Assembly: GCA_947448305.1 (NCBI GenBank)
Contig: CANFME010000004.1
Location: forward strand, 1 to 54,174
DNA: 54,174 nt
Direction of reading: 5' to 3'
Origin: Burkholderiaceae bacterium
Lineage (GTDB): Bacteria; Pseudomonadota; Gammaproteobacteria; Burkholderiales; Burkholderiaceae
A model generated the notes under the pieces. The model did no database searches. It was given only the letters and a program-made list of their open reading frames with translations, and was not told the origin of the DNA. The number at the start of each line of letters is the position of its first letter. Positions within the stretch are counted from its first letter, which is position 1. Shown here in pieces: positions 1-54,174 of the stretch. A program made the translations under genes and the position numbers.

Positions 1-148
1 GCCCTTAGGCAGTTCATACTGCGTATTAGGGACGCAATTCCCCTATGCGAGCCGTAGTTTACTGTTGGACGGCGACATTGACTCCACAATTCCTTATTAG
101 GAATAAAAGTCAATTGATTTATCAACGGTAATCGCACAGCGCACAAGA

Positions 149-349
149 ATGGACGACTGGGCAGACGCTGTCACCCGACTTGCAGGCGATGACGTAAAGC
201 AAGACCCCACAGATGATTTATTGGTTGCCTTGACCAAAAAGAATGTAATCAGCGGGCGTCAGATGGTGCGCTTGTTGAGCAATCACATGAAGGAGGAGGA
301 CAGTGTTCGATCCGTTCAACGACTTTCAAACCGCCGGCTATCTTCGTAA
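149..349 (+). CDS. small ORF upstream of fic remnant, possible antitoxin
   Basis: This is a 66-residue ORF immediately upstream of, and overlapping by about 47 bases, the broken fic gene. It contains the segment NVISGRQMVRLLSNH followed by a charged stretch. Small antitoxins encoded just upstream of Fic toxins are common, and the position and overlap fit that arrangement. I do not recognise the canonical Fic-inhibitory (S/T)xxxE(G/N) motif with confidence, so the antitoxin role is inference from position only. Its last residues are read from the start of fic in another frame, so the true C-terminus may be altered by decay. It could also be a non-functional relic. Confidence 0.4.
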   Translation: MDDWADAVTRLAGDDVKQDPTDDLLVALTKKNVISGRQMVRLLSNHMKEEDSVRSVQRLSNRRLSS

Positions 350-1081
350 TTTTGAAGCTCTCAAAGACCCGTTAAAGATAAGCCGGGTTGAGCACAATTC
401 CTTCAAAGCTCAGCTGGAAAAAGCGCTTGATCAGTTGGGCGTCTCAGTGGCCCGCTGACGTATGGTGACTATCTGAAGGTTCATGGAACACTATTCCAAG
501 ACGTATACCCGTGGGCTGGTCAAGATCGCCATACACTGGGAGTTGGTCGACTTGTTTCCAAGGGATCTAAGGTTCAATTCGAAGTATCAGAGTTATCCCA
601 GCAGGCAGTGGAGTGGGGCCTGAACATGGGCAACGATCCTGAGTACATGCGAAAGTGGCCTGGTGAGGTGATGGGAGCATTTGCATGGGGGCATCCATTT
701 CTGGATGGGAACGGTCGTAGCATGCTTCTCGTGCATACCGAGTTGTGCTACCGGGCCGGCTTCGCCATCGATTGGATTGCCTCGAAAAAGAGTGAATATC
801 TTGACGCTCTCACGCATGAACTGGCGTATCCAAGAGATCGTGTACTCGATGCGTATTTGAGTAATCTTATTGTCGACACGCGACCTCGAACGGATTGGGT
901 CGAATACTTCAAAACCATGCCTGGTTTATCCGGCGATGATGATGAATTGAATTTGGGTTACGCAGAAGATGATGTTGAGGCAATAGCTCGCTATGAAGAA
1001 GTCAAGTTACAGCGGACCCTGAAATCACCTTTGGCGAAATTTGGCGATAAAATCCGAACAGGCAACAGTGAGTCACGTTGA
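303..1081 (+). pseudogene. fic: Fic-domain AMP-transferase, frameshifted
   Basis: Fic enzymes transfer AMP or a related group to target proteins. The N-terminal part reads from a GTG at 303 (VFDPFNDFQTAGYLRNFEAL) and stops at a TGA near 456. The protein continues directly in another frame from base 455 (LTYGDYLKVHGTLFQ, then YPWAGQDR) through the catalytic motif HPFLDGNGR to the stop at 1081. Both halves look like one Fic protein with YLRNF and YPWAGQDR elements typical of the family, so a single frameshift near 450 has split it. The catalytic His and the GNGR loop remain. The ORF track shows only the part from 608. The segment looks more G+C rich than the genes that follow, which suggests acquisition by transfer followed by decay. 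A sequencing error cannot be excluded. Confidence 0.75.
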
Positions 1082-1273
1082 AAAAACTGAGATGCGCCGG
1101 TCATGGTGCAAGGAGCTATTTCAAATTTGTTGGGATTTCCACATTCTCTGACCACACGTCAAGCAATTCCAGATGATGTTCGTTGATTGAATTAAATGAA
1201 CATATTCGCTAAATATTATCAATCTAGCTTATTAGGTTAATTCACTTAAGTGAGAGGTAGATATCACAACTGA

Positions 1274-1732
1274 CTAATCCTTAGTTTGCCACTTTTTTAA
1301 ACGCTCATCATCTGAAGTTCTAGCGTCGACCCAACGCGCCCCATCTGCGGTATGTTCTTTTTTCCAAAAAGGGGCCGAGGTTTTTAGATAATCCATCACA
1401 AACTCACAGGCAGCAAAAGCGTCACCACGATGAGGACTAGCAATTGCAACCAACACGATTTGATCACCAACCTTAAGATCTCCGACCCGGTGAATGATCG
1501 TGGCATTCAAAACATTCCAACGCTTTTTCGCCTGTTCAAGAATATCCTCTAATGATTTTTCTGTCATCCCTGGATAGTGCTCAAGACTCATCGCAGAAAT
1601 AGCATCACCTTGATAATTGTCGCGAACCGTTCCTACAAAAATATTGATGCCGCCAATTTGAGAATGATTAGCACTTAAAATTTTTAGTTCTTCGGAGACA
1701 TCAAAATCTTCAGTTTGAATTGAAATCTTCAT
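1274..1732 (-). CDS. moaE: molybdopterin synthase catalytic subunit MoaE
   Basis: MoaE is the large subunit of molybdopterin synthase, which inserts two sulfurs from MoaD thiocarboxylate into precursor Z (cPMP) to form molybdopterin in the cytoplasm. The 152-residue length fits the family. Family landmarks are visible: GGINIFVGTVRDN near the N-terminus, LEHYPGMTEKSLE, IIHRVGDLKVGDQIVLVA, and the lysine-rich active-site stretch KTSAPFWKKE. It is the last gene of the minus-strand run and lies 24 bases after moaD, so the two subunits are probably co-translated. The downstream 190 bases lead into the fic remnant without another gene. Confidence 0.95.
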   Translation of the reverse strand: MKISIQTEDFDVSEELKILSANHSQIGGINIFVGTVRDNYQGDAISAMSLEHYPGMTEKSLEDILEQAKKRWNVLNATIIHRVGDLKVGDQIVLVAIASPHRGDAFAACEFVMDYLKTSAPFWKKEHTADGARWVDARTSDDERLKKWQTKD

Positions 1733-1756
1733 GATCGGTTCAATATCAAATTGAGT

Positions 1757-2014
1757 TTAACCGCCGGTTACGGGCGGGAAAAAGGCGACTTCTGCGCCGT
1801 CTTCGATTAAGGTGTCAGGCTCGACCATGGTCTGATGTTGAGCAACACGTATTGGTCTTTTGAGCGCAAGCGTATCTGCCCATAGTGCATCGATATTAAT
1901 TAAATAAGTCCGCAGTTGCTCAATCGTTTTCACATCGGGTGGGACAGTTAAATCCATCTCACTCAACTCTAAACTTTCTCGTATCGATGCAAAAAAGCGC
2001 AATTTAATTTTCAC
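1757..2014 (-). CDS. moaD: molybdopterin synthase sulfur carrier subunit MoaD
   Basis: MoaD is a ubiquitin-like sulfur carrier whose C-terminal Gly-Gly is thiocarboxylated by MoeB and donates sulfur within the MoaD-MoaE complex. The C-terminus here is FFPPVTGG, as required. The ORF track extends the frame to 2098, but that extension lies inside moeA. MoaD-like sequence begins at VKIKLRFFASIRESL, with a GTG start at 2014 just after the moeA stop, giving 85 residues, which is normal for MoaD. It sits between moeA and moaE, matching a molybdenum-cofactor cluster. The start is inferred from homology and spacing, as the upstream AGG is only a modest ribosome-binding site. Confidence 0.9.
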   Translation of the reverse strand: MKIKLRFFASIRESLELSEMDLTVPPDVKTIEQLRTYLINIDALWADTLALKRPIRVAQHQTMVEPDTLIEDGAEVAFFPPVTGG

Positions 2015-2021
2015 GGCAGGC

Positions 2022-3278
2022 CTAATTAAAAAATTGAGAAAAAGGTACAAAGTGAACAGTGTCACCCTCTGCAATCTTAGCCCCCGCTGGAACGTCAATC
2101 AGACCATCACCCCAAGCTGCACTGGTTAATACGCCAGAACTTTGATTAGCAAACAAGTCCACGGTTCCGGCATCATTAATCCGGGCTCTTAAGAACTCAT
2201 TCCGGCGATCGGGTTTTGTCCATGCAAAATTTGCTTTGAGTGGGAAACGCTGAAGTGGTCGATTTGTTCTGCCTTGTAGTGCCAAAATAAAAGGCTGTAC
2301 AAATAATAAAAAAGTGACAAAACTGGATACTGGATTACCAGGCAATCCCATAAACCAAGTTTGATCTGCAGCTCCTTTAGGGATTTGACCAAAAGCCAAT
2401 GGCTTACCTGGTTTAATAGCAATTTGCCACATATCTAAGCTGCCTTCTGCGCTGACTGCTGGCTTGATATGATCTTCTTCACCTACTGAGACGCCGCCCG
2501 AAGTGACAATCAAATCATGCCCAATAGCTGCTTGACGAAGCGTTTGACGCGTAGACTCCAAAGTGTCTGGCACAATCCCAAAATCGGTTGCATCACAACC
2601 AAGCGACTTGATGCAAGCTAGTAAAGTATCGCGGTTAGAGTTATAGATACCGCCTGGCTTCAAAGGCTGTCCTGGTAGGGTTAATTCATCTCCCGTGAAA
2701 AATACTGCAACCTTGACGCGTCTGAACACTTCAAGATGAGTGATGCCCGCAGAAGCGGCAACGCCTAACTCTTGTGGACGTAAAAAAGTCCCTTTCGAAA
2801 GCACAACCTGACCAGCCTGAATATCCTCACCGCTTCGTCGAACCCACTGACCACTTGCCGGGATTTGATTGACACGAACTGTGTAATCAAGACCTTCCAT
2901 ATTTGGCTGCGTGAGCACTTCACAATCCTCTTGCATCACTACTGCATCCGCGCCATCAGGAATATTGGCGCCAGTAAAAATGCGTGCCATCGTACCGGGC
3001 TTTAAAGATACTCCAACACTACCGGCAGGAATCCTCTGCGAAACTGACAAGACCGTTCCAATCTCTTTAATGTCTGCGGCGCGCATTACATAGCCATCCA
3101 TTTGCGTATTATCTGCCGGAGGAACACTAACATTACTTACCTGATCAACGGCGAGCACACGACCTAAAGCATCCTGCACGGTTACTCGTTCTGTATCTTT
3201 CACTGCTTGGGCTTTGGCGAGTAAAATTTCCAGGGCTTGGGCAGCAGTTTTTAAAGGTTGTTTAATCTGTTCACTCAT
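2022..3278 (-). CDS. moeA: molybdopterin molybdenumtransferase MoeA
   Basis: MoeA inserts molybdate into adenylated molybdopterin to give the molybdenum cofactor. The 418-residue protein shows the expected order: an N-terminal domain with the substrate loop PADNTQMDGYVM, the central MoeA/MogA-fold domain with TSGGVSVGEEDH and KPGKPLAFGQ, the GLPGNPVS motif, and a C-terminal beta-barrel domain. Its ATG overlaps the thrC stop by four bases (ATGA), indicating translational coupling to threonine synthase. This linkage of threonine and Mo-cofactor genes is, as far as I recall, common in Burkholderiales. The formate dehydrogenase encoded at the other end of the window is a plausible client of this pathway. 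Confidence 0.95.
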   Translation of the reverse strand: MSEQIKQPLKTAAQALEILLAKAQAVKDTERVTVQDALGRVLAVDQVSNVSVPPADNTQMDGYVMRAADIKEIGTVLSVSQRIPAGSVGVSLKPGTMARIFTGANIPDGADAVVMQEDCEVLTQPNMEGLDYTVRVNQIPASGQWVRRSGEDIQAGQVVLSKGTFLRPQELGVAASAGITHLEVFRRVKVAVFFTGDELTLPGQPLKPGGIYNSNRDTLLACIKSLGCDATDFGIVPDTLESTRQTLRQAAIGHDLIVTSGGVSVGEEDHIKPAVSAEGSLDMWQIAIKPGKPLAFGQIPKGAADQTWFMGLPGNPVSSFVTFLLFVQPFILALQGRTNRPLQRFPLKANFAWTKPDRRNEFLRARINDAGTVDLFANQSSGVLTSAAWGDGLIDVPAGAKIAEGDTVHFVPFSQFFN

Positions 3279-4729
3279 GCGGTATGTTCAACAATAAATT
3301 GTTTAACGGCTTCGACATCAGGCGCCATTTCGATAATCTGCTGGGGTAACTGTTCAATCCCTTCAAAGGCACTTGGGCGGCCCGGTGGATGGCCCAAAGC
3401 TTCCTCAATCGTACTGGCAAATTTAATTGGCAAGGCGGTCTCGAGAACAAGCATCTTGACGCCAGCTGTTAGATGTTCAAGCGCCACCTTCATGCCATCA
3501 GCGGTGTGCGTATCAATCACGACATCGTAAGTATTGGCAACATGCTGAATAGTCCGAATTCGGTCTTCGTGGGTACTTCTACCGGAGATAAATCCATATT
3601 TCGCAATTTGACCAAACTGGGTTGTATTAGAAAAATCAAAGCCACCACTGGTATCAACTTGTTTAAATAGCTTTGCTACTTCAGTCCCATCACGTCCGAG
3701 CCAATCGAACACAAAACGTTCAAAATTACTGGCTTTCGAGATATCCATTGAAGGGCTCGAGGTATGCAAAGTTTCTGCTGATTTTCTGGCGCGGTAAACG
3801 CCCGTTTTGAAAAACTCATCCAATACATCATTTTCATTAGTTGCTACGATTAATTTTTCAATCGGCAAACCCATCATCCGGGCAATATGACCTGCGCAGA
3901 CATTACCAAAATTACCACTAGGAACACAAAAAGAAACTTTTTCGGAACTGTTGCTAGTCGCTCTTAAATAACCGGCAAAGTAATAGACAACTTGAGCAAC
4001 CACACGTGCCCAATTGATTGAGTTCACAGTCCCAATTTGATGCGCTGCTTTGAAGGCTAAATCATTACTGACCGCTTTAACGATATCTTGGGCATCATCA
4101 AACACCCCTTCAATGACAATATTAAAAATGTTTTCATCCGTCAAGGAATACATCTGAGCACACTGAAATGGACTCATTTTGCCTTTAGGGGAAAGCATAA
4201 ATACCTTAATCCCTTTTTTACCTCGCATGGCGTACTCAGCAGCACTGCCAGTATCCCCAGAAGTCGCTCCTAAGATATTGAGTTCTTTATTCTCGCGAGC
4301 CAAGGCATATTCAAATAAATTACCTAAAAGTTGCATTGCCATGTCTTTGAATGCAAGAGTAGGGCCATTCGATAAACTCAGTAAACCAATCGAAGTTTGT
4401 CCCTGACCAGCAGTTACATCACCTAACCAATGGACCGGCGTAATGTCACTCGCATTATCCTGCTCACGAGCATGACAATATACTTTGCTGGTATAGGTTT
4501 TTTCACAAATTGCTTTTAAATCCGCTGCTGGAATATCGTCAGCGTATAAGCTCAGTACTTCAAAGGCTAACTGCGCATAAGATAAACCACGCCAACTATC
4601 TAAGGTTTGCTTACTGATCTGTGGATAAGTCTGTGGCAAATATAAGCCACCGTCTGGCGCTAAACCAGCTAATAAAATTTGTAAAAAAGAGAGGTTTTGT
4701 TGACTCCCTCTAGTGGATATATAACGCAT
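3275..4729 (-). CDS. thrC: threonine synthase
   Basis: This enzyme is PLP-dependent and converts O-phospho-L-homoserine to L-threonine in the cytoplasm. The N-terminus MRYISTRG is typical of the long (about 480-residue) class found in Proteobacteria, and the protein is 484 residues. The PLP lysine lies in GPTLAFKDMAMQLLGN, followed by NILGATSGDTGSAAEYA and the phosphate-binding SFCVPSGNFGNVCAG. It follows hom by 14 bases and overlaps moeA by four, so hom-thrC-moeA form one transcription unit. No frameshift or missing active-site residue was seen. Confidence 0.96.
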   Translation of the reverse strand: MRYISTRGSQQNLSFLQILLAGLAPDGGLYLPQTYPQISKQTLDSWRGLSYAQLAFEVLSLYADDIPAADLKAICEKTYTSKVYCHAREQDNASDITPVHWLGDVTAGQGQTSIGLLSLSNGPTLAFKDMAMQLLGNLFEYALARENKELNILGATSGDTGSAAEYAMRGKKGIKVFMLSPKGKMSPFQCAQMYSLTDENIFNIVIEGVFDDAQDIVKAVSNDLAFKAAHQIGTVNSINWARVVAQVVYYFAGYLRATSNSSEKVSFCVPSGNFGNVCAGHIARMMGLPIEKLIVATNENDVLDEFFKTGVYRARKSAETLHTSSPSMDISKASNFERFVFDWLGRDGTEVAKLFKQVDTSGGFDFSNTTQFGQIAKYGFISGRSTHEDRIRTIQHVANTYDVVIDTHTADGMKVALEHLTAGVKMLVLETALPIKFASTIEEALGHPPGRPSAFEGIEQLPQQIIEMAPDVEAVKQFIVEHTA

Positions 4730-4743
4730 AAAAACAGCCTTAA

Positions 4744-6054
4744 TTAACTAAGTTCTTCCAAACGAATTTTAATGACACCACCGATTACAGTCGGTAATTT
4801 TGTCATTTCCTCAATCGCAGACAACATCCGCTTTTCTTGGGTTTTGTGGGTCAAGATGATTAAATCAGTTTGACTTTGACCTGCAAGCGCTTCTTTTTGT
4901 AACAGGGCATCAATCGAAATATCTTGATCTGCCAAAATCTTCGTGATGTTGGCAAGGACACCGGTTTGATCTGCCACTTTCAGACGTAAGTAATAACTAG
5001 TAGTGATCTCTCCAATTGGCATGACCACAGTATTGATTACTTTATCTTCTTGAAATGCTAAGTAAGGAACACGCTTGTCAGCTGGCACAGATTGATAGCG
5101 CACCACATCAACTAAATCAGCAATCACGGCCGAGGCAGTTGGCTCAGAGCCTGCACCTTTACCGTAATACAAGGTAGTACCGACGGCATCACCAAACACT
5201 TGCACTGCATTCATGGCACCTTCAACGTTGGCAATCAGACGATCCTTAGGAATCAATGTCGGATGCACCCGCAGCTCAATCCCGTCTGGAGTGCGCTTGG
5301 TAATCCCTAATAGTTTGATACGGTAACCAAGCTCTTCTGCGTACTTAATATCAATCGCCGCTAAATTCGTAATACCTTCAATATGTGCTTTATCAAATTG
5401 AACTGGCACTCCAAAAGCGATAGCACTCATAATCGAGGCCTTATGCGCAGCGTCAATCCCCTCAATATCAAAAGTAGGGTCTGCTTCTGCGTAGCCTAGG
5501 CGCTGGGCTTCTTTTAAAACCACCTCGAAATCCAACCCTTTATCACGCATTTCGCTCAAAATAAAGTTAGTTGTGCCGTTGATGATGCCGGCAATCCACT
5601 CGATCCGGTTCGCGGTTAAACCTTCTCTTAACGCTTTAATAATGGGGATACCACCAGCCACTGCAGCTTCAAATGCAACAATCACGCCGCGATCGCGAGC
5701 AGCCGCAAAAATTTCGTTACCATGCACTGCAATGAGGGCTTTATTGGCAGTAACGACGTGTTTACCAGCAGCAATCGCAGCTAAAACCAAGGTTTTAGCT
5801 ATGCCGTAGCCGCCAATTAATTCAATCACGACTTCAATTTCTGGATCATTGATGACCTGATAGGCATCATTCACAATCCTAGCGCGCTTTTGCACAATCT
5901 GTTCTGCACGCTCTTGATCAAGATCAGCAACCACCGCAATCTCAATTCCACGGCCAGCGCGTCTTTCAATTTCTTCATGGTTACGTTGCAGCACTGTAAA
6001 AACGCCGCCGCCAACTGTTCCAGCGCCTAATAATCCTACTTGTATTGGTTTCAT
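4744..6054 (-). CDS. hom: homoserine dehydrogenase
   Basis: Homoserine dehydrogenase reduces aspartate-4-semialdehyde to homoserine with NAD(P)H, the branch-point step to threonine and methionine. The 436-residue protein has an N-terminal Rossmann motif (VGLLGAGTVGGGV), the catalytic domain with VTANKALIA, GIINGTTNFILSEM and GYAEADPTFDIEGIDAAHK, and a C-terminal ACT domain (YYLRLKVADQTGVLANITKI) expected to sense threonine. It is a stand-alone enzyme, not fused to aspartokinase. It lies 75 bases downstream of the aminotransferase gene and 14 bases before thrC. Confidence 0.96.
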   Translation of the reverse strand: MKPIQVGLLGAGTVGGGVFTVLQRNHEEIERRAGRGIEIAVVADLDQERAEQIVQKRARIVNDAYQVINDPEIEVVIELIGGYGIAKTLVLAAIAAGKHVVTANKALIAVHGNEIFAAARDRGVIVAFEAAVAGGIPIIKALREGLTANRIEWIAGIINGTTNFILSEMRDKGLDFEVVLKEAQRLGYAEADPTFDIEGIDAAHKASIMSAIAFGVPVQFDKAHIEGITNLAAIDIKYAEELGYRIKLLGITKRTPDGIELRVHPTLIPKDRLIANVEGAMNAVQVFGDAVGTTLYYGKGAGSEPTASAVIADLVDVVRYQSVPADKRVPYLAFQEDKVINTVVMPIGEITTSYYLRLKVADQTGVLANITKILADQDISIDALLQKEALAGQSQTDLIILTHKTQEKRMLSAIEEMTKLPTVIGGVIKIRLEELS

Positions 6055-6129
6055 ATTAAATCTTATTAAATAATCAAAGGACCGCGAGTATTTTCGAAGT
6101 CCTGCTTAAAATACTATTTTAGTCGGAAG

Positions 6130-7368
6130 TTAAATGAGAGACTCAGTTCCCATTCTTTTTCTGTATTTTGCTAAAAAACGAGTTAATCGCTTAATGGCAT
6201 CTCGTAAGACATCCTCATTCGGTAAGAAAACAACCCGAAAATGATCCGGATGTGGCCAATTAAAACCACTTCCTTGAACCAGAAGGACTTTTTCTTCCCG
6301 CAATAAATCAGCGATAAATTCCTGATCGTCCTCAATTGGATAAATTTTCGGATCTAATTTTGGGAATAAATAAAGAGCAGCTGCTGGTTTAACGCAAGTC
6401 ACACCTGGAATTTTGGTAATTAAATCGTATGCCAAATCGCGTTGACGACGCAGTCGTCCGCCTTCACCCACGAGTTCATTAATACTTTGATAACCACCCA
6501 GCGCCGTCTGAATCGCCCACTGCCCAGGTACGTTGGCACACAAACGCATGGACGAAAGCATGTTTAATCCCTCAATATAGTCTTTTGCGCCGCTTTTATC
6601 ACCAGAAACAATCATCCAACCAGCACGGTAACCACATGAGCGGTAGTTTTTTGACAAACCATTGAAAGTAATCATCAAGACATCCGTTGCAAGTGAGGCA
6701 ATTGATGTGTGGGTATGACCATCGTATAAAGTTTTGTCGTAAATCTCATCAGCAAAAATAATCAAGTCATGCTCACGGGCAAGATTCACAATTTGTTGTA
6801 AAACCGCATCAGAATAGATGGCACCTGTCGGATTATTAGGATTAATAATCACTATGCCCTTGGTTTTATCACTAATTTTTGCTTTTAAATCGGCAAGATC
6901 CGGGGCCCAGTCTTTGCTCTCGTCACACAAATAATGTACTGGCTTACCACTAGATAGACTGACTGCAGCGGTCCAAAGTGGGTAATCTGGCGTTGGCACC
7001 AAAATCTCGTCACCATCATTAAGGAGTGCATTCATCGCTAAAACGATGAGTTCAGAAACGCCATTGCCCGTATAAATATCATCAATATCCACGCCTTGAA
7101 TATTCTTTTGCTGGCAATAGTGCATGATGGCTTTACGAGCTGTAAAAATACCTTTGGAATCAGAATAAGCGGCAGCATGTTGCAAATTCCGGATCATATC
7201 TAATTGGATTTCTTCAGGGGGATCAAAACCAAATACCCCCACATTACCAATGTTTAATTTGATAATTTTTTGTCCTTCTTCTTCCATTCGAGTGGCTAAT
7301 TCCAAGACAGGCCCACGAATGTCGTAACAAACATTATTTAGTTTTGCAGATTTTAAAAAAGTTTTCAC
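6130..7368 (-). CDS. alaA: AlaA/AlaC-type alanine transaminase (class I/II aminotransferase)
   Basis: This is a fold-type I PLP aminotransferase expected to make alanine from pyruvate and glutamate. The sequence strongly resembles what I recall of E. coli AlaA (YfbQ): LNNVCYDIRGPVLE near the start, TGNGVSELI, VPTPDYPLWTAAVSLSSGKP, INPNNPTGAIYS, and the PLP-lysine motif FNGLSKNYR, followed by SMRLCANVPGQWAIQ. At 412 residues it has normal length. The start is GTG at 7368. It is the first gene of the minus-strand amino-acid/Mo-cofactor run and is divergent from the arn operon. The alaA symbol rests on recollected similarity. Related paralogues (alaC, yfdZ) share most motifs. Confidence 0.85.
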   Translation of the reverse strand: MKTFLKSAKLNNVCYDIRGPVLELATRMEEEGQKIIKLNIGNVGVFGFDPPEEIQLDMIRNLQHAAAYSDSKGIFTARKAIMHYCQQKNIQGVDIDDIYTGNGVSELIVLAMNALLNDGDEILVPTPDYPLWTAAVSLSSGKPVHYLCDESKDWAPDLADLKAKISDKTKGIVIINPNNPTGAIYSDAVLQQIVNLAREHDLIIFADEIYDKTLYDGHTHTSIASLATDVLMITFNGLSKNYRSCGYRAGWMIVSGDKSGAKDYIEGLNMLSSMRLCANVPGQWAIQTALGGYQSINELVGEGGRLRRQRDLAYDLITKIPGVTCVKPAAALYLFPKLDPKIYPIEDDQEFIADLLREEKVLLVQGSGFNWPHPDHFRVVFLPNEDVLRDAIKRLTRFLAKYRKRMGTESLI

Positions 7369-7407
7369 GGTAAATTAGATCTCTCAAACTTTTAGCGCAC
7401 AAACGCT

Positions 7408-7420
7408 AGTTATAATAACT
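7408..7420 (+). promoter_or_regulatory. candidate -10 element (TATAAT) inside a palindrome
   Basis: A perfect TATAAT at 7411-7416 lies inside the 13-base palindrome AGTTATAATAACT, 26 bases before the TTG start of the Mth938-like gene. A second small inverted repeat (TAGCG...CGCTA) sits just upstream at about 7393-7408. No good -35 hexamer is visible at 17 bases. It probably drives the plus-strand run, and the palindromes could bind a regulator. Confidence 0.4.
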
Positions 7421-7441
7421 ACATTATGACAGAGGTAAGCC

Positions 7442-7864
7442 TTGAAACTCCAACCTGATCCACACTCAGCACTGAATACCGTCACTAGATACGACGATTC
7501 TTATATCGAAATTAACGCAATTCGGTTCGAATCCTCGATTTTAGTCATGCCAGAAGGTCCAATCACGCCTTGGGAAATCTCTGACTTTACTCAGTTTGAG
7601 CGCACCCATTTTGAAATCATTGCTCAAATGCGACCCGAACTTGTTATTCTTGGCAGTGGCCTAAAACACCGCTTTGTATCACCAAGTCTCATTCAAGATT
7701 TATATAAAGCGAAAATTGGCTTTGAGATCATGACTACGCAGGCAGCGTGTAGAACCTATAATATTTTAATGGGTGAAGGCAGGCTAGTGCTCGGCGCCTT
7801 TTTAATCGAAAGTAACCCTGCAATATCACCTACGACAACATCTTCCACGACAAAGATCAATTGA
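7442..7864 (+). CDS. Mth938-like (DUF498/NDUFAF3 fold) protein
   Basis: This is a 140-residue protein of the Mth938/Xcc1710 fold related to the mitochondrial complex I assembly factor NDUFAF3. Visible features are IEINAIRFESSILVMP, PELVILGSGLKHRF and FEIMTTQAACRTYNILMGEGR, all typical of the family. The biochemical role in bacteria is not established. The start is a TTG preceded by a good GAGGTAAG ribosome-binding site. An upstream ATG at 7424 is in another frame and closes quickly. It is 10 bases from the ArnT-like gene, so it is the first gene of that operon by position. It has no known role in lipid A modification, so the link may be simple neighbourhood. Confidence 0.85.
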   Translation: MKLQPDPHSALNTVTRYDDSYIEINAIRFESSILVMPEGPITPWEISDFTQFERTHFEIIAQMRPELVILGSGLKHRFVSPSLIQDLYKAKIGFEIMTTQAACRTYNILMGEGRLVLGAFLIESNPAISPTTTSSTTKIN

Positions 7865-7874
7865 AGATAAAGAC

Positions 7875-9587
7875 ATGTTGAATCGATTACAAACTCTGCG
7901 ACTGCAAGCTCTTTTAAACCCGAGTTGGTTGATCTACTTACTCCTTGCCATCGTTTGGTTGAGTACCCTAGGTTTTCGTCATTTACTACCCTCCGATGAA
8001 GGGCGTTATGCTGAAATTGCTCGGGAGATGTTAGTGAGTGGGAATTGGCTAGTCCCCAAATATAACGATTACCTGTATTTCGAAAAACCGCCTTTGCATA
8101 TGTGGATGACCACTCTCGCCTTTAAATTATTTGGCTTGGGTGAGTGGCAAGCAAGGCTTTGGAGTGGACTATCAAGCTTAGGGGGGATTTTCTTCTTCGC
8201 TTATACGGCGAATAAAGTTTGGGGTCCTCGGGTTGGCCATCTGACCGCCATGATTTTGGCGTCTAGTCCATTATGGATTTTAGGTGGTCACTTTAATTCA
8301 CTTGACATGGGTATGGCATTTTTTATGGGGGCCACCCTTTGTTGTTTAATCTTATCTTGGGGATCTACTCCAGGCTCCAAAACGCAACAAAATTGGATGT
8401 TATTGTGCTGGGCCTCCATGGCATTGGCAGTTCTAAGTAAAGGTTTAATCGGTGTCGTTTTACCGGGTTTGGTCATCGTGATCTATACCCTCACTAGCGG
8501 GGATTGGAAATGCTGGACTCAAATGCTATGGATAAAAGGCTTGGGCCTCTTCTTTCTGATTTGCGCTCCATGGTTTATTCTCATTTCGATTGAACACCCC
8601 TCTTTTTTACATTTCTTTTTTATTCGTGAACACTTTGAACGCTTCACTACCAATGAACATGCCCGCGTTGCACCTTGGCATTTTTTTCTCACGCTACTTT
8701 GCGTTGGACTACTTCCTTGGTTAGTGCAATTAGTCACGACTAATTTGCAAATTCTTAAACTACGACTGAAACTGCCACTCAATTCCCCAACATTTAAAGC
8801 GCTTTGGTTATCCTTTGTTTGGTTTGTAGTGATTCTGATTTTCTTTAGTTCATCGCACTCTAAGTTACCGGGGTATATCATCCCCGTTATTCCAGCGCTG
8901 GCCATCTTGATTGCGATTTCGATTGATCATGGCCTTAATTTATCTTTAACTAAAGCCAATTTCTTTCCCGCGCCTTGGTTATGGCAAGTTGGTTTTTTCC
9001 TAGTTCTTTTCATCGTTGGCTTGACAGAAATTTCACTCATCGAAAAAACAGGTGAAACGTATGAAGCGCAGAGTTATCTTGCTTATGCCAAAGATATTCG
9101 CATCGCTCTCCTTATTGGGATTGTTGGCTGTATTTTGTCCTTGTCGTATTACAAGCGAAAAATGCTTAGCCTCGGTCTTTACTCTGTGACTTTTTTAGCC
9201 GTCACATTAACTGCTGGCTTATCACATGAACACGTGGGACGTCTCTTGTCTGGTGTCGATCTAGCACAGCAAGTAAAACCCCTACTCAAACCTGACACGA
9301 AGTTGTATTCCGTGGAGTTGCTGGATCACACACTCCCCTTTTATTTAGAACACACCAGCATTATGGTCAATTTTGAAGATGAGTTAGCCTTTGGGATTGA
9401 ACAAGAACCTAACAAATGGATTAGTAAAACTGCTGATTGGATGCAGGTATGGCAATCCAATCCATCTGAAGATGCTTTTGCGATTTTAACGAACCATAAA
9501 TATGATGAACTTACAAAACTGAGTTTTCCAATGCAATTAGTAGCACGAGATGATTTAAGAGTAATTGTGCGTAAGCCATTGCCATGA
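7875..9587 (+). CDS. arnT: ArnT-like aminoarabinose transferase (GT83 / PMT family)
   Basis: This is an inner-membrane glycosyltransferase predicted to move 4-amino-4-deoxy-L-arabinose (L-Ara4N) from undecaprenyl phosphate to lipid A phosphates on the periplasmic face, which lowers polymyxin binding. The 570-residue protein begins with a membrane segment and the acidic loop LLPSDEGRYAEIAREML typical of PMT/ArnT enzymes, followed by YFEKPPLHMW and about a dozen hydrophobic segments, with a soluble C-terminal region. The role is supported by arnB, arnC, arnA-like and arnD genes directly downstream. Specificity for L-Ara4N comes from this context, since the family also transfers other sugars. 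Confidence 0.85.
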   Translation: MLNRLQTLRLQALLNPSWLIYLLLAIVWLSTLGFRHLLPSDEGRYAEIAREMLVSGNWLVPKYNDYLYFEKPPLHMWMTTLAFKLFGLGEWQARLWSGLSSLGGIFFFAYTANKVWGPRVGHLTAMILASSPLWILGGHFNSLDMGMAFFMGATLCCLILSWGSTPGSKTQQNWMLLCWASMALAVLSKGLIGVVLPGLVIVIYTLTSGDWKCWTQMLWIKGLGLFFLICAPWFILISIEHPSFLHFFFIREHFERFTTNEHARVAPWHFFLTLLCVGLLPWLVQLVTTNLQILKLRLKLPLNSPTFKALWLSFVWFVVILIFFSSSHSKLPGYIIPVIPALAILIAISIDHGLNLSLTKANFFPAPWLWQVGFFLVLFIVGLTEISLIEKTGETYEAQSYLAYAKDIRIALLIGIVGCILSLSYYKRKMLSLGLYSVTFLAVTLTAGLSHEHVGRLLSGVDLAQQVKPLLKPDTKLYSVELLDHTLPFYLEHTSIMVNFEDELAFGIEQEPNKWISKTADWMQVWQSNPSEDAFAILTNHKYDELTKLSFPMQLVARDDLRVIVRKPLP

Positions 9588-9629
9588 AGCATGGCAAAAA
9601 GTCTCAATAACCTATAGGTTTCAAAATCA

Positions 9630-10001
9630 ATGAATATATCTAGTTTCTCGTATTTATTCGCAGGCATCTTACTCAATGCCTGCGCGCAACTGTTGCTTAA
9701 AGCTGGGACAAATCGTCTTGGTGAAATAACCCTCGCCCCGTCAACACTACTACCTACCTTAATGCAATTAGGTACCAATTTACCCATCCTCGGTGGTCTA
9801 GCTTTATACGGCCTATCGGTCATTACTTGGATCGCAGGTTTGTCTAGGGTAGATGTCTCGATTGCTTACCCTCTCTTATCTTTAGGTTACGTGGTCAATG
9901 CTATTGCGGCATATTATTTATTTGGCGAGGTATTATCAACACAGCGCATGCTCGCTATTGGTATTATCTTGGTAGGCGTCTATATTTTGGCAAGATCTTA
10001 A
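9630..10001 (+). CDS. arnE: SMR/EamA-type flippase subunit, ArnE/ArnF-like
   Basis: This is a 123-residue, four-helix membrane protein of the small multidrug resistance type. Helices are visible at SSFSYLFAGILLNACAQLLL, LGGLALYGLSVITWIAGL, VSIAYPLLSLGYVVNAIAAY and MLAIGIILVGVYILA. In the arn system ArnE and ArnF form a heterodimer thought to flip undecaprenyl-phosphate-Ara4N across the inner membrane. Only one such gene is present here, between arnT and arnB, so it may act as a homodimer or pair with a protein encoded elsewhere. The ArnE versus ArnF assignment cannot be decided from the sequence. Confidence 0.75.
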   Translation: MNISSFSYLFAGILLNACAQLLLKAGTNRLGEITLAPSTLLPTLMQLGTNLPILGGLALYGLSVITWIAGLSRVDVSIAYPLLSLGYVVNAIAAYYLFGEVLSTQRMLAIGIILVGVYILARS

Positions 10002-10025
10002 TCCTTTCTTATTGGGCTAAAAGCT

Positions 10026-11198
10026 ATGAGCAACTCAGAAGTTTCCTTCCTGCCGTTCACAAAACCGACCATTGATGAAGAGACGATTGCGGCTGTCGGA
10101 GAAGTATTGCGCTCAGGATGGATCACGACGGGGCCCAAAAATGCGCAGTTAGAGAAAACCTTATCGGATTATTTTGGCGGCAGACCAGTACGTTGTTTTG
10201 CCAATGGCACAGCCACCATGGAAATCGCCTTAAGGATTGCTGGTATAGGCCCAAGTGATGAAGTCATTACTAGCCCTATTTCATGGGTTTCGACCTCTAA
10301 TGTGATTTTAACTGTTGGGGCGAAACCGGTCTTTGTGGATATTGATCCAATCACCCGTAATCTTGATCTCAATCTAATTGAAAAAGCCATCACACCAGCG
10401 ACCAAAGCGATCATGCCCGTCTACCTGGCTGGTTTACCGGTTGATATGGAGCACTTATACAGAATTGCTGATAAATATCACCTGCGGGTAATTGAAGACG
10501 CAGCACAAGCTTTAGGTAGTTCCTGGCAGGGGAGTCTGATTGGCGCTGCTAGTCCGCTGCGCTCTGATTTAGTCAGTTTTAGTTTTCAAGCTAATAAGAA
10601 CGTCACAAGTATTGAAGGTGGTTGCCTCGTCATGAATACGGAGGAAGAAGCCGTTCTTGCTAGTAAATATCGTTTGCAGGGCGTCACACGCACAGGTCTT
10701 GATGGCATGGAGGTTGATGTACTCGGTGGCAAGCATAACCTCACCGATGTCAATGCCGTGATTGGCTTACACCAATTTGCAAAAATTGCTCAAGTGACCG
10801 CTACTCGTCATGAATTGGCGAAACATTACTTTGCCAGTTTTGCAATGACCTCACTCGCAGCATTAGGACTCCAATTACCTGTGGCAGATTTCACTAATTC
10901 GAATTGGCATATGTTTCAGGTTGTGCTGCCCATTGAGGCCTTAGAAAATCGTCAGAGCAACCGTGCTGACATCATGCAAAAGATGAAAGATCAACAGATT
11001 GGTTGTGGCTTGCACTATCCCATCATTACGCAGTTTGCCCTTTACCAAGAGCTTGGTTATGACCCAGCAAATACTCCACACGCCATGCGAGTGGGTAAAT
11101 CCATTTTGACTCTGCCTTTATTTGCCCAAATGACGAATACTGATGTAGAGCGGGTGGTTACCAGTTTAGAAAATGCCCTTCTCTCCGTCTTAGGCTAA
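10026..11198 (+). CDS. arnB: UDP-4-keto-arabinose aminotransferase ArnB
   Basis: ArnB is a DegT/DnrJ/EryC1 PLP aminotransferase that converts UDP-4-keto-arabinose to UDP-L-Ara4N using glutamate. The 390-residue protein opens with FLPFTKPTIDEETIAAVGEVL and SGWITTGP, then CFANGTATMEIALRI, VIEDAAQALGSSW, and the PLP-lysine region SFQANKNVTSIEGG. The final third includes CGLHYP, also seen in this family. Spacing to the flippase gene is 24 bases. Function is well supported by family and operon. Confidence 0.92.
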   Translation: MSNSEVSFLPFTKPTIDEETIAAVGEVLRSGWITTGPKNAQLEKTLSDYFGGRPVRCFANGTATMEIALRIAGIGPSDEVITSPISWVSTSNVILTVGAKPVFVDIDPITRNLDLNLIEKAITPATKAIMPVYLAGLPVDMEHLYRIADKYHLRVIEDAAQALGSSWQGSLIGAASPLRSDLVSFSFQANKNVTSIEGGCLVMNTEEEAVLASKYRLQGVTRTGLDGMEVDVLGGKHNLTDVNAVIGLHQFAKIAQVTATRHELAKHYFASFAMTSLAALGLQLPVADFTNSNWHMFQVVLPIEALENRQSNRADIMQKMKDQQIGCGLHYPIITQFALYQELGYDPANTPHAMRVGKSILTLPLFAQMTNTDVERVVTSLENALLSVLG

Positions 11199-11236
11199 TA
11201 AGGGGCACCGCTAGCCGAATTTCTGTGCCGTAAAGC

Positions 11237-11252
11237 ATCAATTATTATTGAT
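11237..11252 (+). other. small hairpin in the arnB-arnC gap
   Basis: ATCAAT-TATT-ATTGAT forms a perfect six-pair stem in the 80-base gap between arnB and arnC. There is no T-run after it, so it is not a convincing terminator. It could affect mRNA processing or be chance in AT-rich DNA. Confidence 0.3.
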
Positions 11253-11278
11253 ACACAAAAAACCTTTAGAATTACTTC

Positions 11279-12316
11279 ATGTCAAAAAATATCATTCATA
11301 GCACATCAATGGAACGGTTTACTCCGGCAAAGCCAGAGTCTCCCCTGATTTCTATTGTGATTCCGGTGTACAACGAAGAGGAAGGTCTACAAGCATTATT
11401 TGATCGTCTTTATCCCGCTTTGGACACTATGGTCGATACTTTAAAAGTTCGCTATGAGGTGGTTTTTATTAATGATGGCAGTCGCGATCAATCTGCTCAA
11501 CTTTTAGCTAAGCAGTTTGACAAACGCCCCGACACCACCAGGGTAGTTTTATTTAACGGTAATTTTGGTCAACATATGGCCATCATGGCTGGATTTTCTT
11601 ATGCGAAGGGTGACTTTGTCGTCACTTTAGATGCGGACTTACAAAATCCTCCAGAGGAAATCCACCGCATCGCCCAGTGTCTCCTTGATGGATATGACTA
11701 TGTAGGCACGATTCGTATTGCTAGAAAAGATTCTTATTTCAGACGTTATGCCTCTAAGGCAATGAATCAACTAAGGGATCGCATCACCCGTATCACCATG
11801 ACTGACCAAGGTTGCATGATGCGTGGCTATGATCGGCGAGTGGTCAATTTGATGAGAAAAAGTAAAGAAATCAATACTTTTATTCCTGCATTAGGTTTCA
11901 CCTATGCAAGTAAAAAGATTGAAATTGAGATCAAACATGAGGAGCGCTTTGCAGGTGAGTCTAAGTATTCTCTCTATCAATTAATCAGGTTAAATTTTGA
12001 CTTAGTAACGGGCTTTTCCGTGATGCCACTGCAAGCTTTTTCTTTAATTGGCATCTTGTTGGCAATTGCCTCAGGCTTATTATTTATTCTGCTGTTAGTG
12101 CGTCGCTTTATTCTTGGTGCCGAAGTAGAAGGTGTGTTTACCTTATTTGCCCTGAACTTTTTCCTTATGGGTGTTTTACTCTTTGGAGTCGGCTTATTAG
12201 GTGAATACACCGGTCGGATCTATGAACAAGTTCGTAAGCGACCTAGGTATGTTGTGATGGGTGTTTTAGAGCAAGATGATGCAATTTCAGGTGAGACGAT
12301 TGACGCTTCGGAATAA
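11279..12316 (+). CDS. arnC: undecaprenyl-phosphate 4-deoxy-4-formamido-L-arabinose transferase ArnC
   Basis: ArnC is a GT2-family enzyme that transfers formylated L-Ara4N from UDP to undecaprenyl phosphate on the cytoplasmic face. The 345-residue protein has ISIVIPVYNEEEGL, VVFINDGSRDQS, VVTLDADLQNPPEE with the DAD metal site, and TDQGCMMRGY. Two C-terminal transmembrane segments follow (around residues 245-270 and 280-305). It overlaps the start of the next gene, so the two are translationally coupled. Specificity is assigned from the family and from the surrounding arn genes. Confidence 0.9.
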   Translation: MSKNIIHSTSMERFTPAKPESPLISIVIPVYNEEEGLQALFDRLYPALDTMVDTLKVRYEVVFINDGSRDQSAQLLAKQFDKRPDTTRVVLFNGNFGQHMAIMAGFSYAKGDFVVTLDADLQNPPEEIHRIAQCLLDGYDYVGTIRIARKDSYFRRYASKAMNQLRDRITRITMTDQGCMMRGYDRRVVNLMRKSKEINTFIPALGFTYASKKIEIEIKHEERFAGESKYSLYQLIRLNFDLVTGFSVMPLQAFSLIGILLAIASGLLFILLLVRRFILGAEVEGVFTLFALNFFLMGVLLFGVGLLGEYTGRIYEQVRKRPRYVVMGVLEQDDAISGETIDASE

Positions 12317-13232
12317 CACTGCAGTTGTATTTGCCTATCACACTGTAGGTGTTAAGTGTCTGCGGGCCTTAATTGAGGGTGGATTTGAGATTCCCCTCGT
12401 GATTTCTCATGCAGATAGTCCCAGTGAAAACATTTGGTTTGAGTCTGTCGCTAATTTGTGCCAGGCCCATCAAATTCCGGTTCTTTTAGACCCTGACCTA
12501 AGTGACCCTAAGTTGCAAGATCAGATCGCACAAATACAACCTGATTATTTGTTTTCTTTTTATTTTAGGCAAATGATTCCAACGACAATTTTGCAGCTCC
12601 CTAAGTTGGCAGCGCTCAATATGCACGGCTCTTTACTCCCCAAATATCGTGGTCGAGTACCAATCAACTGGGCAGTCCTGCACGGCGAGCATGAAACGGG
12701 TGCGACTTTACATGTGATGGAAGTTAAACCTGATGCGGGCGATATCGTCAGCCAAGAAGTGGTGCCAATTGGTCCTGACCAAACTGCTTACGAGGTTTTT
12801 AATGAAGTCAGCCAAGCGGCAGTGATTGCCTTAGAAAAAGTATTGCCGCAACTTCTTCAAGGCCAGATTCCTAGATCAAAAAATGATCTCTCACAGGGTA
12901 GTTACTTTGGCGGTCGCAAACCGCAAGATGGTTTGATAAACTGGCAAGCGAGTAGCAATGAAGTTTATAACCTTTACCGTGCGGTTGCCCCTCCTTATCC
13001 AGGAGCTTTTACGATGTTAGGCGAGCATCAACTGGTCGTTGCAAAAGCCCGTAAAATACTTCCGGATTCCCTACCAAGCACCCAAGCTCTGGGACTTGGT
13101 GTATTTGACGGTAAAATTGTAGGCTGTTGTTCAGATTGGGGCGGCCTATTGATCGACGAACTTCGGCAGAATGAATCCCTTGTCAGCCCACAGGACTTGC
13201 AAAAATTACTGAATACTTTCACAAACGCTTAG
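12300..13232 (+). CDS. arnA: UDP-L-Ara4N formyltransferase (N-terminal half of ArnA as a separate protein)
   Basis: This enzyme formylates UDP-L-Ara4N with N10-formyl-tetrahydrofolate. In E. coli it is the N-terminal domain of bifunctional ArnA. Here it is a free protein of about 310 residues. The Asn-His-Asp catalytic set is visible in LNMHGSLLPKYRGRVPINWA and KPDAGDIVSQE. ArnA-like sequence starts at AVVFAYHTVG. The track starts at ATG 12276, but an AGGTGAG ribosome-binding site lies six bases before a TTG at 12300, which leaves only 17 bases of overlap with arnC and fits the family N-terminus better. The start remains uncertain. The decarboxylase half is the next gene. Confidence 0.88.
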   Translation: MTLRNNTAVVFAYHTVGVKCLRALIEGGFEIPLVISHADSPSENIWFESVANLCQAHQIPVLLDPDLSDPKLQDQIAQIQPDYLFSFYFRQMIPTTILQLPKLAALNMHGSLLPKYRGRVPINWAVLHGEHETGATLHVMEVKPDAGDIVSQEVVPIGPDQTAYEVFNEVSQAAVIALEKVLPQLLQGQIPRSKNDLSQGSYFGGRKPQDGLINWQASSNEVYNLYRAVAPPYPGAFTMLGEHQLVVAKARKILPDSLPSTQALGLGVFDGKIVGCCSDWGGLLIDELRQNESLVSPQDLQKLLNTFTNA

Positions 13233-13291
13233 AATACTGTCTACAGCATGCAGTATTATCACTTTTCAATATCCGAGGCGAATGACCCAAT

Positions 13292-14338
13292 ATGGCTAAA
13301 AAAATCTTAATCCTAGGTGTAAACGGTTTTATCGGTCACCATCTTTCCAAGCGTATCTTAGAGACTACAGATTGGGAAGTCTACGGCATGGATATGCAAA
13401 ATGATCGACTCGGTGACATCATCAATCATCAAAGGATGCATTTTTTCGAGGGTGATATTACGATTAATAAAGAGTGGGTTGAGTATCACGTGCGTAAATG
13501 TGACGTGATTTTGCCCTTGGTGGCAATTGCGACGCCAGCCACTTATGTGCAACAACCACTCAAAGTATTTGAGCTCGATTTTGAAGCTAATTTACCGATT
13601 GTTCGCTCTGCCCATAAATACGGTAAACACCTCGTCTTCCCTTCAACATCTGAAGTTTACGGTATGAGCACGGACGCTGAATTTGACCCGGAGTCTTCAC
13701 CCCTGATTTATGGCCCAATTAATAAACCAAGATGGATTTATGCTTGCGCGAAACAGCTAATGGACCGCGTCATTTGGGGTTACGGGATGGAAGGCTTACG
13801 CTTTACGCTCTTTAGGCCTTTTAACTGGATTGGACCTGGTCTCGATAGTATATATACCGCCAAGGAAGGATCCTCACGCGTCGTCACCCAATTTTTAGGT
13901 CACATTGTGCGCGGTGAACCCATCAATTTAGTCGATGGTGGTATGCAAAAAAGAGCATTTACTTATATTGATGATGGTATCGATGCTTTGGCTTTGATTT
14001 TAGAAAACAAAAATGATATTGCCAATGGCAAGATTTATAACATTGGTAACCCAACTAACAACCATTCTGTCAAAGAATTAGCTAATATGATGTTAGCCAT
14101 TGCCAATCGGATTCCTGAGTATCAAGCAACTGCTAAATTGGTCAACGTGCAAGAAACGACGGCGAACGCTTACTATGGTACCGGTTACCAAGACGTACAA
14201 AACCGCGTGCCAAAAATTGAAAATACGATGACTGAATTAGGTTGGAAGCCCACCACAACAATGGAAGATGCCCTTGAGCATATTTTCGAAGCCTATCGTC
14301 TGGATGTGGCCCATGCGCGCAGTTTAGTGGATCATTAA
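13292..14338 (+). CDS. arnA: UDP-glucuronate oxidative decarboxylase (C-terminal half of ArnA as a separate protein)
   Basis: This NAD-dependent short-chain (extended SDR) enzyme converts UDP-glucuronate to UDP-4-keto-pentose, the first committed step of L-Ara4N synthesis. The 348-residue protein has the Rossmann motif ILGVNGFIGHHLSKRI, FPSTSEVYGM, the YxxxK catalytic pair in YACAKQLMDR, and the decarboxylase-specific-looking RPFNWIGPGLDS. It corresponds to residues from about 315 onward in fused ArnA. It follows the formyltransferase by 59 bases. No ugd gene to make UDP-glucuronate is in the window, so that enzyme must be elsewhere. Confidence 0.9.
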   Translation: MAKKILILGVNGFIGHHLSKRILETTDWEVYGMDMQNDRLGDIINHQRMHFFEGDITINKEWVEYHVRKCDVILPLVAIATPATYVQQPLKVFELDFEANLPIVRSAHKYGKHLVFPSTSEVYGMSTDAEFDPESSPLIYGPINKPRWIYACAKQLMDRVIWGYGMEGLRFTLFRPFNWIGPGLDSIYTAKEGSSRVVTQFLGHIVRGEPINLVDGGMQKRAFTYIDDGIDALALILENKNDIANGKIYNIGNPTNNHSVKELANMMLAIANRIPEYQATAKLVNVQETTANAYYGTGYQDVQNRVPKIENTMTELGWKPTTTMEDALEHIFEAYRLDVAHARSLVDH

Positions 14339-14385
14339 TTGACGCAAGTACGCTTTAATATGCTGAACTTTGGGAATACCTACTG

Positions 14386-15318
14386 ATGGGACGGATTGCG
14401 CTCAAAATCGACGTCGATACTTTGCGGGGAACGCAAGAAGGTGTACCTCGCTTACAAAAATTACTCGACATGAATCAGTTGCAGGCCACTTTTTTATTTA
14501 GCTTAGGTTTTGATCATACCGGTTGGGCTTTTAAAAATATTTTCAAACCCGGTTTTTTCCAAAAGGTTTCTCGTACTTCAGTGATTGAGCATTATGGCCT
14601 TAAAACCTTAAGTTACGGTATTCTCTTACCCGCCCCAGATATTGGTAAAAAAGCACGTGCAGAAATGCAATCCGTAGCAAAAAGTGGTCACGAAGTTGGG
14701 ATTCATACTTGGGATCACCGTGTGTGGCAGGACCATGTCCGAGATGCAACACCAGAGTGGACTTTACAACAGATGAATCTAGCTTGGGATCGCTTTACTG
14801 AAATTTTTAAAGAGGTACCAAAAACGCATGGTGCTGCGGGTTGGCAAATGAATCCAACGGCTATTGCGCATCTTGATACTTGGCAAATAAAGTATTCATC
14901 TGATGGTCGTGCACCGATCAACTTAGTTCCCTACAGGGTTAAGTTAGACGGCATGAAAACTTGTCAACATATTCAATACCCGACCACCTTGCCAACCCTA
15001 GATGAGTTAATTGGGGTCGATAATATGACAGGTGAAGATGTCATTAAACATCTATTAGCGCTGACTGCAAGTAACCCGAATGATCAAGTGTTTACTCTGC
15101 ATGCTGAGCTCGAAGGTCAAAAATTCTTACCCCTTTTCGAACAACTTTTAAAGGGTTGGATAAGTCAAGGCCATGAACTGGTCAGCATGCAAGCGTTACA
15201 TCTTTCTTGGCAAAAAACGGGACAATTACGGCATCTCATTGAATTACCATTTAAGTGGGGAGAAATCCCTAATCGAAGTGGGGAATTAATGCTAATGCCC
15301 AATGATTCATTTATTTAA
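14386..15318 (+). CDS. arnD: polysaccharide-deacetylase-family deformylase ArnD
   Basis: ArnD removes the formyl group from undecaprenyl-phosphate-L-Ara4FN before flipping and transfer. The 310-residue NodB-fold protein begins MGRIALKIDVDTLRGT, with the metal/catalytic Asp pair, and has the second motif SGHEVGIHTWDHRVWQDH. KTHGAAGWQMNPTA and HAELEG match the later conserved regions. It is the last arn gene in the run, and a weak AT-rich inverted repeat (TTTAACTT...AAGTTAAA) follows just after the stop. Confidence 0.92.
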   Translation: MGRIALKIDVDTLRGTQEGVPRLQKLLDMNQLQATFLFSLGFDHTGWAFKNIFKPGFFQKVSRTSVIEHYGLKTLSYGILLPAPDIGKKARAEMQSVAKSGHEVGIHTWDHRVWQDHVRDATPEWTLQQMNLAWDRFTEIFKEVPKTHGAAGWQMNPTAIAHLDTWQIKYSSDGRAPINLVPYRVKLDGMKTCQHIQYPTTLPTLDELIGVDNMTGEDVIKHLLALTASNPNDQVFTLHAELEGQKFLPLFEQLLKGWISQGHELVSMQALHLSWQKTGQLRHLIELPFKWGEIPNRSGELMLMPNDSFI

Positions 15319-15428
15319 CTTATTATTACCAAACAAGTTAAATATAAAAAAATGGTGAAAATCATATTTTCGATTTGATCTTAATAACATGGCAAAATTA
15401 GAGTAATCAATATATAAGGGTCTTTAAA

Positions 15429-15896
15429 ATGACAGTGCAAATTGGCGATTCAATCCCCCAGTGTTCTATCCAAGCAACAACAGGGTTGGTTTTCGAACCA
15501 AGTTCCTTTTTAGGAAAAAAACTGGTTTTATATTTTTATCCGAAAGATGCAACGCCTGGATGTACTGTAGAAGCTGGTAATTTTAGAGATACGATTGATG
15601 AATTTACCAAAGCGAACGCCGTGATTGTGGGCGTTTCTCGTGATTCACTCAAGTCACACGAAAACTTTAAAAGTAAACACGAATTACCATTTGAACTCGT
15701 AGCCGACGTGGACGAAGTTTTATGTAGCATTTTTGAAGTCATGAAAATGAAAAACATGTATGGTAAGCAAGTAAGAGGCTTAGACAGAAGCACCTTCCTC
15801 TTTGATTCTAAAGGGATTTTACGTCATGAATGGCGTGGCATTAAGGTTCCAGGGCATGTTGAAGATGTTTTAAAAACAGTGGTTGCAATGTCTTGA
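15429..15896 (+). CDS. bcp: Bcp/PrxQ-type peroxiredoxin
   Basis: This is a thiol peroxidase that reduces hydroperoxides, probably with thioredoxin. The 155-residue protein has the peroxidatic cysteine in YFYPKDATPGCTVEAGNFRD. Many Bcp proteins carry a resolving cysteine five residues later (CxxxxC), but here that position is glycine/alanine (TVEAGNF). The protein therefore looks like a one-Cys or distal-resolving version, and another Cys is present further on in EVLCSIFEV. It is preceded by an AAGGG ribosome-binding site. Its 110-base gap from arnD suggests a separate promoter. Confidence 0.9.
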   Translation: MTVQIGDSIPQCSIQATTGLVFEPSSFLGKKLVLYFYPKDATPGCTVEAGNFRDTIDEFTKANAVIVGVSRDSLKSHENFKSKHELPFELVADVDEVLCSIFEVMKMKNMYGKQVRGLDRSTFLFDSKGILRHEWRGIKVPGHVEDVLKTVVAMS

Positions 15897-16152
15897 AATT
15901 TGGGCTAATGTATTCTTAATGCGAAGAAAACGATGTAAGTCCCTTTTCAACCACTTTCTTGAATTACTTTCTCAAGACAGGTCCTTAGCCCTCCAAAATT
16001 TACACCACTTATGCCAAGCTTTTTTTGGCATGAACAATATCCTTAAGTCGTCCTTGTGGCCTTTGCAACTGACAACATTATTTCGTCAGTTTAGTGGCGT
16101 ACTCGGGCGCATTTTTATTCTATTTTTCAACATACCCCACAGGAGTTAATGC

Positions 16153-17814
16153 ATGCCTTTGCCCCCAGCACCCAATCAAGCAGCAGATGAACTCAATTTA
16201 CCTCGCATGCGTAAACCCGACCTGAAAAAGCCGCCCAAACCTCAAATTGCATTAGTGGCTGTAGAAGAATCTTTCTTAGAAAATTTCGAACCAGAATTAC
16301 CAAGCGCAAGCAACGAGATCGCTCAAGTTGCTAAAACTATGGCAAAAGAGGCCACGAAACATGTCAAGCAAGAAACACATCGACCAACAAAATCTAAATC
16401 AATCAAATCGTCTTCTTCTAAAAAACGTTTATTTGTCTTAGACACAAACGTACTGATGCACGACCCCTCTTCCTTATTCCGCTTTGAAGAGCATGATGTA
16501 TATTTGCCAATGACAACTCTTGAAGAGTTAGATAATCATAAAAAAGGCATGAGTGAAGTAGCTCGAAATGCACGTTCGGTAAGCCGCTCTTTAGATGGCC
16601 TCGTCGACAGCACAAGTGGCTTACTCAATGAAGGGATTTCCTTAGATAAATTAGGAAATAAAGATGCCACAGGTAAGCTATTTTTCCAAACAGATTTAAA
16701 AGAAATTAAATTGCCAGAGGGTTTACCTGAGGGCAAAGGCGACAATATGATCTTAGGGGTTGTCCGCTCTTTACAGGAGTCACACCCGCATCAAGAAGTC
16801 GTATTAGTATCCAAAGATATCAATATGCGGATCAAAGCCCGCGCGATTGGCTTGCCTGCAGAAGATTACTTTAATGACCAGGTGCTTGAAGATCGTGACC
16901 TCATGTACGCTGGCGTATTACAACTCCCACCTGATTTTTGGCCAAAACATGGCAAATCAATGGAAAGTTGGAGCGATGGTAAATCTGGAACGATGTTTTA
17001 CCGTATCACTGGACCGCTTGTTAATTCGATGATGGTCAACCAGTTTGTGTACCAAGAAAACAGTGACGGTAGCACACCTTTTTATGCTCAAGTCAAAGAA
17101 ATTAATGGCAAAACAGCCCTATTACAAACCTTAAGGGATTTTTCTCATCAAAAAAATAATGTGTGGAGTATTACTGCGCGTAATCGTGAGCAAAACTTTG
17201 CCCTCAATTTATTAATGAATCCTGAAATTGATTTTGTAACTTTGTTAGGCCAAGCTGGAACTGGTAAAACGCTGTTAGCCCTAGCTGCTGGTTTAGAGCA
17301 GGTGTTGGATAGTAAACGATATAACGAGATTATCATTACGCGTGCGACCGTTCCAGTTGGTGAAGATATTGGCTTTCTACCAGGTACTGAAGAAGAAAAA
17401 ATGCAACCTTGGATGGGTGCATTTGATGACAACTTAGAAGTACTCCATCGGAGCGATGATAGCGCGGGAGAATGGGGAAGAGCTGCAACACAAGAACTCA
17501 TAAGGTCCAAAATTAAAGTTAAAAGTATGAACTTTATGCGCGGTAGAACCTTTGTTTCTAAGTTTGTAATTATTGATGAGGCGCAAAATTTAACGCCAAA
17601 ACAGATGAAAACCTTAGTGACTAGAGCAGGCCCTGGCACGAAACTGATTTGCTTAGGTAATATTGCCCAGATTGATACGCCTTACTTAACCGAAGGATCA
17701 TCCGGCTTGACATATGTAGTGGATCGATTCAAGGGATGGCGTCACGGTGGGCACGTCACTTTAGCTAGAGGTGAGCGTTCACGCTTAGCGGATCATGCGG
17801 CTGAAATCCTATAA
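16153..17814 (+). CDS. PIN-PhoH fusion ATPase (PhoH2/YlaK type)
   Basis: The 553-residue protein combines an N-terminal PIN RNase-like domain and a C-terminal PhoH P-loop ATPase domain. After a charged, Lys-rich leader of about 90 residues, the PIN domain begins FVLDTNVLMHDPSS with an acidic active-site residue. The ATPase domain has Walker A in LGQAGTGKTLLAL (near residue 365) and Walker B in FVIIDEAQNLTP (near 470), with ITRATVPVGEDIGFLPG. Members of this fusion family have been described as RNA-unwinding and RNA-cleaving enzymes, and the precise cellular role here is inferred. The ATG follows an AGGAG site. The gene end overlaps the next start by 20 bases. Confidence 0.88.
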   Translation: MPLPPAPNQAADELNLPRMRKPDLKKPPKPQIALVAVEESFLENFEPELPSASNEIAQVAKTMAKEATKHVKQETHRPTKSKSIKSSSSKKRLFVLDTNVLMHDPSSLFRFEEHDVYLPMTTLEELDNHKKGMSEVARNARSVSRSLDGLVDSTSGLLNEGISLDKLGNKDATGKLFFQTDLKEIKLPEGLPEGKGDNMILGVVRSLQESHPHQEVVLVSKDINMRIKARAIGLPAEDYFNDQVLEDRDLMYAGVLQLPPDFWPKHGKSMESWSDGKSGTMFYRITGPLVNSMMVNQFVYQENSDGSTPFYAQVKEINGKTALLQTLRDFSHQKNNVWSITARNREQNFALNLLMNPEIDFVTLLGQAGTGKTLLALAAGLEQVLDSKRYNEIIITRATVPVGEDIGFLPGTEEEKMQPWMGAFDDNLEVLHRSDDSAGEWGRAATQELIRSKIKVKSMNFMRGRTFVSKFVIIDEAQNLTPKQMKTLVTRAGPGTKLICLGNIAQIDTPYLTEGSSGLTYVVDRFKGWRHGGHVTLARGERSRLADHAAEIL

Positions 17815-18331
17815 AACCTTCCTAGCCATACTCTGCCTTTTGTTGGTGGTAGGGTGTGGCTCTAAGGGTAACCAAGCATCTAACCCTTCGCCGTGGAAAC
17901 AAAATAGTTTAAGTCGACTGCCCGACTTAACTAAAGATATTAGTGTGGGTCAAGAAGATATTTCCGTAACAGCGATTGGCTTGATTGGTATACCTTACAG
18001 GTGGGGTGGTAATAACCCAGATGGTGGCTTTGACTGCAGCGGCCTGATTCATTATGTTTTTGCGAGTACTCGCGGGAAAAAAATCCCAAGAACAACGGCT
18101 GAGATGCCACGAGTAAGCTTTATAGTCGAAGACACGCCGCTGGCACCCGGAGATTTGGTTTTTTTTAATACCTTGGGATCACCCTACTCCCACGTTGGTA
18201 TCTATGTTGGTAAAGGACGTTTTGTCCATGCGCCCAATAGTGGTGGTACGGTCAGATTAGAACATTTACAGGCCCCTTATTGGTCTGCTAGGTTTACAGA
18301 GGCACGCCGTGTATCAACGGCTTCGCTCTAA
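17795..18331 (+). CDS. NlpC/P60 lipoprotein endopeptidase
   Basis: This is a predicted lipoprotein that cleaves peptidoglycan stem peptides in the periplasm. The N-terminus is a lipoprotein signal (FLAILCLLLVVGCGSKG) with Cys as the lipidation site. The NlpC/P60 domain follows: IPYRWGGNNPDGGFDCSGLI with the catalytic Cys, then SHVGIYVGKGRFVHAPNSGG with the catalytic His and the third polar residue. Total length is 178 residues. It overlaps phoH by 20 bases, so the two are translationally coupled although no functional link is known to me. A terminator-like hairpin lies at its 3' end. Confidence 0.9.
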   Translation: MRLKSYKTFLAILCLLLVVGCGSKGNQASNPSPWKQNSLSRLPDLTKDISVGQEDISVTAIGLIGIPYRWGGNNPDGGFDCSGLIHYVFASTRGKKIPRTTAEMPRVSFIVEDTPLAPGDLVFFNTLGSPYSHVGIYVGKGRFVHAPNSGGTVRLEHLQAPYWSARFTEARRVSTASL

Positions 18332-18341
18332 GTTTTAGCTA

Positions 18342-18362
18342 AAGCTTGAGACCATCGAGCTT
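18342..18362. terminator. convergent terminator-like hairpin
   Basis: AAGCTTGA-GACCA-TCGAGCTT forms an eight-pair stem with one G-T pair, between the convergent NlpC/P60 gene and the FMN dehydrogenase gene, followed on the plus strand by ATTTGTTATT. It overlaps the stop codon of the minus-strand gene. A bidirectional terminator is plausible, but the T-tract is weak. Confidence 0.4.
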
Positions 18363-19521
18363 ATTTGTTATTGGCTAACAGATAGTTACCATAATGATGA
18401 ATTTCAGCAATGGTTCGCATCCCAGTGAGTTGCATAGTACGAGTAAATTCATCCTTGAGAATTTCGATGGCTCGGTTCGCACCTTCATTACCAGCTGCAA
18501 GGGCCCCGTACAAGGTAGCTCGACCAACTAAGGTTCCTTGTGCTCCCATCGCTAGCGCTTTAAAAATATCACTACCGCGCCGAATCCCACCATCTATAAA
18601 AACAGGGATTTTGCCATCAACCACTTTTAAAATTGCTGGCAAAGCTCGAAGTGTTGCTTGTGCACCGTCCAATTGTCTGCCGCCGTGATTGGAGACCACG
18701 ATAGCGTCAACGCCTAAATCGACTAGTCGTTTAGCATCTAGGGGGCTTTGCACGCCCTTGATAATCAACTTACGGGTCCAATAATCTCTGACTTTAGCTA
18801 AGGCTTCCCAATCAAAGGAAGGATCATAGTATTTCCCAACGGAAGAAGCGGATTTTTCTCCATAGTCGTAGGTATTTCTCATACCGACTAAATTCTCAAA
18901 TTTTGGTACACCCCCAAGCAACATGGGTAGAGCCCATCTGGGCTTTGACGCAAAATCTTTCATGTTGAGGGAGGTAAACTTGAAAGGTACTGAGAAATGA
19001 TTTCTTAAGTCGCGCTCTCTTTTACCTCCTACTGGTAAATCAATCGTGATCATGAGCGCTTCATATTCACAATGGTAGGCACGTTGCAAGAGCTTAAAGA
19101 AAAAGTCATGATCTCTCAACACATAGGCCTGAAACCATAATCGACCAGGAACATTACGAGCAATATTTTCAATCGAGGCAGTAGCCGTGGTGGATAGGGT
19201 ATAGGGAATTTGATGACTTGAAGCTGCCTTGGCAATGGCTAGATCACCACCGCGCCAACCAAAGCCAACAGCACCGGTGGGTGCAATAGCACAAGGAAAA
19301 GAGAAAAAGTGATCTAATATATTGGTTGCAGTGTCCACATTACTTACGTCATTAAGCCCTTGGGGGACAATAAACTGGTCTCTAAAAGCCTGACGATTAG
19401 CGTTCAGCGTGATTTCGTCCTCAGCTCCGCCATCGAAGAAGTCAAAAATTGCTTGAGGCAATCTTTCCTTTGCTTTTAGGCGTAATTCCTCGATAGAATA
19501 GAGTTCATTAACTGATAACAT
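18361..19521 (-). CDS. FMN-dependent alpha-hydroxy-acid dehydrogenase
   Basis: This enzyme oxidises an L-2-hydroxy acid (lactate, mandelate or glycolate type) with FMN. The 386-residue TIM-barrel protein has FDGGAEDEITLNANR near the N-terminus, PTGAVGFGWRGGDLAIAKAA, the catalytic region VVSNHGGRQLDGAQ, and FIDGGIRRGSDIFKALAMGA with GRATLYG. The substrate cannot be read from the sequence. Its neighbours are degradative enzymes and tricarboxylate-type receptors, which suggests a role in organic-acid use. It is divergent from the TauD-like gene across 74 bases, which leaves room for a shared control region. Confidence 0.88.
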   Translation of the reverse strand: MLSVNELYSIEELRLKAKERLPQAIFDFFDGGAEDEITLNANRQAFRDQFIVPQGLNDVSNVDTATNILDHFFSFPCAIAPTGAVGFGWRGGDLAIAKAASSHQIPYTLSTTATASIENIARNVPGRLWFQAYVLRDHDFFFKLLQRAYHCEYEALMITIDLPVGGKRERDLRNHFSVPFKFTSLNMKDFASKPRWALPMLLGGVPKFENLVGMRNTYDYGEKSASSVGKYYDPSFDWEALAKVRDYWTRKLIIKGVQSPLDAKRLVDLGVDAIVVSNHGGRQLDGAQATLRALPAILKVVDGKIPVFIDGGIRRGSDIFKALAMGAQGTLVGRATLYGALAAGNEGANRAIEILKDEFTRTMQLTGMRTIAEIHHYGNYLLANNK

Positions 19522-19595
19522 ATTAGATAGTCTAAATTTATCGGACTATTTTATCCCATGTTCATAAGACAATCATGTAATAAAGAGGGCAATAG

Positions 19596-20462
19596 ATGAA
19601 ACTAATTCCTAGTAAACAATCACTTGGTGCTAAAGTGCTTGACCTAGATTTAAGCCAAAAAATCAACACGACGCAACTAAATCAACTCATTCAATGGTTG
19701 GGCGAATATGGTGTGCTAACTTTCCCCAAGCAAGAAGTCACGCCACAGCAACTTAAAGACTTTGCGATTCATTTTGGCGAACTAGAAATTAATGTTGCGA
19801 AAATAGCACAAGATCCCAAAATTCCTGAAATGATGACGCTCTCCAACATGGTCGACAATGGCAGGCCCTTGGGCTTATCAGATGCAGGACAAGACTGGCA
19901 TACAGATATGTCCTATAGTCGGCAAATTGCTTTTGCAAATATTTTGTACGGTATTAAGATTCCGATGCGCGATGGAAAATCTCTTGGCAACACCGAATTT
20001 TGTAATATGCACGCCGCTTATAACGCTCTTCCGAAAGAAATAGCTCAGGAGTTAGAAGGTAAAACGATTACGCATGACTTTAATAAATTTTGGGAGAAAA
20101 TGCGTCGTGAAAAAGGTAGCACCAGACCACCGCTAACCCCAGAACAATTGCAATCCAAACCCCCTGTCTCTCACCCTGCCATTATGGTTCATCCCATCAC
20201 CGGCAAAAAGGTCTTGTATGCCAATCCAGGCTATTCCATCCGAATCAACGAACTAGACCAGAAAGCAAGTGATGAGCTACTTGAGTATTTATTTGCCCAT
20301 CAACTTCAAGCTGAGTTTCGATATGCTTTTGAATGGGAAGAGAAAAGCGTATTGATGTGGGATAACATGGGCACGATTCACAATGCAGTAGCAGATTACG
20401 CCCCCCATGAACATCGTTATATTCAGCGCTTCCAGGTAGCAGCCAATCGTTTTTTTAATTAA
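19596..20462 (+). CDS. TauD/TfdA-family Fe(II)/2-oxoglutarate dioxygenase
   Basis: The 288-residue protein is a predicted Fe(II)- and 2-oxoglutarate-dependent dioxygenase. The HxD iron motif is in DWHTDMSYS (about residues 102-104), and the distal His lies in MGTIHNAVADYAPHEHRYIQRF near residue 258, with the arginine that binds 2-oxoglutarate close behind. Family members hydroxylate taurine, 2,4-D, alkylsulfates and other acids, and the substrate here is unknown. It is followed 66 bases later by a Bug receptor, so the substrate may be the ligand of that receptor. That link is inference. Confidence 0.85.
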   Translation: MKLIPSKQSLGAKVLDLDLSQKINTTQLNQLIQWLGEYGVLTFPKQEVTPQQLKDFAIHFGELEINVAKIAQDPKIPEMMTLSNMVDNGRPLGLSDAGQDWHTDMSYSRQIAFANILYGIKIPMRDGKSLGNTEFCNMHAAYNALPKEIAQELEGKTITHDFNKFWEKMRREKGSTRPPLTPEQLQSKPPVSHPAIMVHPITGKKVLYANPGYSIRINELDQKASDELLEYLFAHQLQAEFRYAFEWEEKSVLMWDNMGTIHNAVADYAPHEHRYIQRFQVAANRFFN

Positions 20463-20528
20463 GCGGATATCAATTAAGCAATTATTATTTTTTTACCCCC
20501 TAACCCTAAAATCATTAAGAGACTAGTC

Positions 20529-21578
20529 ATGACATCATTTCGATTAAATCCATTCGTGCCCAAAAAACCTGTTTTAATTCACTCCCAACAGAGAATGATT
20601 TCAAAAGTCTTTACTTTGGGCGTATTTTTAACACTCAGTCTAGCTACTCTGCCTCATCAAGAGGCCTTGGCCCAATCTAACTATCCAGAAAAACCGATTA
20701 GAGTCATCATTGGTTTTGCCGCTGGTGGACCAACCGATGTGATTGCAAGAGTTCTTGCGCAAGACATGACGACGACCCTCGGGCAATCGGTGATTGTAGA
20801 TAATAAGCCAGGTGCGAATGCCAAAATTGCAACCGAATATGTTGCACAGGCTCAGCCAGATGGCTATACATTACTCTTTGCGTCCTTGTCGCACAATGTC
20901 AACTCGATCATGATGAAAAAGCCGGGATATGATCCCATTACTAGTTTTGAGCCGATTTCTCTCGTAGCTGATCTACCAATGATTCTTGTGACAGGCTATA
21001 ACTCACCTTATAAAACATTAGGAGAGTTTTTAAAGGTTGCTAAAGACAAACCTGGCACGATTAGTTATAGCTCATCAGGCAACGCTGGTTCTTCCCATTT
21101 GGCTGGCGCCCTACTTTCTACCGATGCTAAAGTTGAATTAACCCACGTACCATTTAAAGGCAATGCTCCAGCTTTAACTGAAGTCATGTCTGGGAATGTT
21201 AATTTCATTTTCTATCCGATTATCGGGATTGCCGATCAAGTCGGACAAAAGCGTTTAATCCCATTAGCCGTTGGAACGACTAAACGTCACCCCGACTTTC
21301 CTAATACACCAACCATGGAAGAGTTAGGTTTCAAAGGTTTTGAGGCGACCGCCCCTTGGGTTGGGATGTTAGCGCCAGCAGGTACTTCTGCACCAATCGT
21401 GCAAAAAATCTATAACGCTATGCAAATTGCGATGGCCAAGCCTGAAATCAAAAAACGTCTAAATGATTTAGGCGCCATTACGATTGGTAATAGTCCAAGT
21501 GAATTTAAAGCTTTCTTAGTCAAAGATAAAATTCATTGGAAACGCGTTATTGATGCTTCAGGCCTTAAGCCAGAATAA
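20529..21578 (+). CDS. Bug/TctC-family periplasmic receptor (1)
   Basis: This is a tripartite-tricarboxylate-type periplasmic solute receptor (Bug), typical of Burkholderiales. It has a basic leader and hydrophobic core ending in a signal-peptidase site near EALAQSNYPEKPIRV. The family core then follows: GFAAGGPTDVIARVLAQ, VDNKPGANAKIATEYVA, QPDGYTLLFA and ISYSSSGNAGSSHLAGA. The ORF start gives a 45-residue leader, so a later ATG (residue 23) is possible. No TctA or TctB permease gene is nearby, so it is an orphan receptor. The ligand is unknown. Confidence 0.88.
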   Translation: MTSFRLNPFVPKKPVLIHSQQRMISKVFTLGVFLTLSLATLPHQEALAQSNYPEKPIRVIIGFAAGGPTDVIARVLAQDMTTTLGQSVIVDNKPGANAKIATEYVAQAQPDGYTLLFASLSHNVNSIMMKKPGYDPITSFEPISLVADLPMILVTGYNSPYKTLGEFLKVAKDKPGTISYSSSGNAGSSHLAGALLSTDAKVELTHVPFKGNAPALTEVMSGNVNFIFYPIIGIADQVGQKRLIPLAVGTTKRHPDFPNTPTMEELGFKGFEATAPWVGMLAPAGTSAPIVQKIYNAMQIAMAKPEIKKRLNDLGAITIGNSPSEFKAFLVKDKIHWKRVIDASGLKPE

Positions 21579-21598
21579 ACTGCAAATCACAAAGAATA

Positions 21599-21645
21599 TC
21601 AGCGCTACCCAATACCCTAATTTTCGGGTTTCGGGTGAGCGCTGA
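21599..21645. terminator. bidirectional terminator-like hairpin
   Basis: TCAGCGCT (21599-21606) pairs with AGCGCTGA (21638-21645), with ACCC/GGGT pairs extending the stem inward past a bulge. The structure lies in the 86-base gap between the convergent Bug receptor and hydrolase genes, which suits a shared transcription terminator. No strong T-run is present. Confidence 0.55.
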
Positions 21646-21664
21646 AATTCGTACTTGCTATTTT

Positions 21665-22444
21665 TTAGCTGAGCTTGTAAAAACTACTCAAGTGTTGATT
21701 AAAGGTCGCAGTTTGTTCCACATTCGAAATGTGGGAAGCTTGATCAATAATGTGCAAAACAGATTGTGGGATTTGAGCATGAATCTTTCTAGCCATCTCT
21801 GGAGGAGTACCGTGATCATCACTTCCGACCATAATCAAGACTGGGCACTTTAATTCTGGTAAACGATCAAAGGTATCGATTCTGGAAATGGCTTCGCAAC
21901 AACCCGCAAAACCCTCAACTGGCGTATTTAACACTCCCTGAGCAGTCGCTTGATAGGCAGCAGAGTTAGCAATCCGAAACGGCTCAGTAAACCATCTTTG
22001 CATCGTGCTTTCGAGAACGCCTTGCATCCCTTCATTTCTAGCTGTGATGATGCGGTCACCCCACATCTTTAAAGCATTATCAGGTCTACGACTGGTGGTA
22101 TCAGCTAGGACCAACGATGCGCAAATTTCTGGGTACTTTAGCGCTAAAGTTTGGCCAATCATACCGCCCATCGATAAACCCATCCAATGGGTCTTGGTAA
22201 TACCGAGTTCACCAAATAACTCATAAACATCATCAGCTAATTGTTCCATTGTGTAGGGACCCTGTGGCACGACACTTTTACCGTGTCCACGGGTGTCAAA
22301 TCGCAAGACCTTAAAATGCTTTGTTAACAGAGCCATTTGTGGATCCCACATGTGGATATCACAAGCGAGTGAATGGGACAAAGTCATCCAAGGACCTTCG
22401 CCCTCGATTTCATAGTAAATACCGTTTTTTGCTGTTCCTTGCAT
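21665..22444 (-). CDS. alpha/beta hydrolase, 3-oxoadipate enol-lactonase-like
   Basis: The 259-residue alpha/beta hydrolase resembles PcaD-type enol-lactonases. The oxyanion-hole region is TLSHSLACDIHMWDPQ, followed by FDTRGHGKSVVP. The nucleophile elbow is MGLSMGGMIGQTLAL, the acid lies near VGSDDHGTPPEMA, and the histidine in ASHISNVEQ. PcaD converts 3-oxoadipate enol-lactone to 3-oxoadipate in protocatechuate degradation. No other pca genes are in the window, so the substrate is uncertain. It lies 33 bases after the second Bug receptor and is probably co-transcribed with it. Confidence 0.8.
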   Translation of the reverse strand: MQGTAKNGIYYEIEGEGPWMTLSHSLACDIHMWDPQMALLTKHFKVLRFDTRGHGKSVVPQGPYTMEQLADDVYELFGELGITKTHWMGLSMGGMIGQTLALKYPEICASLVLADTTSRRPDNALKMWGDRIITARNEGMQGVLESTMQRWFTEPFRIANSAAYQATAQGVLNTPVEGFAGCCEAISRIDTFDRLPELKCPVLIMVGSDDHGTPPEMARKIHAQIPQSVLHIIDQASHISNVEQTATFNQHLSSFYKLS

Positions 22445-22477
22445 TTTTTTCTCCTGTTTAGTGATTACTTTTATTAT

Positions 22478-23452
22478 TTATTCGGCGATGATTTTTGCAG
22501 CTTTTGCAATGGCTGAAAAATCTTTGATTTCATTTTGTACAAAAATATCAAATTGGGCTGGGGTATCAGAGGCCGGCTCAATCCCAATGGAAGCATAGCG
22601 TTCTTTTAATTCCGGCAATTCATTAATCCGCTTCACTTCGAGTGCAATTTGTTGGAGTATTTCTTTAGGAGTGCCGGCGGGCGCTAACAAGCCATACCAA
22701 AATTGCCATTGATAACCAGGAACTGTTTCAGCAATAGTTGGCATATCTGCCATATCCTTGCTGCGCTTTAAAGAGGTGATGGCAATCGCTTTTGCTCTGC
22801 CGTCTTTAACCATGGCAATCGCACTGGCATAAGGGCTTATAAAGAAATCAACTCGCCCAGAGATCACTTCTGTCAAACCTTCAGGAATGCCTTTAGTAGG
22901 AATATGCAATAACTCAAGACCGGCTTTGGCGCGAAGGATTTCTGCCGCGAAATGAGAGCCACTGCCAATTCCTGCTGAGCTATAAGTCATTTGACCAGGG
23001 TTTTTCTTAGCCATCGCAATCAACTCAGCCACCGAAGTTACTTTTAACTTTGGTGAAATAATCAGAAGTGCTGGACCTGTCGCCGTCAAAGTAATGCCAT
23101 CAAAATCTTTCATTGCATCAAATGGCAATTTCGGATAGATGGCAGGAGAAATCGAAAAAGCGTTAGAAACAGACAATAAGGTATAGCCATCGGGTTTGGA
23201 GTTCGCCACGAATTGAGATGCAATATTCGCACCTGCTCCGACCTTATTTTCGATTACAACGCTTTGGTTCCATTTTTCAGAGAATTTTTGACCAAGAACT
23301 CTAGCGGTAATATCTGGTCCACCTCCAGGTGAAAAACCGACCACGATTTTGATTGGTTTATTCGGATAGGCCTGTGCACTCGCTTCAAATTGAAAAACGG
23401 TACCAAGGGCAATAATGCCTGTTATAACTAGCATTTTTAAAGGATGATTCAA
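22478..23452 (-). CDS. Bug/TctC-family periplasmic receptor (2)
   Basis: This 324-residue periplasmic receptor has a clear signal peptide (MLVITGIIALGTVFQFEASA, then QAYPNKPIKIVVG). The Bug core is intact: GFSPGGGPDITARVLGQ, IENKVGAGANIASQFVA, KPDGYTLLSVS and MTYSSAGIGSGSHFAAE. It is the first gene of a two-gene unit with the enol-lactonase-like hydrolase downstream. The pairing suggests uptake or sensing of an aromatic or dicarboxylic acid feeding that hydrolase. This is inference. It is only moderately similar by eye to the other two Bug proteins. Confidence 0.88.
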   Translation of the reverse strand: MNHPLKMLVITGIIALGTVFQFEASAQAYPNKPIKIVVGFSPGGGPDITARVLGQKFSEKWNQSVVIENKVGAGANIASQFVANSKPDGYTLLSVSNAFSISPAIYPKLPFDAMKDFDGITLTATGPALLIISPKLKVTSVAELIAMAKKNPGQMTYSSAGIGSGSHFAAEILRAKAGLELLHIPTKGIPEGLTEVISGRVDFFISPYASAIAMVKDGRAKAIAITSLKRSKDMADMPTIAETVPGYQWQFWYGLLAPAGTPKEILQQIALEVKRINELPELKERYASIGIEPASDTPAQFDIFVQNEIKDFSAIAKAAKIIAE

Positions 23453-23550
23453 GATGATGCTCCTAATGATTTTGTATTAGATAGTATTGTATCTTCAACA
23501 AATTAATGGAGACCGGAATACGTGATTATTTTCGAAACGACTTTAGAAAA

Positions 23551-24030
23551 TCACAAAACTAAAAAGAGATGATGGTCATCGTGATTAAACGGAATAAATC
23601 CATATTGGATATAAAAATCGCGGGCATTTTCGTTTTTTGCATCCACAATCAGGGCATAGGCACCTACGGATTTCTGAACATCCTGACAACGAAGTAATGC
23701 TTTTCCAATGAGTAATTCACCGATTCCCTGTCCCTTAAAGTCAAGACTTCTTGCTAATCGACCTAATCGAATACAAGGTATAGGATATCTAGGCAGTTTC
23801 TTTTTTTGACCCTCAGAAAAATTCTGGTGGTCGATTTGGGCAGTACTCAAAGAATAAAACCCTACAATTTCAGATGGATTTAACGGATCGACCAGAACAA
23901 AAGTTTTAGTGATGTTTCTTTTCTCTAACTGACCAGCCTCCTTTTGCAGAAACTGAACTAATAAAGGTTCCTCGCAACGAAAAGAGTTTCGGTCGTGGAC
24001 TTTTGAATCTAGTGCTTGATCTTCAAACAA
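23551..24030 (-). CDS. tacT: GNAT acetyltransferase toxin, TacT-like
   Basis: The 159-residue GNAT protein has the acetyl-CoA loop region in IRLGRLARSLDFKGQGIGELLIGKAL and the C-terminal ENARDFYIQYGFIPF. In the TacA/TacT family the toxin acetylates the amino group of charged elongator tRNAs and stops translation until bound by the antitoxin. The DUF1778 antitoxin gene lies directly upstream and overlaps it by eight bases, the classic arrangement. The N-terminal leader LLVQFLQKEAGQLEKRNITK matches the usual start. No frameshift or lost core motif was seen. Toxicity is predicted, not shown. Confidence 0.85.
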   Translation of the reverse strand: MFEDQALDSKVHDRNSFRCEEPLLVQFLQKEAGQLEKRNITKTFVLVDPLNPSEIVGFYSLSTAQIDHQNFSEGQKKKLPRYPIPCIRLGRLARSLDFKGQGIGELLIGKALLRCQDVQKSVGAYALIVDAKNENARDFYIQYGFIPFNHDDHHLFLVL

Positions 24031-24292
24031 TCTCTAAATTCCCTGCCTTTTCCATTGCTCTTTTTAATGCTTCATTGGGCTGAAACCCTCCGCTCAAAGC
24101 ATTTGCAAATTTGGTAAAGTCCTTTTCGTTGAGGGAGATTCGTGTTTCTTTATCAATGATCTGAAGTGCTTTTTCCTTTGCTGCACTTCTCACGAAGTTA
24201 GCCATTGAAGTGCCAGCCAATTCTGCCGCAAGGTTGATCGCGTATTTATCGGATGTATTCAGGACCATTTCAAAGCGTTGATTGTTTTTCAT
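24023..24292 (-). CDS. tacA: DUF1778 ribbon-helix-helix antitoxin, TacA-like
   Basis: The 89-residue protein has an N-terminal ribbon-helix-helix (RFEMVLNTSDKYAINLAAEL, then AGTSMANFVRSAAKEKA). The C-terminal toxin-binding segment is TRISLNEKDFTKFANALSGG and QPNEALKRAMEKA, close to the DUF1778 signature. It neutralises the GNAT toxin and would repress its own operon. The toxin start overlaps its end by eight bases. Two TACGGTA direct repeats and a TATAAT lie just upstream, fitting autoregulation by an RHH protein. Confidence 0.87.
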   Translation of the reverse strand: MKNNQRFEMVLNTSDKYAINLAAELAGTSMANFVRSAAKEKALQIIDKETRISLNEKDFTKFANALSGGFQPNEALKRAMEKAGNLEIV

Positions 24293-24314
24293 CGTGCTTT
24301 TCCAGTTAAGTAAT

Positions 24315-24332
24315 TACCGTAATTATACCGTA
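24315..24332 (-). promoter_or_regulatory. tacAT promoter with overlapping direct-repeat operator
   Basis: Two copies of TACCGTA (TACGGTA on the minus strand) start at 24315 and 24326, 11 bases apart, and flank a perfect minus-strand TATAAT at 24327-24322. They lie 23-40 bases before the antitoxin ATG. Spacing of one helical turn and overlap with the -10 element suit an RHH antitoxin operator. The -35 is poor (TAGGAT-like). Confidence 0.55.
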
Positions 24333-24492
24333 TCTATTCTAAAAATCCTAAGGATTATTTTGGGGTTGATAAGCTTAATTGAAAAAATTAAATGGGAATG
24401 ATATTAGACGGAAACATGCAAGAATTAGAGACACGCCAAATTATTAATCCCCTATCATTTATAATCACCATTCTGACTTAAAGGATCCGCCC

Positions 24493-25515
24493 ATGAAAAA
24501 CTCAACTTCCCTATCAAGGTTTAGCCAGCAATTTAATCGTTTTATTAGAAAAGGCTTTTTACCTGTGATTGCTTTGAGTTTAACTGCTCTAAGTGCGAAC
24601 TCGCTCGTTCATGCCCAAGCCTACCCAAGCAAAACCATCACGATTGTGGTCCCCACTGCACCAGGTGGCGCAAATGATGCAATGGCCCGAATTATTGGCC
24701 AAGGGCTCAGTAGCAGACTAGGGCAACCCGTCATTGTCGATAATAAAGCAGGCGCTAATGGTGCCATTGCTAGTGAATTTGTAGCGCGTGCTAATCCGGA
24801 TGGTTACACCCTCATGTTTGGTTATATTGCGACTCACGGTATCAACCCTGTATTGCAAAAGTTGCGTTACGATCCAATTAAAAACTTTGAGCCAATCACG
24901 ATGGTTGCAACATCTCCGACCTTAGTTGTAGTAAATCCGAGTGTAAATGTCAATTCTGCCAAAGAGTTAGTGGCACTACTTAAATCACAACCGGGTAAAT
25001 TAAGCTACGCATCAGCTGGTAAAGGGACAGCCCCGCATTTATCGGGCGAGCTTTTTAAATTAAGCACTGGCACTGACATGCTACATGTTCCGTATAAAGG
25101 ATCATCCCCAGCGATCGTTGATACGATGGCTGGAGTTACTCAGGTCATGTTTCCCAGCTTATTTTCTGCCTATACACAGGTTAAGGGTGGCAAGCTCAAG
25201 GCTTTAGGGATAGCGGGTAAAAAAAGATCACCCGTCTTGCCCAATGTGCCGACTTTAAACGAGCAAGGTATTCAGCATGTTGAAGTAGATCAGTGGTATG
25301 CCATGTTTGCTCCTGCTGGAACACCTAAAGCAATTATTACTGAGCTCAATAAGGTATTAGTAGAATTACTGCACGACAAAACGGTTGAGAAGAAAATCGA
25401 AGAGCAAGGTGCTGATGTAGAAACGACAACACCCGAAGAATTATCTGCCTTTGTGAAAAAGGAAGGGATTCGCTGGAAAAAAGTCGTGGATGACGCAAAA
25501 ATTACTGTGGACTAA
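24493..25515 (+). CDS. Bug/TctC-family periplasmic receptor (3)
   Basis: This 340-residue periplasmic receptor has an N-terminal signal (FLPVIALSLTALSANSLVHA, then QAYPSKTITIVVP) and the Bug core: PTAPGGANDAMARIIGQ, VDNKAGANGAIASEFVA, NPDGYTLMFG and LSYASAGKGTAPHLSGE. It has its own upstream gap of 190 bases shared with the divergent tacAT promoter. No permease genes are near. Its stop overlaps the stop of the convergent GFA-fold gene by four bases. Confidence 0.88.
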   Translation: MKNSTSLSRFSQQFNRFIRKGFLPVIALSLTALSANSLVHAQAYPSKTITIVVPTAPGGANDAMARIIGQGLSSRLGQPVIVDNKAGANGAIASEFVARANPDGYTLMFGYIATHGINPVLQKLRYDPIKNFEPITMVATSPTLVVVNPSVNVNSAKELVALLKSQPGKLSYASAGKGTAPHLSGELFKLSTGTDMLHVPYKGSSPAIVDTMAGVTQVMFPSLFSAYTQVKGGKLKALGIAGKKRSPVLPNVPTLNEQGIQHVEVDQWYAMFAPAGTPKAIITELNKVLVELLHDKTVEKKIEEQGADVETTTPEELSAFVKKEGIRWKKVVDDAKITVD

Positions 25516-25919
25516 TCACCAGGTCTAGCGGGATACTGTGGGGCATCATCGAGGATATCGTCCCACAGTGGTTTCGAATCTACAAAGATATGAAACGCAA
25601 CTTTTTTATCAATTTTAGTATCTAAAGTTCCTAACCTTACACGCATCGAATCAGGCGTGGCCTCGCGTTGACTGAAAAGCTGAGAGCCACAATGCTTACA
25701 GAAAAAACGGTTTACTTGACCTGGATTTTCAAAGCACTGCACTAAATCATGACCCTGCGTAATCGTAAAATCACTACGCTGTATTTCAACGGAATTAACA
25801 CTGGCGGAACCACTCGCTTTTTGACAGCGTAGGCAATGACAATAGACAATCGGCCCCAGTTGATTAGTAATTTTGTAATGAACACCTGAACACAAACAAG
25901 ATCCTAAATATTCCTGCAT
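25512..25919 (-). CDS. GFA/CENP-V-fold zinc protein
   Basis: The 135-residue protein belongs to the glutathione-dependent formaldehyde-activating (GFA) fold. Zinc-binding cysteines are visible as CLCSGVHY, CHCLRCQKASG and CKHCGSQLFS. The family name is historical and many members have no proven activity. The track starts at a TTG (25943), but an ATG at 25919 is preceded by AAAGGA at good spacing and gives the usual short N-terminus before CLCSG. It is the last gene of the four-gene transglutaminase/ATP-grasp operon, 20 bases after the short transglutaminase gene. It may share that pathway or be a passenger. Confidence 0.85.
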   Translation of the reverse strand: MQEYLGSCLCSGVHYKITNQLGPIVYCHCLRCQKASGSASVNSVEIQRSDFTITQGHDLVQCFENPGQVNRFFCKHCGSQLFSQREATPDSMRVRLGTLDTKIDKKVAFHIFVDSKPLWDDILDDAPQYPARPGD

Positions 25920-25939
25920 AAAATTTCCTTTAGCACTGT

Positions 25940-26869
25940 TCAATCAAATAATAATTTTTCATTAAAGGGCAACACCGTCACGGCAACGGATAAACGATGG
26001 TTACCACCACCATGAATCACCCCTCGTATGGGTGAGACGTCTGCATAATCTCTACCTCGCGATAAGATAACATATTCCTCACCTGGTGCATGACGCCCCC
26101 AGCGGTTATTCGTTGGGTCAAAATGAAACCAACCTGCCTCAGTAAAACCGTTGACGGCAGGAACATAAGTTGCTACCCAAGCATGTGAGGCATCACTGCC
26201 AATCAGTCTAGGTTTACCAGGTGGTGGTTTGGTTAACATATAACCACTGACATACTGCGCAGGAAGGCCTAACATCCGTAAGCAAGAAATCATAATATGG
26301 GCAAAATCTTGGCAGACCCCTTTACGATTTTTTAGGGAATCAATAGCTAGCGTATTGACATCAGTCGAAGCTGTTTCATATTGCAATTCGTGATGAATCT
26401 TTTGCATCAGTGCCACTGCAGCCATCAAAATAGGTGTTTTTGCTAAAAAACATTCCTTCGCAAATTGAACAAAATCCTCATGAAACAAAATCATCGGTGA
26501 GGAAAAAATAAAGTCTGCTGCCGGGGCAATCGGTTGATTTGCTTGATAGCGATGAAAATTTCGAGTCTCTTCCCAAGATGGACTCATCAAGTCATTTTGC
26601 ACGAAAGCATTGTCGGAATCCGTTTCAATAACACTTTTTGCAACAGTCTTTAAACGAGTATGTCTAGATTCAATTGAAAAAAACGTACTAACATTACCAA
26701 AAATATCGGTTCGATCTTCAAAGTAGTCCGGCTCAGGACTTACCGTAAGACGTGCGGATAGAACTTGTTGCCCAAGACAATCATTGGGTTTTAAATGCGC
26801 TAAATGCTGCGTAATATCTACCGGAAAATCATAATCGTAAACCGTCTCATGCAGAATATCAAGTTTCAC
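25940..26869 (-). CDS. transglutaminase-like cysteine peptidase/ligase family protein
   Basis: The 309-residue protein has a bacterial transglutaminase N-terminal beta-sandwich (MKLDILHETVYDYDFPVDI) followed by a transglutaminase-fold catalytic domain. The triad is visible: Cys in KGVCQDFAHIMISCLR, His in ASHAWVATYVP, and Asp in WFHFDPTNNRWG. No signal peptide is seen, so it is probably cytoplasmic. The members of this family found beside ATP-grasp/alpha-E proteins are thought to act as peptidases or amide-bond-forming enzymes on peptide-like substrates. It starts two bases after the stop of the ATP-grasp gene, so the two are translationally coupled. Confidence 0.9.
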   Translation of the reverse strand: MKLDILHETVYDYDFPVDITQHLAHLKPNDCLGQQVLSARLTVSPEPDYFEDRTDIFGNVSTFFSIESRHTRLKTVAKSVIETDSDNAFVQNDLMSPSWEETRNFHRYQANQPIAPAADFIFSSPMILFHEDFVQFAKECFLAKTPILMAAVALMQKIHHELQYETASTDVNTLAIDSLKNRKGVCQDFAHIMISCLRMLGLPAQYVSGYMLTKPPPGKPRLIGSDASHAWVATYVPAVNGFTEAGWFHFDPTNNRWGRHAPGEEYVILSRGRDYADVSPIRGVIHGGGNHRLSVAVTVLPFNEKLLFD

Positions 26870-26871
26870 AT

Positions 26872-29478
26872 TTACCTCTGAATTTTGTAGGCGCTATTTT
26901 TGATATGCGTGAAATAGCGTCCCGTAATTTCATCAGAAATCGCCCATGCTTGACGAATACAATCTTTCACGCAATCCAGTAATTCCTCAAAAGCCACCTC
27001 TTTTACTTGTGGCACTAAATGCACTAAAACATCGACATGACTATGTTCAACCCGTGTTTCAGAGTTGGTTAATTTCGCTAATCGATTTCTTAATTTACGG
27101 GTAATCCAAGCGATTGAACGCGGATTTTCAGTATTAAAAACAAGTAATTCCAATAATTCGTTTAAATCTCTACTTTGCTGATGTTGAGCCTGAAAGGTAA
27201 TGGTGCTATCAAACAATCCTAAAAGAGTATTAAATCCAGAAGTATCATTGAATGGATTAGCCAAAACACCCTCTTCGATTGCACCTTCCAAAATACTAGA
27301 GAAAAACTGTAAACGCTCAATCAAACGTCCAATATTCATCAAAGTCCAACCTGCATCCCTAGTCATTCGATCGTTTTGCGCTCCGGTAATAGCGGATAAA
27401 AATTGATTAGTAGTTGATAAGCCTTGCAAGGCTAAGGTAATTGAATAATCATTACCTACCTTCATTAATTTATTGTCTTTTTCAAAGCGCTCGACACAAC
27501 GATTGATCATCGACCACAAGTCGGTCGAAAGTGATTCGCGAATTTTTGAGGCGGAGGCTTGTAAAGCCCTTAGGTTAGAGCCGACGCTCATTAAGGTCGT
27601 CGAGTTCAAATGCGACAACAGCATTCGTTCATCGCGCTGCTCCGTCTCGGCAGTAGCTGTTTGCCCACCGGCGAGGGGGAATGGCATCAGACCATTGATT
27701 TGACATAATTTATCTAACCAATTCCATAGCAAGTCAGATTGAGAGTTTTCACTATTTAAACTCTCTAGATACATGGTGGCTAAGACTGCGGTATTTTCAC
27801 TTCGTTCTGTGTATCTGCCAAACCAAAATAAATTTTCAGCAGATCGACTCGTAATCACCCTATCTCGATGGGCTTTACCTACCGAAGTCGCTTTGCTTGG
27901 AAATAAAATGGGCAGCTGTGTATAGCTCTGTCCTTGTACCCAAACATCGGTACTACTACCCCCTCTTTGCATCGAGGCAACGCCGTCTGGATTGGCAGCA
28001 ATCCTAGCTAAACCGCCAGGTAAAATCTGCCAAGAGTTACCAAGACCATCACTCATTGCAAAAACACGCAACATATAAGACCGCGGTTCAATACACTTTT
28101 CTAAATCAGGATTACTATCTGCTTGCCAAGTCGGTATTTGGGCTAGTGGCAAATAGGATTGAATCGTAAAATCATCAGGGGATTTTTTAATCTTCTCGAG
28201 AAGTTTAGAGACCTCTTTAGGGTTTAAGTTCTTGACTAAAAAGGAATCAAAATGTTGATGACCATCCAAAGAGGGATAAGTTGATTTGACAACACTATTA
28301 ACAAGGTTTTCTTGAGCAGCTTCAAAAGCAGCATCTTCGCCACACCACCAAGTATCCAGTGCCGGTAATAGCAATGGTTGGCCCAGTAACCGCTCACTAA
28401 TACTTGGCAAAAATGCCAGTAAGCCAGGTGACTCCAAAAATCCACTGCCTGGTGCATTAGCGATCACCACATTGCCAGCACGAATGACCTGCATCAGTCC
28501 TGGCACGCCTAAGGTCGAGTCTTCTTTTAACTCCAAGGGGTCTAAAAACGTATCATCCAGGCGTTTAATGATCACATGGACTGGTTCTAAACCATGAATG
28601 GTTCGCAGATAGGCACATTGATTGCGCACTGTCAGATCATTGCCTTCAACTAGGGTTAAACCTAAATACCTAGCAAGATAGGCATGTTCAAAATAGGTTT
28701 CGTTATAAGGTCCCGGTGTAAGTAAAACGATATGCGCATTTTGACCTGCCTTACTTTCCCTTTTTAATGACTGTACTAAACCACGGTAAACTCTCGTCAA
28801 GGACTCAATGCGCATTTGCTCATACGCTTTCGGAAACTGCTTGGAAACCAAGTTACGATTTTCCAACAAATAACCAAGGCCTGAAGGAGCTTGAGTACGT
28901 TGTGATAGAACGGACCAATTACCATTCGGACCACGGGCCAAGTCAAAGGCCATGATGTGTAAGTGTTTCTTATCTTTCGGAATCGCCTGATGCATGGATC
29001 GTAAATAACCGGGATGGCCATTCACCAAAGCTGGCGGAATTAAGCCTTCTTTAATTAAGGCACCCTCACCATAAACGTCTTGCATCATTGCTTCGAGCAA
29101 TTTTGCGCGTTGCAAAATCCCTGCTTGAATCACTAGCCATTCTTCATGAGGAATAATTAAGGGAAATAAATCAATGGTCCACGGTCTTGTGGGACCGTTT
29201 TCATCCACATAAATATTGTAGGTAATTCCATTATCTCGAACTTGTCGCTCGATTTCATTAGTACGAGCATTAAAGTCACTCAGTCCTTTGGGCTGTAAAT
29301 AGCTAAAGAAATCACGCCAATAGGGACGCATCGAGGACGCTCCAGACTGTTCGGAAGTGTACAACTCATCATAATGGGTTGTATCCGCTTTCGATACAGC
29401 TTCATACTGCTGGGTACTCGACTGCTGTTGAGTCGTTGGTTCTGTAAAGAAACTCGATTGGCTTTGAGATTGGGACAT
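26872..29478 (-). CDS. circularly permuted ATP-grasp / alpha-E domain fusion
   Basis: The 868-residue protein combines a circularly permuted ATP-grasp type 2 domain (roughly residues 50-530, with RPYWRDFFSYLQPKGLSDF, FDLARGPNGNWSVLSQRTQA and LTPGPYNETYFEHAYLARYLG) and an alpha-helical alpha-E domain (about 545-868, opening SRSAENLFWFGRYTERSENTA). In many bacteria these are separate neighbouring genes (DUF404/407 and DUF403). ATP-grasp enzymes ligate carboxylates to amines at the cost of ATP. Aravind and co-workers predicted that this set makes small peptides. The Gln/Ser-rich first 45 residues look disordered. It sits between the two transglutaminase genes. Confidence 0.9.
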   Translation of the reverse strand: MSQSQSQSSFFTEPTTQQQSSTQQYEAVSKADTTHYDELYTSEQSGASSMRPYWRDFFSYLQPKGLSDFNARTNEIERQVRDNGITYNIYVDENGPTRPWTIDLFPLIIPHEEWLVIQAGILQRAKLLEAMMQDVYGEGALIKEGLIPPALVNGHPGYLRSMHQAIPKDKKHLHIMAFDLARGPNGNWSVLSQRTQAPSGLGYLLENRNLVSKQFPKAYEQMRIESLTRVYRGLVQSLKRESKAGQNAHIVLLTPGPYNETYFEHAYLARYLGLTLVEGNDLTVRNQCAYLRTIHGLEPVHVIIKRLDDTFLDPLELKEDSTLGVPGLMQVIRAGNVVIANAPGSGFLESPGLLAFLPSISERLLGQPLLLPALDTWWCGEDAAFEAAQENLVNSVVKSTYPSLDGHQHFDSFLVKNLNPKEVSKLLEKIKKSPDDFTIQSYLPLAQIPTWQADSNPDLEKCIEPRSYMLRVFAMSDGLGNSWQILPGGLARIAANPDGVASMQRGGSSTDVWVQGQSYTQLPILFPSKATSVGKAHRDRVITSRSAENLFWFGRYTERSENTAVLATMYLESLNSENSQSDLLWNWLDKLCQINGLMPFPLAGGQTATAETEQRDERMLLSHLNSTTLMSVGSNLRALQASASKIRESLSTDLWSMINRCVERFEKDNKLMKVGNDYSITLALQGLSTTNQFLSAITGAQNDRMTRDAGWTLMNIGRLIERLQFFSSILEGAIEEGVLANPFNDTSGFNTLLGLFDSTITFQAQHQQSRDLNELLELLVFNTENPRSIAWITRKLRNRLAKLTNSETRVEHSHVDVLVHLVPQVKEVAFEELLDCVKDCIRQAWAISDEITGRYFTHIKNSAYKIQR

Positions 29479-29503
29479 GCCTTATTATCACCTAAGGTGA
29501 AAT

Positions 29504-32500
29504 CTAGCGACGCAAATCTAGCGTAAATGGAAACTCTTTACTACCTGCTAAGTCAATATTCGGCACAGTTTGTAATGAAACTCCAGGGGTATGCCCCATC
29601 ATAAAGAATCTAGACAAACGACGTGCCTCAGCTTCATAGGCATTGATTGGGAAGCCAGCATAATTCGTGCCACCCGGATGAATCACATGATACTGACAAC
29701 CCCCCACTGAACGTTTCGTCCATGTGTCAATTAAATCAAATGTTAAAGGTGACTGAATACCGATGCTAGGGTGCAAACTAGAAGGTGGATTCCACGCTTT
29801 GAAACGCACTCCGGCACTAAACTCACCAGCACGACCGGTTGACATGAGCGGTACAGCTTGACCATTACAAGTCACAACGTAGCGACTTTGATTCAAACCG
29901 CGCACTAAAATCTCAACACGCTCAAGAGATGAATCGACATAGCGTACGGTGCCACCATCTTCTTCACCCATCACATGCCATGGCTCGAGAGCGGTGCGTA
30001 GTTCCAACTCACAACCCATCGTACGAACTTGGCCAATTAATGGGAAGCGGAATTCAAAATGGGGTGCAAACCACTCTAAATCAAAATCAAAGCCAGCAGT
30101 TTTTAATTCTTGGATGACGTCGGCAAAATCTGCTTTTACAAATGACGATAACAAGCAACGATCATGTAACTCAGTTCCCCAACGGGTTGCTGGAGCAAGA
30201 TATGGCTCATCCCAGAAACGGGCGATTAAAGCTCTCAGTAATAGTTGTTGCACAATACTCATACGAGCATGGGGTGGCATTTCAAATGCACGAAGTTCTA
30301 ACAAACCTAAACGACCAGTAGAACTGTCTGGTGAGTAGAGTTTATCGATACAAAACTCACTACGGTGGGTATTGCCCGTGACATCAATCAAAATATTTCT
30401 CAGCGAGCGATCCACCAACCATGGTGGCATTTGTGTGCCATATTTTTTACGGTTAGCATAAATTTCTTTAATCGCGATTTCCAATTCGTAGAGTTGATCA
30501 TTTCTAGCTTCATCGACCCGTGGTGCTTGGCTCGTTGGGCCAATGAAAATGCCACTAAACAAATAAGAAAGACTTGGATGGTTGTGCCAAAATAAAATCA
30601 AGCTAGCTAAGAGTTCTGGCTTTCTCAAAAATGGACTGTCTGCTGGTGTTGCACCGCCCATCACAAAATGATTACCGCCACCAGTACCTGTGTGGCGTCC
30701 GTCCATCATGAATTTTTCAGCCGTCAAGCGTGATTCAAAAGCCGCTTGATATAAGAACTCGGTATTGTCTTTGAGTTCAGTCCAGTTATAAGCTGGGTGA
30801 ATATTCACCTCAATTACTCCTGGATCAGGCGTCACACTTAAGGTCTTGAGACGGAAGTCTTTCGGTGGTCCGTAGCCTTCGAGCACAATCTTATATTGCA
30901 GTTGATCTGCTGTTTTTTCTATCGCAACGAGTAATGTTAAATAATCCTCTAAGCGTGAAAGTGGTGGCATAAAGACATACATCACACCGTTCTTACCACC
31001 AAATTCAGCCACTGCATCCGGTCCATTAGCACGCATTGGGTCACGAACTTCTACACAGATGGCTGTGCGAGTTACCCAGTGCGCTGATTCTTGAAAGTCG
31101 GGTACCTTACGGATATCAGTCACCATCTTACTAGTCACTTTACCAACATTGCCGACTTTACCAGGACCTGTTTCGGCAGTCATATTAGACTGTTTGCCAC
31201 TGACCTCAAACTCTTTACGACGCGGATCCGTCTTGGTAGCACCAAATGTCACAGATTGCATACCTGATGGGAAATGTCCGTCATCTAACTGTTGTCGAAT
31301 TTGTGCATGCGAAGCAAGAGGAGCTTTAGGGGCAAAATGATCCTCTTCAATCAAATAAGGGTATTGCTCTTTAGAGACCCACGGCAAAGAATTTAACGGC
31401 AAGCGATAACCCATTGGCGAATCACCAGGTAACAAGTACATGCGATCATCTCTGATTAACCATGGGCCAGTTGACCAAGTCGTTTCAGAAAGAGTGTGAC
31501 TAGGCTTGGCACTAATCGGTAAAACATAACCAATTACTGCATCATTTTTTTGTTCAAAAACACGTTTTAAACGCTGACGCTCGAGCGGATCTTCTAAGTT
31601 TGACTCAAATGGATCGACATTTACAGGCAGCTTGGATTCACGCCACAAATAATAAAAGACATCCTCATAAGCCGGTCGAATGAACTCATCGGTAAGTCCA
31701 AGGTTCTTTGTCAGTGTATAAATAAATTTTTTAGAATCGGCGCTGGTGTAATGCAAGTCATCGCGTTCATCGGCAAACAGCTCAGGCTTACCCCAAACTT
31801 TTTCACCATCAGCGCGCCAATGAATTGACAAAGCCCAACGCGGTAACTGCTCACCGGGATACCACTTACCTTGACCAAAATGTAAGAAGCCACCTTTACC
31901 ATACTGCTCGTAAAGATGACCCACTAATTCGGTAGCAAAACCACGCTTAGTAGGTCCAAGTGCCTCGGTATTCCACTCTGGAGCATCTAGATTATCGATA
32001 CCCACATAGGTTGGCTCGCCGCCCATGGTTAAACGAACATCACCATCAACTAATTGTTGTTCGACATAATCGCCCAATTGATTAATTTTTTCCCACTGCT
32101 CTTCGGTATACGGTTTGGTAACGCGTGGAGATTCGTAAATACGCGTCACTTGCATGTGATGCGCGAACTCTACTTCAGATTTATCAACAGCACCCTCAAT
32201 CGGCGCCGCTCCACTTGGATCGGGCGTACAGGCCAGCGGCACGTGACCTTCACCAGCTAATAATCCTGAAGTTGGATCTAGACCAACCCAGCCAGCACCT
32301 GGTAAAAACACTTCACACCAAGCGTGTAAATCGGTAAAGTCTACATCGGTTCCGCTAGGACCATCGAGAGCCATTACGTCTGCTTTTAATTGGATTAAAT
32401 ACCCTGAAACAAAACGTGCAGCCAAGCCACAATGTCTTAATAGTTGCACCATTAACCAAGCAGAGTCACGGCAAGAACCACTGCAAAGTGTCAGCGTTTC

Positions 32501-33010
32501 TTCAGGTGTTTGAACTCCTGGCTCCATGCGGATGAGATACTTAATATCTTTTTGTAATTTCTGATTTAACTTCACCAAATAATCAATTGTCCTGACCTCA
32601 GTGCGGTCAACGCTAGCCAGATATTTCTTAAAATTTGGCGATAACTCGATGAGCTCTAAGTAAGGTAGTAGTTCTTTTTTTTCACTTGTTGTATAGGAAA
32701 AAGGATATTTCTCAGCATGCTTTTCTAAAAAGAAATCAAAAGGATTAAAAACAGCCATTTCAACCACGAGGTCTACCGTCACCTTAAAGATATTGGTTTT
32801 TTCGGGGAAGACCAGTCTTGCCTGATAGTTTGCAAAAGGATCTTGCTGCCAGTTGACGAAATGGGTTTTGGGTTCAATCTTGAGGGAGTAAGAAATAATC
32901 TTACTACGGGTATGGGGTGCAGGCCTTAAGCGAACAACTTGAGGTCCTAAGTTGATCATACGATCATATTTATATTCGGTAACGTGATTTAAAGCAATAT
33001 GGATTGACAT
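29504..33010 (-). CDS. transglutaminase - DUF2126 (amidoligase-like) fusion protein
   Basis: The 1168-residue protein has an N-terminal transglutaminase part (MSIHIALNHVTEYKYDRMI, Cys in CSGSCRDSAWLMVQLLRHCG, His in DLHAWCEVFLP, Asp in GLDPTSGLLAGEG) up to about residue 300. The remaining two thirds is DUF2126, starting near VRLTMGGEPTYVGIDNLD with FLHFGQGKWYPGEQLPRWAL. DUF2126 has been related to COOH-NH2 ligases of the glutamate-cysteine ligase class. It is the first gene of the minus-strand operon and is followed after 25 bases by the ATP-grasp/alpha-E gene. No Anbu proteasome-like gene, which often accompanies such sets, is in the window. Confidence 0.9.
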   Translation of the reverse strand: MSIHIALNHVTEYKYDRMINLGPQVVRLRPAPHTRSKIISYSLKIEPKTHFVNWQQDPFANYQARLVFPEKTNIFKVTVDLVVEMAVFNPFDFFLEKHAEKYPFSYTTSEKKELLPYLELIELSPNFKKYLASVDRTEVRTIDYLVKLNQKLQKDIKYLIRMEPGVQTPEETLTLCSGSCRDSAWLMVQLLRHCGLAARFVSGYLIQLKADVMALDGPSGTDVDFTDLHAWCEVFLPGAGWVGLDPTSGLLAGEGHVPLACTPDPSGAAPIEGAVDKSEVEFAHHMQVTRIYESPRVTKPYTEEQWEKINQLGDYVEQQLVDGDVRLTMGGEPTYVGIDNLDAPEWNTEALGPTKRGFATELVGHLYEQYGKGGFLHFGQGKWYPGEQLPRWALSIHWRADGEKVWGKPELFADERDDLHYTSADSKKFIYTLTKNLGLTDEFIRPAYEDVFYYLWRESKLPVNVDPFESNLEDPLERQRLKRVFEQKNDAVIGYVLPISAKPSHTLSETTWSTGPWLIRDDRMYLLPGDSPMGYRLPLNSLPWVSKEQYPYLIEEDHFAPKAPLASHAQIRQQLDDGHFPSGMQSVTFGATKTDPRRKEFEVSGKQSNMTAETGPGKVGNVGKVTSKMVTDIRKVPDFQESAHWVTRTAICVEVRDPMRANGPDAVAEFGGKNGVMYVFMPPLSRLEDYLTLLVAIEKTADQLQYKIVLEGYGPPKDFRLKTLSVTPDPGVIEVNIHPAYNWTELKDNTEFLYQAAFESRLTAEKFMMDGRHTGTGGGNHFVMGGATPADSPFLRKPELLASLILFWHNHPSLSYLFSGIFIGPTSQAPRVDEARNDQLYELEIAIKEIYANRKKYGTQMPPWLVDRSLRNILIDVTGNTHRSEFCIDKLYSPDSSTGRLGLLELRAFEMPPHARMSIVQQLLLRALIARFWDEPYLAPATRWGTELHDRCLLSSFVKADFADVIQELKTAGFDFDLEWFAPHFEFRFPLIGQVRTMGCELELRTALEPWHVMGEEDGGTVRYVDSSLERVEILVRGLNQSRYVVTCNGQAVPLMSTGRAGEFSAGVRFKAWNPPSSLHPSIGIQSPLTFDLIDTWTKRSVGGCQYHVIHPGGTNYAGFPINAYEAEARRLSRFFMMGHTPGVSLQTVPNIDLAGSKEFPFTLDLRR

Positions 33011-33232
33011 AGTTTCAGAATAAGATAGATTTCGTTGATAAAAGAAGACCTAAAGTAATACTAGGATATTATTTTGCACTTCATTCATGAAATAGTCATG
33101 TAAATAGTAATTTAACAACACATAACAATGCTCTGAGACTTTAAATACCCTATTTAAAGGGTCATGCCCCACTTTGAAGCATATGCACAGTTAAGACTTA
33201 CTTTTTTGTAAGATCAAATCGGCAAATTCAGC

Positions 33233-36133
33233 TTAGAAAGGAACATTATTGGAGCTAGAGCCACCAGAATTACCCGTAAAAGGATTTGATTGGTAACCAT
33301 GCGCTAAGTTATCGAATTTAGTAAACTCGCCCTGCCAAGACAGTTCAACGACACCAATCGGACCATTTCGTTGTTTACCAATGATGACCTCAGCAACACC
33401 AGGTCGATCCGTCTCTGGGTGATAAACGCTATCACGATAAATAAAAATAATGACGTCTGCATCCTGCTCAATCGCACCGGAATTATGGCAAACGATGCCA
33501 CCAGCCAACCAAGAGCCATGACTAGGTACAGTTAAATCAAAAACCTCTTCTTCACCAGCATCCTCAATAGTAAGAATTGGATCCCAGGATATGCCCAAAG
33601 AGATAGCCTGAGCTAGAGTTTGAACGGGTTGATTCGCAATTGCAACCTCGTCCCCGCTCGTTAAATCGGCAACAGTCTGCCAGCCTTTTTGGGTATAAAT
33701 ACGGTGATTTTTTGTTGCTGTAAGGGTCAAGCCACTTTGTGTCTGAATCCGTTGAACAGGCTTTACACCGACTGACCAAACACAATCACTCACTGCACTT
33801 TGCAATTGCTGTTGTTCATCCATCGCAATCACAGACGGGGTAGAGCCGACTAATTCTTTAATCGGTCTCAAAGTACCATCAGCAAGAACAACTTGGGTAT
33901 TGCCAGAGACGCACTCACGTAAATCGGACATGATTGGGCGCTTGTTTTCGCGGTTTTCTAAGCTACGATTTAACTGCGATAAGGCAATCACAGGACAGCC
34001 CATTTCTTTAGCAAGGGACTTTAAAGAGCGAGAGATTTCAGAGATTTCGGTTGTCCGGTTATCGCCTGAAGTACCACCTTTACCAGCCATCAATTGCAAA
34101 TAGTCAATCACAACTAAACCAACCTTACCGTACTTACGAGCCATCCTTCTAGCGCGAGCACGTAACTCAAGAGAACTCAAAGAACCCGTTTCATCGATGA
34201 GCATTGGCGCTTTATTAAGTAAGCCAATCGCATTAGTAAAACGGCTCCACTCTTCATCGTTTAAGTTACCGGTCTTTAATCGTCCTTGATTAACCCGACC
34301 GACTGAACCGAGCATTCTAGTCGCTAACTGAGAAGCGCCCATCTCCATCGAAAACACTAGAACTGGTAAGCCCTCTTTAATCGCCACATGCTCAGCGATA
34401 TTCATCGCAAACGACGTGTTATGGGTAACCACATAATCATCTGTGAGATAGGTTTTACTTGGATGACTAACCGAAATACATTGTGCCTGCGCTCTTCTTA
34501 CAGCTTGAATATTCGCAAAAGTAACAACCGGAGTATGGCCATCCACAGGTAAATCTATTTCTAAGCTATAGCCTAGGGATGAATTATCTTTAGCTTGATT
34601 TGTGAGCTCACAAGTACCGCCTAATGACCTCACTAGAGAAGTAATCTCTTTAGCAAATGACCCTGATAATACAGATAGTGATTGCTGTCTGGGCGAACCA
34701 GTTTGGTTACTTGCAAAGCCAGCTATGAGCCCCTGCAGGAGTGCCTGACGAACCGGCTTTTTCGCCAGTAAATAATTACTTGGAATACTAGGTATAAAAG
34801 AGTTCAGAGATAAACCAACTTGACTGAACGCTTCATTGATTGGACAAGGTGCAACGAACGATGCGCCATTGACGAGTAATTTACTTGGCAACACTCTGCG
34901 CCAGCGCAACTGACCTAAATTGGTTTTTACTATTGCGAAAGTAGTCGCGATTTCTTGGAATTCTTGGGCGAGCTCAGTTTGAAGTTTTTCTAAAAAGACC
35001 TCATTCAATTCTTTAAAAATAATTTCGCCCGCGTCCACTGTCTCGATACAACCCAGTAGTGCTCCTAGCAACCAAGGATCCATGGGTAAAGATTTCGTTG
35101 CTCCAAAATCACCCGTAATCGCATCAATTGATAACTGACTTGGCTGAATATCCTGCGCTAAAGAATTTGCAAGTTCAGCAGTAGACAAGACTTTTGCAGC
35201 AATCCAATCAGGATGAGAGACTCGCCACAAGTGCTCAGCGCAACATTGTGTAGCTCTACCATCTGAAAAAACCACTTCATAAATTTCTTTTAATCCTTGT
35301 GGAAAGATACCCGTCACAAAGGATGCTTGACCGTCGATAGAAGCCAGTGCATCACCGACCATCAAATCTTGCATTTGTTTCCAACCGCTCCATGTTTTAA
35401 TTTGAGCGTCCAGTGGTTGTGCTTTACCCATACTCGGACGACCCGCAACAATGATCAAATCGCCTTTTTGTAAACCACTGGTTTTTTTATCTAGATCAAT
35501 AAAGCCTGTCGCTACACCGGTAATTTCGTTCGAACCACCGCGCGCTTGGAGTTCTTGAATACGAACCACAGCTTCAGTCATTAACTCTTCCATCTCGAAG
35601 AATTCGCGGGTGCTACCACCGATTTCTCCAATGGCCAGGATTCTGGACTCTGCTTCATCGAGCAAGGTACGCACTGCTTTACCCTCAGGATCAAAGGCAG
35701 AGTTAGCAATACTATCCGCCGTCTGAATGAGCCGGCGCAAAATACTACGATCACGAATGATCTGGGCATAGCCTCGGACGTTCGCCGAGCTAGGCGTATT
35801 ACTACTGAGCTGATTTAAATAAGTGATCCCATAATTTTCGCCAAGACCTGTCGATTTAAGTTCTTCATGGACTGTCAGCACATCTGCTGGCTTGTTTTCA
35901 TTAACCAGTTTGCCAATTGAGCGAAAAATAACTGAGTGTTCAGTGCGATAAAAGTCGATTTCACCAAGAATTGGCGCGACCAAATCCCAACTGTTGTTAT
36001 CAAGTAACAAAGCACCGAGAACGGATTGCTCTGCTTCTACTGAATGAGGGGGGGTTTTTAGACCTTGTACAGCCCGATCCAACTCACCCGTGGGGGTTTG
36101 AGGTAGAAGGGGATCTGTACTTGGCATCTTCAA
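33233..36133 (-). CDS. dnaB: replicative DNA helicase DnaB with two inteins
   Basis: DnaB is the hexameric helicase that unwinds DNA at the replication fork. The 966-codon frame contains normal DnaB sequence in three parts: residues 1-237 (N-terminal domain and start of the RecA fold, to GRPSMGK), 573-740 (TSFAMNIAEH to MSDLRE) and 885-966 (SGAIEQDADVI to the C-terminus). Two inteins of 335 and 144 residues interrupt it. After splicing, the helicase would be 487 residues, close to usual DnaB length. The frame is open throughout and splice junction residues are intact. It is the last gene of the rpsF-priB-rpsR-rplI-dnaB operon. The first codon in the track is TTG. An ATG two codons later (36127) is an equally good start. 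Confidence 0.97.
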   Translation of the reverse strand: MKMPSTDPLLPQTPTGELDRAVQGLKTPPHSVEAEQSVLGALLLDNNSWDLVAPILGEIDFYRTEHSVIFRSIGKLVNENKPADVLTVHEELKSTGLGENYGITYLNQLSSNTPSSANVRGYAQIIRDRSILRRLIQTADSIANSAFDPEGKAVRTLLDEAESRILAIGEIGGSTREFFEMEELMTEAVVRIQELQARGGSNEITGVATGFIDLDKKTSGLQKGDLIIVAGRPSMGKAQPLDAQIKTWSGWKQMQDLMVGDALASIDGQASFVTGIFPQGLKEIYEVVFSDGRATQCCAEHLWRVSHPDWIAAKVLSTAELANSLAQDIQPSQLSIDAITGDFGATKSLPMDPWLLGALLGCIETVDAGEIIFKELNEVFLEKLQTELAQEFQEIATTFAIVKTNLGQLRWRRVLPSKLLVNGASFVAPCPINEAFSQVGLSLNSFIPSIPSNYLLAKKPVRQALLQGLIAGFASNQTGSPRQQSLSVLSGSFAKEITSLVRSLGGTCELTNQAKDNSSLGYSLEIDLPVDGHTPVVTFANIQAVRRAQAQCISVSHPSKTYLTDDYVVTHNTSFAMNIAEHVAIKEGLPVLVFSMEMGASQLATRMLGSVGRVNQGRLKTGNLNDEEWSRFTNAIGLLNKAPMLIDETGSLSSLELRARARRMARKYGKVGLVVIDYLQLMAGKGGTSGDNRTTEISEISRSLKSLAKEMGCPVIALSQLNRSLENRENKRPIMSDLRECVSGNTQVVLADGTLRPIKELVGSTPSVIAMDEQQQLQSAVSDCVWSVGVKPVQRIQTQSGLTLTATKNHRIYTQKGWQTVADLTSGDEVAIANQPVQTLAQAISLGISWDPILTIEDAGEEEVFDLTVPSHGSWLAGGIVCHNSGAIEQDADVIIFIYRDSVYHPETDRPGVAEVIIGKQRNGPIGVVELSWQGEFTKFDNLAHGYQSNPFTGNSGGSSSNNVPF
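33482..33913 (-). other. DnaB mini-intein 2 (Cys-1, class 1, no endonuclease)
   Basis: Residues 741-884 of the dnaB frame form a 144-residue mini-intein. Block A is CVSGNTQVVLADGTLRPIKEL with Cys-1. Block B is LTLTATKNHRIYTQKGW with the TxxH-type element. Blocks F and G are EVFDLTVPSHGSW and GGIVCHN, and the +1 residue is Ser. Residues 1-144 leave no room for a homing endonuclease. The exteins rejoin as DLRE/SGAIEQDAD, the conserved DnaB motif H4. All classical splicing residues are present, so splicing is expected. Confidence 0.95.
34418..35422 (-). other. DnaB intein 1 (Ala-1, class 3-like, with decayed LAGLIDADG region)
   Basis: Residues 238-572 of the dnaB frame form a 335-residue intein inside the Walker A motif: GRPSMGK/T. 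It begins with Ala (AQPLDAQIKTW), not Cys or Ser. It has Trp after the block-B His (CAEHLWRVSH), Cys in block F (AQCISVSHPSKTYLTDDYVV) and Thr before the final His-Asn (VTHN), followed by Thr+1. This Trp-Cys-Thr set is the class 3 signature described for inteins that start splicing from the block-F Cys. Between the splicing blocks lie two LAGLIDADG-like stretches (PWLLGALLGCIETV and ALLQGLIAGFASNQ) that lack the expected acidic residues, so endonuclease activity has probably been lost. Confidence 0.93.
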
Positions 36134-36157
36134 TCTTTAATAGTTGAAGATTTAGAC

Positions 36158-36610
36158 TTAAGCAGCTGCGCCAATAACCTTGACGTTGACTTCAACTACT
36201 ACATCAGTATGAAGTGCAATCGCTACTGGGTATTCACCAACCGCTTTTAATGGACCATTCGGAAGACGAACAGCACCTTTTTCGATTGTGAAACCTTTAC
36301 TGCTTAAAACTGCAGAAATGTCGTGGTTAGTTACTGAGCCGAAGAGACGACCATCAACACCAGCTTTTTGGCTGATTTCGATAACTTGACCGAGTAATTT
36401 CTCACCAACAGCTTGTGCCTGTGCGAGTTTTTCTGCAGCAATTTTTTCTAGTTCTGCACGACGAGCTTCAAAGTCAGCAATAGCTGATTCAGTAGCGCGA
36501 CGAGCCATACGTTGTGGAATTAAGAAGTTACGTGCAAAACCATCTTTAACACGAACTACATCACCTAGATTGCCTAAATTGGCTACTTTTTCAAGAAGAA
36601 TGACTTGCAT
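36158..36610 (-). CDS. rplI: 50S ribosomal protein L9
   Basis: This is ribosomal protein L9, which binds 23S rRNA near the L1 stalk. The 150-residue protein has the N-terminal L9 domain [19 protein letters not shown], then [15 protein letters not shown], a long connecting helix rich in Ala/Glu/Lys, and the C-terminal domain with [10 protein letters not shown]. It is 15 bases after rpsR and 25 bases before dnaB in the conserved operon. Confidence 0.98.
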
Positions 36611-36624
36611 GAATATTTCTCCAA

Positions 36625-36900
36625 TTAGTGTTTATGTTGATCAGTGAACGGCAAGAACGCTAAAAAACGTGCGCGCTTGATTGCTGTATCTAACTGACGC
36701 TGATACTTTGCTTTTGTACCAGTTAGACGGGCTGGAGTAATTTTACCGTTTTCGCCAACGAAGTCTTTTAATGTTTCGACATCTTTATAGTCGATTTGAT
36801 CAACGTTTGCTACAGTAAAACGGCAAAAACGCTTACGCTTAAATAGCGGGTTTTGTGCCGGCTTTTTCTTAAAATCTACATTTTTTTTGCCAAAGGCCAT
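36625..36900 (-). CDS. rpsR: 30S ribosomal protein S18
   Basis: This is ribosomal protein S18, which pairs with S6 on the 30S platform. The 91-residue protein has [49 protein letters not shown] and the ending FTDQHKH typical of betaproteobacteria. It lies between priB and rplI. Confidence 0.98.
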
Positions 36901-36917
36901 GATATTTCCTTAATGTA

Positions 36918-37226
36918 TTAAGTATTAATGTTGGTTATATGAAAGACGAGTGCTTTACGATTTATTCCCATCTGTGCCATAAATCCTGTTACATCAACTA
37001 ACTGCCCTATTTCTAATTGGTCTAGAACTTCTACAACTTGTCCTACTCCAATTGCCATCAAACTCATTTCCACTTTTCGCACCTTATTTGCTTCTAATGC
37101 TGTACCGGAATGTTGTAATTCACACTTCAGTACTGCTTGTCCTACTGGTGTATATCGAATAGCTTCTTTTGAACTGATGCGAGCTGTTAATCTGAAAGAA
37201 TTAATGTTCAGACTCGGGTCAATCAT
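36918..37226 (-). CDS. priB: primosomal replication protein PriB
   Basis: PriB is a single-stranded-DNA-binding OB-fold protein that helps PriA reload DnaB at stalled forks. The 102-residue protein has [20 protein letters not shown] and [10 protein letters not shown]-type ends (here [13 protein letters not shown]). It overlaps rpsF by four bases (ATGA). Its position between rpsF and rpsR is conserved in beta- and gammaproteobacteria and supports the assignment. Confidence 0.95.
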
Positions 37227-37594
37227 TGAGCAGCAGGTGCCTCCACTTGCTGAGTTTTGCGAGATTCTTCACGCTGAACTTCTTTCATCATGATGGAAGG
37301 TTCAGTTTCAGCTTTTTTCATTTGAATAATCAAATGACGTAAAACAGCGTCGTTAAATTTAAATGCATGCTCGAGCTCAGACAAAGTCGCCTGATCACAC
37401 TCAATATTCATACATACATAATGGGCTTTGGCTAATTTGTTGATTAAGTAAGCCATCTGACGACGACCCCAATCTTCAACACGATGGACCTTACCGTTAG
37501 CAGCCGTTAAAGTTGCTTTGTAACGATCAATCATCGCGGGCACTTGCTCGCTTTGGTCCGGGTGGACGATAAATACGATTTCATAATGACGCAT
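37223..37594 (-). CDS. rpsF: 30S ribosomal protein S6
   Basis: This is ribosomal protein S6. The track starts at a TTG (37597), but the next codon is an ATG with AAGGAG six bases upstream, giving the usual N-terminus [18 protein letters not shown]. The 123-residue protein contains [19 protein letters not shown] and the acidic/Gln-rich tail. It is the first gene of the ribosomal/replication operon. S6-S18 complexes can bind rpsF leaders in some bacteria. I could not confirm such a leader here. Confidence 0.97.
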
Positions 37595-37650
37595 CAAACA
37601 CTCCTTGTGGTAATAGCTACCTGGGCGTCCAAGTCTTTAAATGACTTGTC

Positions 37651-37659
37651 AGTGTAGCA
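37651..37659 (-). promoter_or_regulatory. candidate extended -10 promoter for the rpsF operon
   Basis: Read on the minus strand, TGCTACACT is an extended -10 (TGn plus TACACT), about 57 bases before the rpsF ATG. No good -35 is seen. A small hairpin (AAGTC...GACTT) lies in the leader between it and rpsF. This is inferred from sequence only. Confidence 0.35.
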
Positions 37660-37719
37660 AGGGTGAAAACAAATAAACTTTACACAATGAGGAAATACCT
37701 CAATACGTAAAGGGTAGCC

Positions 37720-38736
37720 CTAGATTGTATCAAATAATCGCCCTAAATCCAAATCCTTCTTAGTTCTGTGTGAATATAGGAATAATTGCAAGGCAATCCG
37801 AGCTTTAGCTGGGGATAGGTTTCTGGCAGCAACTGTGCCTAAAAATTGATCACTTACCGGCACTTCTGGTCGAATATCACCCAAAAGCGTACGTGAAGCT
37901 CTAATCATCGGTATCTTCTGCTCTTTCGCTTCTAGAATGCTCTCGATTAAATTCTCGTGAATATTACCCTGCCCTGTACCCGCCAATACAATTCCATCAA
38001 CTCCTTGATTTACTAAGAATCTCAATAAGTCTGGTCGAGCACCCGCATGACTTGTTAATACCTCAACCCAAGGCCAGACCTCCCCTCGTTGAGGAAAATC
38101 CAAAGCAAATTCAGAGCAAAATGATTGTGTAGAGTTGGTAGCTGAACATAAATCAGGACTATCCATCACTGGCGCATTGATCTGATTAGAGCTTCTTTTG
38201 ATGTAATTTTTAGCGCAAATTACCTTACCTGCAAAGACGCCGTAAATCCCCCCGCCCAATTGAAGCCTAGGCTCAAAGGAAGCGCCTAAAAACGCTGCGA
38301 GCTCTACAGCCTGGGATAAATTTTGTGGTCCATCAGCTAAAGGGGCATTGGAAGGTAGCATAGCACCCGTTAATACTACTGCCTTCGACAGATTCTTCGC
38401 TAACCGAGAGCAAACCAAATGTAGGAAGAGACCGGTCTCTTCCATCGTATCCGTACCGTGCGTAATGACGATTCCGTCATATTGGGGATTTTTTAGGGCG
38501 TAGCAAACTGACTGTCCTAGCTCAGACATTAATCCCTCAGTTAAATCAGCACTATTGATATTTGCGAGTTGTAAGGTTTCCAGATGAACTTGCTCGCTGA
38601 GCTGTATAGGCAAGCTATTTTTCAAGAGGTCCGCAATACTCACCTGTCCAGCAGCATATTGCAAAGGGTCCAAATCAGGATTTGGGGCAACACCTGCAAT
38701 CGTGCCACCCATGCCAATGATTAAAATATTCTTCAA
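37720..38736 (-). CDS. L-asparaginase family protein
   Basis: This enzyme hydrolyses L-asparagine to aspartate and ammonia. The first catalytic Thr region is IIGMGGTIAGVAPN, the second is VITHGTDTMEETGLFLHLV, and VVLTGAMLPSNAPLADGP and VLAGTGQGNIHENL follow. The track extends to a GTG at 38775. A TTG at 38736 is preceded by GAGGAG nine bases upstream and gives the family-like N-terminus MKNILIIGMGG, so I use that start, giving 338 residues. No signal peptide is visible, which suggests a cytoplasmic (type I-like) enzyme. It is divergent from lexA. Confidence 0.85.
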   Translation of the reverse strand: MKNILIIGMGGTIAGVAPNPDLDPLQYAAGQVSIADLLKNSLPIQLSEQVHLETLQLANINSADLTEGLMSELGQSVCYALKNPQYDGIVITHGTDTMEETGLFLHLVCSRLAKNLSKAVVLTGAMLPSNAPLADGPQNLSQAVELAAFLGASFEPRLQLGGGIYGVFAGKVICAKNYIKRSSNQINAPVMDSPDLCSATNSTQSFCSEFALDFPQRGEVWPWVEVLTSHAGARPDLLRFLVNQGVDGIVLAGTGQGNIHENLIESILEAKEQKIPMIRASRTLLGDIRPEVPVSDQFLGTVAARNLSPAKARIALQLFLYSHRTKKDLDLGRLFDTI

Positions 38737-38877
38737 CTTTACTATCTCCTCGACCATCCTTAGACCCAAAAACACACTGTTCTTGATTATTAATTTTATA
38801 ACTCAAAACTCACTTCAAACTCAAAAATCGATAGCACCACAGAAAACAAGGCCAAACTATTGTATTAACTTAAAAAA

Positions 38878-38910
38878 CTGTATAAAATAACACCATGTAT
38901 ATATCAACAG
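38878..38910 (+). promoter_or_regulatory. two tandem LexA-box-like sites upstream of lexA
   Basis: CTGT-ATAAAATA-ACAC (38878-38893) and ATGT-ATATATCA-ACAG (38895-38910) each match CTGT-N8-ACAG with one mismatch. They lie 16-48 bases before the lexA ATG, so LexA probably represses its own gene. The neighbouring divergent asparaginase promoter could also be affected. Confidence 0.65.
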
Positions 38911-38925
38911 AGAAAGTTACCTATC

Positions 38926-39594
38926 ATGAGTGATTTACCTAAATTAACCCCTAGGCAAGCTGAGATATTAAAGTTAGTAGAAGACTCTATTCGTGAATTT
39001 GGAGCGCCTCCAACACGCTCTGAGATTGCACAAACATTTGGCTTTGCCTCTGCGAATGCTGCAGAAGAGCATTTAAAAGCCTTGGCTAAAAAAGGTTATT
39101 TGGAACTCAGTCCTGGTACATCTAGAGGGATTCGTTTAGCAGAGCACCTCAGACAAGCTGCAAAACAATTAATCCTGCCATCTCAAGCTTTTGCTCAATT
39201 AACTTTGCCGCTAATAGGAAGAGTTGCAGCAGGTTCACCGATCTTAGCAGTTGAGCACGTCGAAAAACAGATCCCCGTTGATCCCTCTTTGTTTTCGCAA
39301 GGCGCTGACTATTTACTCAAAGTCCGGGGTATGAGTATGCGCGATGCTGGCATCCTCGATGGTGACTACTTAGCTGTAAAAAAAGCCCATGAAGCACGCA
39401 ATGGAGATATCGTTGTGGCTAGAATTGAAGATGAAGTCACTGTCAAACGTTGGCTCAAACTGAAAACCGCACAAGGTCCGCAAATTCAGTTAATTGCTGA
39501 AAATCCTGACTTTGAACCAATCATCGTCAATCCAGGCGTAGATTTTGCAATTGAAGGGCTTGCTGTTGGTTTAATTCGAACAAACGGCTTCTAA
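38926..39594 (+). CDS. lexA: SOS repressor LexA
   Basis: LexA represses SOS genes and cleaves itself when RecA is active on damaged DNA. The 222-residue protein has an N-terminal winged helix ([20 protein letters not shown], then [15 protein letters not shown]). The cleavage site is Ala-Gly in [11 protein letters not shown]. The catalytic Ser is in [18 protein letters not shown] and the Lys in [13 protein letters not shown]. Two LexA-box-like sites sit upstream, and the gene is divergent from asparaginase. Confidence 0.96.
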
Positions 39595-39978
39595 AACTGA
39601 TATTTTTTACAACCGCATCATCCTTTAAGGTGTTGCTGTTGTACTCAAAATACCAACGATTTCATCCAATTTCAAAGAGTGACAACTCTTGGGATCAAAT
39701 TCATCCCCGCTTATTTGGGGATGAATAATCGAACTTGAAAAACTTTTCATCGATTATGTATTCTTTTCATCCAGCTATGCGTTAATAGAATATAAATGTT
39801 GCTTGCTGGAGGAAAGTTTCCTTTTTAGAATTATTTATCGCCAGTTCCGTAAGTAAATTGCAAGGATGCAAGTCTTAAGAGGAAAATAGAAGATAGATAA
39901 TTTTGAAAAAGGGATTTAGAGTAATTATTCAACATCAAATTTTTTTGAAGTTATCAACATCGATGTGCGGGAGTCAAA
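39595..39978. other. 384-base intergenic region after lexA
   Basis: No gene was found in this stretch. It holds two tandem hairpins (AAGAGT-GACA-ACTCTT at 39675-39690 and ATTCATCCCC-8-GGGGATGAAT at 39699-39726) and a palindrome AGGAAAGTTTCCT at 39810-39822. The hairpins may end lexA transcription, but no T-run follows. The region before 39979 probably carries the promoter of the next gene. Confidence 0.5.
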
Positions 39979-40365
39979 ATGAAAAAACTACAATTACTTA
40001 TACTGTCCTTAGTTACGGTTTTATCAATCGGTAATGCTAGTGCATATGGTTACGGTCACGGTCACTATCATGGCGGCTGGGGTGGTGGACCACGCTTTGG
40101 TATTGGTATTAATTTAGGTCCTTATCCCTACTACGGACCAGTTTATCCAGCTTACCCCTACCCTTACTACAACCCAGTAGTTGTGCCGGTTAACCCTGCT
40201 CCAGTGATTATTCAGCAGCAAGCGCCGACCTATATTCAACCTGCTCAAGCGGCGAATAACTGGTATTTCTGCGAAAGCAAAAACACCTACTACCCTTACG
40301 TAAGAGATTGCGCTGAAGGTTGGAAAACAGTTCCATCACAACCACAAGCTCCGAACCCTAATTGA
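39979..40365 (+). CDS. small secreted Gly/Tyr/Pro-rich protein
   Basis: The 128-residue protein has a signal peptide (LQLLILSLVTVLSIGNASA, then YGYGHGHYHGG), a low-complexity middle rich in Gly, Tyr, Pro and His, and a C-terminal motif WYFCESKNTYYPYVRDCAEG with WKTVPSQP. The C-terminal motif is shared by many small periplasmic proteins of betaproteobacteria whose function is unknown to me. It is preceded by a GGGAG ribosome-binding site. Histidine-rich repeats could bind metal, but this is speculation. Confidence 0.75.
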   Translation: MKKLQLLILSLVTVLSIGNASAYGYGHGHYHGGWGGGPRFGIGINLGPYPYYGPVYPAYPYPYYNPVVVPVNPAPVIIQQQAPTYIQPAQAANNWYFCESKNTYYPYVRDCAEGWKTVPSQPQAPNPN

Positions 40366-40430
40366 AAATTAATCTTTTAAGCTTTAGAGTAGTAATTTGA
40401 TTGATCAATTTTTTGAAAGAATGTTTCAAG

Positions 40431-40919
40431 ATGAATAAAACAATAATTGCTTTAGCACTACTAGCTACTTTATCAGCCTGTGCGACAAAACCTCCAGGAC
40501 CTAGTGTTGCGGTAATGCCTGGCGCGGGTAAACCATTTGATGTCTTCAAATTTGAAGATTATGAATGCCGTCAATTTGCAGATTCTTCCGCATCCGATCC
40601 CAATAAATCTGCGACTAAAGATACAGCAAAAACTGCTGCGATTGGCACAGCACTTGGTGCGGTAGCAGGCGTATTAATTGGTGATAGTGGCAGATCTGCT
40701 GCTACAGGCGCAGGTATTGGTTTGATTGGTGGTGCTATAGCTGGTTCTGGAGCAGGATCAAAATCTTCAGATGATGTACAACGTCGTTACGACATCGCTT
40801 ATCAACAATGTATGTATAGCAAAGGTAATCAAATTCCTGGCTACCGCTCACAACCAAATAGCTCACCACCGGCACCAATGAATCCTCCGCCGCCACCTCC
40901 TGGCTATGCTCCACGTTAA
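40431..40919 (+). CDS. glycine-zipper lipoprotein
   Basis: This is a predicted lipoprotein of about 162 residues. The ATG at 40431 gives MNKTIIALALLATLSACATK, with Cys of LSAC as the lipidation site. The track begins ten codons earlier at a TTG. A glycine-zipper segment follows (AAIGTALGAVAGVLIGDSGR, then GAGIGLIGGAIAGSGAG) that resembles membrane-embedded regions of outer-membrane lipoproteins. The C-terminus is Pro-rich. A strong terminator follows the gene. Function is unknown. Confidence 0.82.
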   Translation: MNKTIIALALLATLSACATKPPGPSVAVMPGAGKPFDVFKFEDYECRQFADSSASDPNKSATKDTAKTAAIGTALGAVAGVLIGDSGRSAATGAGIGLIGGAIAGSGAGSKSSDDVQRRYDIAYQQCMYSKGNQIPGYRSQPNSSPPAPMNPPPPPPGYAPR

Positions 40920-40944
40920 AAATTAAATTAAAACCTACCAAGCT

Positions 40945-40982
40945 AAATCCACAAGGCTTAAACCTTGTGGATTTTATTTTTT
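40945..40982 (+). terminator. rho-independent terminator
   Basis: AATCCACAAGG-CTTAAA-CCTTGTGGATT is a perfect stem of at least 11 pairs with a six-base loop, followed by TTATTTTTT. This is the clearest intrinsic terminator in the window and ends the glycine-zipper lipoprotein gene. Confidence 0.88.
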
Positions 40983-41121
40983 AAGCGTTTTGCTTCATCG
41001 TTTTACCTACCGACTTAAAACATCAAACCCTCTCTCCTTTGATAAAAGAGGGGGAGGAAAATAAGAAGTCACGATTAAACAAGCAAACTCTGCCAAAATA
41101 ACCTACAATTGGGCACTAATT

Positions 41122-43605
41122 ATGGGCGATCCTAAACTACCTTTCTCAATACCGTCTGCACCATCCTTGAATTCTTACCCTAAATACTGGGCAGAGTGTT
41201 ACGGTCGTGCTCCTTTCTTTCCGATGAGTCGTAAAGAAATGGATGATCTCGGCTGGGATAGTTGTGACATCATCATCGTTACAGGTGATGCGTATGTAGA
41301 TCACCCTAGTTTCGGTATGGCTATTATTGGCCGATTACTCGAATCACAAGGATTTAGAGTCGGTATTATTTCTCAACCCGCTTGGCAGTCCGCTGACCCG
41401 TTTAAGATTTTAGGTGAGCCTAACCTCTATTTTGGCGTCACTGCGGGCAATATGGATTCAATGATCAATGGCTATACGGCCGATCATAAGATTCGCAGAG
41501 ATGATGCCTATACCGCCGGTGGCGAAGGTGGCAAACGCCCGGATCGTTGCTCTCTTGTGTATGCTCAGCGCTGCCAAGAAGCCTACCCTGGTGTCCCCAT
41601 CATAATGGGCGGAATTGAAGCCTCACTGCGCAGGATTGCGCACTATGATTATTGGCAAGATAAAGTTCGTCGCTCCATCTTAGTGGATGCCAAAGCTGAC
41701 ATTTTGTTATACGGTAATGCTGAGCGTGCCTTAGTTGAGATTAGCCATCGCCTAGCTAATGGTGAAGCGATTGGTGATATTACAGACGTTCGCGGTACAG
41801 CTTTTATTCGTAGAAGCTCGGCCAAAGGTTATTTAGAAATTGATTCTACCGAAGTGGATGAGCCTGGTAAGATTGATCCACCCATTAATCCGTACTTAAT
41901 GCCGGATGAACAGGCAGCAGCGCAAGGTGAGACTTGCGCCAAGGAAGATGCTAATCTTGCCAGTAATTTGAACGCAGAAGCCCCGGCTCCCGCAATGACG
42001 AAGCCCGTTTTTACGCCGGTACAGATTTCCTTATCACCTAAACAACGATTAACCAGAGATACCACTGTGATTCGCCTGCCTAGTTATGAGGCGGTTAAAA
42101 GAGATCCGGTTCTCTACGCACATGCAAGTCGTATTTTGCATTTGGAAACCAATCCAGGTAATGCTCGCGCACTCGTGCAACAGCATGGTGATGGTGCTTC
42201 TCAACGTGACGTTTGGTTAAACCCGCCGCCGATTCCGCTCACCACGGAAGAAATGGACTTTGTTTTTGACCAACCCTATGCCCGTGCACCCCATCCAAGT
42301 TATGGCGATGCCAAAATCCCAGCATGGGAAATGATTCGTTTTTCAGTCAACATCATGCGTGGCTGTTTTGGTGGTTGTACTTTCTGTTCGATTACAGAAC
42401 ATGAAGGCCGTATTATTCAGAACCGCTCGTCCGATTCGATTATTCGTGAGATTGAAGATATTCGGGATAAAGTCCCTGGTTTTACTGGTGTCATTTCTGA
42501 CTTAGGTGGACCGACGGCGAACATGTACCGGATTGCTTGTAAGTCAAAAGAAATCGAGGCACATTGCCGTAAACCTTCTTGCGTTTACCCTGATGTCTGC
42601 CCTAATTTAAATACCGACCATACACCACTGATTCAGCTTTACCGTCGTGCCCGCACCCTCAAAGGTGTGAAGAAGATCTTAATCAGTTCTGGCTTAAGAT
42701 ACGACCTCGCTGTTAAAGCACCAGCCTATATTAAAGAACTCGTAACGCACCACGTTGGTGGTTATCTCAAGATTGCTCCGGAGCACACCGAAGGTGGCCC
42801 ACTATCGAAAATGATGAAACCAGGTATTGGTAGTTATGATCGTTTTAAAGAGTTATTTGATAAGTACTCTAAAGAAGCCGGTAAAGAACAGTACCTCATC
42901 CCCTACTTTATTGCTGCCCATCCAGGTACGAGTGATGAAGATATGATGCATCTCGCGATGTGGCTCAAGAAAAATGGTTTTAGAGCCGATCAAGTACAAA
43001 CCTTTTATCCATCACCGATGGCAACCGCTACGGCGATGTATCACACCAGTAAAAACCCTTTGCGTAAAGTCACCAAAGACAGTGAAGTGGTTGATATCGT
43101 ACGCGGTGAAAAACGTCGTCGCCTGCACAAAGCTTTCTTACGCTATCACGATGCCAATAATTGGCCCTTACTTCGCGATGCTTTGAAAAAAATGGGTCGT
43201 GCTGATTTAATTGGTAATGGTAAACATCATTTAATTCCGAACTATCAACCGCAAACTGATGGTAGTTATCAAAGTGCCCGCCGCAAAAACTCCTCTACTG
43301 CTAGTACTGTCAGTAATGTGAGTTCAGCAGCTAATCCGCGTTCGCCGGCCAGAGTAACGACAAAACTCGTGAACAACCCACGTGACTTTACTTTGCCTGA
43401 AAATAATATTAGCTCCAAACCATCAAGGCCTGGGGTAAAAAGTCAGGGACGTCCTAGTTTAGCAAGTAAAACAGGCACTCCAGCAAGGTCTACCTCAGCA
43501 AGAACCACTGTCGGGAGGACAAACTCTCCTGTCAGAGGTCAAATTTTGACGCAGCATACCGGCTTGCCACCAAGATCGACTAGACCAAGTAAAAAAATCA
43601 AATAA
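41122..43605 (+). CDS. ygiQ: YgiQ-family radical SAM protein
   Basis: YgiQ proteins are radical-SAM enzymes with a conserved N-terminal extension. Their reaction is not established. The 827-residue protein has the conserved N-terminal region ([37 protein letters not shown]), the radical-SAM cluster motif in [19 protein letters not shown] near residue 420, and [19 protein letters not shown] Ser/Arg/Thr-rich, low-complexity tail of roughly 100 residues (from about 720) is basic and probably disordered. The core is intact. It is preceded by a purine-rich hairpin-like stretch at about 41026-41064. Confidence 0.9.
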
Positions 43606-43626
43606 ACAAAGAATTGAAGGTTCTAA

Positions 43627-44184
43627 ATGTCTGAAGCTATTTCTACGCCCTCTTCCGGTGAAGCCATGGACGAACTTTTACAAGCCTACTATCTGCAGTA
43701 CCCTGCAGAAAAAGTGGTCTTAGAACCTTTATGCGAATTTATTAGAACAGCGACTGACCCTTTTGTTCGGAGTAACTTACCCGGTCACATCACCGGTAGT
43801 GGCTTTGTCATTCAAGGTGAAAAAATGTTGCTCATTCATCATCGATACATTAAAGAGTGGTTCCAACCTGGCGGTCATGTTGACCCTGGAGAAAACCCAC
43901 TGCAAACTGCCCTTCGTGAAATTGAAGAAGAAACGGGATGGCATACAACTGCTAGACCAACAAACTTCAATCCGCTAGTACCGATTGATATTGATGCGCA
44001 TTTAATCCCGGCAAATCCTATCAAAAATGAACCAGAACATTGGCATATTGATTTTGCCTATTTATTAGATCCTGTTGAACTGCGCGCTGCGTCGGATTTA
44101 GAACAAAACAAATGGTTTGCGATGAATGATCTCACTGCCACAAGGCTGGCACGGGTCATCCAAAAATATCGGGCAATCAAGTAA
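43627..44184 (+). CDS. NUDIX hydrolase
   Basis: The 185-residue protein has a complete Nudix box (GGHVDPGENPLQTALREIEE, then ETGW). Nudix enzymes hydrolyse nucleoside diphosphates linked to another group. The substrate cannot be told from the sequence. It follows ygiQ by 21 bases, so co-transcription is likely. The end overlaps the convergent eutC end by eight bases. Confidence 0.88.
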   Translation: MSEAISTPSSGEAMDELLQAYYLQYPAEKVVLEPLCEFIRTATDPFVRSNLPGHITGSGFVIQGEKMLLIHHRYIKEWFQPGGHVDPGENPLQTALREIEEETGWHTTARPTNFNPLVPIDIDAHLIPANPIKNEPEHWHIDFAYLLDPVELRAASDLEQNKWFAMNDLTATRLARVIQKYRAIK

Positions 44185-45001
44185 TTGTTGTAAAAGTATT
44201 AATACTTTCGTCTTTTAACTGGACGCCTGATAATTGCTTCTCAAAAGCATTGCATACAAGGTAATACAACTTGAGCGCTGCCTGCTCATCTGGCAAGCCC
44301 TCGGGTCTGATGTTCGAAATACAATTTCTGCCAGAGTCTAAGCTTCCCACTTTGGGTTCATAAGTCATATAGATGCCCAAACTATCCGGTGAACTTAATC
44401 CAGGTCTTTCGCCTATCAATATCATCACCATCTTCGCTTTTAAGATACTCGCAATTTCATCACCCAAAGCAACCCTAGCTTGCTCTGCAATGACGATTGG
44501 AGCTATTTTGAAACCTTTGGATTCAACTAAAGGTAAAAAGGCCTTTAAAAAAGCTTGCGTTCTTTTTTCAATCGCTAAGGGAGATAGGCCGTCTCCGACC
44601 ACAATCAATAAATCAAAAGTTTGCTTATTGTTGGCTATGAATGACTCCAACTCCAACTTGGATTGCTCACTGAGTTTTCTCCCCAAGTCTGGTCTTTGCA
44701 GATATGTCACACGGTTTTTCGCAGCGCTTTTCACAGAAACGAGATCGTAATTCAACGCGCTTAATTCTTGTGTAAATTGGGCAAAGTTCATTTGATAATG
44801 CACGGCGTCTCTAGCCAAAGCATGATCCAACTGGAAGGCTAATTGAGCATTCGTTGGCATACTCGTTCCCACTCGACCGAGTGCAATTCGAGCATTGGTA
44901 AACTGCTTCAGATCCTGCCAATCATCTTGATGTACTAGGGCACGAGGATCATCTATCGCTTGAATAGCGTTAGGCTGTTTAGAAAGATTAAATGTACTCA
45001 T
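44177..45001 (-). CDS. eutC: ethanolamine ammonia-lyase small subunit
   Basis: EutC is the small subunit of the AdoCbl-dependent ethanolamine ammonia-lyase, which converts ethanolamine to acetaldehyde and ammonia. The 274-residue protein has RIALGRVGTSMPTNAQLAFQ, the B12-region VVGDGLSPLAIEKR, and ILIGERPGLSSPDSLGIY with NCISNIRPEGL. It begins nine bases after eutB. No reactivating factor (EutA) or microcompartment genes are in the window. Confidence 0.95.
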   Translation of the reverse strand: MSTFNLSKQPNAIQAIDDPRALVHQDDWQDLKQFTNARIALGRVGTSMPTNAQLAFQLDHALARDAVHYQMNFAQFTQELSALNYDLVSVKSAAKNRVTYLQRPDLGRKLSEQSKLELESFIANNKQTFDLLIVVGDGLSPLAIEKRTQAFLKAFLPLVESKGFKIAPIVIAEQARVALGDEIASILKAKMVMILIGERPGLSSPDSLGIYMTYEPKVGSLDSGRNCISNIRPEGLPDEQAALKLYYLVCNAFEKQLSGVQLKDESINTFTTIT

Positions 45002-45010
45002 CGCTTCCGA

Positions 45011-46399
45011 TTATTTCCCATTTAATTTCAAGATTTCTCTCAAACCAGAGGTGATCTGACTATTCAATCGACTTGAATTATTTGGATCAACAATACCCAT
45101 TTTTTCTAACCAAGTTTCAAACTCTGGTGCAGGTTTTAAACCTAAAACTTTTCGTGCATATAAGGCGTCATGAAACGAAGTGGTCTGATAATTCAGCATA
45201 ATGTCATCCGAGCCTGCCACACCCATAATGTAATTCACACCGGCTACTGACAATAAAGTCAGAAGTGTATCCACATCATTTTGATCCGCCTCGGTATGAT
45301 TGGTGTAACAAATATCGCAGCCCATCGGCAAGCCTAATAATTTTCCACAAAAATGATCTTCCAACCCTGCTCGAATAATCTGTTTACCATCATACAAATA
45401 TTCAGGGCCAATGAATCCTACGACGGTATTGACGAGTAAGGGATCAAAAGCTCTAGCTACTGCATAGGCTCTTACCTCACAAGTTTGTTGATCAACCGAT
45501 GCATGAGAGTTAGACGATAAAGCACTTCCCTGCCCCGTTTCGAAGTACATCACATTTTGTCCAACTGTTCCTCTTTTTAAAGAGAGCGCAGCTTCCTGTC
45601 CTTCTTTGAGTAAAGCGAGATTAATGCCAAAGCCTTGATTTGCAGCTTGCGTCCCGGCAATCGATTGAAACACTAAGTCAACCGGTGCTCCTTGATTAAT
45701 TGCGGCAATCGTACTCGTGATGTGAGTAAGAACACAGGATTGTGTGGGGATTTCAAACTTACTAATCACACCATCTAATAAATGATTGAGCATGGCAATC
45801 GTGGCCGTATTATCAGTCGCTGGATTGATACCAATCACCGCATCACCACTGGCATACATCAAACCATCGATAATGGCAGCAGAAATACCAACTGGATCAT
45901 CGGTCGAATGGTTAGGTTGTAACCGAGTTGATAATCGACCTTGCAGACCGATCGTATTTCTAAACTTTGAAATAATTTGACATTTTTTTGCAACCAAAAT
46001 CAAATCTTGATTGCGCATAATTTTCGAAACCGCAGAAACCATTTCTGGAGTGAGTCCTTTTGAAACACTAGCGATGAGTGCTCCATCCGTTTCATCTGCT
46101 AATAGCCAATTTCTAAAATCTCCCACGGTTAAATGACTAATCAATCGAAAGGCACTTTGATCATGACTATCCATAATGAGGCGCGTCACCTCATCGTCTT
46201 CATAAGGAATTACAGCCTCATTTAAGAAATGTTTAAGTGGTAAATCTGCTAAAGCGATTTGTGCAGCGACTCTTTCCGTATCTCCAATAGCTGCGATGCC
46301 GGCTAGACAATCACCTGAGCGCAAGGGAGTTGCTTTAGCAAGCAACACTTTAAGACTATCAAATTGGAATGTCTGAAATCCTACAGAACTGGTGAACAA
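45011..46399 (-). CDS. eutB: ethanolamine ammonia-lyase large subunit
   Basis: EutB carries the active site of ethanolamine ammonia-lyase. The 462-residue protein has RSGDCLAGIAAIGDTERVAA near the N-terminus, GLTPEMVSAVSKIMRNQDL, DAVIGINPATDNTATIAM, YFETGQGSALSSNSHASVDQ, and MGCDICYTNHTEADQNDVDT. The track start is TTG with AGGA upstream. No better start is seen. No B12 riboswitch was recognised upstream. Confidence 0.95.
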   Translation of the reverse strand: MFTSSVGFQTFQFDSLKVLLAKATPLRSGDCLAGIAAIGDTERVAAQIALADLPLKHFLNEAVIPYEDDEVTRLIMDSHDQSAFRLISHLTVGDFRNWLLADETDGALIASVSKGLTPEMVSAVSKIMRNQDLILVAKKCQIISKFRNTIGLQGRLSTRLQPNHSTDDPVGISAAIIDGLMYASGDAVIGINPATDNTATIAMLNHLLDGVISKFEIPTQSCVLTHITSTIAAINQGAPVDLVFQSIAGTQAANQGFGINLALLKEGQEAALSLKRGTVGQNVMYFETGQGSALSSNSHASVDQQTCEVRAYAVARAFDPLLVNTVVGFIGPEYLYDGKQIIRAGLEDHFCGKLLGLPMGCDICYTNHTEADQNDVDTLLTLLSVAGVNYIMGVAGSDDIMLNYQTTSFHDALYARKVLGLKPAPEFETWLEKMGIVDPNNSSRLNSQITSGLREILKLNGK

Positions 46400-46702
46400 G
46401 TGCTTCGCTTCCTAGAAATGAATGATCGAATAATATTTTTATAATCGAATCCATCTTACCTTAAATAAGTTCTTCTAAGAGAGTACTAGTTATTTTGATA
46501 ATGTATCCTTTAAACCAAATTATCAAAAAGAAGTAGTCTTACTCGCGAACAGACCCATAATGTATTCACATTTTTGAGTTTGTTTACTGCATACAAGTTT
46601 GTCCAAACTTAAGAAAATGTATGCCTATACTTGATGTATTGATGTAATTTACAAGAAGTGAAAAATTACACCAATGAAAATCAAGAAAACCCCTCTGATA
46701 TT
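46400..46702. other. 303-base intergenic region upstream of eutB
   Basis: No ORF was found here on either strand. It is AT-rich and contains an inverted repeat, TTTTGATAA-18-TTATCAAAA (46493-46528), about 100 bases before the eutB start. It probably holds the eutBC promoter and possibly an operator. No gene resembling fdsD or fdsC follows formate dehydrogenase here. Confidence 0.5.
46493..46528. repeat. inverted repeat TTTTGATAA / TTATCAAAA
   Basis: The nine-base arms at 46493-46501 and 46520-46528 are perfect complements with an 18-base spacer. The position upstream of eutB suggests a regulator site or a terminator of fdsA. It is not a good intrinsic terminator because the stem is AT-only apart from one G-C pair. 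Confidence 0.4.
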
Positions 46703-49570
46703 TTAGAAATTAAATACTTGTTCATTCGTGTCATACCCAGGCTTTTTAAATACTTGGCCACCGGCAATTACTCGAACAGCACAATATTTAAATTCTGGAA
46801 TTTTCCCAAATGGATCCAGGGCTGCATTGGTCATTAAATTGGCGGCAGCTTCATAGTAAGCAAATGGTATAAAGATGGAGCCTGTAGGTGTGCCATCATC
46901 TCGGCGCACATGAATCACCACCTCACCACGTCTTGACTGAACCGTGACAACATCACCCGGTTGTACACCCAATTTCGCAATATCCTCGCCATTCATTGAG
47001 ACGGTTGCGATCGGTTCAATCGCATCTAGCACCGTTGCGCGACGCGTCATACTACCCGTGTGCCAATGCTCTAATTGCCGACCAGTGATCAACACAAAAG
47101 GGAACTCCTGATCAGGTCTCTCATTGGCTGGAATAATATCGGCTGGCACTAGATTTACACGTCCATCTTTCGTAGCAAATTCATCCAAAAATACCGTTGG
47201 TTGACCAGGGTCATCCTCGGTTAAACAAGGATATGTGACGCTCGACTCTTTTTCTAATCGTTCCCAAGAAATTCCGCTAATTACCGCATGCATGGCTTGG
47301 CGCATTTCTTCATAAACCTCTGCAACGCCACTCTCTTCCCCTGCATAATGCCAATCAAGCCCCATACGTTTTGCAATTTCCTGAATAATCCATAAGTCAG
47401 GCTTAGCATCACCAGGGGGGTTCAGAGCACGACGTCCCATTTGTACCATACGGTCAGTATTAGAAGCAGTCCCTGTTTTTTCAGGCCAAGCACTCGCAGG
47501 TAAAACCACATCAGCAAGCCATGCGGTCTCAGTCATGAAAATATCTTGTACTACTAAATGTTCTAGAGAGGCCAGTGCGTGACGCGCGTGATTTAAATCA
47601 GGATCACTCATCGCCGGGTTTTCACCCATAATATACATACCCCGAATTTTGTGCGGATCACTATCATCTGACAAAATTTTATGCATGATTTCTACGACGG
47701 TATAACCAGGATTTTTGTCCAGAGGTGTCGCCCAGAAATTTTCAAACCACTCACGGGCATAATCGTCTGTCACCCTTTGATAATTGGGGAACATCATCGG
47801 GATTAAACCCGCGTCACTGGCACCTTGTACATTGTTCTGACCACGCAGTGGATGAAGACCAGAACCTGGTTTTCCGACTTGTCCTGTAATACTGGCAAGA
47901 GCAATCAAACAGCGGGCGTTATCAGTTCCATGCACGTGTTGACTCACACCCATACCCCACAAAATCATTGAGGCTTTAGAGGTGGCATATTCACGAGCAA
48001 CTTCACGAATGACCGAAGCAGACACACCGCAAATCAGCTCCATTTTCTCGGGGGAATAATTTTTAACATTCTCTTTGAGTGCTTCAAAGTTACTCGCTCG
48101 TTTCTCAACGAATTCTTGATCGACTAGGCCCTCTTCCACAATGGTAAAGAGCATAGCATTTAGGAGTGCCACATCAGTATCGGGTTTGAACTGCATGGTA
48201 CGCCAAGCATGTTTACCAATATCGGTAATCCGCGGATCCATCAAAACAATCTTCGTACCGTTTTTAGCCGCATTTTTCATCCAAGTCGCAGCAACAGGAT
48301 GGTTCGCAGTAGGATTAGACCCAATCACAATGATGAGTCCAGAGTGTTCCACATCATTCACTTGGTTACTCACTGCCCCCGACCCAACTCCTTCCAGTAA
48401 AGCAGCTACGCTGGAAGCGTGGCACAAGCGTGTACAGTGGTCAACGTTATTGCTACCAAAGCCAACTCGCACTAATTTTTGAAATAAATAAGCCTCTTCA
48501 TTACTACCTTTAGCAGAACCAAAACCTGCGAGTACCTTATTACCATATTGCTGCTTTAGTGAACTTAACTTACCACTTGCCAGTGCCAGTGCTTCTTCCC
48601 AACTAGCTTCACGAAACACCTCACTCCAATGACCAGGTCTGGAAACTTCATGACTATCTTTTGCAACACCCACTTTACGGATTAAAGGTTTGGTCAAACG
48701 CTGCGCATGATCAACATAGTCAAAACCAAATCGACCTTTGACACATAAGCGGTTGTGGTTGGCAGGACCATCACGCCCCGTTACACTGACAATTTTTTCG
48801 TCTTTGACTTGATAAGTCAGCAAACAACCTACGCCACAGAACGGGCAGACTGAGTCAACTTGACGGTCTACTATTTGATTACCAACGTGGGTTTTTGGCA
48901 TTAAGGCGCCGGTTGGACAGGCTTGGACACACTCACCACAAGCCACGCAGGTACTATCCCCCATTGATACATTTAAATCAAACACAATTTCACTATGCGC
49001 TCCGCGCATTGCGTAACCAATCACATCATTCACTTGCTCTTCACGGCAAGCGCGTACACAACGATTACACTGAATACAGGCATCCAAATTGACGAGCATC
49101 GCGGGATGACTTGCGTCAGATTGGACGCTAGGACGTTTAAGGGTTTCGAGCTCAGGTCGAACACGAACATCGAGACGATTGGCCCAGTCAGAAAGTTCTC
49201 CGTGTGGTGAATCCTCTTTTCCATCAATCCATTTAAAACCATCTTTTGGCATATCAGATAGCAACAACTCCAATACCATTTTTTGACTTTTAGTCGCCCG
49301 CTCATTATCCGTCGACACCACCATATTAGTGCTGACATTACGGCAACAACTCGGCGCTAGGGTTCTCTCACCTTTAATTTCCACCACACACGCACGGCAA
49401 TTGCCATCGGGGCGATAACCTTCTTTAAAACAAAGATGAGGAATATCTACACCACTGCGTTTAGCGGCTTGCAAAATCGTTTCACCACTTAAGCCTTTGA
49501 CTACTTTTCCGTTTAATTCAAATTCAACTTCTTCAACAATTAAATTCATCGGATTACTGGGCGCATTCAT
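46703..49570 (-). CDS. fdsA: NAD-type formate dehydrogenase alpha subunit
   Basis: This is the molybdenum catalytic subunit, oxidising formate to CO2 and passing electrons to the flavin subunit. Counting from the ATG at 49570 the protein is 955 residues. The track extends 24 codons into fdsGB. The N-terminus has a ferredoxin 2Fe-2S set (CFKEGYRPDGNCRACVVE, SCCR), then two 4Fe-4S sets (CIQCNRCVRAC and CVACGECVQACPTGA), the CPFCGVGC cluster, and the Mo-ligand Cys in DHCTRLCHASS. TGATG couples its start to the upstream stop. No fdsC or fdsD gene follows in the window. Confidence 0.93.
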   Translation of the reverse strand: MNAPSNPMNLIVEEVEFELNGKVVKGLSGETILQAAKRSGVDIPHLCFKEGYRPDGNCRACVVEIKGERTLAPSCCRNVSTNMVVSTDNERATKSQKMVLELLLSDMPKDGFKWIDGKEDSPHGELSDWANRLDVRVRPELETLKRPSVQSDASHPAMLVNLDACIQCNRCVRACREEQVNDVIGYAMRGAHSEIVFDLNVSMGDSTCVACGECVQACPTGALMPKTHVGNQIVDRQVDSVCPFCGVGCLLTYQVKDEKIVSVTGRDGPANHNRLCVKGRFGFDYVDHAQRLTKPLIRKVGVAKDSHEVSRPGHWSEVFREASWEEALALASGKLSSLKQQYGNKVLAGFGSAKGSNEEAYLFQKLVRVGFGSNNVDHCTRLCHASSVAALLEGVGSGAVSNQVNDVEHSGLIIVIGSNPTANHPVAATWMKNAAKNGTKIVLMDPRITDIGKHAWRTMQFKPDTDVALLNAMLFTIVEEGLVDQEFVEKRASNFEALKENVKNYSPEKMELICGVSASVIREVAREYATSKASMILWGMGVSQHVHGTDNARCLIALASITGQVGKPGSGLHPLRGQNNVQGASDAGLIPMMFPNYQRVTDDYAREWFENFWATPLDKNPGYTVVEIMHKILSDDSDPHKIRGMYIMGENPAMSDPDLNHARHALASLEHLVVQDIFMTETAWLADVVLPASAWPEKTGTASNTDRMVQMGRRALNPPGDAKPDLWIIQEIAKRMGLDWHYAGEESGVAEVYEEMRQAMHAVISGISWERLEKESSVTYPCLTEDDPGQPTVFLDEFATKDGRVNLVPADIIPANERPDQEFPFVLITGRQLEHWHTGSMTRRATVLDAIEPIATVSMNGEDIAKLGVQPGDVVTVQSRRGEVVIHVRRDDGTPTGSIFIPFAYYEAAANLMTNAALDPFGKIPEFKYCAVRVIAGGQVFKKPGYDTNEQVFNF

Positions 49571-51342
49571 CAGACAATCTCCTGCGGAAAATATTTTTGT
49601 ATACAACGAATCGAATTCGGAGCCGCTTGGCCAAGTCCACAAATCGAAGCATCAATCATCACAATCGACAAATCTTCTAATGTAGAGTTATCCCATGAAG
49701 TTGACGCCATCAATGTCGCAGCTTTTGAAGTACCAACACGGCAAGGAGTACATTGACCACAACTCTCGTGTTCAAAAAAACGCATCACATTCAGAGCAGC
49801 ATCCTTTGCCTGGTCTGCCTGACTCAAAATCATTACTGCGGCTGAACCAATGAAACAGCCGTAGGGTTGGAGCGTATCAAAATCTAAAGGTATGTGATTC
49901 ATTGAAGCAGGCAAAATACCACCCGATGCACCACCCGGTAAATAGGCATAAAAAGTATGACCCTCTTGCATTCCACCGGCATATTCATCAATCAGTTCCT
50001 GCACAGTAATGCCTGCAGGCGCAAGCTTAACTCCGGGCAACTTGACACGACCACTCACACTAAAGCTACGCAGTCCTTTACGACCATTACGCCCGTAGCC
50101 ACTAAACCAAGCTGGTCCCTGCTGATTAATGTCGCGTACCCAATACAAGGTTTCAAAATTATGTTCCAAAGTAGGACGACCAAATAGTCCAACCTGAGCG
50201 ATATAGGGTGGACGCATTCTCGGCTCCCCACGTTTGCCCTCAATGCTCTCAATCATGGCTGACTCTTCCCCACAAATGTAGGCCCCAGCGCCACGACGAA
50301 GTTCGATTAATGGTAAATCGCAAGGCGGATTAGCTTGTAGTTTAGCCAATTCAGTCTCTAAAATTTCTCGACAGCCATGGTATTCATCGCGCAAATAAAT
50401 ATAACAAGCCTCAATTCCCACCACGTGGGCTGCAATCAGCATCCCTTCCAAAAAGCGATGGGGGTCGCGCTCAAGATAGGTTCGATCCTTAAAGGTTCCA
50501 GGTTCACCTTCGTCAATATTGATTGCCATTAGACGAGGTGCAGGTTGGTCACGCACAATACGCCATTTCCGACCAGCTGGAAAACCTGCCCCACCTAGTC
50601 CACGCAGTCCAGAATCTTCCATATTCTTTAAAACAGTTTCTAATTCTATCTTGCCGGTAACGACTGCTTGTAAAAGTTGATAGCCACCGTGATCTCGATA
50701 AATATCTAAGCCACAATAATCAGGGGCGATGGCTAGGTCATGAATACTTGTAACACTTTTTTCCACAAAATCTAGTGGGTTAAAGTATTTTGCATCATTT
50801 GCCTGCGGATGCAGTAGTTTGCGCATGCCAACGAGTGAGGTAACTTGTTCTATATTAGCCAAGGGAACGGGATGTTGATTAATCACGAGCGCGGGCGCTT
50901 GTTCACACCGACCAATACATGGCACCGGCACGACGCGAACATCAGTACGATTGAGAATCGTTGGTAAGCGTTCCAGTAAATCATTAGCACCAACGATTTC
51001 GCAGGACACGCTATTACAAACCCGAATCGTAATTTCAGAGTTTTCAACGCCGTCTCTTAAAACTTCGAAGTGGTGATAAAAAGTTGCCACTTCATATACT
51101 TCAGCCATTGAGATCTTCATGACTTGCCCAAGAGCTACTAAAAGACGCTCTGGCAAACCATTGAAAGCATCATTTAAAAGATGGAGATTTTCAATTAAAA
51201 GATCGCGACGATGAATACTTTGGCCAAGTAAATTTTCAACTTCACTCAGTGAAAGGTCATCAGCTTGACGACCTTTCACTTGTGTTTTTTTGCGAAGTTG
51301 TTTTTTAAAATCTTCTACTGTACCAATTGAAACTTGATTCAT
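49570..51342 (-). CDS. fdsB: fused formate dehydrogenase gamma-beta subunit (NuoE-NuoF-like)
   Basis: The 590-residue protein joins a NuoE-like 2Fe-2S domain and a NuoF-like flavin/4Fe-4S domain. The first carries VCNSVSCEIVGAND and VPCIGRCEQAPALV (four Cys) within about residues 1-180. The second begins after residue 200 and has GLRGLGGAGFPAGRKW, RGAGAYICGEESAMIESIEG for NAD/FMN, and the cluster SCGQCTPCRVGT with the later Cys in DASICGLG. In many Fds systems FdsG and FdsB are separate genes. It lies 82 bases after the MFS carrier and shares TGATG with fdsA. Confidence 0.92.
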   Translation of the reverse strand: MNQVSIGTVEDFKKQLRKKTQVKGRQADDLSLSEVENLLGQSIHRRDLLIENLHLLNDAFNGLPERLLVALGQVMKISMAEVYEVATFYHHFEVLRDGVENSEITIRVCNSVSCEIVGANDLLERLPTILNRTDVRVVPVPCIGRCEQAPALVINQHPVPLANIEQVTSLVGMRKLLHPQANDAKYFNPLDFVEKSVTSIHDLAIAPDYCGLDIYRDHGGYQLLQAVVTGKIELETVLKNMEDSGLRGLGGAGFPAGRKWRIVRDQPAPRLMAINIDEGEPGTFKDRTYLERDPHRFLEGMLIAAHVVGIEACYIYLRDEYHGCREILETELAKLQANPPCDLPLIELRRGAGAYICGEESAMIESIEGKRGEPRMRPPYIAQVGLFGRPTLEHNFETLYWVRDINQQGPAWFSGYGRNGRKGLRSFSVSGRVKLPGVKLAPAGITVQELIDEYAGGMQEGHTFYAYLPGGASGGILPASMNHIPLDFDTLQPYGCFIGSAAVMILSQADQAKDAALNVMRFFEHESCGQCTPCRVGTSKAATLMASTSWDNSTLEDLSIVMIDASICGLGQAAPNSIRCIQKYFPQEIV

Positions 51343-51424
51343 CTGAATTAAAACCTTAAAGATTAACCGTTATTTAAAACAGTAGCAAATCATAACAGTA
51401 TTTAAATTTTCCTGTTTTGAGGCA

Positions 51425-53044
51425 TTAATTAAAAAATTTTCCAACCGTGACAATCGTTTTATAGATACCCCAAGCTAAGGGGATACCGACAGCGGTCCAA
51501 GCCAAAATCACCATCAAACTTGAACTTTGGCTCGTATCACTTGAATTACCTTCGAGCACTGATTTTTCTGATTTTTCATGGGCTAAACGCTTTTCTTCCG
51601 CGAGCTCAGCATCACTCATAAACCATTTATCCGCAACCGGTTTTACGAACAAGTTAGCAATCAATCCAACAGCGAGCATACCTACTAAAATGTACATTGT
51701 TTGGTTATAGACTTGGTCTTTTGGGATACCGATACTTAACTGATAATCGCGCATGTAGTTCACTACTACTGGCCCTAAAATTCCTGCCGTTGCCCAAGCA
51801 GTGAGTAGTCGACCATGAATCGCGCCCACCATTTGCGAACCAAACATGTCCGCCAAATAAGCAGGAACCGTCGCAAAGCCACCACCATACATACTTAAAA
51901 TAATACAAACTGCTGCAACAAAGAAAAATAGATTATGGCTCAGGGCACTTGAAGGAATACTAAAGTAGCACAGACCACCCAAAATAAAAAAGATCGAGTA
52001 AGTTAAACGACGTCCCAACTTATCTGAGATACTGGCCCAGAAGAATCGTCCACCAATGTTAAACAAGCTCAGGAGCGCTGCAAAACCTGCGGCAATCCCG
52101 GCAATCGCTGTTTTGTTCTCCGCTGTCAATGCTCCTGTGACACCAATCAGTGATCCACCAAAGATTTCTTGGAGCATCGGTGAGGCCATTCCAATCACAC
52201 CGATTCCGGCAGAAACGTTCATACACAACACGACCCAAATTAACCAGAACTGCGGGATTTTGAAAGCATTTTTTACGTGTACATGTCTCTTTGTAATCAT
52301 GGCGTTTGATTCAACCACAGCAGGCATTGTCCACCCTTCAGGTTTCCAACCCGTGGCAGGAACACGATAACCAAAAGCCCCAGCCATCATAAATACAAAA
52401 TAACCCAAAGCCATAACCACGAAGGTGGCAGCGACCCCAACATCGGTAGGCGTAGCGAAATTCTTCATCAACAAAGCAGCTAATGGTGAGCCAATCATAG
52501 CACCCCCGCCAAAGCCCATAATGGCCATGCCTGTTGCCATCCCACGACGATCTGGGAACCATTTAATCAAAGTAGAAACGGGTGAGATGTAGCCAAGACC
52601 TAGACCAATACCACCAATCACACCTGAGCCAAGAAGCATCAACCAAAATTGGTGAGTGTAAATACCGAGTGCGGACAAGAGCATACCACCACACCAACAC
52701 AAAGCTGAAACAACTCCAGCTTTACGTGGACCGGCCCGTTCTAACCAACCGCCCCAGATTGCGGCAGCGGAGCCTAGAAAAACGAAAAAGAGGGTATACA
52801 TCCAACCTAAAGTAGAGACTTTCCAGTCACAATTCGATACAAATAGTTCTTGAAAAAAACCAATGTCTGGACCACATTTGACTGCCTCAGTAATACCAAT
52901 TGCTTTTGACAAAGGTAACCAGAATACGGAAAAGCCGTAGGCCATACCAATACACAAATGAATCGCTAGAGCAGCCGGTGGCACTAACCAACGATTGAAC
53001 CCTTTACCCGCAATCGTTTTCTCTTTTTGCAATATATCGAACAT
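51425..53044 (-). CDS. OxlT-like MFS carrier
   Basis: The 539-residue membrane protein is a major facilitator of the oxalate/formate antiporter type. The ATG at 53044 (MFDILQKEKTI) has AAAAGG upstream. The track starts eight codons earlier at a TTG. Around 12 hydrophobic segments are visible, with GLGLGYISPVSTLIKWFPDRRG, the conserved loop between TM segments, and NIGGRFFWASISDKLGRR. Cytosolic tails are short. The neighbouring formate dehydrogenase suggests an organic-acid substrate such as oxalate or formate. No oxalyl-CoA decarboxylase or formyl-CoA transferase gene is in the window. Confidence 0.82.
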   Translation of the reverse strand: MFDILQKEKTIAGKGFNRWLVPPAALAIHLCIGMAYGFSVFWLPLSKAIGITEAVKCGPDIGFFQELFVSNCDWKVSTLGWMYTLFFVFLGSAAAIWGGWLERAGPRKAGVVSALCWCGGMLLSALGIYTHQFWLMLLGSGVIGGIGLGLGYISPVSTLIKWFPDRRGMATGMAIMGFGGGAMIGSPLAALLMKNFATPTDVGVAATFVVMALGYFVFMMAGAFGYRVPATGWKPEGWTMPAVVESNAMITKRHVHVKNAFKIPQFWLIWVVLCMNVSAGIGVIGMASPMLQEIFGGSLIGVTGALTAENKTAIAGIAAGFAALLSLFNIGGRFFWASISDKLGRRLTYSIFFILGGLCYFSIPSSALSHNLFFFVAAVCIILSMYGGGFATVPAYLADMFGSQMVGAIHGRLLTAWATAGILGPVVVNYMRDYQLSIGIPKDQVYNQTMYILVGMLAVGLIANLFVKPVADKWFMSDAELAEEKRLAHEKSEKSVLEGNSSDTSQSSSLMVILAWTAVGIPLAWGIYKTIVTVGKFFN

Positions 53045-53149
53045 GTTAATAGACCTTTTATTAATCAAAATAGCTTAAATTTAACCATTTATTTAGCTTT
53101 TACTTAATGGGTAATTACCCAACTAGTGTTTACCCTAGAATTGTAAGTT

Positions 53150-54112
53150 CTAAAATGATTCTGTCATTAGAACCGTTCTTTTTTCTGATGATGTCGTATT
53201 CCATGCTTGAGATACCTCAGCGATAGGTGTTGCTTGCACATTTACATTGAATCCTGCTACAGGTGCGTAGGTTAAGACTTGAAGGACTGAATTCAACATT
53301 TGTTCAATAGAAAGACTACCCAGTCCACTGCCCATTAAGCGTAAGCCACTGGAACGCAGCGCAGATGCTGGCATTGGAATGGTTGCGCCGCCAATCGAGC
53401 CAATTTGGACAAACTGAATCGTGGTTTTTAAGGGACTATATTTTGCTGCGACATTAATTAAACTCAGCGCACTAGGACCCCATAAATAATCTAATACTAC
53501 GTGAACACCTTCAGTAAAAGCAGGTTTAAAGGAGGCTTCCATTTCGAGAGTATTATCTGTTAATAATAAGCATTGATCAGCACCTAGTTGATACAGATCA
53601 TCAAACGTACTGGCACGTCTTGCCGTCGCAATAATTTTTCCCGCACCTAAGTATTTTGCAATCTGAATGGCTAAGCGTCCTGATATGCCATTCGCACCAT
53701 TAACTAATACGGTATCCCCTGCGCGCATTTGCGCTTGCTCCACAAGTGCTGCCCAAGAGGACATACCCGGAATAGCGATGGCTGCCGCCACCTCAGGACT
53801 CAGAGTGTCGGGTATGAGTAGGCAGTTGTGTTGGGGTACAGAACAATACTCTGCCATTGCTCCAAAGGGATTACGGGGTAGCAAAAAATAAACTCTAGAA
53901 CCATCGGCTAAGCTACCTACCCCATCAAATCCTGGAACAAACGGCACTTCATTATCAGAACTATAGTGAGAAGCGGAAGCTCTGGCCTTTGTTATTTGAC
54001 TAATGGAGGAGGCATGAACTCGCACAAGATGATGACCCGATTCAATCTCGGGATCTTTAAAATCAGCATAAATGGGTGCTTGCTCTTTATCGATAATGAC
54101 AGCTGCTTTCAA
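53150..54112 (-). CDS. MDR-family quinone oxidoreductase / alcohol dehydrogenase-like
   Basis: The 320-residue protein is a medium-chain reductase with a GroES-like N-terminal half (IESGHHLVRVHASSISQIT, FVPGFDGVGSLADG) and a Rossmann half (TVLVNGANGISGRLAIQIAK). The cysteine-rich structural zinc site of zinc-type alcohol dehydrogenases is not visible, so a quinone-reductase-like role is likelier. The start is TTG with GAGGAG upstream. It is 105 bases from the MFS carrier and may be a separate unit. Confidence 0.82.
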   Translation of the reverse strand: MKAAVIIDKEQAPIYADFKDPEIESGHHLVRVHASSISQITKARASASHYSSDNEVPFVPGFDGVGSLADGSRVYFLLPRNPFGAMAEYCSVPQHNCLLIPDTLSPEVAAAIAIPGMSSWAALVEQAQMRAGDTVLVNGANGISGRLAIQIAKYLGAGKIIATARRASTFDDLYQLGADQCLLLTDNTLEMEASFKPAFTEGVHVVLDYLWGPSALSLINVAAKYSPLKTTIQFVQIGSIGGATIPMPASALRSSGLRLMGSGLGSLSIEQMLNSVLQVLTYAPVAGFNVNVQATPIAEVSQAWNTTSSEKRTVLMTESF

Positions 54113-54174
54113 ATGAACTCCTCAAGAGAATAAATGTAAAAAGGAAGATTGCAGAATACGCATTGGACCTCCGA

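Follow-up and report, generated by a model that had tools for sequence, protein, structure and literature searches.

Introduction

Iyer et al. reportedly predicted, in 2009, a parent peptide-ligase system, proposed as a widely distributed potential peptide-tagging system. Its components are said to be a circularly permuted ATP-grasp enzyme, a circularly permuted glutamine synthetase (GS)-like ligase, an NTN-hydrolase and an alpha-helical domain. Anbu, a gene product recurring below, is a proteasome-like hydrolase. Several papers credit Iyer et al. 2009 (doi 10.1039/b917682a) for the ATP-grasp/Alpha-E/transglutaminase system. Experimentally, a related ATP-grasp protein from the Anbu operon of Y. 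bercovieri releases phosphate from ATP, and for Anbu neither peptidase activity nor stable association with the other operon proteins was seen (PMC6376114). In M. leprae, ML2678 combines a transglutaminase-like domain with a putative amidoligase domain and was listed in 2024 as having no experimental study (PMC11597610).

Here, we describe an operon in a 54,174-nucleotide stretch (the window, i.e., contig CANFME010000004.1, positions 1 to 54,174, assembly GCA_947448305.1) from a Burkholderiaceae bacterium. The closest relatives point to a bacterium resembling Polynucleobacter within this family. The amidoligase/ATP-grasp/Alpha-E/transglutaminase components attributed to Iyer et al. 2009 are all present in it; it differs from that system in that Anbu is missing from the cluster and the ATP-grasp and Alpha-E domains are fused in one protein. 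Compared with the Anbu operon, the ATP-grasp, Alpha-E and transglutaminase parts are homologous, whereas the window's operon contains, instead of Anbu, DUF2126 and an additional transglutaminase. Its largest gene, a transglutaminase–DUF2126 fusion, has the same two domains as M. leprae ML2678 and the RefSeq "transglutaminase family protein" entries, from which it differs by sequence divergence only. This gene is a typical representative of an already known bacterial enzyme family with a wide distribution.

Results

The fusion gene and its domains

The fusion gene occupies positions 29504-33010 on the minus strand, the strand being a detail that the initial annotation had left out, and starts with ATG. 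It encodes 1168 residues, as indicated by the list of open reading frames, Pfam and full-length relatives. Since identity over the full length reaches 72–75% with several named relatives and 98% with one metagenome-assembled genome (MAG), the frame is not a chance one. Two Pfam domains above cut-off make up the transglutaminase half, namely Bact_transglu_N (PF08379, residues 6-84, positions 32759-32995, 2e-23, 83 bits) and Transglut_core (PF01841, residues 135-246, positions 32273-32608, 6.8e-17, 62 bits). They are followed by DUF2126 (PF09899, putative amidoligase, residues 276-1167, positions 29510-32185), which is matched over profile positions 1-826 of 826 with E = 0 and 1277 bits, against a curated threshold of 27 bits; all three lie on the minus strand.

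The catalytic triad can be read directly from the minus strand: C180 (32471-32473) within SGSCRD, H229 (32324-32326) within DLHAW and D245 (32276-32278) within LDPTS. None of the three residues varies among 100 aligned sequences, a set that includes the query and also distant sequences. The core resembles PDB 3isr when its predicted structure is searched with Foldseek (E = 1.7e-7). The initial annotation had described a 1168-residue protein in which a transglutaminase with an intact Cys-His-Asp triad, placed within the first 300 residues, precedes a full DUF2126 region, and these data bear out each part of that description.

Operon partners

Twenty-five bases past the fusion stop, on the same strand, starts a gene for an 868-residue protein (26872-29478, minus strand) that joins a circularly permuted type 2 ATP-grasp domain (PF14403, 9e-136) to an Alpha-E domain (PF04168, 8e-55) and matches PDB 3n6x (2.6e-72). 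The initial annotation did not mention this gene, which sits between the two transglutaminases and raises the number of predicted ligases in the operon to two. Two bases beyond it begins the gene for a free-standing transglutaminase of 309 residues with a GTG start (25940-26869, minus strand; PF08379, PF01841; PDB 3isr, 5e-11). Its triad C186/H229/D251 is identical in 77 of 77 aligned sequences, so the second transglutaminase with its own triad, noted in the initial annotation, is indeed there.

No NCBIfam family was matched by any of the three operon proteins, a PHROGs search returned no match, and the defence-system library gave nothing convincing. A Cas12a entry in that library matched the small transglutaminase (0.006), which we judged to be chance. 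Scans of the sequence found only short two-copy repeats, promoter-like sites at chance level and terminator-like sites slightly above it, none of which affects the reading of the fusion gene.

Distribution and architecture in relatives

Of 150 Burkholderiaceae genomes sampled, 67 contain DUF2126, as do 121 of 399 sampled from the phylum; the frames that carry it nearly always run to about 1100 residues or more. Transglutaminase and DUF2126 share one frame, with an ATP-grasp gene adjoining, at all 30 family-level loci examined; fused frames are also seen in 77 relatives aligned over the full length and at 19 of 20 distant loci. Fusion is therefore the usual architecture of the DUF2126 family, and the special status that the initial annotation had implied for it does not hold. 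The neighbourhood of DUF2126, CP_ATPgrasp_2, Alpha-E and transglutaminase genes is conserved as well: among 80 relatives in named genomes, 70 had enough downstream sequence for the gene order to be judged, and the order fusion, ATP-grasp/Alpha-E, transglutaminase was present in 58. Caballeronia has these three genes too, their RefSeq names being transglutaminase family protein (twice) and circularly permuted type 2 ATP-grasp protein. Synechococcus elongatus possesses PF09899, PF14403, PF04168 and PF08379, according to profile searches.

Some loci depart from this layout. L033 and L059 have the DUF2126 fusion, and no ATP-grasp/Alpha-E protein was detected downstream of it within the fetched sequence. 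On a Caballeronia plasmid (L201), the cluster encloses an oppositely oriented gene (4814-5875) for a putative zinc-binding metallopeptidase. A distant relative with 34–36% identity (L120) encodes transglutaminase (4709-5611) and DUF2126 (5595-7736) as separate, overlapping genes; since this locus splits the two domains, the fusion and the separate genes can replace each other in evolution. No relative was found in viral contigs, and phage records yielded one match of 26.7%, limited to the transglutaminase part.

Links to Anbu

Among the listed open reading frames of at least 150 residues, none near the window's operon encodes Anbu. In four relatives (L127, L128, L131 and L132), the DUF2126 gene directly adjoins or overlaps an Anbu gene, an arrangement that points to translational coupling. 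The Anbu proteins of these loci are 38–41% identical to the one in the studied genome, which belongs to a classical cluster elsewhere (L119, 3087-7156) with ATP-grasp, Alpha-E, transglutaminase and Anbu. Its identity is confirmed by solved Anbu structures, with E values down to 5.6e-82; the Pfam Proteasome profile (PF00227) misses it, and the same search found no HslV. The adjoining Anbu genes of the four relatives, together with the L119 cluster in the genome, link the DUF2126 enzyme with the Anbu system.

Fold of the DUF2126 part

Pfam describes DUF2126 as "Putative amidoligase enzyme", so its assignment to the COOH-NH2 ligases is a prediction already in print; the papers searched contained no biochemical work on a DUF2126 protein. 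When solved structures were searched by sequence, the transglutaminase half alone was matched. The same half gave the only meaningful fold matches of a full-length AlphaFold2 (AF2) model (mean pLDDT 66.6, pTM 0.57); matches of this model to diphtheria toxin had probabilities below 0.1 and were set aside as noise. Residues 296-1012 were then taken separately, with 78 sequences of limited diversity in the alignment, and gave an AF2 model of moderate confidence (pTM 0.78, mean pLDDT 73.9). The ten best PDB matches of this model are all ligases of the GS superfamily, none of them individually significant (best E = 0.42). The YbdK-type structure 1tt4 ranks first and glutamine synthetases are among the top ten, with Dop and GmaS lower, likewise at non-significant E values. 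Against a viral library, the best named matches were "COOH.NH2 ligase-type 2" and "Amidoligase enzyme".

The GS/YbdK (GCS2)/Dop superfamily thus provides the top, non-significant fold matches of a region with no detectable sequence similarity to it. When the DUF2126 profile was compared with those of GCS2, Amidoligase_2 and glutamine synthetase, no match emerged, and the known relatives missed each other too; because these positive controls also failed, the comparison had no power. Pfam COOH-NH2_lig, as a comparison set, was absent from 143 genomes and from the controls. A circular permutation of DUF2126, if real, would be expected to depress the fold scores.

Across 130 DUF2126 sequences, dozens of Glu, His, Arg and Asn residues are invariant, among them E332, E387, E734, N736, H781, H882, E885, E905, R907 and E910, and most are kept in the divergent, split L120. 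An active site would be expected to show such invariance. The modelled fold weakly but consistently supports the assignment of the DUF2126 part as an ATP- and metal-dependent amidoligase.

Other features of the window

The replicative helicase DnaB (33233-36133, minus strand, 966 residues) carries two inserts. The first, at about residues 239-571, interrupts the P-loop site (GRPSMGK/AQPL...VVTHN/TSF) and has intein-like ends with no intein match; the second, at about residues 741-886 (LREC/VSGN...VCHN/SGAIEQ), matches Pfam Intein_splicing. Judging by the translations, positions 7875-15318 (plus strand) resemble an operon for the modification of lipid A with aminoarabinose (arn); here, ArnA's two activities would be divided between two reading frames, one formyltransferase-like (12276-13232) and one dehydratase/decarboxylase-like (13292-14338). 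At 608-1081 (plus strand), a frame of 157 residues contains the Fic-like motif HPFLDGNGR and is possibly the end of a gene for a Fic protein.

Discussion

We favour, with a probability of roughly 70%, the reading that this operon is a standard bacterial amidoligase/Alpha-E/transglutaminase system, in which DUF2126 is a GS-like ligase, the transglutaminases cleave or transfer, and the set builds and edits a peptide or amide. The N-terminal transglutaminase-like domain would act as a papain-like Cys-His-Asp enzyme that cleaves or transfers amide bonds via a thioester. DUF2126 is most likely a divergent GS-like ligase that would couple a carboxylate, activated with ATP and metal, to an amine. Judged from the domains that share the chain, it is plausible that one forms an amide and the other trims or transfers it. 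At the level of the operon, DUF2126 and the ATP-grasp protein most likely form the amide bonds that the transglutaminase domains would cleave or transfer, and the fusion, the ATP-grasp ligase and the free-standing transglutaminase probably build and edit a small peptide or amide modification on a target.

The product of such a system might be a tag. It is possible, if tentative, that the two ligases assemble a non-ribosomal peptide tag and attach it to proteins, and that the transglutaminases, along with Anbu where it occurs, take the tag off or process it. This hypothesis is already in print, and it agrees with the pairing of two predicted ligases with two hydrolases/transferases, with the overlap between the fusion gene and Anbu in some relatives and with the separate Anbu operon of the studied genome. 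Against it, no tag or tagged protein is known, Anbu lies outside the neighbourhood of the fusion gene in the window, and Anbu itself was found to lack peptidase activity and stable complexes with its operon partners (PMC6376114). More specific, and more doubtful, is the notion of a non-ribosomal, ubiquitin-like tagging in which the fused enzyme both attaches the tag and removes or transfers it, with Anbu acting in some bacteria.

Other explanations concern the DUF2126 part itself. Dop has the GS fold and acts as an amide hydrolase, and the presence of Dop structures among the weak fold matches would suit a DUF2126 that works as a reverse amidase or deamidase, leaving both halves of the fusion hydrolytic and the ATP-grasp protein as the sole ligase. 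We consider this unlikely: Dop ranked below glutamine synthetases and YbdK in the fold search, although our data fit either direction of reaction. Very improbable, in our judgement, is a DUF2126 that is a structural or binding region serving the transglutaminase rather than an ATP-dependent enzyme. The individually non-significant fold matches would allow for it, but a region with that role has to be reconciled with dozens of Glu, His, Arg and Asn residues held invariant over 130 sequences and largely retained in L120. The GS-like ligase thus remains our preferred reading of DUF2126.

The copy in the window adds nothing beyond other copies of the family. Useful by-products of the comparison are the relative with split domains, the relatives in which Anbu overlaps the DUF2126 gene, and the laboratory cyanobacterium Synechococcus elongatus, where all the families occur. 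As the DUF2126 family is very common and appears to be without a demonstrated reaction, solving it would matter.

Follow-up and report, generated by a model that had tools for sequence, protein, structure and literature searches.

The DnaB of M. smegmatis carries two inteins, the class 3 intein DnaBi1 in the P-loop and the class 1 intein DnaBi2 in the H4 loop (PMC6195587). Class 3 inteins are defined by the absence of Cys, Ser or Thr at position 1, the presence of Trp B:12, Cys F:4 and Thr G:5, and Ser or Thr at position +1 (PMC5222942). In the class 3 pathway the block F cysteine attacks and two branched intermediates are formed; the class 1 pathway proceeds through a Cys1 thioester and one branched intermediate (PMC5222942; PMC6195587). 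A link between phage inteins and the class 3 DnaB inteins of mycobacteria has been described (PMC5050341).

We analyzed a window of 54,174 nucleotides, the whole stretch considered here, from a Polynucleobacter, a freshwater bacterium. Its DnaB, like that of M. smegmatis, has a class 3 intein in the P-loop (intein 1) and a class 1 intein in H4 (intein 2). The pairing is already known and is not new in kind; a sequence-only reading of this DNA had implied more novelty than is warranted, since M. smegmatis DnaB has the same class pair in the same two motifs (PMC6195587). The distribution of endonuclease domains is reversed between the two systems. In M. smegmatis the class 3 intein is a mini-intein and the class 1 intein has an endonuclease, while in the window the class 3 intein has a decayed endonuclease-sized domain and the class 1 intein is the mini-intein. 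Intein 1 is followed at +1 by Thr in the window, where the M. smegmatis intein has Ser, and the predicted use of the Walker A Thr as +1 nucleophile parallels that of the P-loop Ser in M. smegmatis.

The DnaB inteins of Ssp, Npu and phage PaV-LD are class 1 inteins in motif H4 and share their fold and class with intein 2. The PaV-LD intein is inserted at RESG^ (^, insertion point), two codons downstream of RE^SG in the window, and the intein in Thiomargarita and Parabeggiatoa DnaB is likewise located two codons downstream, at SDLRESG^. The DnaB sequences of Thiomargarita and Parabeggiatoa (L081, L086, L087, L095) have a class 1 intein (Cys1) at GK^T in addition to the second intein at RESG^, so that the GK^T site is occupied by class 1 inteins there and by class 3 inteins in Polynucleobacter. 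PI-SceI resembles intein 1 in combining a Hint domain with a LAGLIDADG endonuclease; intein 1 differs in having lost the acidic residue from both LAGLIDADG motifs and in being class 3, not class 1. What this case adds to the known pairing, judged from the sequence, is the reversed endonuclease load, the decay of the class 3 endonuclease, and the RE^SG site of intein 2 as against RESG^ in the PaV-LD and Thiomargarita relatives.

The dnaB frame and its two inteins

The minus-strand frame at 33233-36133 is open over 966 codons from a TTG and comprises 487 extein codons, 335 of intein 1 and 144 of intein 2, exactly the 487 DnaB and 479 intein codons counted previously. Translation more probably begins at an ATG two codons further in (36127), so that the precursor would have 964 aa and the product 485 aa. 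The frame scored 516 bits against the TIGR00665 equivalog (cut-off 385), and profile searches placed PF00772 and PF03796, the DnaB N and C domains, on both sides of the intein blocks, identifying the gene as that of the replicative helicase DnaB. The coordinates of all features are listed in Table 1.

Table 1. Coordinates in the window of dnaB, its exteins and inteins, and the motifs of intein 1
Feature	Position	Strand	Remarks
dnaB, replicative helicase precursor	33233..36133	-	TIGR00665 DnaB covers precursor 28-944
N-extein: DnaB N-terminal domain, linker and start of the ATPase domain, ending with GRPSMGK (Walker A)	35423..36133	-	
Intein 1, class 3, 335 aa, precursor aa 238-572, Walker A GK^T	34418..35422	-	class 3 signature; empty site in relatives
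Intein 1 block B, HLWRVSH: His64, Trp66 (W of the WCT triplet)	35213..35233	-	aligned with M. smegmatis DnaBi1 block B
Decayed first LAGLIDADG motif, LLGALLGCIETVDAG; LGALLGDG in relatives	35027..35071	-	
Decayed second LAGLIDADG motif, LLQGLIAGF; L(F)xGL(M/L)DTDGW in relatives	34715..34741	-	
Intein 1 blocks F and G: QCISVSH (Cys315), YVVTHN (Thr333, His334, Asn335), then Walker A Thr+1	34418..34483	-	
Middle extein, TSFAMNIAE ... SDLRE	33914..34417	-	
Intein 2, class 1 mini-intein, 144 aa, precursor aa 741-884, SDLRE^SGAIEQD in motif H4	33482..33913	-	
C-extein, SGAIEQDAD... up to the stop	33233..33481	-	

The borders, class signatures and empty sites, like the endonuclease decay and the constraint described below, are read directly from the sequence. 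The extein joins GRPSMGK-TSFAMNIAE and SDLRE-SGAIEQDAD are identical to the uninterrupted sequence of the intein-less DnaB of relatives, and once the exteins are joined, their codons align with the empty alleles at both sites with nothing inserted or lost. Exact removal of the blocks restores a conserved host protein and empty alleles exist, which identifies both blocks as inteins. The insertion points named in the sequence-only reading (GRPSMGK/T and DLRE/SGAIEQD, both blocks ending in His-Asn) were thus confirmed, and comparison with the dnaB of relatives showed that neither block is normal sequence in all homologues. That reading had also taken both sites to be ATPase-critical, which stands for the P-loop; the second site lies in the H4 loop, which is reported to bind DNA (PMC6195587).

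Intein 1 splits the Walker A motif between Lys and Thr (GRPSMGK^T). It displayed the class 3 sequence features, namely Ala1, Trp66, Cys315, Thr333 and Thr+1, and A1, H64, W66, C315, T333, H334 and N335 were invariant in 18 aligned relatives. Its parts are an N-terminal splicing region (about aa 1-95), an endonuclease-like region (about 96-302) and a C-terminal splicing region (about 303-335). A sequence search matched it to the solved class 3 inteins DnaBi1 of M. smegmatis (6bs8, E 1.4e-7) and MchDnaB-1 (6rix). Cys315, which is predicted to be the initiating nucleophile, aligned with the catalytic Cys118 of 6bs8. The predicted structure had a modest mean pLDDT of 74, weakest at the C-terminal residues, with PI-SceI as the best fold match, and the family profile of intein 1 aligned with PI-SceI across the endonuclease.

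Intein 2 has the class 1 residues Cys1, T67-K-N-H70 (TxxH), Asp126 in block F, His143-Asn144 and Ser+1, and C1, H70, D126, H143 and N144 were invariant in nine relatives. It contains no endonuclease domain. Its model had a pLDDT of 92, the best PDB matches being the Ssp and Npu DnaB inteins (TM 0.86-0.88); the closest solved structures were 4o1r, 6frg and 1mi8. The earlier assignment of the two inteins to different mechanistic classes therefore held, with the key positions of both invariant.

The intein profile search that had been proposed as a check succeeded for intein 2, which matched Intein_splicing PF14890 and TIGR01445 above the cut-off, and failed for intein 1, for which Pfam and NCBIfam searches gave no intein match although it matched 6bs8 and 6rix. 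This is a gap in the profile libraries and does not count against intein 1. A PF14890 search of the genome gave no further intein of that profile, a search that is not exhaustive because the profile misses class 3 inteins.

The rplI gene (36158-36610) is located directly upstream of dnaB, with SSB-like and S6 genes further upstream. On the other side of dnaB, at 26872-33010, are genes for a transglutaminase and DUF2126 amidoligase fusion (1168 aa) and for an ATP-grasp and Alpha-E protein (868 aa). Three closely spaced genes for TctC-type tripartite tricarboxylate transporter receptors were found at 20529-25515.

Endonuclease decay in intein 1

Most class 3 P-loop relatives of intein 1 keep both LAGLIDADG motifs, and by a crude pattern test both were kept in 65 of 73 readable viral loci. 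The other Polynucleobacter relatives of intein 1 that were inspected have intact motifs, LGALLGDG and GL(M/L)DTDGW, while the clade of the window has lost both. In the window, P. rarus and P. kasalickyi the first motif reads LGALLG followed by C or S (GDG replaced by GCI, GSI or GSV), and in the second the DTDG is replaced (GLIAGFA, GLMASFA and GLIQGLS). With the acidic residue gone from both motifs, intein 1 does not have the features of an active LAGLIDADG homing endonuclease.

In the two-intein clade the endonuclease part had a dN roughly 10-fold that of the exteins, a selection test that comprised only three divergent lineages. Across the 213 pairs whose motifs are intact, this ratio had a median of 2.5 (5-95% range 1.6-6.1, maximum 8.0). 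The splicing part of intein 1 was not unusual, with a dN 3.5 times that of the exteins in the two-intein clade and 2.7 times in the intact-motif pairs. On the intein tree, the stem branch of the two-intein clade had a length of 1.21, compared with 0.19 for other Polynucleobacter. The loss of both motifs, the fast divergence of the endonuclease part and the long stem branch lead to the prediction that intein 1 splices but no longer homes. Its reading frame must nevertheless stay open, because the rest of dnaB lies downstream in the same frame. Since intein 1 has lost the acidic residues of its endonuclease and intein 2 has no endonuclease, neither is predicted to move any longer, and both would now be passed on vertically in the clade formed by P. 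rarus, P. kasalickyi and the window.

Splicing, constraint and retention

We infer the chemistry and the splicing in the cell from the residues described above. In intein 1, Cys315 of block F would attack the Lys-Ala junction directly, the acyl group would move to Thr+1, which is the Walker A Thr, and cyclization of Asn335 followed by an acyl shift would seal GK-T. In intein 2, Cys1 would form a thioester at the Glu-Cys junction, Ser+1 would take it over, and cyclization of Asn144 would leave E-S sealed. A normal helicase of 485-487 aa would be obtained only after both splicing events. That both inteins need to splice is a sound inference and not a result.

The dN/dS values between the window and P. 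rarus were 0.03 for the exteins, 0.10 for the splicing part of intein 1 and 0.12 for intein 2, and a single dnaB was detected in the genome assembly, which is 92.5% complete; an intein-free second copy might lie in the missing 7%. Purifying selection on both splicing domains, together with the single dnaB, makes it very likely that both inteins continue to splice. With high confidence we read the gene as a functional dnaB whose product would be matured by two autocatalytic splicings, of inteins that arrived separately and are both predicted to be immobile now.

It could be that the inteins are retained as a control on replication exerted through slow or conditional splicing, of the kind reported for DnaBi1 of M. 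smegmatis on oxidation and with zinc (PMC6195587; PMC7360933). Consistent with this, both inteins are predicted to be immobile yet are constrained across species, and block B of intein 1 contains an invariant Cys60-Cys61 that lies near the active-site His64 in the sequence. However, in the 6bs8 alignment Ile47 takes the place of the redox partner Cys48 of M. smegmatis, so that intein 1 lacks a redox switch of the DnaBi1 type; Cys60 and Cys61 could serve as alternative redox partners. Constraint would be expected in any case, because an unspliced essential protein should be lethal, and inertia would suffice for retention where imprecise loss is intolerable, as in the Walker A loop. Regulated splicing as the cause of retention therefore seems unlikely. 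It is somewhat less likely still that the P. rarus and P. kasalickyi clade keeps its immobile inteins as condition-responsive (redox or metal) gates acting as two serial checks on replication.

Alternatively, one or both inteins could be splice-dead, with dnaB a decaying pseudogene or the cell relying on another helicase. The endonuclease of intein 1 has indeed decayed and splicing is predicted here from sequence, but the splicing residues are all invariant, the splicing domains evolve at a dN/dS of about 0.1 beside exteins at 0.03, and no stop or frameshift was present in the two-intein dnaB of P. rarus, P. kasalickyi and two metagenome-assembled genomes (MAGs). Considering also that this is the only dnaB in the assembly, we regard a splice-dead intein as very improbable.

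Distribution and separate origin of the inteins

Intein 1 had matches in 487 phage records, and many viral contigs carry the same kind of intein after the GK of various NTPases. The P-loop inteins of phage NTPases and Burkholderiaceae dnaB match intein 1 over its full length, with an AQPLDA-like start, insertion after GK, a THN end and usually Thr+1. At least two further genera of the Burkholderiaceae have a relative of intein 1 in dnaB (L254, L261, L262). Intein 1 would thus come from a pool of class 3 P-loop inteins common to Burkholderiaceae dnaB and phage NTPases. In the viral contigs L166-L245, AQPLDA-like class 3 inteins directly follow the GK of assorted NTPases, usually with Thr at +1, suggesting a family of inteins that targets P-loop codons in proteins unrelated to one another.

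Matches to intein 2 occurred in 17 phage records, most of them weak, and a search of 300 genomes of the family gave a single weak match elsewhere. Intein 2 is related to gammaproteobacterial inteins that occupy the same H4 site of DnaB, and the RE^SG site is also used by the gammaproteobacterial genes L072-L074 and L085. Intein 2 would have been drawn from a pool of H4-site DnaB inteins and would have arrived separately from intein 1.

Relatives of intein 1 were detected in dnaB of about 58 of the 151 genus genomes and those of intein 2 in six, with both together in three sampled genomes; a seventh genome (G131) had a weak intein 2 match in a gene other than dnaB. The bulk of the intein 1 carriers lack intein 2. 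The differences in relatives, class and distribution across the genus support independent insertions, as the sequence-only reading had preferred over duplication. That one intein was copied within dnaB and the copies then diverged, which would suit two Hint-fold elements in the same protein, is hardly credible and was rejected, because the inteins differ in class, pairwise comparison gave only out-of-register matches (21 residues, and 46 columns in a further alignment), the nearest relatives differ, with the closest kin of each at its own site elsewhere, and other Polynucleobacter have each site occupied alone.

Among named records, the nearest came from two isolates that carry both inteins, Polynucleobacter rarus (90% identity in the best segment) and P. 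kasalickyi (76%). A near-identical second MAG also carries the two-intein dnaB, and an assembly artefact or chance was rejected because the same gene occurs in these isolates and in the second MAG. Phylogenetic analysis of the exteins grouped the two-intein genomes in a single clade with a support of 100. The sister of this clade (L076-L080 and L083) has dnaB without either intein, and an adjoining clade (L069-L071) has intein 2 alone, with the intein 1 site empty.

The literature examined does not mention inteins in Polynucleobacter, and the pairing of class 3 and class 1 inteins in DnaB is now found in a second, distant bacterial group. Some Polynucleobacter genomes have no P-loop intein, others have one whose endonuclease motifs are intact and others one with a dead endonuclease; the H4 intein may be missing, may occur by itself or may accompany the P-loop intein. 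This range of states among closely related genomes makes the intein life cycle, from invasion through endonuclease loss to trapping in an essential site, testable outside mycobacteria.

Extein mismatches between intein-bearing and empty alleles (L027 against L155) increase towards the P-loop site. Such a gradient was rejected as evidence of homing by co-conversion, because intein-bearing pairs show the same gradient. The record L070 is titled Thermoflexus hugenholtzii JAD2 (Chloroflexota), and its dnaB exteins share 99% protein identity with the betaproteobacterial L069 and L071; it is probably a mislabelled or contaminated bin. Weak intein-like matches were found in other long open frames of relatives, at G131:C33:135720-136016, G009:C6:9499-9681 and G223:C45:121540-121950.
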